From Ignavibacteriales bacterium (lineage in GTDB: Bacteria > Bacteroidota > Ignavibacteria > T3Sed10-11): a stretch of DNA of 36,945 nucleotides. A model generated the notes under the pieces. It ran no database searches, was not told the origin of the DNA, and saw nothing but the letters and a program-made list of their open reading frames with translations. The stretch spans positions 1 to 36,945 of the forward strand of contig PWYR01000056.1 in the NCBI GenBank assembly GCA_003567775.1. Direction: 5' to 3'. Made by a program: the position numbers and the translations under genes. Position 1 is the first letter of the stretch. Each line of letters begins with the position of its first letter. Shown here piece after piece: positions 1-36,945 of this stretch.

Positions 1-74
1 AATTCCCACTGAGCTAAACTAACAAGTGGGACGCATACAAATAAGACAAGAAGTAAAAATGTAACTCTTTTCAT
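1..74 (-). CDS. Secreted protein, N-terminal end only (runs off the left edge)
   Basis: An ATG at 74-72 opens a reading frame that continues to the window edge, giving 24 complete codons. It encodes Met-Lys-Arg-Val, then a long hydrophobic stretch rich in Leu and Val, then Ser-Leu-Ala-Gln-Trp-Glu, a typical signal peptide with a Sec cleavage site after Ala or Gln. An AAGGA ribosome-binding sequence lies about 10 bases upstream of the ATG. It follows the eight-gene outer-membrane run after a 177-base spacer and in the same direction, so it may be another member of that locus. The mature protein is outside the window and its function cannot be told. Confidence 0.7.
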   Translation of the reverse strand, partial: MKRVTFLLLVLFVCVPLVSLAQWE

Positions 75-251
75 TGATATGGTCCTTATTAAAGGTTAAA
101 CATATGATGAATTAATTTTACAGCTCTGGTGAATTTATTTTATATCCGTTTCCATCCTCCTTTCTTTTTTATTAATAACTAAATCAGCGAAATAACATTT
201 AGTGTATTTTTTGTAAGTATAATGTAATTGCTAAAGAGTAATAAAAAAAAA

Positions 252-1466
252 TCAATATTGCAACCCGTAGTACGGCGCTCCCTCGCGTTGTGTATTTATT
301 CGAATAAGCGCCTGGTTGTTATTCCCCGTTTCGCCTCTTGTGTAATATAGATTCGGTCCGTCTCCCCACGCAAAAATCATGCCGGTCGGTAAAATAAGAC
401 CGGGATAAAGTGATTCCCATCCATCACCGCCGGGGTTAACAACAATAATACCATCCGGACCATTTGTGCCGACATACATATATCCGTCCGCAGAGAAAGT
501 TATCGCCAGCGCGATGGCATTGTTGCTTCCATATTGTTCTGAAAAGTGGAAATATAATTCCTGTTCACCGAGATTACTTGCGTTATCCACGGCAAATCGC
601 CAAATACCCGATGTTGTGCTGCCATTAACATCCTTAACGGCTGATACATATAAGTAACCGTCAAAGTATCTCACCGATCTAATGTCTGCATTGAATGGAA
701 ACTCATCGACACTCTGATCGCCGACATCGACGCGGAAAATTGCATCATTATGTCCAACTACCCACAAATATCCATGTTCATCGAAATCCATATCAACAAA
801 CCGGGTACCCACACGTAATGGCAACCAGTTCTCCTCCGTCCCTCCGCCCGGCGGCACACGGGCAATAAGCCGCAAATTACGTACTAAATACAAAGAACCA
901 TCCGGGCCAAACTTCATCCCATCGTAACGGGGTATTCTCGGAGGCACGTATTCTTCCAATGTCCCATCCGCTTTTACCTTTTGGACGCCGTCGGAAGCGC
1001 CCGCCCGCGAAATTGAAACGTACACATTTCCATCGATATCGGCGGCAATCGCCCAGGGCGTTTGTGCATCGGTTAATGTACCATGCAATTCAATCGCCGG
1101 TTCAAGTGAATAAACTATTTCGTTGCTAAAAGCAATTGCGCCGGCAACCGCCACCCGCAATCTCAATGTGTCGCCTATTTCGTTCGGCGCACGAACGACA
1201 AGTTGTGTTTCCGAAGCTTCGAGCACATGTGCGGCTCGTGTACCGATATAGACCATGTTCTGATGAAGAATGGGAGAAAAGTTATTGCCGGTTATCGTAA
1301 TAATGCCAACGCCCGCAAGCGATCCGTCCGGAGGATCGACTGCAGTAATTTCAGGCGCCGGGTTGCCCCTCTCGTCCGGATCGAATAAGCTGCCCGGAGT
1401 GTCTTCTTCACAACTGACAAATAACAATATAATCAAAAGTGTGGCTATGATAGTCTTATAGTTCAT
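252..1466 (-). CDS. TIG-domain beta-propeller lipoprotein (downstream copy)
   Basis: Predicted surface or periplasmic lipoprotein of 404 residues. The first 18 residues form a hydrophobic signal ending FVS-Cys19, a plausible lipobox although Phe at -3 is not the commonest residue. Residues about 38-122 form an IPT/TIG immunoglobulin-like domain (PEITAVDPPDGSLAG, GNNFSP, VLEASETQLVV). From about 130 to the end, repeated units of the type 'DIDGNVYVS', 'GPDGSLYLV', 'DEHGYLWVV' and 'SADGYMYVG' indicate an NHL/SMP-30-like beta-propeller. It is a clear paralog of the lipoprotein at 7865-9082, sharing the order of domains and a near-identical tail (NTQRE.APYYG). It is the last gene of the eight-gene run, 25 bases after the FnIII gene. 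Ligand unknown; a SusD-like role beside the TonB-dependent receptor is inference. Start: ATG with AAGGTAG upstream. Confidence 0.82.
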   Translation of the reverse strand: MNYKTIIATLLIILLFVSCEEDTPGSLFDPDERGNPAPEITAVDPPDGSLAGVGIITITGNNFSPILHQNMVYIGTRAAHVLEASETQLVVRAPNEIGDTLRLRVAVAGAIAFSNEIVYSLEPAIELHGTLTDAQTPWAIAADIDGNVYVSISRAGASDGVQKVKADGTLEEYVPPRIPRYDGMKFGPDGSLYLVRNLRLIARVPPGGGTEENWLPLRVGTRFVDMDFDEHGYLWVVGHNDAIFRVDVGDQSVDEFPFNADIRSVRYFDGYLYVSAVKDVNGSTTSGIWRFAVDNASNLGEQELYFHFSEQYGSNNAIALAITFSADGYMYVGTNGPDGIIVVNPGGDGWESLYPGLILPTGMIFAWGDGPNLYYTRGETGNNNQALIRINTQREGAPYYGLQY

Positions 1467-1491
1467 TATTATTCTACCTTATAGAAATATA

Positions 1492-3639
1492 TTATCTAAT
1501 GACGACAAATTTCTTAAATGTTGAATCACCTGCCCGGAACAGCAATTCATTCGTATCAGGATCGTATTGATCTTCGGTAACAGTAAAATGTGCTATATAT
1601 ATCCCGCTCACAACAATCTGTCGTGACGATGTTATCGATTGCCACGTAGCATCGCCGCTGCCGTCGGTATGAGGTATGGTTTCGATCAGGTCGCCCCGTT
1701 CGGTATATATCCTAATCGTACATTGACCCGGGATATTTAAAAACATTATTTTATCGGGTTCGCCGGGATACTGCAGATGACGCGCCCGTATATTATAGGG
1801 GTTCGGAACCACCCGGATATCATCCAGTGATTTTCCCGGCGCTCTCTGCAAGAATGCCGGTTCGGTGGTCTTGGTATAAAACCGGCTGCTTTCCAACACA
1901 CCGGTTGGATTGGTTTCTCCCGATGTGTTGTTGCTTCCGTCATTATATGCGGTAATGTAATAGTAATACGATACGCCTCGTCTTGGATCGGTATCCTGGA
2001 ATTCGGTTGTACCGGGTCCTACCTCGGCAATCCGATCGAATGTCGTATCAGGTTTACCAACGCCCCGGTAAACCCTGTATCCGGCAAAACCCGGTTCTCC
2101 CTCCGAAGCACTTGGCGCCCAGGATAAGGTTATTCGATCACCGCCGGAAGTAACGTCAAATACAGGCGGCGGTTGCGGCGGCTGCGGGATAGTATATTCG
2201 CTCATAAAATTCCGGTACGCACGGCCAAAGGTTTGCATAATCGAATCTTTACCCGAATATGTCCACTCATTTTTAAATATATCTTTATCATTCGTTGTTG
2301 ATCCGTCGGGAAGAGTAAATGGTCCGGTATCCGAAGGATCGTCGAAAGCTTGTTTCCATCTTCGACCGATTTCCGTAGCTGTCTCACGGCTTAGTCCGCT
2401 CACACCTTCTGCCATAATAATGGTAATACTTTCATCGGGTTCCAACGTAAACGGACCGAAAGAATACCATAGATTTGTTCCGCCAGCGTCGCCATGCACT
2501 GAAGACGGGTCGGGATGAGTCTCCAGATATACCTCATCCATCCGATCGTTTCCGCCTAAACCCTGGTGCGGATTCCCTTGCAACATCGTGTACAACTGCT
2601 TCATCTGCGGTTCAGCAGCAGGAGACATATCACCGACAGAAGGATACGTATCCCCGGCATGCCAGCCCAGCACCACAGGTTGATGAGGATCATCCGATTT
2701 ATCTGCGCCGCTTTTATCAACGTGTAGAACGACAAATCCGGCATGCTGCACAGCGCGTAGTCGCCCATCGCCTGCACGATGTGGCCCTCCGATATTATCA
2801 TACGCATTCGCAGCATTTTGACCTGCCCACGAAAAACCTGCCCGCAGCCAGTCAACTATCGGATTATTCTCGGTGATGGGCTGTCCTGCATAGTCGGGAT
2901 AATTTTCTCCCCGTTTTGTTGCCCAACTATGTTTGCCCCAGCTTTGAGTTCCGCCGATACTAAACGACCCTTCCCGGCTTACACTGTATCGAATTTGCAG
3001 CGATACATACAGGTCATGCAACGTATTACGTAATGTTACGTCGTCTCCATATCCGGTTTTTCCGGTATTTGTAAATGTGTACTCGCGTATATGATAATTA
3101 TCGTGATACTGTTGACTGAACGCAAGTATCCGGCGGGTCATTGTTAACCCCATCGATGTGTTAACGACATTCGTGACAATTCGGTCAGGTATCTGATCGG
3201 GATCGTAGTCGTCGATATCCCGTAAATATTGAGCTGTTACATTCACCCCGTCAACGAGGACCGACGGGGGTTCGAATTTTGCGGTTTGTTCGTGTTTTAC
3301 CGGAAATATCGAGTTGCCGACATACCCTGCCGTAGAATGAACCGCATAAGTATCCCAATTCCTGCCGTCCCGGCCGATAAAATCCCGAACGCCGAACCAG
3401 AATCGTTCGATAACGGCATTGTCCGTCCAGGGATAATCGGCAGGCCATCTCACACCTTCATAGTAATTATTGTTCCAGGCGCGTTCTGAACCGTATGCGG
3501 TGTAATGATTCTGTAATTCACCGATCCTGATATATCGTGTACTGGTGCCCTCTACTTGGGCAAGAATATCTCCCGTAGAGAAAAATGCTATCAGGAACAC
3601 CGGAAAAAATATTTTTAATAGTTTTTTAATGCTGTTCAT
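1492..3639 (-). CDS. Exported FnIII-domain protein with C-terminal sorting-like module (downstream copy)
   Basis: Predicted exported protein of 715 residues. I chose the ATG at 3639 because a GAGGAAG ribosome-binding sequence sits just before it; an in-frame GTG at 3657 overlaps that sequence and is less likely. Residues 1-28 are a signal peptide ending ILAQ. The first about 480 residues have no domain I recognise, but contain aromatic-rich beta-strand sequence and the segment 'MAEGVSGLSRE', shared with the paralog. A fibronectin type III domain lies at about 490-575 (GGDRITLSWAPS, YRVYRG, YYYYITAYN). The last about 108 residues (RVVPNPYN, CTIRIYTERGDLI, SGIYIAHF, FKKFVVIR) resemble FlgD/T9SS type A C-terminal modules. 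It lies 51 bases after the TonB-dependent receptor gene. The role is unknown; its context suggests that it partners the receptor at the cell surface. Confidence 0.8.
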   Translation of the reverse strand: MNSIKKLLKIFFPVFLIAFFSTGDILAQVEGTSTRYIRIGELQNHYTAYGSERAWNNNYYEGVRWPADYPWTDNAVIERFWFGVRDFIGRDGRNWDTYAVHSTAGYVGNSIFPVKHEQTAKFEPPSVLVDGVNVTAQYLRDIDDYDPDQIPDRIVTNVVNTSMGLTMTRRILAFSQQYHDNYHIREYTFTNTGKTGYGDDVTLRNTLHDLYVSLQIRYSVSREGSFSIGGTQSWGKHSWATKRGENYPDYAGQPITENNPIVDWLRAGFSWAGQNAANAYDNIGGPHRAGDGRLRAVQHAGFVVLHVDKSGADKSDDPHQPVVLGWHAGDTYPSVGDMSPAAEPQMKQLYTMLQGNPHQGLGGNDRMDEVYLETHPDPSSVHGDAGGTNLWYSFGPFTLEPDESITIIMAEGVSGLSRETATEIGRRWKQAFDDPSDTGPFTLPDGSTTNDKDIFKNEWTYSGKDSIMQTFGRAYRNFMSEYTIPQPPQPPPVFDVTSGGDRITLSWAPSASEGEPGFAGYRVYRGVGKPDTTFDRIAEVGPGTTEFQDTDPRRGVSYYYYITAYNDGSNNTSGETNPTGVLESSRFYTKTTEPAFLQRAPGKSLDDIRVVPNPYNIRARHLQYPGEPDKIMFLNIPGQCTIRIYTERGDLIETIPHTDGSGDATWQSITSSRQIVVSGIYIAHFTVTEDQYDPDTNELLFRAGDSTFKKFVVIR

Positions 3640-3690
3640 TATAGTGTACTTCCTCACTAATACTATATTTGATCTTCGGACAATATGTGT

Positions 3691-6600
3691 TTATAAACTC
3701 AGTTGTATTCCGATTGTAATCTGCCGCGGATTCAAAAACGTGAGCGCCTGTATATTCGGATTATCGATGTACGAGCGCGTATCGATCCTTCGTTGGTTTT
3801 CTCCGGCAATTCCCGGATCGTTGTTCGGGTTGGGTACAAGCGGATCGTACTCAACGTTCCATGGTCTGTAGTCTCCGATCTTATCATCTCCTTTAAATAT
3901 TCCCTCACGCCATGAGAATCTCAGAGAACTCAGATAATCCTCCCAGTTGAACTGATCGGAAAAACCCGCCATGCTTATATATTTTATATTAAATACGTTG
4001 GAAATATCGACAAAGAACTGGAATCGGGTTTGAGCGAAATTAAACTCGCGCGCGATTCGCATATCGACATTGTAAAAGTCTCTCCATCGCACGTTATCGA
4101 CAACACCGGGGATACTATGCGGATTGTACGTTGCGTAGGCGCCGGCGCTCCAATTTGCAAGTATACTGATAAGCCATCCGCCAAGAATGTTTTCACCCAT
4201 AAACTCCGGTCCGAAATCGACGGGGGTGCGTATATTTATATTTGCGCGTGCGTACGGCTGCGGTCTTGGCCGGGATTGGTACGGATTAAGCCGGAGATAA
4301 TTCCTTTGTTTTGTCGGATCCTGATAGTATTGCCGTAAACCGAAAAAGCCGCTGGTTCTAACGTCGTATGTATAATTGATAAATCCCGTTATCCATCTCC
4401 CGGCTCGCTTATCGATGGTAACCTCAAAGCCCCTGATATCCGCATAGTTGTTATTTTCGGGAACATTGTACTGAACGGACCCGTCGAAGTTCTCGTAATA
4501 TACCCAACCGGGCTGATCCGATATATCCTTGTAATACGCAGCCAACCGCAACAGGAACATATCGAACAGATTTTGCTCGTACCCCAGTTCATAGGCGATC
4601 GTCTTTTCCAGATGCAGTCCCGGGTTGCCGAGATAGTTTACAAGTCCGTTGTTTTCCCGCTGTAACCTGAACCGCAGTGACGATGTCGGCTCCGATCTGA
4701 AATGCCCGTAATTGAAAAAGAGTTTTGAGTTTTCGGTTATCGGATGCGAAATGCCGAGCCGAGGGCTTATACTCCATGAGGGATCGACCCGTCGGGTGGG
4801 AACCTCTTCCTCGATCCGGTTCCCGTACCCCGGCGAGAGGAATTGATCGAATGTATCGAAATCATACCATTCGACGTTGGGTTCCGAAAATTCCATGCGC
4901 ACTCCCACATTTGCAATAAAGCCGCCGTATTCCATTTTATCCTGAATATATGTCGCAAACCGGTAAGGAAATACATTATACACCATTGAACGGGTCCAGG
5001 TATCCATCGACGGGCTTTCACTAAAGGAGCGTATCCTGTAATCGTTATAGGTGAAATGAAATCCGGCTTTAAACTGATGGTTCGGTGTGACCTGACTGGT
5101 TATATCGAAATTAAAAGCGGTCGTGGTATTTCGCGATTTGTCTCTCCCTAAATTCATCCAGCCGCCTAAACTCATGCCGTCGATGCTGGATTGAGCGTAT
5201 CCCATATACCCGAACGGCGACTCGTCAACAAAATAACCGGGGAAAATTTCATGCCGGAGCGTCGTATCGCGATCGGCAGTCTTAAAAGTGTTATACCGGT
5301 TTGCAATATATTGAACCTGTATTTCATAATACGTTCGAGGTGATATTGCATTCGTCAGACGCATACCGATCATATTTCGATATATCGAACTCGGGCTAAA
5401 ATAACCGGGCATATATAACACCGAGGGATTTACTGCGAGGTTCGCAATTTCGCTCTGACTTCTCACTACCCGTCCGGTCGGTGTGGTGATCCAGTTATAC
5501 GGTGATACGGATTTAACCTCGCCGTACAATCCGGTAATGCTTAGCTTCATCGAGGGAGTTATGTTGGACGTCAAACGAACCTGACCGAATTTATCCGAAT
5601 AGCTATCGCGCGACAGCGGGAATACAAACATCTCCCGCTCCTCATAGTACGTTGCGTGAAATCTCATATCGCCTAAGTTTGACGCCAAAAACGGAACAGG
5701 TCCTCCGAACCCGACGTCAACCACATAATCGGGTTTCTGGATCGTTCCATCGCGACGGCGGTGCCACTGCCATAATCGATACGCCTGTTCCGGCGTTAAG
5801 TCGGTGGCAGGATTTCCATCTTCAATGGTTCTCTGCGATACCGCATTCCAACCTTCGAATGAAGGATATTTTTTTCTGGTGTATGCATCCCAGCCGCCGC
5901 TGTGTGTTCCGGTCCACATCACCGCGGGATCGGTATACGGGCGATTGAAGTAGGAATCGGGGGCATACACCGAGGGACCGAAATTCTTCGGCCCGGGAGG
6001 ACTATAATGAATTATAGCTCTCGTGGAATATCTTTCAATCGATCCTTCGCGGGTAACCACGTTTACAATTCCCGAGCGAACATTACCGTACTCTGCATTA
6101 AACCCGCCGGTCTGAATTTGAACTTCCTGCAACGAACTCAAGCTGACTGCGGAATACGGTACATTCGAGCGCTCATCATTGAGGGATAAGCCGTCAATCA
6201 TAAACGACGTTTCTCTCGCCGAGCCGCCGCGAATAATGATGCCTTCTCTTCCCAATTGAATACCGGCGTGCAACGACAACACCTGGTCGATCGATTGTAC
6301 GGGCAATACTTCTATGGCTTCGGAATCTATAGAGACGACACTTGCCGAAACGTCCCGCTGGACGATCGGTCGTTCCGCAACGATGGTAACCTCATCCAGT
6401 TCCAGCGCCATTTCCCGCATTTCAATATTTAATGAGGTGGTTTGGTTTATAGCAACACGCACGTCGAGGATACGGACATTATCGTAACCGACCATTGTTG
6501 CGATCACTGTGTGCGTGCCGGGAGGAACATTTAAAATGTCGAAGTGCCCGGATGCATCCGTCGCAGCTCCGCGATATGTCCCTTCGATCACCACGTTTAC

Positions 6601-6723
6601 CCCGGCGAGTTCTGCGCCTGTCTCGGCGTCGGTTACCGTTCCCTCAATCTTGCCCGATTGAGCAAACAGAAAGAACGGAAAAACTATCAATAAAAAGATG
6701 CCTGGAACTAATCTCAACCTCAT
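3691..6723 (-). CDS. TonB-dependent outer-membrane receptor with carboxypeptidase-regulatory domain (downstream copy)
   Basis: SusC/RagA-like TonB-dependent receptor of 1010 residues, the size usual for this group. After a signal peptide (1 to about 22, ending LFAQ) comes a CarboxypepD_reg-like domain at about 24-108 (GKIEGTVTDAETGAELAGVNV, GHFDILNVPPG). The linker 'LDEVTIVAERPIVQRDVSAS' leads to a plug domain at about 125-235, with the typical IIRGG, DG and GGFNAEYGNVRSGIVNVVT motifs. The remaining about 770 residues are alternating, aromatic-rich beta-barrel sequence ending in a hydrophobic strand (QITIGIQLSL). Such proteins import glycan oligomers, peptides or chelates using TonB energy. 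It is paralogous to the receptor at 12300-15464, and an 18-residue stretch of the plug is identical in both. Substrate not readable; nearby amino-sugar enzymes hint at GlcNAc-containing material. Confidence 0.93.
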   Translation of the reverse strand: MRLRLVPGIFLLIVFPFFLFAQSGKIEGTVTDAETGAELAGVNVVIEGTYRGAATDASGHFDILNVPPGTHTVIATMVGYDNVRILDVRVAINQTTSLNIEMREMALELDEVTIVAERPIVQRDVSASVVSIDSEAIEVLPVQSIDQVLSLHAGIQLGREGIIIRGGSARETSFMIDGLSLNDERSNVPYSAVSLSSLQEVQIQTGGFNAEYGNVRSGIVNVVTREGSIERYSTRAIIHYSPPGPKNFGPSVYAPDSYFNRPYTDPAVMWTGTHSGGWDAYTRKKYPSFEGWNAVSQRTIEDGNPATDLTPEQAYRLWQWHRRRDGTIQKPDYVVDVGFGGPVPFLASNLGDMRFHATYYEEREMFVFPLSRDSYSDKFGQVRLTSNITPSMKLSITGLYGEVKSVSPYNWITTPTGRVVRSQSEIANLAVNPSVLYMPGYFSPSSIYRNMIGMRLTNAISPRTYYEIQVQYIANRYNTFKTADRDTTLRHEIFPGYFVDESPFGYMGYAQSSIDGMSLGGWMNLGRDKSRNTTTAFNFDITSQVTPNHQFKAGFHFTYNDYRIRSFSESPSMDTWTRSMVYNVFPYRFATYIQDKMEYGGFIANVGVRMEFSEPNVEWYDFDTFDQFLSPGYGNRIEEEVPTRRVDPSWSISPRLGISHPITENSKLFFNYGHFRSEPTSSLRFRLQRENNGLVNYLGNPGLHLEKTIAYELGYEQNLFDMFLLRLAAYYKDISDQPGWVYYENFDGSVQYNVPENNNYADIRGFEVTIDKRAGRWITGFINYTYDVRTSGFFGLRQYYQDPTKQRNYLRLNPYQSRPRPQPYARANINIRTPVDFGPEFMGENILGGWLISILANWSAGAYATYNPHSIPGVVDNVRWRDFYNVDMRIAREFNFAQTRFQFFVDISNVFNIKYISMAGFSDQFNWEDYLSSLRFSWREGIFKGDDKIGDYRPWNVEYDPLVPNPNNDPGIAGENQRRIDTRSYIDNPNIQALTFLNPRQITIGIQLSL

Positions 6724-6772
6724 TTCAATTCGCTCCGTTTAATAATTGGTTGCAAATTTCGTAGTTCTGTTC

Positions 6773-7795
6773 TTAAAATGCTAAATGTATAGAAAACCGG
6801 TGAATATCATTAAACACTGCAAACGGTGTATATGAATAATCGATCCCGACTCCGAACTGGGATACCCCGAATCCGAATGCTACACCGGATGCATCGTTAA
6901 TATGATTTGTAACATAACCGCCCCGGATAGCAAGCATATTCATAAATATATATTCGCCTCCGAAGCTTACATATTCGGGTCCCGCCCGCGGATGCGATGC
7001 ATCGACGGAAACATATAATTTGTGAGCTTCTACTCCAAGCGCCGGGAAGAAATCAAGAACGTTCATTGAAACGCCGAACCTGAACGTAAGCGGGAGTTGA
7101 AATCCCTCACGCTCAAACTGAATTTCCTGTGAGAAATTCCGGATCGACATACCGAAAACGAGACTGCGGTAGCCCGTTTCATACCGGGTGCCGAAATCGA
7201 ATGCGACGACTCCTTTTGAATAATCCTGATCCGTCGTTTCCAGATCAGCCGGATCGACGCCGGGTATAAATTCAATCGGTACGATGCTGCTGCCGAGAGA
7301 TTGGTACACATATCGCGCGTGCGCTCCAATCGAGAAGCTCTCGGATAACTCGATGCCGTACCCAAGCCCGATCGCCGTCGCAGTCGGTTTAAATGTTCCG
7401 GTCTCGATAAATCCCTGCTCATTTTCCGCCACACGGGTGCCAATGAATTCCCCGTAATCCAATACAAGATATGACAGGCCGAATACCCCGTACCTGCCGC
7501 CGAATGCTTTCAAAGCAGCAGTCCCCGATATATATTGTATATCGGCAATCCAATTGTGCTGATTTACCCGCACATCCACTTTGGAATCCAACCGCGCGAT
7601 GCCTGCCGGGTTATAGAATAATGCCGCGGAAGTTCTCTCTAATGTTGTAAACGCTTCAGCTAACGCAGTAGCGCGGGCATCCACACCGACGCTTAAAAAT
7701 TGAAAACCCGTCTGCGCCAATTTTTCCTGCGCTTGCACTCCGGAAGCGATGATGAGACAAGCAAGTAAGACGACTTTGAAAAAATGTCGAATCAT
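6773..7795 (-). CDS. PorV/PorQ-family outer-membrane protein (downstream copy)
   Basis: Outer-membrane beta-barrel protein of 340 residues in the PorV/PorQ (UPF0164) family. A signal peptide (1 to about 22, ending VQAQ) is followed by the family's N-terminal signature: 'LAQTGFQFLSVGVDARA', 'FYNPAGIARLD' and 'WIADIQYISG'. The rest is amphipathic strands ending in an aromatic strand (RFSIHLAF). In T9SS organisms the true PorV shuttles cargo at the translocon, but this family has many paralogs of unknown function. Genetic linkage to a TonB-dependent receptor argues for a paralog with its own partner rather than the core T9SS subunit. In this set it precedes the receptor gene, whereas in the upstream set it follows the FnIII gene. 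Start supported by AGGAG seven bases upstream. Confidence 0.88.
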   Translation of the reverse strand: MIRHFFKVVLLACLIIASGVQAQEKLAQTGFQFLSVGVDARATALAEAFTTLERTSAALFYNPAGIARLDSKVDVRVNQHNWIADIQYISGTAALKAFGGRYGVFGLSYLVLDYGEFIGTRVAENEQGFIETGTFKPTATAIGLGYGIELSESFSIGAHARYVYQSLGSSIVPIEFIPGVDPADLETTDQDYSKGVVAFDFGTRYETGYRSLVFGMSIRNFSQEIQFEREGFQLPLTFRFGVSMNVLDFFPALGVEAHKLYVSVDASHPRAGPEYVSFGGEYIFMNMLAIRGGYVTNHINDASGVAFGFGVSQFGVGIDYSYTPFAVFNDIHRFSIHLAF

Positions 7796-7864
7796 CTTTA
7801 TTCTCCTATAATGCTGACGTTGTTAACGCTTTTTATCAGCTAATCTGACTATTTCTATACTTTC

Positions 7865-9082
7865 TTATTGTCTACCGTAATACGGTGCACTTTCTCTTTG
7901 CGTATTTACCCGGATAATTTTCTGTTCATTATTACCGAATGCTTCTCTCGTAATAAACAAATTCGGTCCTTCTCCCCATGTCATCGCAAAATTCTTTGGA
8001 GACATCGTTCCGGGATAAAACGGCTCCCAGCTCTTATCGGGATATACAATAATGAGTGCATCGGGTCCGTCGGTGCCGACAAACATTTCACCGTCGGCGC
8101 TGAAGGTAATTGCAAAAGCGCCTGCGCCCGCCTGCCCGTATTCATGAGAGAATGCAAAATATAATTCCGGTTCTCCTACTACACCCGGTTCGGTGAACGG
8201 GAATTTCCATATATTATGGGTACCATCGTTGATCGCAGCAACATAAACCGCACCGTTGAATACCCGAACCGACCGCACGTCACTGTGCTCAAACGGAAAT
8301 GCTTCCACTTCCTTATCGGGAGTTATTCTGTAAATAGCGGGATTGTTATTTCCGCCGCCCCAGATATTGCCGTGCTCATCGAAATCGAAATCCCTTATTC
8401 TTCCCAATCCGCTGCCGAGCAGCCAGGGTGAGGCGGTTCCACCGCCCGGGGGGACGCTATAAATAGCAGGGAACGTTGCCGGTCCACGGGCAGCATAAAG
8501 ATGTCCGTCCGGTCCCATTTTCATATACGGATATATCCATGCCTGCCGGGGTGCATAACCCGACTGATCCTGATCGGGGGTAATCTTCTTAATGCCTCCG
8601 AACTCGTCAAGCCCCTCTATGGAAACATAGACATTTCCCTCGTTATCGGCGGCAAGTCCCCAGGGCGTCTGCGCATCTGCCAGGTCTCCCCACGCTTCCT
8701 CTACGGCAAGCTGTAGTTCATATGAATAGGTATTGCTGAACGATACGGCGCCGAGCACCGACACCCGCAATCTGATATCTTCTCCGCTCATAACCGGCGG
8801 TCGAACACGCAGTTGCGTTTCGCTTGCCTCGAGAACGGTACCCTTTCTATCGTTGAAATAGACCAGATTATTATCTGCATTCGCTGAGAAATTCTGACCG
8901 TTAATAGTGATATATCCTATACCGGCAAGGGCAACTTCCGGTGGATCGACGCTCGAAATTACCGGGTCGGGTCTTCCCTCATAATCATCATCATAGAGAC
9001 TCGGCGCATCGCCGTAATCGCAGCTTGCTATTATCAACAAGCTGCTTATAAGCATTATAGTTAGTATACTCCATTTTTTCAT
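7865..9082 (-). CDS. TIG-domain beta-propeller lipoprotein (upstream copy)
   Basis: Lipoprotein of 405 residues, paralogous to 252-1466. I chose the ATG at 9082, preceded by AAGGTGAG eight bases upstream; an in-frame GTG at 9091 overlaps that sequence. The signal ends IIAS-Cys21, a good lipobox. A TIG domain covers about 38-125 (PVISSVDPPEVALAG, GQNFSA, VLEASETQLRV). The rest is an NHL/SMP-30-like propeller with units such as 'DNEGNVYVS', 'GPDGHLYAA', 'DEHGNIWGG' and 'SADGEMFVG'. It lacks SusD-type TPR helices. Its ribosome-binding site lies within the last codons of the PorV/PorQ gene (14 bases between stop and ATG), so the two are probably translated together. No catalytic residues are recognised; ligand binding at the surface is the most likely role. 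Confidence 0.83.
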   Translation of the reverse strand: MKKWSILTIMLISSLLIIASCDYGDAPSLYDDDYEGRPDPVISSVDPPEVALAGIGYITINGQNFSANADNNLVYFNDRKGTVLEASETQLRVRPPVMSGEDIRLRVSVLGAVSFSNTYSYELQLAVEEAWGDLADAQTPWGLAADNEGNVYVSIEGLDEFGGIKKITPDQDQSGYAPRQAWIYPYMKMGPDGHLYAARGPATFPAIYSVPPGGGTASPWLLGSGLGRIRDFDFDEHGNIWGGGNNNPAIYRITPDKEVEAFPFEHSDVRSVRVFNGAVYVAAINDGTHNIWKFPFTEPGVVGEPELYFAFSHEYGQAGAGAFAITFSADGEMFVGTDGPDALIIVYPDKSWEPFYPGTMSPKNFAMTWGEGPNLFITREAFGNNEQKIIRVNTQRESAPYYGRQ

Positions 9083-9096
9083 AACTGTCACTCACC

Positions 9097-10128
9097 TTAC
9101 TTAAATGAAAATTGTAATGAGAATCTGTGAACATTCGAAAATATACCGAACGATGAATATGCATAATCTACTCCCAGATGGTAACCGCTGAGAGTCTGCT
9201 GCAAACCGACCCCCAAATTTATGCCCGCTTCATCGCTGGGAAACGCGTATCCAGCCCGCAGCGATAACGTATTATAAAACGTGTATTCACCGCCGATTTT
9301 TACCTGTTCATAATAATCGCGGGGACGTTCGGCGTCAACCGATACTAAAACTCTGTGCGGCGATTCTTGCCGGTTGAGAATGTCCATCATATTTACCGAT
9401 AAACCGATGCGGAAGGTGAGAGGAAGCTGAAACAGCTCCTCTTCGTACCGTATCTCTTCGGAAAAATTCCTTACACTCATTGCAAAGTTCAAGCTACGGA
9501 ACCCGACGTTGTAAAGAACGCCAAAGTCGAATGCTAATACGTCGACTTTGTTATCGGTTCTTACCTGATCGCCGTCGTCAATTCTCAAGACGCTTGAACC
9601 GAGGTTCTGACTCACAAACTTAACATTTCCCCCGACTGCAAACCGCTCGGTAATTGCGTTGGCATATCCTACCCCGATTGCCATTGCCGTCGGTTTAAAT
9701 GTTCCGATATCTATAAAGCCCTCGTCGGTATCCGCCCTGATCGTCTCCTGCATTTCACCGTAATCGACTGCCAGGACATTCACCCCGAAGACGCCGTACC
9801 TGCCTCTGGCGGGACTGAACGCGGCGGATGCAAAGTTATACTGTATATCGGCTATCCAATCGATGTATCCGAGAGAGACATTTGCATAACCGTCTAAACG
9901 CGACATGCCCGCGGGATTAAAAAACATTGCCTGGGAACCCCACTCCAGAGAGGTAACGGCATCGCCCATCGCCGCCGCTCTCGGATCGGTGGTTAGACTT
10001 AAAAACTTAAGACCGCTTTGCGCAAGCTTCCTCTGTTCTTCGCCGACTTGTACCTGTGCATGTCCGCGTAGTGGAAACAGACCAATGAACACACATACAA
10101 GAGTTACAAATACTATATTCCTTTTCAT
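9097..10128 (-). CDS. PorV/PorQ-family outer-membrane protein (upstream copy)
   Basis: Beta-barrel protein of 343 residues in the PorV/PorQ family. Signal peptide 1 to about 25 (ending GHAQ), then 'KLAQSGLKFLSLTTDPRAAAMGDA' and 'MFFNPAGMSRLD' as in the family, a 'WIADIQYNF' strand, and a terminal aromatic strand (RFSLQFSFK). It is a paralog of 6773-7795; both also share 'YGVFG', 'DYGE' and 'GTFKPTA.AIG.GY'. It sits 37 bases after the FnIII gene and directly before the TIG lipoprotein, all on one strand. It probably forms an outer-membrane channel or docking barrel for the exported partners. Whether it works with the T9SS is not shown by the sequence. An AGGTGATC ribosome-binding sequence precedes the ATG. 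Confidence 0.88.
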   Translation of the reverse strand: MKRNIVFVTLVCVFIGLFPLRGHAQVQVGEEQRKLAQSGLKFLSLTTDPRAAAMGDAVTSLEWGSQAMFFNPAGMSRLDGYANVSLGYIDWIADIQYNFASAAFSPARGRYGVFGVNVLAVDYGEMQETIRADTDEGFIDIGTFKPTAMAIGVGYANAITERFAVGGNVKFVSQNLGSSVLRIDDGDQVRTDNKVDVLAFDFGVLYNVGFRSLNFAMSVRNFSEEIRYEEELFQLPLTFRIGLSVNMMDILNRQESPHRVLVSVDAERPRDYYEQVKIGGEYTFYNTLSLRAGYAFPSDEAGINLGVGLQQTLSGYHLGVDYAYSSFGIFSNVHRFSLQFSFK

Positions 10129-10165
10129 ACGATCACCTATTCATTTAAAACAAAATTTAAAATCT

Positions 10166-12235
10166 TTACCGGATGACAACAAACTTTCTCATAGCCCGTT
10201 CACCGGTTTCATGATTTTCGATGACTGCGATATACACACCGCTCACAACCACCTGTCGCGACGAAGTGGTAATATCCCAGAATGCATCACCGCTGCCGTC
10301 GGTGTGTTCGATGGTTCTGATCAATTCGCCGAGTTCGGTGTAAATTTTTATGGTGGCTTCACCCGGGACATTTAGAAACGCAAGCCGATCCTGAACATCA
10401 TAACGCACCGTTCGATCCTGGGAAATACTGTAGGGATTAGGAACAACGCGAATATCAGTCATTGCTTCACCCGGTGCGCGTCTGAGAAATGCGGGGTCGT
10501 ACGTTTGAGTCCAGTATCTGCTGCTTACAAGCTCTCCATCGGGCGCCATCCATGTAGGGGTTCCAGGGGGTGCATCTGCAACGCTTTCGATGTAATAAAA
10601 ATATTGCAAACCGCGAATCGGATCGCGGTCGTCGAACGAATTCTCGTTCGGCGACGCTTCGTGAATAAGTGTATAGGTACTGTCCGGTCGCTCGGTTGCA
10701 CGGTAAATTCTATAAGCTTTAATATCCTGTGCGTCGGGATGCGGATCCCACGAAATGGTTATCCGGTCGCCGCCGGAGTTCACCTCGATCAGACTCGGCG
10801 GGAGCGGCGCTCTGGGAATATTATATCCGGACTCAAAATTATCTATCGCGCGTTGAAATGTCTGGAAAAGAGAATCCCTTCCGGTGAGAACTATTTCGTT
10901 CTTTTCATAGTCGGAAAGGGCGCCGTCTTTATATAATCTTCCAACCCGAATCGCTTCATCCCTGCTCAATCCCGCCACACCTTCTGCAACCACGATCCTG
11001 AAACTCTCTCCCGGACCGAGCGTATACGGTCCGTATCCGTTTGCATAGGAAAAACCGCCCGAAGTACCGAGATTGGGGTTGGTTCGTTGCGCCGCAAAGT
11101 CTCCGGAAGGTTCTACCGCCCAGGCATGTCTCGGCGTCCGGTGCCCGCGTGTCATCAGATCATACTCCTCTCGCATACGCGCAGGATTGTACGGATCATT
11201 CCCGGAATTCAAACGATCGTCCGAACCGACATACGATGTGGTAGAGGGCTGGTCCGGGTCGTTGCTCGGGTCGTTCGGACCACGGTCGGCATGGATGGTT
11301 ACCACACCGCCATGATGAGGCGCGCCCAATCTGCCGACGGTGTCAGCGGCGTCAATGTATGCCGGACTATCCTGGTACCATATCGGCGCACCAATATTGT
11401 CATAGGGAACAGTTTTTGTAGGATCATAGCCGTGCCACGCAAATTGTGCACGAAGGTTGACATCATCCGGATCGATGCCGGGTACACCGCGTGTATCGGT
11501 CATCGTGTTTCTGCCCCAGCCGGTGTGGTTGCCGATTAAATATCTTGTTTCCCGAACCGCAGAAAGCCGGCTCTGGAAAAATATGACAATATCGTTCAGT
11601 GTTTGATCCGGCAGTTCAATATTCGGATCGTCATTCACGTTGCCCGTATTGGTAAATATATATTCCATAATGTGATAATTATCGTGCCCCTCGACACTGA
11701 ACTGCTTGATTCTCCGTTCCATCGTAAGCCCTATCTGGGTGTTCACGATATTACGAATCATCACATCGGCGTCGATGGTCGGGTCGAATTCGTCTACATC
11801 CATCGGCGACTCGCTGAACTGAAGGTCGCCGTCGACAAAAACAACGGGAACTTCAAACCGGCTTATCGTGGTAAAATCAATCGGGAAGAAAACACCGCCG
11901 CCCGAGACGCGTGGACCAACATGCACCACTTTTCTATCCCAGAAATCACCGCGCGGATCGTTAAAATCTTTCACCCCGATCCAGAGCGCTTTTGCCGCCT
12001 GCATATCCTGATACGGATAAATGCCGGGCCATCGCATTCCGAACTGCTGCACGTTGCGCAATCCGTGCTCGATTTCCATTCCTACTTCCGAATACCAGTT
12101 ATGAAGCGAGCCGGCTGATAACCAGTTGGCTCGAAACTGAGCGTCGGTGTTTTGTGAAAATCCGATCAACAGTAATATTATGATACATACTATAGTATGC
12201 ATCCGTTTTATGTTATGTTTATGTAAAACCCTCAT
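10166..12235 (-). CDS. Exported FnIII-domain protein with C-terminal sorting-like module (upstream copy)
   Basis: Predicted exported protein of 689 residues, paralogous to 1492-3639. An N-terminal hydrophobic segment ending NTDAQ serves as signal peptide after an 11-residue basic start; Met12 is an alternative start but has a poorer ribosome-binding site than the GAGGAG before the first ATG. The large middle region (about 35-475) is unrecognised but is shared with the paralog (QIGLTMERRI.QFS..GHDNYHI, VAEGVAGLSRDEA). A fibronectin type III domain spans about 476-560 (GGDRITISWDPHP, YRIYRATERPDSTY). The last 95 residues (RVVPNPYS, ATIKIYTELGELI, HTDGSGDAFWD, SGVYIAVIE, KFVVIR) resemble FlgD/T9SS C-terminal modules. 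The conserved aromatic-rich N-terminal region could be a binding domain; this is inference. Confidence 0.8.
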   Translation of the reverse strand: MRVLHKHNIKRMHTIVCIIILLLIGFSQNTDAQFRANWLSAGSLHNWYSEVGMEIEHGLRNVQQFGMRWPGIYPYQDMQAAKALWIGVKDFNDPRGDFWDRKVVHVGPRVSGGGVFFPIDFTTISRFEVPVVFVDGDLQFSESPMDVDEFDPTIDADVMIRNIVNTQIGLTMERRIKQFSVEGHDNYHIMEYIFTNTGNVNDDPNIELPDQTLNDIVIFFQSRLSAVRETRYLIGNHTGWGRNTMTDTRGVPGIDPDDVNLRAQFAWHGYDPTKTVPYDNIGAPIWYQDSPAYIDAADTVGRLGAPHHGGVVTIHADRGPNDPSNDPDQPSTTSYVGSDDRLNSGNDPYNPARMREEYDLMTRGHRTPRHAWAVEPSGDFAAQRTNPNLGTSGGFSYANGYGPYTLGPGESFRIVVAEGVAGLSRDEAIRVGRLYKDGALSDYEKNEIVLTGRDSLFQTFQRAIDNFESGYNIPRAPLPPSLIEVNSGGDRITISWDPHPDAQDIKAYRIYRATERPDSTYTLIHEASPNENSFDDRDPIRGLQYFYYIESVADAPPGTPTWMAPDGELVSSRYWTQTYDPAFLRRAPGEAMTDIRVVPNPYSISQDRTVRYDVQDRLAFLNVPGEATIKIYTELGELIRTIEHTDGSGDAFWDITTSSRQVVVSGVYIAVIENHETGERAMRKFVVIR

Positions 12236-12299
12236 TACTTATTCTCCTCATTAAAATTCTGTGAGAAACCGAGATAATCTCAAAATATAAAATAATGTT

Positions 12300-15200
12300 C
12301 TACAAACCGATCGATACTCTCAAGCCGAAGAATATATTTCTCGGATTAAGAAATGTGAGAAAACCTTGATTCGGCATTTCAATATACGCGCGATTGTCAA
12401 GCACGTCATTTACGAAATTGGGATCTGCCTGTACCCAATCGCCGTTGCTGTATCGCAGGTATTCGCCCGTCCCGACGTGATAATATAATACACGTTCGTG
12501 CGGATTCGAGACTGCAGAAACGTCGCGAACGCCTTCCATCGGAACGAATTCCGTACCTGCTTTGCGATATTCACCCGGTCGATCGTTGCCCGGTATCAAT
12601 ACATAATCGAGCTGCCGCGCCTGATCTTCGGGGAAATCAAGATGAAGCGAACGCATATAGTTATTATAATCGTCTCCATCGACGAAACCGTATCCCCCGG
12701 AACTCATATGCTTGTGATTGAATACGTTGCTTATGTCCATAAAGAATTGGAAGTTCGCACCGGCAACTTCAAAGTTTTTACTAAATCTCATGTTGAGATT
12801 ATAGTAATCTTTCCATTGCACGTTGTTGCTGATGCCGGGAATAACCGCGCCGCCCATCCAGGTGAAATAGGTTCCCGCACTATACGATCCCAGCAAATTC
12901 AACCGTACGTCGCCAAGCCAGTGTATGCCTGCAAATTCAGGACCGAAATCCTTCGGGGTAAAGAAATCCAGATTTGCCCGACCATACGGCTGCGGCACCG
13001 GACGCGCTTGATAGTGCGCTTCCGTAGTTCTTTCGTACCGTCGTTGCTCGGCAGGATTCTCAAAGTATTGACCAAGACCGAAATTACCGAAGCTGGTAAC
13101 CTGATAGGTATAGTTCACAAAACCGCTTGTCCATCTGCCCATGCGTTTCGTCAGGGTAAATTCAAATCCGCGAACATCGCGGTAGTTATTCGGATAAGTG
13201 CGAATATAATTTATCTGCCCGTCGCGGCTGCTAAATCTCACAAGACGCGGTTGCAACGAAATGTCTCTGTAAAATCCGGCGACGCGCAACAGGAACATAT
13301 CGAAGAGGTTGTGTTCATAGCCGAGCTCATACGCAACGGTCTTCTGAAGTGGGTTATTCGGGTCGCCGATTCGGGAAAGTGCATTGGTGTCGGTAAATCT
13401 CCGCACCATAAAAATGTCGTCTGAACGTGGCATTGACCTGAAGTGACCGTAGTTGAAGTACAGCTTACTATTCTCCGTCACCGGGAATGAGACGCCGAGC
13501 CGCGGACTTAACGTGACCTGTCTGTCAGTCGGCTCCATTGTCATAAGCGTATCGAGACCCGGAACATTGATAAATGCACGGTCGAACGGATTCTCAATTA
13601 GATACCATTCATCTTGTGCGTGGAAATAATCCACCCGTAACCCGATGTTGGCTATCATACCCTCGAATTCGGTTTTATTCTGGAGATATAAACCGCCGCG
13701 AAGCGGATTTCTATCCCAGACATTAAAATACCTACCTGAAGGCAGGTATTCATCGACCTGACCGTAATTTATATTGTGATTGGTATACACAAATTCTACT
13801 CCGGTCTTAACCTGGTTGTAGCGATTCCATTGACTGGTAATATCGAACTTACCGCTCCAGTTTGCAACCTGCGATGAATCGCGGGAGTTGCTCATACCGA
13901 CTCCCATACGCATTCCCGATCCGATTGCATCGGACGGGAACGGATAAAAACCGTACGGTCCTTCGTCGACCATCACACCTGCGACTTCGTACACACGGGA
14001 AGTGTCTCTCATCCTTCCCGGATTGGTGTCATACGATGTGCTAAAATGCTCAAGTGTAACTTCGTAATAGGTATCGGAGCTGATGGCATTGGTGAACTTA
14101 CCGCCGATCATCCACCTGTCGATCGAAGACGGCGCCCAGTAGTCGGTGCTGAAGAGTCTTGAATCAATATAACTGACCCGGCTCAGAGCACTTCCGATAC
14201 CTCCGGACGAACGGAAAAGACCTGGCAAACCGGCATTGTTATTATTCGTTCCCCATTGTCTTCCGTATAAACCCTGAATCTGTAATTTCATTCCGGGACC
14301 GACGTCCGAGGTAATTTTCATTTGAGCGTTATAGTCCTGATAACTATCGGTATGAAGAGGAATCACATACATTTCTCTTGTTTGTTTCCACGATGCAAAA
14401 AATCGTGCATTGCCCAGCATTTCACCGAAGTACGGAAAGGGACCGCCGAAACTTACTTCGATATCTTCATCCGGTCTGACGATCTCCATCGGCTTCCTGT
14501 AACGCCACAGGAATATTTGCTGCGCCTGTTCGGGGGTGAGATCGGTGCTCGGATCTCCGTCTTCCAATGTTCGTTCGGCAATGGCAATCCATCCCTCAAA
14601 CTCCGGGTAACTTCTTATGTCGAATCTATCCCATGCACCGCTATTGGTTCCGTGCCATGCAACCTCGGGATCGACATACGGCCTGATCCAGTATGAATTG
14701 GGATCGTTTGCCGGCGCGCCGAAATGTTTTTGCGCGGGCGGACGGTATCGTGTCAAAACATCAATGGTATACATATCGCGCCTCCCCTCGCGCGTAACAA
14801 CGTTTATGATTCCGGACCTTACGTTGCCGTACTCAGCATTAAATCCACCCGTCTGTATCTGTATCTCCTCAACGCTTGTAAAGCTGATATTGGTATACGG
14901 TGTGTTGTCACGTTCGTCTCTCAATGTAAGACCGTCGACCATAAAGGCAACCGGATCAAAAGTAGAATGTGCGCCGCGTACCGTAAGCCCCTGTATTCCT
15001 GCCTGAAGGCCGACCACACTGGATACATCGACAACAGGCAGGTTTTGTACTTCTGCCGCACTCAGGTTAACCGTACTTGCGGAAACATCACGCTGAATGA
15101 TCGGCCTCTCGGCGATAATGATAACTTCGTCAAGCTCAAACGCAGCGTCGGTAAGCTCGACATCGATTTCCGTTGTCTGGTTAATGCTAACACGAACGTT

Positions 15201-15464
15201 TCTCACGGTAACCGGATCGTATCCGATCATCGAGAAGCGGAGTTCGTGTTCACCCGGCGGGACATTCAATATATTATAATATCCCTCAATATTTGTCGCC
15301 GATCCCATCATAGTGCCGACGATTACTACGTTGGCGCCAATGAGCGGCTCTTCGGTTTGTGAATCCGTCACTGTACCCGTTATCCGACCCGTCTGGGCGA
15401 ATGTAAGTGAAGTACACAAAATAACAAGCAGCAATCCAACACAAAATAAATGTAACATCCTCAT
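12300..15464 (-). CDS. TonB-dependent outer-membrane receptor with carboxypeptidase-regulatory domain (upstream copy)
   Basis: SusC/RagA-like receptor of 1054 residues and first gene of the eight-gene run. Signal peptide about 1-23 (ending TFAQ), CarboxypepD_reg-like domain about 25-110 (GRITGTVTDSQTEEPLIGANV, GYYNILNVPPGEH), linker 'LDEVIIIAERPIIQRDVSAS', plug about 125-235 (TVRGAHSTFDPVAFMVDG, GGFNAEYGNVRSGIINVVT), then a long beta-barrel ending in 'NIFFGLRVSIGL'. It differs from its paralog mainly by inserts in the barrel, for example a Gly/Asn-rich segment near residue 415 and an extra region near the C-terminus (about 960-1020). These could be substrate-selective loops. GGAGGAT lies eight bases before the ATG. 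A possible promoter lies about 140 bases upstream. No SusD gene accompanies it. Confidence 0.93.
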   Translation of the reverse strand: MRMLHLFCVGLLLVILCTSLTFAQTGRITGTVTDSQTEEPLIGANVVIVGTMMGSATNIEGYYNILNVPPGEHELRFSMIGYDPVTVRNVRVSINQTTEIDVELTDAAFELDEVIIIAERPIIQRDVSASTVNLSAAEVQNLPVVDVSSVVGLQAGIQGLTVRGAHSTFDPVAFMVDGLTLRDERDNTPYTNISFTSVEEIQIQTGGFNAEYGNVRSGIINVVTREGRRDMYTIDVLTRYRPPAQKHFGAPANDPNSYWIRPYVDPEVAWHGTNSGAWDRFDIRSYPEFEGWIAIAERTLEDGDPSTDLTPEQAQQIFLWRYRKPMEIVRPDEDIEVSFGGPFPYFGEMLGNARFFASWKQTREMYVIPLHTDSYQDYNAQMKITSDVGPGMKLQIQGLYGRQWGTNNNNAGLPGLFRSSGGIGSALSRVSYIDSRLFSTDYWAPSSIDRWMIGGKFTNAISSDTYYEVTLEHFSTSYDTNPGRMRDTSRVYEVAGVMVDEGPYGFYPFPSDAIGSGMRMGVGMSNSRDSSQVANWSGKFDITSQWNRYNQVKTGVEFVYTNHNINYGQVDEYLPSGRYFNVWDRNPLRGGLYLQNKTEFEGMIANIGLRVDYFHAQDEWYLIENPFDRAFINVPGLDTLMTMEPTDRQVTLSPRLGVSFPVTENSKLYFNYGHFRSMPRSDDIFMVRRFTDTNALSRIGDPNNPLQKTVAYELGYEHNLFDMFLLRVAGFYRDISLQPRLVRFSSRDGQINYIRTYPNNYRDVRGFEFTLTKRMGRWTSGFVNYTYQVTSFGNFGLGQYFENPAEQRRYERTTEAHYQARPVPQPYGRANLDFFTPKDFGPEFAGIHWLGDVRLNLLGSYSAGTYFTWMGGAVIPGISNNVQWKDYYNLNMRFSKNFEVAGANFQFFMDISNVFNHKHMSSGGYGFVDGDDYNNYMRSLHLDFPEDQARQLDYVLIPGNDRPGEYRKAGTEFVPMEGVRDVSAVSNPHERVLYYHVGTGEYLRYSNGDWVQADPNFVNDVLDNRAYIEMPNQGFLTFLNPRNIFFGLRVSIGL

Positions 15465-15602
15465 AGAAATATCCTCCGGTGATAATTCGCTTGATGCGTA
15501 TGTTGTTCAATGAAATGTCATAGTTTCGATAGGTCCTAATAAAATTGCGCAGTATTACATTACTCGGAAAGAGCGCAAAAAGTTTATTTTTAGTCTTTTA
15601 GT

Positions 15603-15631
15603 AAATTAATTTAAAAAAAACCATTTGTCAA
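15603..15631 (-). promoter_or_regulatory. Possible sigma70-type promoter for the TonB-receptor run
   Basis: On the minus strand a perfect TTGACA (15631-15626) is followed after 17 bases by TAATTT (15608-15603), a weak -10 match. It lies in the 201-base A+T-rich spacer between the amidase gene and the first TonB-dependent receptor gene, which is the largest break before that run. It would leave a leader of about 140 bases. The organism's promoter consensus is unknown, and many Bacteroidota do not use TTGACA, so this is tentative. Confidence 0.3.
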
Positions 15632-15665
15632 GACCATATCATAGTATTAATTAAAAAAAATCATT

Positions 15666-17453
15666 TTATTTAATCAACTCGAAAAAAGACTCAATTCCTT
15701 CTATAACCGCTTGTGCTATCTTTTTCTGTACATCGATATCGAGGAGATCCATTTCCTCTTCAGGATTTGAAATAAAAGCCGTTTCAACAAGCACATTCGG
15801 TATTTCGATTAAATCGTTCAAAAGAAAATTGAAGCTTCCGACGACCCCGAACTCGGCAAAACCGAGATCGAGCATCTTTTCATACATTATATCGGCAAGC
15901 GGTTTATACCCGATATGTTTATAGTAGGTACTCGTTCCGCGAACCCGTTCGGGATCGCTTGCATATCCGATTGAATTTGCATGAATGCTTATAATAAGAT
16001 CGGGATTTCCCGATATAACTTTCTCAACCCGATCTGCCATCGGTACATCGTAATCACCGGTGCGCGTCATTATGACAGCGACGCCTTGCACGGTTAATTT
16101 TTCCTCGATAAATTGTGAGATCGCGAGAGTAATGTCTTTCTCCATCGCTCCCGTAGCGCCGAGCGCCCCTCTATTGTCCCCGCCGTGTCCCGCATCGATT
16201 GCAATAATTCTTCCGTGTAATAGATTGGCAGGATCACCGAGCGCCGGCGGACGACGAATAATGATGAGCATGTTGCCCGTATCGGTATACTCTATACGGT
16301 GTCCCCAGTGTACCGGGTGATTTAATTCGATTTGTAACCGGTATAGGTCGGTAGAGACCTGCTCCCACGTAATGTTTTCTATACCTTCTGCCGACAGGTG
16401 ATGCGTTACCCAGGTAGTATTTGAGGTCACTCCATAAATATCGATTACTATTCTATTGGGGTTTATTAATTGCTGCGTAAGATAAGGTAATTTTTGACCG
16501 AGTTGTAAAGAGACGACATCGGCGGCGGGGCTTCCTGCGGTGCTGATCGATCCGGCTAACGCTCGCGGGGGAGGCGCGCTCGATGGTATAATATCAATAA
16601 ACCGCGATTGGATCCACGCCGTCATATCATCCGCTAACCGCACACGATACATTCGGCCTACCCTGCCATCCAATTGCAGTACAACCCCGGGTTCTACAAA
16701 TCCGAGACGGGCGCCCCCGAGTCGATCGGTTCCCAATCCGGCATTAAAAAACGGGCGGTTGCCGATAACTTCCGCCCTATAAGGTAGTTTACCAGGTTTA
16801 ATGCTTATACGCCCTGGAGATTCCGCCTCAACACTGTTCCAGAAGTCGCTCCGCAACCTGAAACGTACCGGAACGTCGAGTGTAAAATCATCTTTTTTAA
16901 CCTTATAATGACCTGCGTAAATTCCACTAATGCCGCCTGTTGAATTCGGAGGCAATTCACGCATTTCAATGTCGCTTTTTACGCCTTCGATATCGAATGA
17001 TGCTTCATAACCGGGACTGCCTTTGAATCGAACTTCGAGTATGTCACCTTCGTTCAGCCAGAGATCTCCCACGGGCTGCATAAAATAATCTTCGATAGTG
17101 AGCGGCTCTTCCGGCGACGTTTCGGGCGGTTCCGGTCGAATAACCGTAAATGACTTCGTCAGCCGTTCTCCTGTATCCGAAACAGCGGCTATCGAAATCT
17201 TATTTTCACCACGGCCAAGATTAACCAGACCGACAAACGCGCCGCTCGGGTACACCTTTACCTGTCGGTCATTAATATAAGCGGTTGCATTTGGATGAGT
17301 ATTGGCGGCGATGCGATAACGGGGAACGTCAATCGTGATAACTTCGCTTTCGGGAATTATTACATTCAGATAAAGTGTATCGACTTCCCGACCCCCGGCG
17401 GTCAGCAGAAATAACACAGAGAAAACACTGCAAATAAAGAACCTGTACATCAT
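15666..17453 (-). CDS. Exported N-acetylmuramoyl-L-alanine amidase (Amidase_3)
   Basis: Zinc amidase of 595 residues that cuts the bond between N-acetylmuramic acid and L-alanine in peptidoglycan. Signal peptide about 1-20. Residues about 25-290 hold beta-rich, SH3- or Ig-like regions (for example FVEPGVVLQLDGR and YRVRLADDMTAWIQSRF near 252-286, typical of an SH3-like unit). Residues about 310-400 look like an AMIN-type domain (RIVIDIYG). The C-terminal Amidase_3 domain (about 415-592) keeps the zinc ligands His423 (DAGHGG), Glu438 (MEKD) and His491 (SIHAN), and the catalytic Glu557 (VETAFISN). It is last in the minus-strand amino-sugar cluster, 78 bases after the DUF4954 gene. A cell-division or remodelling role (AmiC-like) is the main alternative to nutrient scavenging. 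Confidence 0.93.
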   Translation of the reverse strand: MMYRFFICSVFSVLFLLTAGGREVDTLYLNVIIPESEVITIDVPRYRIAANTHPNATAYINDRQVKVYPSGAFVGLVNLGRGENKISIAAVSDTGERLTKSFTVIRPEPPETSPEEPLTIEDYFMQPVGDLWLNEGDILEVRFKGSPGYEASFDIEGVKSDIEMRELPPNSTGGISGIYAGHYKVKKDDFTLDVPVRFRLRSDFWNSVEAESPGRISIKPGKLPYRAEVIGNRPFFNAGLGTDRLGGARLGFVEPGVVLQLDGRVGRMYRVRLADDMTAWIQSRFIDIIPSSAPPPRALAGSISTAGSPAADVVSLQLGQKLPYLTQQLINPNRIVIDIYGVTSNTTWVTHHLSAEGIENITWEQVSTDLYRLQIELNHPVHWGHRIEYTDTGNMLIIIRRPPALGDPANLLHGRIIAIDAGHGGDNRGALGATGAMEKDITLAISQFIEEKLTVQGVAVIMTRTGDYDVPMADRVEKVISGNPDLIISIHANSIGYASDPERVRGTSTYYKHIGYKPLADIMYEKMLDLGFAEFGVVGSFNFLLNDLIEIPNVLVETAFISNPEEEMDLLDIDVQKKIAQAVIEGIESFFELIK

Positions 17454-17519
17454 ATAATTTAACTCACGAAAAACACATATTATGTATAAGATACAATTAT
17501 TTAAATAATTACCTATTCT

Positions 17520-17542
17520 CCGGCGGTTGTTTTAACCACCGG
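17520..17542 (-). terminator. Hairpin overlapping the stop codon of the DUF4954 gene
   Basis: CCGGTGGTT and AACCGCCGG on the minus strand form a nine-base stem with one G-U pair and a five-base loop. The first arm contains the last codons of the gene and the stop codon. No run of T follows, so it may attenuate expression or protect the 3' end of the mRNA rather than act as a full rho-independent terminator. Confidence 0.35.
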
Positions 17543-19526
17543 TTTCGATTTTCGAAACGATTTTTAATATTTCACCCGCACGGGCTTCGATCTCGTCTGT
17601 TTTTTTCTTCAGACCAATCACAAATTTATTTTCGTCAAAATCACCTCTTATTGCGTGGAACTCCTTTTGCCTCACTTCTTCATCGCCGTTGATTCCATAA
17701 CCGATTTGTGCAGTCGATGCGAATTCTTTTTCGGCGTCTTTTAAAATCATGTTGTTCAGCTTTTTAGCATTGTCTCTCCAATCGGCAATGATACGGCTCA
17801 ACTGTTCCTTTGTTATGGAATTTATGTTTACTGAATAGCGCCGTTCAATCAGCGAGGAACAAAACGCCCAGTTTGCATCTTCATATTTTTTATTGATCCC
17901 GGCAATTGTATTCTTTAGCTCATCTACGGTCCCGACAGCGTCGTTTTTTACGGAATCCGATAAGCCCTCATACATAAACTTCGGTAAAAACATGCCGGCC
18001 ATATCTATCCATTCATCGCTCATTAACGCCGCGTCGCTTTTCAAAGCATTTTTTACCTCTTTGAACGTCGCAACTTTTTCCATCCCGGAAATCCTTTTCA
18101 TCACTTCCGCTCCAATATAAATCTTTACCGCCATCTCATAATACTTGGCGCACGTTTTCAGCATAAGGCGTTTAATATGCAATCCTTTGTAGGCAACGTA
18201 TTCCTGATCTTTAGAGCTTTTCTCCCGGAGCTCATACAACACTGTAAGAGCGTTGAGAATCTTGCCCATTATATACGGATTGAAAAGCTCAAAGTGAATG
18301 GCATCATATTTTTCGGGACTTTTTCTTCTGTCGCGGGAAGGCCATTTCTCGCTGTCACGACGGACGCCGACGGCAAATATATTCATTGCCGGTATCAACA
18401 CACTCTTCCCGTCCTCTTCGTTTATATAAGAAAATGGAAATTCCGATGCGTCAAAATTTACATAATGCTTTCCGATCACGACACTGAACGCTCCGACCCG
18501 GGAGGGCCACAACAAATATGAGAAGGAGCCGGTTTTCGACCCGCGCTCAAGTATACCCTGATGAACCGGACCGAGCTTATACATATGATTGCTCTGGTTC
18601 GTTCCGCTGCCCGCATTATAAAAAGAGAACATTGCAGCGATAAGCAACGTTGATTTATGATGGGTCACTGTGTATGGTCCTCCGAAAACACTCACCGCCT
18701 CTCCATGGAATCCTTCCGAGTTTGCAAAGAATGCCGAGTTCTCTGCTGAAAATTGTTTACCGATGCGAACACCTTGCCCGATAAAAGTATGTGTCAGAAG
18801 TGCGCCGCTGTCGACGATCGAACCCGATTGTATGATAAAATGTTGAGCAATCACATTCTCTCCCACAATCGACGGATCGTCCGCCGTACTTGCAATTGTT
18901 CCCTCTTCGAGACGCTGGATCCCGGTTACATGGGCGCCCGTTTCAATCCACACGTTTATTATTGTATGACAATGCCGGACTTTCGCTCCGGCGCCGATTT
19001 TACCGGCAACTGACTTCCTGCCGTCGACGTACTTTTCAACAATGTTATGCAACGCTTTAATAAGCTCACCGTCGTGCCGGGACGTCACCATCATATACGC
19101 CGTTTGCGCGGATAGCATATCATAGATCATTAACTCCCTCCCTCCGGCTTCATTCAGGACGCTGATGAATGTACCGTTACCGAACGATGTCTCTCCGGCA
19201 ACGACAATCGATCCGACATTCTCAACGACGGCATTGTTCTCAATATGATAACCGGATAGCGTTCGCACATCAGAAATGTAGGCATCGTCCTCGATGGTGC
19301 ATTCCCGGATAAAGCTGTTGAATAAACCGCTCCTCTTTTCCACTCCATTTTCAACTTCGACTTTCTCCTTAAAAACACCTAAACGGTTTTTCCCGTGGAA
19401 ACACACGTGCCGAACATTTTCCGGGATGAATCCATCTTTGACCTGAACATTAGTCCAATCATCGGCGATGCATCCGTTTTTTTCAAGAGTCTTTATTTCT
19501 TCTGTTGTCAAGTCTCGATATATCAT
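17532..19526 (-). CDS. DUF4954 family protein with left-handed beta-helix repeats
   Basis: Protein of 664 residues without a signal peptide, so probably cytoplasmic. Hexapeptide-type left-handed beta-helix repeats are visible at about 65-125 (IRECTIEDDAYISDVRTLSG, NNAVVENVGSIVVAG) and about 175-355 (AGAKVRHCHTI, ETGAHVTG, QSGSIVDSGALLTHTFIGQG). The rest is alpha-helical. The overall pattern matches the DUF4954 family, which I know mainly from Bacteroidota. Proteins of this fold are acyltransferases or sugar-nucleotide enzymes such as LpxA, LpxD or GlmU. No biochemical role is established to my knowledge. It lies 22 bases after nagB in the same direction, which points to amino-sugar metabolism. 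A conserved-looking polar segment (GSGTNQSNHMYKLGPVHQG, about 307-324) could be the active site; that is inference. Confidence 0.8.
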   Translation of the reverse strand: MIYRDLTTEEIKTLEKNGCIADDWTNVQVKDGFIPENVRHVCFHGKNRLGVFKEKVEVENGVEKRSGLFNSFIRECTIEDDAYISDVRTLSGYHIENNAVVENVGSIVVAGETSFGNGTFISVLNEAGGRELMIYDMLSAQTAYMMVTSRHDGELIKALHNIVEKYVDGRKSVAGKIGAGAKVRHCHTIINVWIETGAHVTGIQRLEEGTIASTADDPSIVGENVIAQHFIIQSGSIVDSGALLTHTFIGQGVRIGKQFSAENSAFFANSEGFHGEAVSVFGGPYTVTHHKSTLLIAAMFSFYNAGSGTNQSNHMYKLGPVHQGILERGSKTGSFSYLLWPSRVGAFSVVIGKHYVNFDASEFPFSYINEEDGKSVLIPAMNIFAVGVRRDSEKWPSRDRRKSPEKYDAIHFELFNPYIMGKILNALTVLYELREKSSKDQEYVAYKGLHIKRLMLKTCAKYYEMAVKIYIGAEVMKRISGMEKVATFKEVKNALKSDAALMSDEWIDMAGMFLPKFMYEGLSDSVKNDAVGTVDELKNTIAGINKKYEDANWAFCSSLIERRYSVNINSITKEQLSRIIADWRDNAKKLNNMILKDAEKEFASTAQIGYGINGDEEVRQKEFHAIRGDFDENKFVIGLKKKTDEIEARAGEILKIVSKIETGG

Positions 19527-19548
19527 CGAAGTTTACTTCCCTTATTCT

Positions 19549-20367
19549 CTATTGGTAATCGATTTTCGGTAAACTCCCGAGTGCGCTGCTTTCGATGTCT
19601 TTGAAGTATTTTACCGTTCCTACCTTGAGCTCCATGGTAGCATCTTCGTCACAGGCGATAACGCCGTGAGGATGAAGTTGAAGCATCGAGACGGTCCACA
19701 TATGATTGACGCCCTCTTCCACCGCCATCCGCAGCGCCCGTGCTTTGTTATATCCGCTCACGATAATCAATACTTCCTTTGCGTCCATCACGGTGCCCAC
19801 GCCGACCGTGAGCGCCGTTTTCGGAACTTTGTTAACATCGTCATTGAAAAAGCGGGCGTTCGCAAGCCGGGTGTCATACGTAAGAGTTTTAATGCGCGTG
19901 CGTGACGACAGTGACGATCCCGGCTCATTAAATGCAATATGTCCATCCGGACCGATCCCTCCGAGGAAAAGATCTATTCCTCCCACTTCTTTGATTTTCT
20001 CTTCATACCGTCTGCATTCTTCATGAATATCTTTCGCACAACCGTCCGGAATATTTACATTCTCTCCGGGTATATCGACATGGCTGAACAAATTGCTCCA
20101 CATAAAATGGTGATAACTGTGGGGATGATCTTCCGTAAGACCGACATATTCATCCATATTAAACGTGACCACATGCTCGAAAGAGATCAGACCCTCTTTA
20201 TACATATCGGCAAGTTCTCTATATGTTCCGACCGGCGATGTACCGGTGGGAAGACCTAATACGAACGGTTTCTCTTTTGTCGGTTTCGCCTGCTTGATCC
20301 TGTGCCCCACATAATAGGCGACCCATTTACTTAACGATTGATAATTTTCGAATATTAATATTCTCAT
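19549..20367 (-). CDS. nagB: Glucosamine-6-phosphate deaminase
   Basis: Converts glucosamine-6-phosphate to fructose-6-phosphate and ammonia in the cytoplasm, the last step of GlcNAc use. At 272 residues it is close to E. coli NagB (266) and its key residues fall at the same numbers: Asp72 (NMDEY), Asp141 and His143 ([12 protein letters not shown]), and Glu148. The N-terminal '[15 protein letters not shown]' loop binds the substrate phosphate. Ser151, Ser152, Arg158 and Lys160, which contribute to the GlcNAc-6-P allosteric site in E. coli, are also kept, so allosteric activation is possible. It follows the acyl-CoA synthetase gene by 22 bases. AGGAGAAGG precedes the ATG. No nagA or murQ was seen in the window. 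Confidence 0.96.
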
Positions 20368-20389
20368 GGCGCCTTCTCCTGTTTTATAT

Positions 20390-22498
20390 TCAGAGCATTA
20401 TTTTCGCATCGGCAACAAAACTTCCTTTTCCTTCTTCAAGAACGATGAGAGGATTTATATCAAGTTCCTGAATTTGGGGACACTCGATTGCAAGTTGCGA
20501 TAGACGCTCAATACATGTTTTAATTGACGCAATATCCCGTCCTGTCCTTCCCCGTACGCCGGAAAGAATAGCCGATGCTTTTGTTTCGGCAAGAATCGAA
20601 TCAATCGATTTTATGTCCAACGGTGCAACCTTGAAACTTACATCTTTGTAAAGCTCCACGAGAATCCCGCCGAGACCAAACATCACCACAGGTCCGAAGG
20701 TTGGATCTCTTTTCATGCCGAGAATAACTTCTTCACCTTTCGGGATCATTTTCCTTACAAAAATGCCTTTAATTTTTGCATCGGGACGTAATTCCCGGAC
20801 GTTATTTATCATCGTATCGTACGATCGTATTGCCTCATCTTTCGAAGAGATATCCAGCAAGACCCCTTTGACGTCGAATTTATGAACAATATCGTCGGAT
20901 ATTATCTTCATCACAACGGGAAATCCAAGCCGTTCCGAGATATCTGCCGCTTCTTCGGGGGACGTCGCGATGCTGCTTTCAAAAAGCGGAAAACCGTATG
21001 CCTCGAGTATGTTCACTGCTTCTTCCTCAGTGAGATGTTTTCTTTCCGTCTTAATAACTTTATCAAGAATCGAATGTGCTTTCTTTTTATCGACATCCGT
21101 GAAAGGTTCAACCATCTGAACTTTTTCACCCAGCATTTTTTTAAAATTGTATGTTGCTGCAAAAGCGCTGCTCATCGATTCGGGTAAAATGTAGTGTGGG
21201 ATCTTATTTCTCTGGAGAATATCGATACCGGACGCTACGTCTGCTTCACCCATAAATGAGGTATATATTGGTTTTGAAAACTGACTTGACAACCGACTGA
21301 TCTCTTGCGCAATACTATCTATTTCAGTCATCGATTGAGGAGTAAGAATGACGAATACGCCATCCACATTTTCATCCTTTAACACACTCGAAATCGCTAT
21401 GCCGTAACGATCGGCGCGGGCATCGCCGATGACGTCGACCGGGTTTTTTATATTTGCAGTTCGAGGTAAACTCTTCTTCAAAATCGTCGTGGTTTCGGGA
21501 GTAAAGCGTGAGATTTCGAGACCGTCGTGTACTGCAGCGTCGGTCGTCAGCACACCGGGGCCGCCGGCATTCGTAACGATAGCAACGCGGTTTCTTTTCG
21601 GAAGCGGTTGATAGGTAAATGCAATGGCTTTATTAAACATCTCTTCAATATCATTGCATCGTATAATACCGGATTGATAAAAAGCTGCATTACAGATTTC
21701 ATCGCTTCCGGCGAGGGAACCGGTATGCGAAGCAGCGGCGGAAGCGCCGGCTGATGTTCTCCCCGATTTAATTGCAAGGATGGGCTTTCCGGTTTCCTCG
21801 ATAATCTCCCGGGCTGCCTTCATCAATCCCCGTCCGTCGGTAATTTCTTCTAAATAAAGTAGAATTACTTTCGTTTTCGGATCATCTTTTAAATAGTATA
21901 AAAGATCGATCTCACTTATATCCGCTTTGTTCCCGATACTTACAAACTTAGAGAAACCGATGTGCTTCGCCTGCGCGTAATCGAGCACCGCAGTGCATAA
22001 CGCACCGCTTTGCGATAAAAACGCAATGCTCCCTTCTTCCGGCATCTGACGCGCAAACGAGGCATTGAGCATCACCTTCGGATCGGTATTGATAACACCG
22101 AGACAATTCGGACCGATAAAAGATATTCCATATTCTTTTGCAATTTTCTTGATATGCTCTTCCCGCTCGATTCCGGCGCCCCCGACTTCCTTAAATCCGG
22201 CAGAGATAATGACCGCCGCGTGGATTCCTTTTTTTCCGCATTGTTCCAATGCCAGATGAACGACGGAACTTGGAAATACGATAACGGCAAGATCAACCGG
22301 ATCCTCGACATCGACAACATATTTATACGTCTTAATCGATGCAAGATGTTTTTCTCTGGGATTAATGGGGAATACCACTCCCCGGTATTCAGCTTTTAAA
22401 ATATTAAAAAAAATATCGCATGGAACGGTGCCTTTTACTTTGTTGGCTCCAATAACAGCAATTGATTCGGGATAAAACATTTTCTCAAGATTTTTCAT
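20390..22498 (-). CDS. ADP-forming acyl-CoA (acetyl-CoA) synthetase, fused alpha-beta type
   Basis: Enzyme of 702 residues in the acetate-CoA ligase (ADP-forming) family, interconverting acyl-CoA + ADP + Pi with free acid + CoA + ATP. Order: CoA-binding Rossmann domain (about 5-130, [12 protein letters not shown] and FIGPNCLGV), two succinyl-CoA-ligase-like domains (about 150-460), and an ATP-grasp domain (about 480-700, with [13 protein letters not shown] and ELDINPL). His258 in '[11 protein letters not shown]' matches the phosphohistidine of archaeal and bacterial ACDs. It lies between the acyl carrier protein and nagB genes. The simplest reading is handling of acetate released by deacetylation of GlcNAc, or ATP formation from acetyl-CoA. 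Another acid, such as lactate from muramic acid, is possible. Substrate specificity cannot be read from sequence. Confidence 0.9.
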
Positions 22499-22515
22499 TA
22501 TAACTCCTCGTGTAT

Positions 22516-22758
22516 TTACGTGAGATATTCCGAGATGAAATCCACTGCATCGGAAACAGTCTGGACTTCGAGCGCCTTATCCTCATCCATTTCGATGTTA
22601 AATTCTTCCTCAAACGCTGCAACAAGCTCTATGCTCTGCAACGAATCCGCACCAAGGTCGAAAATGAAATTACCATCATCGGGAATTTCATCTTCCTTTA
22701 TTTTGAGAACCTTTGCAATTACATTCTTGACTTTTTGTTGTATTTCCGTTTTTTCCAT
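22516..22758 (-). CDS. Acyl carrier protein
   Basis: Small acidic protein of 80 residues that carries acyl groups on a phosphopantetheine arm attached to Ser39 in the motif 'DLGADSLQSIELV'. Length and helix layout match bacterial AcpP (about 78 residues). The context is unusual: it lies 17 bases before an ADP-forming acyl-CoA synthetase and within an amino-sugar cluster, with no fabF, fabD or fabG beside it in this window. It may be a second, specialised acyl carrier protein, or the housekeeping one displaced from the fatty-acid cluster; the window alone cannot decide. GGAGGACTG precedes the ATG. Confidence 0.93.
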   Translation of the reverse strand: MEKTEIQQKVKNVIAKVLKIKEDEIPDDGNFIFDLGADSLQSIELVAAFEEEFNIEMDEDKALEVQTVSDAVDFISEYLT

Positions 22759-22810
22759 AATATTCAGTCCTCCAATAAAATCATTTTTTATTATTCATTT
22801 GGTTGCGCCT

Positions 22811-22833
22811 GCCCGCCGGCTTTTTGGCGGGGC
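22811..22833. repeat. G+C-rich hairpin upstream of the acyl carrier protein gene
   Basis: CCCGCC (22812-22817) and GGCGGG (22826-22831) are inverted around an eight-base loop, and the flanking Gs and Cs extend the pairing with a bulge. The element is much richer in G+C than the surrounding spacer (22759-22928). It looks like a small REP-type palindrome or a transcript-processing hairpin between the NagB/PIG-L fusion and the acyl carrier protein gene. No T-run follows on the minus strand. Confidence 0.45.
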
Positions 22834-22873
22834 TATGCCGCGTTGGGATAATATGTTTGGTTGTATTGTGTAT

Positions 22874-22885
22874 ATTGTATACAAT
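22874..22885. promoter_or_regulatory. 12-base perfect palindrome in the spacer before the acyl carrier protein gene
   Basis: ATTGTATACAAT is its own reverse complement. It lies between the NagB/PIG-L gene and the acyl carrier protein gene, about 116 bases upstream of the latter's start. Palindromes of this type can be binding sites for dimeric repressors, but A+T-rich spacers also produce them by chance. No regulator gene is nearby. Confidence 0.25.
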
Positions 22886-22928
22886 TGAAATTATAAATTT
22901 TGTTTCGTTCCATAAGAATTTGTTTTTG

Positions 22929-25277
22929 TTACCGGTTTTCCAGCAGTTTTTTTAGATTTATGCTGCTTTGATAGAATTGTTCAAGGGTTAACTCTTTTAA
23001 AAACACTAAGCCACGGGTTGCACGAATGAGCGCGCTCGGGTTTTCGTAAAACCATTCCTTGCCGAGGCAGATTTTCACTTTTTGATATTGTTCTACCTGT
23101 ATCTTTTGGGCAAGTTCAGAAAAAGGACCATCGTGTTCATAACTGGGGAACGATGCATCCTTCTGAGAAATAAAGGTATTCATAAATGCACTTTGCATGA
23201 CGGCAAACATATTCAGCGAGACGGGAACATATATATTTGCTTCACTCGGATGAAACCGATACCAAACATTACGGTACCCCCAGATTTTAATATCGGATCG
23301 TCCGGTCTTCTCCTCGTATCGGTGAAGGGCTTCGGCAATCGCTTGAAGCACTTTATAATGAGTATCGGGGCCGCTTCCTTCAGGATCCAGCGCAACGCCG
23401 ACCACATCCGGCTGCACCGTATCAAGCGTTTTCACGATAGGAACTATATCCCGCTCAACGGTCGGTTCTTCGGTAAAAATGTCACCCGTGTAAAAACCAA
23501 GCCGGAGATGTAAGACATTTTCACATTTCCATCCAAAATATCCCCACAGACACTCCGCTTCCCATTCCCGCGCCATTCCTTTCAATCTTTGAATATGTTC
23601 AGTGTCTTTCTTTCCGGGATATTGTGTTTGAAAGTAATGCATCAACTCGGTGATTCGGTTTTTAATATTGTTAATATCGTATTCATTATAAATCACCATT
23701 AAATTCCGCAGCAGGCGCCGTGCAACTCCTTCATCTTTCATATCCTGATTATCCGAAGCCACACCGTCGAGATACTGCCACACGTCCCGATTCCTGCCCA
23801 CTCCATTATTGGGTTTGAAATATCCGTCGTCCGTTAACAGAGCAAATACTTCCGAATCGATAAACCGATTGAGGCATTCAAGCTGATTCATCATAAATGC
23901 ATTGGTTACAGCGGTAAAACCGCTTGTCAAACAGGCAAAGTAATGGGTATTGCTCGCATCCCGAACGTGACGAACGATGTACGGTAGATAGCCGAGCATC
24001 AGGTCATCGTGATGAGGCTCCGTGTGAAAAAACCGGGTGGAATGAAGACCGGATATTCCCCGCTCTATTCGTTCCGCCAGGCGGTTGTACACCATCGTTG
24101 TTAATTCATTGTAATCCTCCGGCCGTTTATCGATAATGGCGGCGGTATACCGGCAATTTTTAAAATCATCGAGCGTCAAATCGGTAATGCGTTTTCGCTT
24201 TTCAACGGCCAGATCGATGATATATTTTTCTACCTGTTCATCACTGATTATTTCCGATTGTTGAAGAATGTGGCATTGTCTTTCGGTAAGATGTTTTGCA
24301 GCTCCTTTTGTAATATAAAATCGCGCATTCGGCAGCACCTGCAAAGCACTTGCCGGATACGCAATGTCTTTTTCTTGTTCAATCGCCGACCGGATAATTT
24401 TCGCTTTCGCCTCTCCCGCTGCGATAATCAAAGCGGTGCACTCAGGATTATAGGTGATCGTCTCAAGCCCGATGGTTATCACCAAACGCTTTCGCGAAAT
24501 TTCAATGCCTCCGAGATCGCTCGCGGCGGCGGCTTGTGTTTCGTAGTTTGTTTCCGTCAGACGGGTTGTCGAATGATGATCCGCTCCGCGCACGTTAAAT
24601 CCGATATGCCCATCCGGTCCGATACCGCCGAGAAAAAATCCGATGCCGCCCATTTTCCGGATTCGATCCTCGTAATCAAGACACCATTGATCGATTCTTT
24701 CAAGGACGCGTTTTTGTTTTCTCTCAAGATCATTCTTTCCCGCACGGTAACGTAAAGTTAGATCGACTTCCTGGTCGGGCCAAACCGACTTAAGTGTTTC
24801 GCCTTTCGCCAAACCAATTTTTGAACAATCGATTAATAAAGCTTTCTTAGTATCTAATCCAAATCCTTTTATATAAAATTCATTTACATAATAATAGAAA
24901 CTATTATGCTGCCACGGATTTACCGGATAAAATTCATCAATTTGTACAAAGTGAAGACTCTTCAGATCGGGAAAGATAGCCGGATCGATGCCGGCTTCTT
25001 CGAGTATTGAACGTGTTTCCGGTTCATTCCATCCTTGTAACAACCGATCAATCCACTTAATAAAATGCTCGGGTGTTTTTCCGGTCGGCAACGATATAAC
25101 GCCGCCCGGATTATTCTGAACCCACTCAATAAACCGCAATGCAGTAAGTTTTCCAAGCGAGGGAAAATTTTCAACGATTAACGTATTGAGCTTTTCCGTC
25201 GGAGGATAAAGAATATCGAATTGCGACGACGATAGTCCGTAACGTTCTACCGGTGTGGGCTGAATCGGTCTGTTCAT
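22929..25277 (-). CDS. NagB-like domain fused to a PIG-L/LmbE-type deacetylase-like domain
   Basis: Cytoplasmic protein of 782 residues, starting at the ATG at 25277 with GAAGGA upstream; an in-frame TTG at 25301 has no ribosome-binding site. Residues about 40-340 resemble glucosamine-6-phosphate deaminase: 'SLPTGKTPEHF', Asp114 (QIDEF), then 'GPDGHIGFNVRG' with Asp222 and His224. The catalytic Glu (Glu148 of E. coli NagB) is replaced by Val229. Residues about 410-700 resemble PIG-L zinc deacetylases: 'PHHDDLMLG' (His422, Asp425) and a later His640 (PDTHYKV) supply the usual ligands. Long NagB-like proteins with such a C-terminus are known in Bacteroidota and remain of uncertain function. Fusion of a possible deacetylase and a deaminase-like domain suggests processing of N-acetylated amino sugars. 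It opens the amino-sugar cluster. Confidence 0.88.
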   Translation of the reverse strand: MNRPIQPTPVERYGLSSSQFDILYPPTEKLNTLIVENFPSLGKLTALRFIEWVQNNPGGVISLPTGKTPEHFIKWIDRLLQGWNEPETRSILEEAGIDPAIFPDLKSLHFVQIDEFYPVNPWQHNSFYYYVNEFYIKGFGLDTKKALLIDCSKIGLAKGETLKSVWPDQEVDLTLRYRAGKNDLERKQKRVLERIDQWCLDYEDRIRKMGGIGFFLGGIGPDGHIGFNVRGADHHSTTRLTETNYETQAAAASDLGGIEISRKRLVITIGLETITYNPECTALIIAAGEAKAKIIRSAIEQEKDIAYPASALQVLPNARFYITKGAAKHLTERQCHILQQSEIISDEQVEKYIIDLAVEKRKRITDLTLDDFKNCRYTAAIIDKRPEDYNELTTMVYNRLAERIERGISGLHSTRFFHTEPHHDDLMLGYLPYIVRHVRDASNTHYFACLTSGFTAVTNAFMMNQLECLNRFIDSEVFALLTDDGYFKPNNGVGRNRDVWQYLDGVASDNQDMKDEGVARRLLRNLMVIYNEYDINNIKNRITELMHYFQTQYPGKKDTEHIQRLKGMAREWEAECLWGYFGWKCENVLHLRLGFYTGDIFTEEPTVERDIVPIVKTLDTVQPDVVGVALDPEGSGPDTHYKVLQAIAEALHRYEEKTGRSDIKIWGYRNVWYRFHPSEANIYVPVSLNMFAVMQSAFMNTFISQKDASFPSYEHDGPFSELAQKIQVEQYQKVKICLGKEWFYENPSALIRATRGLVFLKELTLEQFYQSSINLKKLLENR

Positions 25278-25460
25278 TATGTATCCTTCAGAATGTTTCA
25301 ATCCAGAGAAGGCGGTGCTGCTTTACAGCGAGAAAGTCGGAGTGCCGTTCTCTATCGAAATTGTCAAATTTCTTAGAGCAGGTAATATACATATAAATTT
25401 TAAAATAAAAAAGAGGAGGGGGGAAATTTTTTACATATATCCGAATGAAACGTATACAGG

Positions 25461-25582
25461 GTATAACCCCGTAGGGGTGACATTATGGTAAAAGAATAGC
25501 TGAGTTAAAATGTCACCTCTACAGGGTTTTAATTTATTTTTTAAAAATATCCGCTACCATATTTTCACCCCTACGGGGTTAG
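25461..25582. repeat. Three copies of a short palindromic repeat in a 397-base intergenic gap
   Basis: The core ACCCCGTAGGGGT with the tail GACATTATGGTA occurs at about 25461-25490. Inverted copies occur at about 25506-25530 (degenerate: GTCACCTCTACAGGGTT) and 25551-25582 (TACCATATTTTCACCCCTAC then GGGGTTA). Each core is itself an ACCCC/GGGGT hairpin, and the pairs of opposite copies could fold together. The gap 25278-25674 otherwise holds A+T-rich sequence, a G-rich tract near 25410-25424, and presumably the promoter of the NagB/PIG-L cluster; I see no ORF in it. Elements of this kind behave as REP/BIME-like or non-autonomous mobile repeats. No target-site duplication is evident. Confidence 0.75.
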
Positions 25583-25674
25583 GGATATAGTATCAAAAAA
25601 ATATCTCTCGTCACTCTGCAAGGTTATATTTTTTTATTGTATAGTTCATTTTAGAAATTTAAGTTATATTACAA

Positions 25675-28215
25675 TCACCTCAACAACACCATTCGCTTCA
25701 CATCGACGAACCGGTTGTCGGGATTCGTCAGCGACACCGCTTCGATCCGATACATATACGTCCCCGATGCACCGGAGGCATGCCATGTAACCTCGTAGTT
25801 GCCGGTGTTGTGCGTTTCGTTTACCAACGTCGTTACCCGTTGACCGAGCATATTAAATATCTCGATCTTTACATGACTTTGTTCGGGCACGGAGTATCTG
25901 ACCGTGGTTGAGGGATTGAAGGGATTCGGATAATTTTGGGCAAGACGGTATTGTACCGGAATTGAACCGGCTATCTCCTCGACGCCGACGGTTATTTTCT
26001 TTACAACACGGTAATCATCAAAATTGATAAACCCAATGTGGGGTGAACCCTGTGTATACGTAAATTGTAAACTCTCTACCGCCAGCGTACCTTCCAATAC
26101 ACCGTTTGCTCCCCGCGCCCATCCAAAAACAGGATCATTCGCAAGATCCCATTCGACCAGCTTCCATCCGGTCCAGTCAACGGTATACCATTGACTTGCT
26201 TCTAAATGACCCGGACCATCCTCCAACACAAATCGTAATCTATTGCCGGAACCGTCGCCGAAAACATACGCCTGAAGAATATATTCATCGTCGAATTTAA
26301 CGGATGTCGCATCGCTTGTCGGCGGGGAATGCACACGAATTAGATGTGTTCCGGCGGCGATATCCCATCCATACCGTACCCGTAACGAACCAGTGCTCCC
26401 CGTCAATAGATTTACAATCTCCGTATCGTGCTCACGCGAAGTTTCTTCGGTAATAAAACCTACGGTGCTTCCGCTACCCTGCGGTTGCCACCATGAACCA
26501 ACGCCTGCATTAAAATTATCGATACTAACCAACTCGTGGATATCAGTTGTACCGGTTATAAATTGAAACCGGACTTCATTCGCCGTTGCATTATCGTACC
26601 GATCACTCAAACCTTCCGCAACCACAACAGTATATTGTACTCCCATTTCGAGATCTTCCGACGGGAAGAAATGAATAACGCTTCTCTCCCCGACAAGATA
26701 GGACTTAATTGTTCCGGGTACTTCCGATTCATCGGGTGCTATGAGCTTTATTGATTCTCCGGTGATCGATTCTTCGATTACCTCTTCATCATACTCAAAC
26801 CGGAGTATCGGTTGGAGTGATATTCCTTCCTCTTCGGTAGTAAAATCGGGATATGACGTCACCAGCACCGGCGGTTCTGTATCTTCGGGACCGGTAGTAA
26901 AAGCATAGATAAATTCGCCGCCCGGTTCACCGTCGCTGTTGCCGTCGAATTTATGGCCATGAATATCTTCCGCCGTTTCGCCGATGGTGATGGTATATTC
27001 CGTCAAGTAATCCAGCAATTGACGGGAAAATCCAATCTGTGTATGATCACTGGTCCACAACCATTCCAGATCTTCAACCTCGGGCGATATTGATATTGCG
27101 TGTTCGACCGAATCCCGGTTCATCGGGCGATTGAATGTGATGCGCAACCAGCCGACGGGACGGACGCCTGTTGCCCCCTCCTCCGGATCGGTTTTGATTA
27201 CATAAGGCGATTGACTCGATAGCAGGGTCATATCTTTAAAACTATAGAAATCGCTTCTTATATAAATCTTTGTCGTATCCGGGTAATAGCCCGGCGCTTC
27301 GAGAAACACATCAAGGGTATCACCATACGGGAGGTCTTCTATATAATAGAAACCGTTTCGCAACAACTCCGGATCGTTCGAATATTTGTGAAACAACGAT
27401 TCGAATGTATCCGTAGTATATGATTGACCGTCGATAGTGACGGTCGCACCGTTGATCAGTTGCCCGGATTCGATATCGGAGATGTAACCCGCTGCAATCC
27501 CTACGGGCGGATGCTCGATATCGTGGTATGTTAAGACGGACCAGAATGCAGACTGCGCTTCGAGCCGCTTCCATTCCGCATTCATGTTGCGCATATTTTG
27601 TACGGGATTTGTATGAAAACCTGCTTCACTGAGCACCGATGCCATCATTGTTTCTCTATTGACATGCAGATACGGCCATGTATTCGTATGTTGAAACGGA
27701 AATCCCTGATAAAAAGTACGATCGGCATAATTACCCCGCGTATTGGTACGCATAGCGGCAGTCAAATCGACGGTCATAATGTCGCCCATTTTTTTCCCGC
27801 CTTTCGGGGTTTTTTCAACAGTCTCTCCCCCTTCACGCCATCCGCCGTAAAGTAACAGCGTACTGTTTGCGGTTGTTGAGGGTGCATCACTGTGGATGGA
27901 ATAAAAGAAATCGGCGTTTACCGTATTAGCATGAGACGATCGGTCTGAGAGCGACACCTGTTGCTGATCGTTCGTCCGGCTCATATATACAGTATCGATA
28001 TCTGTTTGTGTTTCGAGCATTTCACGTAAAGCCAGACCGACACGCAGCACTTTTTCCGCTTCCGAATAATTGTGGACCCCCATATTTTCTGTTCGTGAAT
28101 GTCCGGGGTCAAGATAAATTGTCCAGCCCTCCAACCCCGTTACCTGAGCGATTGCCGGGGTGAAAAAGCCGGTGATAATAAAGATTACTGTCATTAATTG
28201 TATTAGGTGTTTCAT
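25675..28215 (-). CDS. Secreted N-acetylmuramoyl-L-alanine amidase with Ig-like domains and T9SS sorting domain
   Basis: Multidomain secreted enzyme of 846 residues predicted to cut peptidoglycan outside the cell. I chose ATG 28215, with GAAGGA nine bases upstream and a clean signal peptide (ending AIAQ); an earlier ATG at 28251 overlaps the previous stop codon as ATGA and is possible. The amidase domain (about 30-235) keeps His39 (DPGHS), Glu54 (EAEKV), His108 (SIHSD) and Glu197 (LSEAGFHTN). A carboxypeptidase-regulatory-like domain (about 240-332), two Big_5 Ig-like domains (about 338-450 and 455-565) and a carbohydrate-binding-like jelly roll (about 570-755) follow. The C-terminus (about 765-846: QNYPNPFNPSTTVRYSVPE, IEIFNMLGQRV, GTYMYRIEA, MVLLR) is a classic T9SS type A sorting domain. 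It lies 32 bases after the PD40 gene. Confidence 0.92.
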   Translation of the reverse strand: MKHLIQLMTVIFIITGFFTPAIAQVTGLEGWTIYLDPGHSRTENMGVHNYSEAEKVLRVGLALREMLETQTDIDTVYMSRTNDQQQVSLSDRSSHANTVNADFFYSIHSDAPSTTANSTLLLYGGWREGGETVEKTPKGGKKMGDIMTVDLTAAMRTNTRGNYADRTFYQGFPFQHTNTWPYLHVNRETMMASVLSEAGFHTNPVQNMRNMNAEWKRLEAQSAFWSVLTYHDIEHPPVGIAAGYISDIESGQLINGATVTIDGQSYTTDTFESLFHKYSNDPELLRNGFYYIEDLPYGDTLDVFLEAPGYYPDTTKIYIRSDFYSFKDMTLLSSQSPYVIKTDPEEGATGVRPVGWLRITFNRPMNRDSVEHAISISPEVEDLEWLWTSDHTQIGFSRQLLDYLTEYTITIGETAEDIHGHKFDGNSDGEPGGEFIYAFTTGPEDTEPPVLVTSYPDFTTEEEGISLQPILRFEYDEEVIEESITGESIKLIAPDESEVPGTIKSYLVGERSVIHFFPSEDLEMGVQYTVVVAEGLSDRYDNATANEVRFQFITGTTDIHELVSIDNFNAGVGSWWQPQGSGSTVGFITEETSREHDTEIVNLLTGSTGSLRVRYGWDIAAGTHLIRVHSPPTSDATSVKFDDEYILQAYVFGDGSGNRLRFVLEDGPGHLEASQWYTVDWTGWKLVEWDLANDPVFGWARGANGVLEGTLAVESLQFTYTQGSPHIGFINFDDYRVVKKITVGVEEIAGSIPVQYRLAQNYPNPFNPSTTVRYSVPEQSHVKIEIFNMLGQRVTTLVNETHNTGNYEVTWHASGASGTYMYRIEAVSLTNPDNRFVDVKRMVLLR

Positions 28216-28247
28216 AATTCTGATCCTTCGGTTAAAAATTGTGAATC

Positions 28248-29186
28248 TCATCTCGAAACCTCGAGCACATAAATTTTTCCATCGTTCATATCATTAAATA
28301 CAATCCGGCTGCCATCCGGCGACCAGGAAGGATTCATAAATAAATGTGACGGTGAATCGGTCAGACGGATTTGTCCGGTTCCATCGGTGCGAATTGCATA
28401 GATATCGGATTCAGTATAATTATGTCCGTCGTCCTCGGTGATCATATAGACGATATACTCACCGCCGGGAGACCATTGCGGTCGATCGCCGCGACCGAGA
28501 TTGGTAAGTCCGGTTCCGTCGGTATTCACCACATACATATCGCCTCCCATTACCTCGAATACGATCCGTTGCTTATCGGGAGAAGTTACAGCATTGAGAT
28601 ACTGCTCGCCCGGGAAGGGATCGAGTAACTCGATGTCGCGCGCCGGCGTAATACCCGGCTGGATATGTGACGGTTCCGTTTGCATTTCCATCCGGTCCTG
28701 CGGATCGCCCGACCTTTCCATAAGCTGCGTTTGCCCGCGTGAATACAATACGACAGCTTCTCCGGACTCGGTCCATTGCGGGATACCGGATACACCGGTA
28801 CGGTAATCGAGAACTATCTCCTCTTGCTTTTCTGCAATATCAAAAATCTTGATCGCCGTCAACCGCCGGATTCCTTCATACGTAGTGACCCGCGCCAGTA
28901 TGGAGCGTGAATCCTCCGACCATGAAAAACCGAAACCGGCAGATTCTTCGCCGCTGATCTGTTCGATTTCCCCGTTCTCTATATTATATACATATAATCC
29001 GCTATAGCGCGAATGAGTAAATGCAATCATCGTACCGTCGGGAGACCAATTTGGCGCCATCAGGAATTCGCCTTCTCTGCTTATGAGCATTTCCGGTTCT
29101 CCGGCAGCGGATACTTGTTCTCCCTGTGCAAGGACAATACCCGCAGCTATGATGGATATGAATATAAGTGTTAAAAGAAATCTCAT
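28248..29186 (-). CDS. Exported PD40/TolB-like beta-propeller protein
   Basis: Exported protein of 312 residues. The ATG at 29186 has AAAGGAG eight bases upstream; an in-frame GTG at 29195 overlaps that site. Signal peptide about 1-21 (ending VLAQ). The mature part consists of PD40 (WD40-like) blades with motifs such as 'PNWSPDGTMIAFTHS', 'QWTESGEAVVLYS', 'SPDKQRIVFEVMGGDMYVVN', 'QWSPGGEYIVYM' and 'PSWSPDGSRIVFND', giving a six-bladed propeller like that of TolB. Unlike TolB it lacks an N-terminal domain. It is encoded directly before the T9SS-sorted amidase and is probably co-transcribed with it. The propeller may bind peptidoglycan-associated proteins or peptides; no enzymatic residues are seen. 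Confidence 0.85.
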   Translation of the reverse strand: MRFLLTLIFISIIAAGIVLAQGEQVSAAGEPEMLISREGEFLMAPNWSPDGTMIAFTHSRYSGLYVYNIENGEIEQISGEESAGFGFSWSEDSRSILARVTTYEGIRRLTAIKIFDIAEKQEEIVLDYRTGVSGIPQWTESGEAVVLYSRGQTQLMERSGDPQDRMEMQTEPSHIQPGITPARDIELLDPFPGEQYLNAVTSPDKQRIVFEVMGGDMYVVNTDGTGLTNLGRGDRPQWSPGGEYIVYMITEDDGHNYTESDIYAIRTDGTGQIRLTDSPSHLFMNPSWSPDGSRIVFNDMNDGKIYVLEVSR

Positions 29187-29230
29187 GTAAATCACTCCTT
29201 TAAATTATTATGTTGTCGTTGTCGGAAAAC

Positions 29231-29242
29231 TTGCCCGGGCAA
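29231..29242. promoter_or_regulatory. 12-base perfect palindrome upstream of the PD40 gene
   Basis: TTGCCCGGGCAA is a perfect palindrome 45 bases upstream of the PD40 gene start. On the minus strand it is followed by GTTTTCC. It could be an operator for a dimeric regulator or a compact hairpin ending transcription from upstream. It is unusually G+C-rich for this spacer. Confidence 0.3.
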
Positions 29243-29283
29243 TTATTTAGTACATATCTACGTAAATTGATTAAGAAAATTAT

Positions 29284-29396
29284 GCCACCAAAACACCATC
29301 CCGATAAATATCGGGACCAAATCGCACTAAAAATGAGGTCAAACACTTTTATAACATAATTTGGTGAGATTTGGTGTTTTTTGTGCTTTGGTGGCG
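29284..29396. repeat. Inverted-repeat element with internal hairpin (MITE- or REP-like)
   Basis: The ends GCCACCAAAACACC (29284-29297) and GGTGTTTTTTGTGCTTTGGTGGC (29374-29396) are inverted repeats with an insertion in the right arm. Inside lies a perfect hairpin TCCCGATA-AA-TATCGGGA (29299-29316). The element of about 113 bases has no ORF and fills much of the spacer between the beta-lactamase-like gene and the PD40 gene. 'TTTGGTG..TTTGTGC.TTGGTGGC'-type sequences recur in intergenic regions of many bacteria, so I take it for a small dispersed repeat that may also end or process transcripts. Confidence 0.6.
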
Positions 29397-29429
29397 AAAA
29401 AATCAGCTCTGAAATTCCTATACGATAAA

Positions 29430-30332
29430 TTAGTTTTTCCTTCTCAACCGATCATACATCACCTTCCCCGCTTCCGAAACGGCAATATTTCCTTTGTGAT
29501 CCGGCGCCCAGCGCGGATCGTCAACCTGATCTACCATAATAGCATAAGCAATTGTATCGCGCGGTGAAATAATCAATCCTGCATCGCATCTGGCTCTGCT
29601 GATTGCTCCGGTTTTATGTGCAAAGCTGAGCGTATCTTCATAGACGGGTAGATACTGCGGAACAAGTTCGGTATAGTTCTGGTTTTTATGAATTTCTATG
29701 ATCTCCGATGATGCATCCGGAGAAACGACTTCTCCCCGCGCAAGCATCTGCATCAGCAGCATCATCCCGCGCGGCGACGATGCACCGATGCCGTATCTTC
29801 GCGCAAACGGCGTGTCCTTTCGTGTATCGAACCCGAACGGTTTGTTGATCATCTCGATGTTCGGCAACCCTAATGACTGCATCATCGTGTTGACTGCATC
29901 GAGCCGGGCTTGATGATACGGACCGAGTTGATCGAATACAAGATTCGTCGCCGTGTTGTCGCTGAGTATAATCATCAATATTGCGGCATCGTGCAAGGCG
30001 ATCGTGTTCGGTATTGTAAGATGTTGCAGTATACCGCTCCCGGGATATATATTCGTTGTATCGATTGCAATTTCTTGCATAGGATCGAGCAGGCCGAGTT
30101 CGTATTGTCTGTACAGCTCCACCATTACGGGAGTTTTGATAAGCGAAGCGGTTGAAAAGAGCGAATCGGCATTGTAATACACTTCTTCACCGGTGGTTAG
30201 ATTCACTGCGGCGACGCCGAGCCGGAGTTCGTACTTTTGCTCGATTTGTTCAAACAGATCGATACGATCGGCGCTGCATGATGCGAATATAAATAATGCG
30301 ATTAAACAGACAGTGATGGTGTTTATCTTCAT
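29430..30332 (-). CDS. Lipid-anchored class A beta-lactamase-like serine hydrolase
   Basis: Lipoprotein of 300 residues: signal ending FAS-Cys19. It has the serine penicillin-recognition motifs in order: Ser63-Leu-Ile-Lys66 (SxxK), Ser124-Asp-Asn (SDN) and Lys240-Thr-Gly. The omega-loop region (about 155-185) shows no ExxLN motif, so the deacylating Glu166 of class A beta-lactamases appears to be missing. That favours a penicillin-binding-protein-like peptidase or esterase over a true resistance enzyme, although related 'serine hydrolase' proteins are usually annotated as beta-lactamases. It starts only 2 bases after the preceding PrcB_C-Gmad2 lipoprotein gene, so translational coupling is likely. 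The neighbourhood of two peptidoglycan amidases and a hexosaminidase supports a cell-wall role. Confidence 0.87.
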   Translation of the reverse strand: MKINTITVCLIALFIFASCSADRIDLFEQIEQKYELRLGVAAVNLTTGEEVYYNADSLFSTASLIKTPVMVELYRQYELGLLDPMQEIAIDTTNIYPGSGILQHLTIPNTIALHDAAILMIILSDNTATNLVFDQLGPYHQARLDAVNTMMQSLGLPNIEMINKPFGFDTRKDTPFARRYGIGASSPRGMMLLMQMLARGEVVSPDASSEIIEIHKNQNYTELVPQYLPVYEDTLSFAHKTGAISRARCDAGLIISPRDTIAYAIMVDQVDDPRWAPDHKGNIAVSEAGKVMYDRLRRKN

Positions 30333-30334
30333 AA

Positions 30335-31573
30335 TTATTTCAAACGCAACGGCAGCGATACGACATCGCGCTCTTCACCGTCTTTCGCATCGGTATAAAA
30401 CAATTCAATCGTGAAGCGGCTTCCGCTCTGCACTTCATCGCCCAGTAAAACCTCAAATTCATAGTATCCCCACGCCTGCGCACTCGCCGCCGTGGTGAAA
30501 CCTTCTTTTACCTTTTCGCCCGTTTCATCCAGAACGCGATACTCTACATTTGCCTCGTGTACATTTGCAACGCCGGTAACCTTAACGGGATCCGAAACTT
30601 CGGAATCGGGCACAGGCGAGAATATTTTAATCGACGTCGAACCTGCCTTTATATCCCGCAGTGCATCGAGGCCGCGAAGATGTGAGATAGCGCGCAGCGC
30701 GCCGGTGCGAGAGGTTTCAAATCGCACTTTTTCAAACGCACCATCGACTACCGTTAGATCGACCGGATGGGTAAATGCCTGCGTCACCATCTCGCCGGGC
30801 CGCGGCCGTGTATATTCAATCGGTACCCGGAGTTCATCGCCTTCAACTATGGCTTCCTGAATGCGAACACTATAACCGCCGGTCGGTCTGCTCCCCCATG
30901 TTGCGAATATATAGGTCTTCGACTCAAAAACCATTGAATCTGCAAAAGGCGCCATATCGAGGGAATAACAATTATCCACCCATTTTTGGACTTCCTCCGG
31001 TAGTTCATTTCTCGATACTCGTTCCATGGTAACTCGCTCCGGTTCATCGGTTATGGGATCAAACCAGATCAGCTCTGCGAGCACAGCATCGACGCCTTCC
31101 GGTTTCCCCGTTATTTCAAAAATAATATTATTTTTTTCCATCCGTACATAATCATTGCCGAAACGCTGCAGGTGGGTTCGTGTGCCCCGCACACCGTCTA
31201 TATTAATTTCCTCTTCATCGTCGCGTGCCTGCTGATCGAGCCGTACAAGCGGCTTGATGTCCCGCCAATCTTTATTCACGACACGAAGATCGATTTGATG
31301 ATCGTCTGTAACCAGCGTAAGAAGTACCAGGTTCATACCGTCCCGGCGTTCGCTGCTCTCACTCAATTGCCACTCCGTTTTCCCCTTAACTGCAAAGCCG
31401 AGTGCAGGGTTTCTGTATTCTACTGCTTCCGTCTCGGGAAGCCGCGCTTCATCATACACATCGAGCGTATCGGATACATCCTGCAACGGCTCATCCTCAC
31501 GCTCACCGCATCCTGAAAACAGTATGCATAATAGGATAGGTATAATGAAAAGAATCCTCAAAGTTTGTTTCAT
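30335..31573 (-). CDS. Lipoprotein with PrcB_C and Gmad2 domains
   Basis: Lipoprotein of 412 residues: signal ending FSG-Cys22 followed by an acidic linker. Residues about 50-170 are unrecognised (YRNPALGFAVKGKTEW looks like the start of a PsbP-like or similar fold). A PrcB C-terminal-like domain covers about 217-276 (SKTYIFATWGSRPTGGYSVR). A Gmad2 Ig-like domain covers about 316-405 (IKIFSPVPDSEVSDPVKVTGVA, WGYYEFEV, LFYTDAKDGEE). PrcB stabilises the dentilisin protease complex in Treponema denticola, and Gmad2 occurs in sporulation and cell-wall proteins. Both suggest a protein-binding role in the envelope. Together with the coupled serine hydrolase it may form a two-protein unit; this is inference. 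AAGGAG precedes the ATG. Confidence 0.85.
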   Translation of the reverse strand: MKQTLRILFIIPILLCILFSGCGEREDEPLQDVSDTLDVYDEARLPETEAVEYRNPALGFAVKGKTEWQLSESSERRDGMNLVLLTLVTDDHQIDLRVVNKDWRDIKPLVRLDQQARDDEEEINIDGVRGTRTHLQRFGNDYVRMEKNNIIFEITGKPEGVDAVLAELIWFDPITDEPERVTMERVSRNELPEEVQKWVDNCYSLDMAPFADSMVFESKTYIFATWGSRPTGGYSVRIQEAIVEGDELRVPIEYTRPRPGEMVTQAFTHPVDLTVVDGAFEKVRFETSRTGALRAISHLRGLDALRDIKAGSTSIKIFSPVPDSEVSDPVKVTGVANVHEANVEYRVLDETGEKVKEGFTTAASAQAWGYYEFEVLLGDEVQSGSRFTIELFYTDAKDGEERDVVSLPLRLK

Positions 31574-31707
31574 ACGTTTATCTCCTTAATGAAAGTAACG
31601 AAATGATCAATTAAAAAGCTGCATCTTCATTTCAACAATTACCGAATAGCATACAAATAACAGTATACTCAAGACATAGTTGAAAGTCAATTATTTGAAT
31701 ATCAAAG

Positions 31708-31726
31708 AAATGTGCGACGCACATTT
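31708..31726 (-). terminator. Likely terminator after the GH20 gene
   Basis: Directly after the TAA stop, the minus strand reads AAATGTGC-GTC-GCACATTT, a perfect eight-base stem with a three-base loop, then CTTTGATATT. The run of T is short, so termination may be partial. It separates the GH20 gene from the PrcB_C-Gmad2 lipoprotein gene (153-base spacer). Confidence 0.55.
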
Positions 31727-34315
31727 TTAATCTTCCAATGTTGCCGTCCACACACGGTCGATTAACCACGATTTTCGATTCAACCCGAAATCCGGGCGGT
31801 CGAGCAACGGCGCCCGTTCAAGGACTATCTGTCCATTGAGCCACGCACTATCGTCATATTGCAAGGCATACCAATTATCGGAAACCGAATCAGCCGCTTT
31901 CCACGTATCATCGCTGTGAAGTTCTCTCTTCGCACCGTCTTGATAAAATATTTCCGAATACCAGCTCACACCCGCCGATCCGGCATGGAGATAGTTTCGC
32001 GCTTCGATCGCTATGACGTTCTCTCCGTCAACAAGAAACTCCGTAATATCCCAGAACCGTGTACGCGCCATTTGCACGATCAGCGACAACGCCCGTTTCG
32101 CATAGGATACACCGGCTTCCCGTCCGTTAACATATATTTTGAGATAGGTGTCGCCGACCGTCTGCACCATCATCTTCTCGATCTTATCGATATCATCAAT
32201 TGTGAACGTTTTACGGAAATATGCGTGCGGTTTTCGCGTACCCCGGCTGACATACGGAGTTGCATCCGGATGGTAGATAAATTTGGCCGGACTTTCCTGC
32301 TCAATCCAATAGTTTCCTTCCCGCAGTTCGTTTTTCATTTCAAGCCAGTACGACATCTGCCGTTGATAGTAATGTGTAATGAGATTATCCAGATTCGCAT
32401 CGATATTTGTACGCCGCCACAAACCGATAAATTCTTTCTGCAGTTGTTCGACTTCAGCAACCATATTTTCACATAAAGAAATAGCTTTTTTCAAAATATA
32501 TTCATCCATTACACCGGCAGATTTAAATTGAGACAGAAATTTCGCGCTCTCAATCTTATTGACGTATAGTTCGGCTCTGCGGACCGAGAACTTCAGATAA
32601 TCGATATAATCTGCATTTCGTTTTGCTATGTTTTTTTCGATTACTTCATCAAGTAATGAATATAAAATATCGACATCCCGTTTTATCCGGTTGAAGTTAA
32701 GTATAAATTGTGACGTGAGATCCCATGAATTTGTTCCTCCCGGCGGCATAAACGGCGGTTTCCATAGTTCGAGATTCGTTATACTATTTCCTATGTTGGC
32801 AAGCAGTGCGTGTATTGCCTTCAGTCTCGCATCGTCTGTGCCGTACAGATCTTTGATATAACGCCGTGTAAACTTTTCAAGTGAATCGTGCGCCGGCGAC
32901 CACGAAACTTCAGCGCCGTATGCATATCCAAACCGGTTCAGTTCGCGCAAGGTTTCTCCGCCGTAATCCCCCCAGCTTGAATTGATAAAACCGATCGCTC
33001 CTGTTTCAACGCCGGTGCGCGCCATAATTCGTATGTTCACCGGCGCGTTTATATTATCCGGAAAAATCGGATGCCAGTTCCAGACGCCGGGCGATACCAT
33101 AAATGGTTGTCCGGCATTTTTAAATATTTCAGCTTTGTCCGCATAACTTCTCTGCACCCAGTAATCCCAGTACACCATAATGATATCATCGGGAAGCTGC
33201 TCCAGCACTTCGGGATATCCGGGAATTGCCTGACCGAGTCCGGTAGCAATATCTCCGTACATAATCACTTCCTTGCCCATCGCTTTGAGCATAGTATAGA
33301 CGCGATTGAAATGCTCTGCATGCGCGCCGGCAATTCCCAATTCCTGAACTATCTCTTTCGAAGCGCCTCTTCCCACATCCCACGACTCATCCGCCGCCAT
33401 GTGAAAATATTTTGAACTGAAGGCGGGCACGATCTCATCGAAAAATTCCTGCAGGAGATCGTAGATCCGTTCATCGGATATGTTTAAACTTGCAGCGCCG
33501 GGAAACTCCGCATACTCAACATACTCAGGCAGAAGCAGCATATTCTCCATATGGCCGAGCGTTTGAAATATCGGTATGATATCGACGTGACGTTTGCGGG
33601 CAAAAACATCAAGCTCTTCAACCTGTTCGCGGGTCAACGCGCCTCGACTTTTGCCGATGAGCGGGTGCGATTCAAACCGGAACATATCTTCAAGGTACGG
33701 CATATAGACGTTTTGTTTATAGCGTGCAAGTCGCCGGATAATATCCTTGAAATTTTCAAGCGTTGATACCTGTCCGCGGCTGATATCGTCGCTGATGCCG
33801 CGATAACGATATTGCGGATGATCTTTGATAATCATACCGGGGATTACTCCCGGTGAAGGGCCGTTCTCTATTAATTGCAGCAAAGTCATTCCGCCGTAAT
33901 ATAATCCCGCTGACGATTTTGCCGTGATAAAAATGCCGTCCGGCGCGGTTTCAAGAATGTATCCTTCAACTTCCATTTCGGGTGTGATTCTATTACCGGC
34001 TTTGTCTGCTGCAAACGAGCTTACTCCGGTTAACCCGAAATAAATATCCCCGTCAGACATTACCGCATCGCCTTCCGCAATTGATATTTGTATATTCAGA
34101 TATTCGTTCACTGACCGCTGTATTTCTCCGGCGAGAAATCTTTCAGCTTCGGTGCTGCCGTCGCCGAGTACAATTTGTGTTTGTTCCGTGATCGCAAACA
34201 ATCCGTCAGACAATTGGATCGATTGCGGGTACGGCACAACCGGAATTTCCGTCGCGTTCAAATGTGTTGTCATTACAATGCTCCAAAGGATCAACAGTGT
34301 AGAGAGAGTTTTCAT
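31727..34315 (-). CDS. Glycoside hydrolase family 20 beta-N-acetylhexosaminidase-like protein
   Basis: Exported enzyme of 862 residues expected to remove terminal beta-N-acetylglucosamine or galactosamine. Signal peptide about 1-21. A GH20 N-terminal alpha/beta domain (about 23-160) leads to the catalytic TIM barrel (about 165-520) beginning 'YRYRGISDDISRG'. The catalytic pair is Asp309-Glu310 in 'FHMAADESWD'. Canonical hexosaminidases have H-x-G-G-D-E here, so the two Gly-to-Ala changes mark a divergent subgroup. Residues about 690-862 form a galactose-binding-like jelly roll (HAYFRKTFTID, LKIYVNGREAG, DGENVIAIEARNYLH). It is the first minus-strand gene left of a 119-base divergent spacer. 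Substrates could be peptidoglycan, chitin or glycoprotein fragments. Confidence 0.9.
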   Translation of the reverse strand: MKTLSTLLILWSIVMTTHLNATEIPVVPYPQSIQLSDGLFAITEQTQIVLGDGSTEAERFLAGEIQRSVNEYLNIQISIAEGDAVMSDGDIYFGLTGVSSFAADKAGNRITPEMEVEGYILETAPDGIFITAKSSAGLYYGGMTLLQLIENGPSPGVIPGMIIKDHPQYRYRGISDDISRGQVSTLENFKDIIRRLARYKQNVYMPYLEDMFRFESHPLIGKSRGALTREQVEELDVFARKRHVDIIPIFQTLGHMENMLLLPEYVEYAEFPGAASLNISDERIYDLLQEFFDEIVPAFSSKYFHMAADESWDVGRGASKEIVQELGIAGAHAEHFNRVYTMLKAMGKEVIMYGDIATGLGQAIPGYPEVLEQLPDDIIMVYWDYWVQRSYADKAEIFKNAGQPFMVSPGVWNWHPIFPDNINAPVNIRIMARTGVETGAIGFINSSWGDYGGETLRELNRFGYAYGAEVSWSPAHDSLEKFTRRYIKDLYGTDDARLKAIHALLANIGNSITNLELWKPPFMPPGGTNSWDLTSQFILNFNRIKRDVDILYSLLDEVIEKNIAKRNADYIDYLKFSVRRAELYVNKIESAKFLSQFKSAGVMDEYILKKAISLCENMVAEVEQLQKEFIGLWRRTNIDANLDNLITHYYQRQMSYWLEMKNELREGNYWIEQESPAKFIYHPDATPYVSRGTRKPHAYFRKTFTIDDIDKIEKMMVQTVGDTYLKIYVNGREAGVSYAKRALSLIVQMARTRFWDITEFLVDGENVIAIEARNYLHAGSAGVSWYSEIFYQDGAKRELHSDDTWKAADSVSDNWYALQYDDSAWLNGQIVLERAPLLDRPDFGLNRKSWLIDRVWTATLED

Positions 34316-34434
34316 AGGGGCTTCCGATAGGTTTAAACAACAATAATACGAATAGTTCTATGCAATATACGACTTTTTTTCGATTCCTAAAATATTTCTT
34401 GCTTTAATTCGCGGGACTGTCTAAATTGAACCTT

Positions 34435-36261
34435 ATGAAATTAACACCATTTAAAAAACTGATCGCTTTCTTGGAATCGCTCGAACACTTTGTATTGCTG
34501 GAAACGACCAAACCGGAGCCTGGGAATCGATTTTCATATCTTTTCGTCGATCCACTCTATATGATGAAATTACATCCGGCAAGTATTAATTCGTTCCGGG
34601 ATTTCTGGCAGCACATAGAATCGCTTACCCAAAAATATTATGTTGCCGGCTATACCCCTTACGAGACCGGATATATTATAATGGATTTGCCATTCCCCTC
34701 TCAGAAACCTGCCGAATTCGAATCGGTATTTGGGGTCTATTCTAAACCGTATGTCTTTGATCACCTGGCAGGCAAATTCGAGGGCGCCGTTCCCCCGATG
34801 AGTCGGCGCAAAGTTGGTGATTATGAAATAAGCAACATATCTATACAAACGCCGCGTGACAGGTACATAGCAGCAGTGGAATGTATCAGAGATCATATTG
34901 CAGAAGGAAATACGTATCAGGTTAACTACACCACCCGATTGGATTTTACGTTCTCGGGATCACCGATTGCGTTGTACAATTCGCTTCGCTCCGCACAACC
35001 GACGGGCTACTCTGCATTAATGAAGTACGGCGAAAAATGGATTCTCTCATTATCTCCCGAGTTATTTTTCAGAATCGACGGCGCCGTCATCACTTCCAAG
35101 CCGATGAAAGGAACAATGCAGCGCGGCAGGACGAATGCGGAAGATGCCGCGTTTGCTCATAAACTTCAGCATGATGAAAAGAATCGTGCGGAGAATCTTA
35201 TAATCGTCGATCTGCTGCGAAACGATATCGGACGCATTGCGGAAACGGGAAGTGTAAAAGTACCGGAGCTTCTCACCGTTGAAAAATACCGGTCGGTGCT
35301 TCAGATGACGTCGACAATCACGGGCAAGCTTCGCCGTTCGGTTCAACTACCGGATATTCTCGAAGCACTCTTTCCCTGCGGCTCGGTCACCGGCGCACCG
35401 AAACACAGAACGATGCAGATCATTCAGGAACTTGAGGATTCACCCCGCGGCGTGTATACCGGCGCGATCGGCATGATCAATCCAGGTGGAGATGCAGTCT
35501 TTAATGTTCCGATACGGACTATTGAAATTCAGGGAGACCGCGGATCGATGGGGATCGGAAGCGGCATCGTCTGGAATTCCGACCCCGGAGAAGAATATGA
35601 AGAATGTTTACTCAAGGCGCAATTTTTAACTACCCGGCATAAACCGGTTGAGTTGATCGAGTCGTTGCGATACGAGCAGGGCTATCAACGGCTCGATATG
35701 CATCTTAACCGGCTTCTGGATTCGTCACACTATTTTGATATTCCTGCCGAATGTGACAATATAAAAGATGCACTACACCGTATAGAAAATAAGCTCGATA
35801 AAAACTCAATTTACAAAGTACGTCTTACTCTTAACGAAGAGGGCAAGATCGATATCGACTTTGAAGCTATCCCTGCCGTTATCGAACAACCGGTGCGGTT
35901 GAAATTATGCGATACGTCCACCGACTCCAGAGATCGTTTCCTTTTTCACAAAACAAACCGCCGCGAGTTGTATGAGACGGAATATAGGCGGGCACAGGAA
36001 GAGGGGTACTTCGATGTGATATTTCAAAATGAGCGCGGTCAGATAACCGAGGGAGCGATTACGAATCTGTATATTAAAAAAAACGATATGTTGCTCACCC
36101 CTCCGGTAGAATGCGGTTTATTAAACGGTGTGTACCGGCAAGTTTTGCTGCAGAAGGGTAAAGTTAAAGAAAATGTAATTACTATAGAAGATTTACATAG
36201 AGCGATGGATATTTATATATCGAATTCTGTACGGGGTTTGATACGGGGATATATTGAATAA
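34435..36261 (+). CDS. pabB/pabC fusion: Fused aminodeoxychorismate synthase component I and aminodeoxychorismate lyase
   Basis: Cytoplasmic enzyme of 608 residues for p-aminobenzoate (folate) synthesis. The chorismate-binding part (about 1-405) contains 'AEGNTYQVNYT', 'SKPMKGTMQRG' with Lys225 (the catalytic lysine position of PabB), 'LLRNDIGRIAETGSV' and 'PCGSVTGAPKHRTM'. The C-terminal part (about 410-608) is a class IV aminotransferase fold with Lys506 (FLFHKTNRR) as the expected PLP lysine and 'GQITEGAITNLYI'. Together they would make aminodeoxychorismate and then p-aminobenzoate plus pyruvate. The glutaminase partner PabA is not in the window. I chose ATG 34435; an in-frame TTG at 34426 adds three residues. 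Neither has a strong ribosome-binding site. This is a plus-strand gene unrelated to the amino-sugar block. Confidence 0.95.
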   Translation: MKLTPFKKLIAFLESLEHFVLLETTKPEPGNRFSYLFVDPLYMMKLHPASINSFRDFWQHIESLTQKYYVAGYTPYETGYIIMDLPFPSQKPAEFESVFGVYSKPYVFDHLAGKFEGAVPPMSRRKVGDYEISNISIQTPRDRYIAAVECIRDHIAEGNTYQVNYTTRLDFTFSGSPIALYNSLRSAQPTGYSALMKYGEKWILSLSPELFFRIDGAVITSKPMKGTMQRGRTNAEDAAFAHKLQHDEKNRAENLIIVDLLRNDIGRIAETGSVKVPELLTVEKYRSVLQMTSTITGKLRRSVQLPDILEALFPCGSVTGAPKHRTMQIIQELEDSPRGVYTGAIGMINPGGDAVFNVPIRTIEIQGDRGSMGIGSGIVWNSDPGEEYEECLLKAQFLTTRHKPVELIESLRYEQGYQRLDMHLNRLLDSSHYFDIPAECDNIKDALHRIENKLDKNSIYKVRLTLNEEGKIDIDFEAIPAVIEQPVRLKLCDTSTDSRDRFLFHKTNRRELYETEYRRAQEEGYFDVIFQNERGQITEGAITNLYIKKNDMLLTPPVECGLLNGVYRQVLLQKGKVKENVITIEDLHRAMDIYISNSVRGLIRGYIE

Positions 36262-36281
36262 ATATATGTTAATTCATATAT
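36262..36281. promoter_or_regulatory. Inverted repeat upstream of the RHH gene, possible operator
   Basis: ATATATG and CATATAT flank a six-base centre in the 57-base A+T-rich spacer before the ribbon-helix-helix gene. Ribbon-helix-helix antitoxins usually repress their own promoters through such palindromes. The low complexity of the sequence makes a chance match possible. Confidence 0.3.
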
Positions 36282-36318
36282 ATATTATTTAATGATATAT
36301 ATCTAAAGAGGGTTTAAA

Positions 36319-36549
36319 ATGGAAAAAATATTGGTCACTATTCCCGATGATCTACTTGTTAAATTAAATTCTATCGCAGAAAATCAAAAGAAGAATAGAA
36401 GTCGAGTAGTCCGAGAGGCGGTTGCATATTATATAAAGAAAGAAAAACAACTTGAACAAGAGAGACTTATGGCTGAAGGTTATCGGGAAATGTCAAGAGA
36501 AAATGAACGGGATGCCGAAGCATACCTCGATGCATTGAACGATCTATAA
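36319..36549 (+). CDS. Ribbon-helix-helix (CopG/MazE-like) antitoxin-type protein, orphan
   Basis: Small protein of 76 residues. The N-terminal 'KILVTIPDDLLVKLNSIAEN' and 'NRSRVVREAVAYYIKKEK' are the strand-helix-helix pattern of CopG/MetJ/Arc DNA-binding proteins (about 1-45). The charged C-terminal helix (about 46-76) is typical of antitoxins that wrap a MazF/PemK-type toxin. A GAGGG ribosome-binding sequence precedes the ATG. No toxin gene follows: the next bases run into the truncated DUF1801 gene on the opposite strand. It is therefore an orphan, either a relic of a toxin-antitoxin pair or an independent regulator. Confidence 0.82.
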   Translation: MEKILVTIPDDLLVKLNSIAENQKKNRSRVVREAVAYYIKKEKQLEQERLMAEGYREMSRENERDAEAYLDALNDL

Positions 36550-36583
36550 AAAACTTATGGCACAATATTATTTGAGTTTTCAG

Positions 36584-36700
36584 TTCCTCGACTTCGGGAC
36601 GAGCATTGTGGACGAGAGCACGTAGGTGTTCCAATATCGGTTTTGCAAACTCCGCCGATTTTGAAATGTAGGCATCGATTCGTGCATCGGTTTTGGGCAT
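36584..36700 (-). pseudogene. Truncated DUF1801-family gene (5' part only)
   Basis: An ATG at 36700 with a strong GAGGGAGG ribosome-binding sequence starts a frame whose first 39 residues (MPKTDARIDAYISKSAEFAK, PILEHLRALVHNARPEVEE) match the N-terminus of DUF1801 (YdhG-like) proteins, which are normally about 110-150 residues. After PEVEE the expected 'TIKW' core is missing. The frame continues without family resemblance to a stop at 36467, antisense to the ribbon-helix-helix gene. The 3' part therefore seems to have been lost by a deletion or recombination near 36583. It is probably non-functional. Confidence 0.6.
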
Positions 36701-36726
36701 AGTGGTATCCTCCCTCTCGTATATAA

Positions 36727-36945
36727 TTATGTATGCAAAAAATCATCAAAAGCCCGTCCCATTTCGAGCAACACGGCGCGTCCTTCGTCTATTTCTCCGC
36801 TCTCGAGGTAAGTAATTGCTTTTTCTGTCCGAGCTTTTGTTCCTTCCGGCAAATCCTGCGGTTCATATTTTTCGATCGCCCGGAGTAAAGATTTTACATG
36901 ATTTACCGCGCGTTTAATGTGTTTCTCCGTTTCGTTTCCGTGAGC
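36727..36945 (-). CDS. C-terminal part of an unknown helical protein (runs off the right edge)
   Basis: The minus strand from the right edge is open for 72 codons down to a TAA at 36729-36727. The translated end (ETEKHIKRAVNHVKSLLRAI, then a segment with LPEGTKARTEKAITYLE, ending FDDFLHT) is charged and strongly helical. I do not recognise the family. It ends 26 bases before the start of the truncated DUF1801 gene on the same strand, so the two may have been co-transcribed. Codon use and composition are like those of the other genes in the window, supporting a real gene. Confidence 0.6.
   Translation of the reverse strand, partial: AHGNETEKHIKRAVNHVKSLLRAIEKYEPQDLPEGTKARTEKAITYLESGEIDEGRAVLLEMGRAFDDFLHT

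Follow-up and report, generated by a model that had tools for sequence, protein, structure and literature searches.

A SusD-free TonB receptor module with an FnIII protein, a PorV-family barrel and an exchangeable propeller lipoprotein, conserved across several phyla

Introduction

Genes for a TonB-dependent receptor (TBDR), an FnIII protein, a barrel of the PorV/PorQ family (here PorV) and a lipoprotein that joins a TIG domain to a beta-propeller (TIGprop) form a conserved module without SusD. The module is deeply kept across several phyla, and its gene order is far beyond chance. Two sets of these genes lie in one stretch of DNA from an Ignavibacteriales bacterium (the window, which is the whole contig C36 of 36,945 nt from a genome that is 68% complete), and an earlier note on this DNA had read them as a distinct machine with its own part list. 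That claim now has strong support from synteny, from co-occurrence and from the correlated divergence of the receptor, the FnIII protein and the barrel. No earlier description of the module was found in the open-access papers searched, and the likeliest reading is TonB uptake assisted by a lipoprotein, in a form that is new.

The uptake of large nutrients in the wider Bacteroidota, outside the classical users of SusCD, is poorly known. A three-gene core that is kept across phylum-level lineages, together with a swappable recognition part, offers a counterpart to SusCD that can be searched for and tested.

Conservation of the gene set

With one FnIII protein as the query, the FnIII family was found in 19 of 61 genomes; in two members of the genus the matches, part of them fragments, number 11 (G002) and 8 (G004). 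TIGprop gave 24 matches in 14 of the 61, all 14 of which also carry FnIII, and 22 of the 24 share a contig with FnIII. A scan of named genomes tells the same story at longer range: among the best 80 loci matching the FnIII query, with Ignavibacteria, Rhodothermales, Balneolales, Calditrichota, KSB1, Chlorobiaceae and WOR-3 among the groups named in their titles, the layout TBDR-FnIII-PorV-TIGprop repeats almost throughout. The receptor lies upstream of FnIII in 70 of the 74 informative loci, PorV lies downstream in 70 of 73 and TIGprop in 58 of 63, and the four-gene set is complete in 55 of 62. Nearly all of the loci come from MAGs. Because these 80 loci are the top matches of the query, a phylum-wide draw was examined as well. 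FnIII is present in 79 of its 396 genomes; in 20 FnIII stretches chosen from 14 of the genomes drawn, the receptor precedes FnIII in 19 and PorV comes after it in 17, with TIGprop in 11 and a lipoprotein of the ASPIC/FG-GAP type in 5. (FnIII is also present in L062, L092, L131, L179, L182, L183 and L187.) Checked in this way in related genomes, the four families are not usually found apart.

Some T2 pairs (the lineage of set 2, see below) in the genus stand without adjoining PorV and TIGprop, and FnIII genes are at times found without a receptor (L177, L083, L084). FnIII-family genes at L174 and L177 look damaged or receptor-less, which suggests decay or a separate role. In a single-contig genome (L170 and G063:C1:2253485-2254222), the receptor of an ASPIC-type module reads as two pieces, and a SusD gene lies some 7 kb upstream. 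A lipoprotein-like family of about 318 residues occurs at 15 loci, where its genes separate FnIII from PorV or lie close to the module; examples are L099:4786-5739, which is without a Pfam match, and L105:11051-11992.

Parts of the module in the window

The run at 252-15464 comprises eight ORFs, all on the minus strand and separated by gaps of 5 to 69 bp (Table 1). Both the families and the coordinates that had been assigned to it are borne out. In the order of transcription, from high to low coordinates, it reads TBDR, FnIII, PorV, TIGprop, PorV, TBDR, FnIII, TIGprop. The two sets had been described as the same four families head to tail; their family content is indeed the same, but their order is permuted, TBDR-FnIII-PorV-TIGprop in set 1 and PorV-TBDR-FnIII-TIGprop in set 2. 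Between the sets, pairwise identity is 43% for the receptors, 38% for FnIII, 46% for PorV and 49% for TIGprop. Beyond the last ORF, a 24-residue open frame at 74-3 resembles the starts of the T9SS-exported propeller PROP450 in L009 and L052, where this protein lies downstream of TIGprop and scores E 2e-41 and 3e-147 on the PROP450 profile; the run thus holds at least nine genes. An Rfam search gave no match.

Table 1. Genes of the module and candidate partners in the window
Feature	Position	Strand	Evidence
PROP450 (T9SS-exported propeller), start with signal peptide	1..74	-	MKRVTFLLLVLFVCVPLVSLAQWE; gene cut by contig end
TIG + beta-propeller lipoprotein, set 2	252..1466	-	TIG E 4e-11
FnIII protein (putative exported surface protein), set 2	1492..3657	-	T2 group, 22 rows, SH-aLRT 100
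TonB-dependent receptor, set 2, lineage T2	3691..6723	-	CarbopepD_reg_2 + Plug; falls in T2 receptor group
PorV/PorQ-family barrel, set 2	6773..7795	-	NF033709 195 bits
TIG + beta-propeller lipoprotein, set 1	7865..9091	-	TIG E 1e-11; lipobox Cys; AlphaFold2 pLDDT 92.5
PorV/PorQ-family barrel, set 1	9097..10128	-	NF033709 205 bits; under PorV and PorQ equivalog cut-offs
FnIII protein (putative exported surface protein), set 1	10166..12235	-	PorZ-like T9SS C-terminal domain; AlphaFold2 pLDDT 90.7
TonB-dependent receptor, set 1, lineage T1	12300..15464	-	CarbopepD_reg_2 + Plug; fails SusC model TIGR04056
Amidase_3/AMIN cell-wall amidase, upstream, candidate partner	15666..17453	-	Pfam E 1.6e-37
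Glucosamine-6-phosphate isomerase-like protein, amino-sugar context	19549..20367	-	Pfam E 6e-21
Amidase_3 + Big_5 protein with T9SS C-terminal domain, candidate partner	25675..28251	-	Pfam
PD40 propeller protein, candidate partner	28248..29195	-	Pfam; homologue beside amidase near modules
GH20 beta-hexosaminidase-like protein, amino-sugar context	31727..34315	-	Pfam E 2e-15

By their scores on the SusC/RagA model TIGR04056 (86.5 and 74.1 bits, where the cut-off is 368), the window receptors fall outside the SusC family. A framing as a SusC-type locus without its SusD is ruled out by this result: with receptors outside the SusC family, there is no SusC locus from which SusD could be absent. SusD (PF07980) was not found in the organism's own, 68% complete genome, and it is present in 15 of the 61 relatives; among these 61, 8 of 11 near-complete carriers of the module are without it. 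On the module contigs of relatives it was not found except in G040, about 32 kb off. Of 20 further carriers 11 have SusD, near the module only in G063, where a variant module has one copy about 7 kb upstream. The possibility that SusD sits next to these receptors in relatives was thus examined, and SusD lies outside the module even in this nearest case.

The two receptors have exactly 18 residues in common in the stretch QIQTGGFNAEYGNVRSGI, as the earlier note had observed; it starts at residue 202 in both. Small variants of this stretch occur in many of 98 related receptors; it is a conserved family motif, which marks kinship rather than recent copying, and its identity between the two sets is ruled out as a special signal.

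A Pfam search with the FnIII proteins gave no whole-protein match. Of 61 members, 47 match the PorZ model at the C-terminus and 30 match the type A C-terminal domain (CTD) there (E 0.05); the window FnIII scores 15.9 bits on the type A model TIGR04183, against a cut-off of 23. The predicted structure ends in seven strands, at 596-687. A structure search with the N-terminal domain gave no confident match, and a carbohydrate-binding fold for this domain was rejected (the matches were to GH94 phosphorylases, with query TM-scores of at most 0.24).

Both window barrels pass the PorV/PorQ family model NF033709, whose cut-off is 90 bits, and fall below the cut-offs of the equivalog models NF033710 (73-79 against 250 bits) and NF033711 (90-98 against 220 bits). 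The set 2 barrel also gives a weak match to the BamG model. A canonical PorV and PorU are encoded at C104 in the organism's own genome, which supports the presence of the T9SS in this organism, and in nearly all of the 61 genomes they are encoded elsewhere than the modules; the module barrels are therefore additional. SprA is found in 60 of the 61; the one without a match is the organism's own genome, which is incomplete.

Both window lipoproteins combine the TIG domain (E about 1e-11) with propeller-like repeats. Among 63 TIGprop sequences the lipobox Cys is invariant, and the five residues after it hold a raw mean of 1.9 acidic residues. The top PDB matches of the AlphaFold2 model (mean pLDDT 92.5) include the Bacteroides structures 3HRP, 3TC9, 4HW6 and 3KYA, with nearly full-length alignment; 3TC9 and 4HW6 were deposited under the title 'auxiliary nutrient binding protein'.

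A core that diverges together and an exchangeable slot

Pairwise distances are strongly correlated between the receptor and FnIII (0.93), between FnIII and PorV (0.84) and between the receptor and PorV (0.82), with shuffles staying below 0.37. For TIGprop the correlation is about 0.5, and with the receptor it ranges from 0.09 to 0.55. To control for shared descent, distances of FnIII were set against those of PROP450 or GHL10 genes linked to it, which gave 0.35 and 0.38; the receptor-FnIII correlation in those subsets is 0.70 and 0.78. From the correlated distances and this control, the receptor, FnIII and the barrel are a gene core that diverges together, and the propeller is exchangeable. 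In five of the phylum-wide stretches the place after PorV, either directly or a few genes on, is taken by a lipoprotein that has FG-GAP repeats and an ASPIC/UnbV domain, which also has a propeller-type architecture, and TPR lipoproteins lie nearby. The lipoprotein is not what defines the module; it is the part most open to exchange, loose in its divergence and with a slot that another class can refill.

In an FnIII tree built by a quick method, the set 2 protein falls in a group of 22 rows (SH-aLRT 100), with loci from Calditrichota and others among its members, and the set 1 protein falls elsewhere; the T2 receptors likewise form one group, with support 1.0. On these trees the receptors and FnIII proteins of sets 1 and 2 are two anciently separated lineages, T1 and T2. 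Tandem T1/T2 pairs are seen again in the Caldithrix-like L086, L097, L103 and L111, and also in L134, L137, L157 and L159. The separate groups and the permuted order rule out tandem duplication of a four-gene block, so the sets cannot be taken as simple tandem copies. Receptors and FnIII split into the same two lineages; the TIGprop copies behave differently. Its orthologue aside, the nearest row to the set 1 TIGprop is the set 2 TIGprop of the window, and TIGprop was therefore probably duplicated or exchanged later than the receptor/FnIII split.

Neighbouring genes and the likely cargo

The genes around the modules include cell-wall and amino-sugar enzymes. L053 has a 602-aa ORF before its TBDR-FnIII genes, in the place that matches that of the Amidase_3/AMIN gene of the window; homologues of the Amidase_3 + Big_5 protein adjoin T1 modules in several named loci, and at L008 T2 pairs flank a GH20. 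Of the best 80 named loci, 51 have a T9SS-exported propeller after the module genes and 26 have a GHL10 protein nearby. In 7 of 11 module genomes the distance from GHL10 to a module is no more than 12 kb, against an expectation of 0.3 adjacent genes. The specificity of GHL10 is taken here from E. coli DigH, which we take to be a GHL10 protein. DigH degrades denuded peptidoglycan strands (PMC12288456). The amidase, GH20 and GHL10 neighbours suggest a cargo of peptidoglycan or an amino-sugar glycan; since the neighbouring enzymes vary, the assignment to peptidoglycan is contextual.

Three further features of the window were noted. An imperfect 27-nt inverted repeat with the core CCCCGTAGGGGTGA lies between two genes at 25464-25581, and the only other place in the genome with its 14-base core is close to the end of contig C102. 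An ORF on the plus strand at 34426-36261 reads like a fusion of the pabB/pabC type, and a similar ORF ends L044 beside a T2 pair. The 790-residue protein at 22929-25301 has a NagB-like motif and a weak match to PIG-L, below the cut-off.

A proposed mechanism and its alternatives

The chances are about even that the module genes encode a TonB-dependent uptake complex of the outer membrane. In such a complex, the type IX secretion system (T9SS) would export the FnIII protein across the outer membrane by way of its PorZ-like C-terminal domain. The module barrel would keep this domain at the surface in the way that PorQ holds PorZ, and the FnIII protein would become a fixed extracellular subunit beside the receptor. 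The propeller lipoprotein may capture the ligand and pass it on in the manner of BtuG with BtuB, and the receptor would then import it with TonB energy. On the precedent of BtuG and XusB, it is plausible that the lipoprotein substitutes for SusD; a reading of it as a lid has against it that TIGprop diverges loosely with the receptor, unlike a tight lid. Also counting against the complex are the type A score of the FnIII C-terminal domain, which stays under the cut-off, the lack of a confident structural match for the FnIII N-terminal domain, and the T2 pairs and FnIII genes that stand apart from other module parts. The cargo would most likely be an oligosaccharide freed by the secreted hydrolases encoded nearby, probably from peptidoglycan or another amino-sugar glycan, and the two old lineages in the window may work side by side, perhaps on related ligands.

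One alternative, which seems unlikely, is a complex for surface assembly or attachment rather than import: a structural coat or a modified form of the T9SS attachment complex, in which the receptor would be a source of energy or a scaffold. The closest relative of the FnIII C-terminal domain is that of PorZ, a subunit of the attachment complex, and the barrel BamG, which the set 2 PorV weakly resembles, holds BamH and so shows that barrels of this sort can scaffold (PMC12611786). Attachment is already covered, however, by the PorU/PorV encoded elsewhere in nearly all of the 61 genomes, and the modules are patchy, may be present in several copies (as many as 11 FnIII matches in one member of the genus) and adjoin hydrolases, as uptake loci do. 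Uptake of a non-glycan ligand (a metal chelate, a cofactor or a peptide) in the manner of XusAB and BtuBG, with the hydrolases incidental, also has rather little probability. The propeller lipoproteins in solved TonB complexes do bind siderophores or vitamin B12, and the receptors are not of the SusC type, but GHL10, amidases and GH20 are linked to the module repeatedly, the best structural matches of the propeller are nutrient-binding TIG-NHL proteins of Bacteroides, and the expansion of lineages suits diverse glycans. A loose neighbourhood of independent surface proteins that share regulation alone and form no joint complex is quite improbable: TIGprop and receptor distances are weakly correlated and some members stand alone, but the order of receptor, FnIII and barrel is kept across phylum-level groups, the core trio share divergence beyond that of FnIII with the linked PROP450 and GHL10 genes, and another propeller class refills the lipoprotein slot.

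Returning to the uptake complex, a more specific proposal is offered tentatively and at less than even confidence: an undescribed class of outer-membrane importer that is widespread in groups such as Ignavibacteria, Rhodothermia and Calditrichota and their relatives. Here the T9SS would build part of a TonB transporter complex, a dedicated PorQ-like barrel would permanently hold FnIII next to the receptor, interchangeable propellers would set specificity, and one branch would scavenge peptidoglycan glycans. Were the T9SS to supply a fixed subunit of a TonB transporter in this way, two surface systems that are usually studied separately would become linked, and the PorV-family paralogues, of which these genomes have many, would gain a role beyond secretion.

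Comparison with known systems

Parallels are found in Bacteroides, where the propeller lipoprotein BtuG acts as the lid of the TonB transporter BtuB for vitamin B12 (PMC10404256) and the propeller lipoprotein XusB serves the TonB transporter XusA for xenosiderophores (PMC13142918). As in these systems, the module encodes a beta-propeller lipoprotein, probably of the cell surface, together with a TonB receptor; the module propeller differs in having an N-terminal TIG domain, the sequence families are distinct, and neither BtuBG nor XusAB has been described with a PorV-family barrel or a CTD-bearing FnIII partner. The Bacteroides TIG-NHL proteins (3HRP, 3TC9, 4HW6) share the two-domain architecture of TIG and propeller and match over their full length in structure, but at 10-16% identity, and their function is given in the titles of the depositors alone.

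SusCD/RagAB likewise places a TonB receptor with an N-terminal CarbopepD_reg domain beside a surface lipoprotein and secreted hydrolases. The module differs in its receptor, which fails the SusC/RagA model, in being without SusD, and in the addition of a PorV-family barrel and a putative T9SS-type surface subunit.

The pairing of a PorV/PorQ-family barrel with a putatively secreted protein that has a PorZ-like C-terminal domain recalls PorQ-PorZ and PorV-PorU, of which PorQ anchors PorZ at the surface (PMC5562754); a FadL-like barrel, BamG, similarly holds the surface lipoprotein BamH in the BAM complex of F. johnsoniae. The module barrels differ in that they fall below the equivalog cut-offs, lie inside a TonB receptor operon and coexist with the canonical PorV/PorU. 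A single PorV normally serves type A CTDs, and for type B CTDs there are dedicated shuttles with linked genes (PMC12618676). The module resembles the type B CTD with its PorP/SprF shuttle in that a putatively secreted protein is genetically linked to its own barrel, but the module CTD is nearer to type A and PorZ, and the barrel is of the PorV/PorQ family rather than PorP/SprF.
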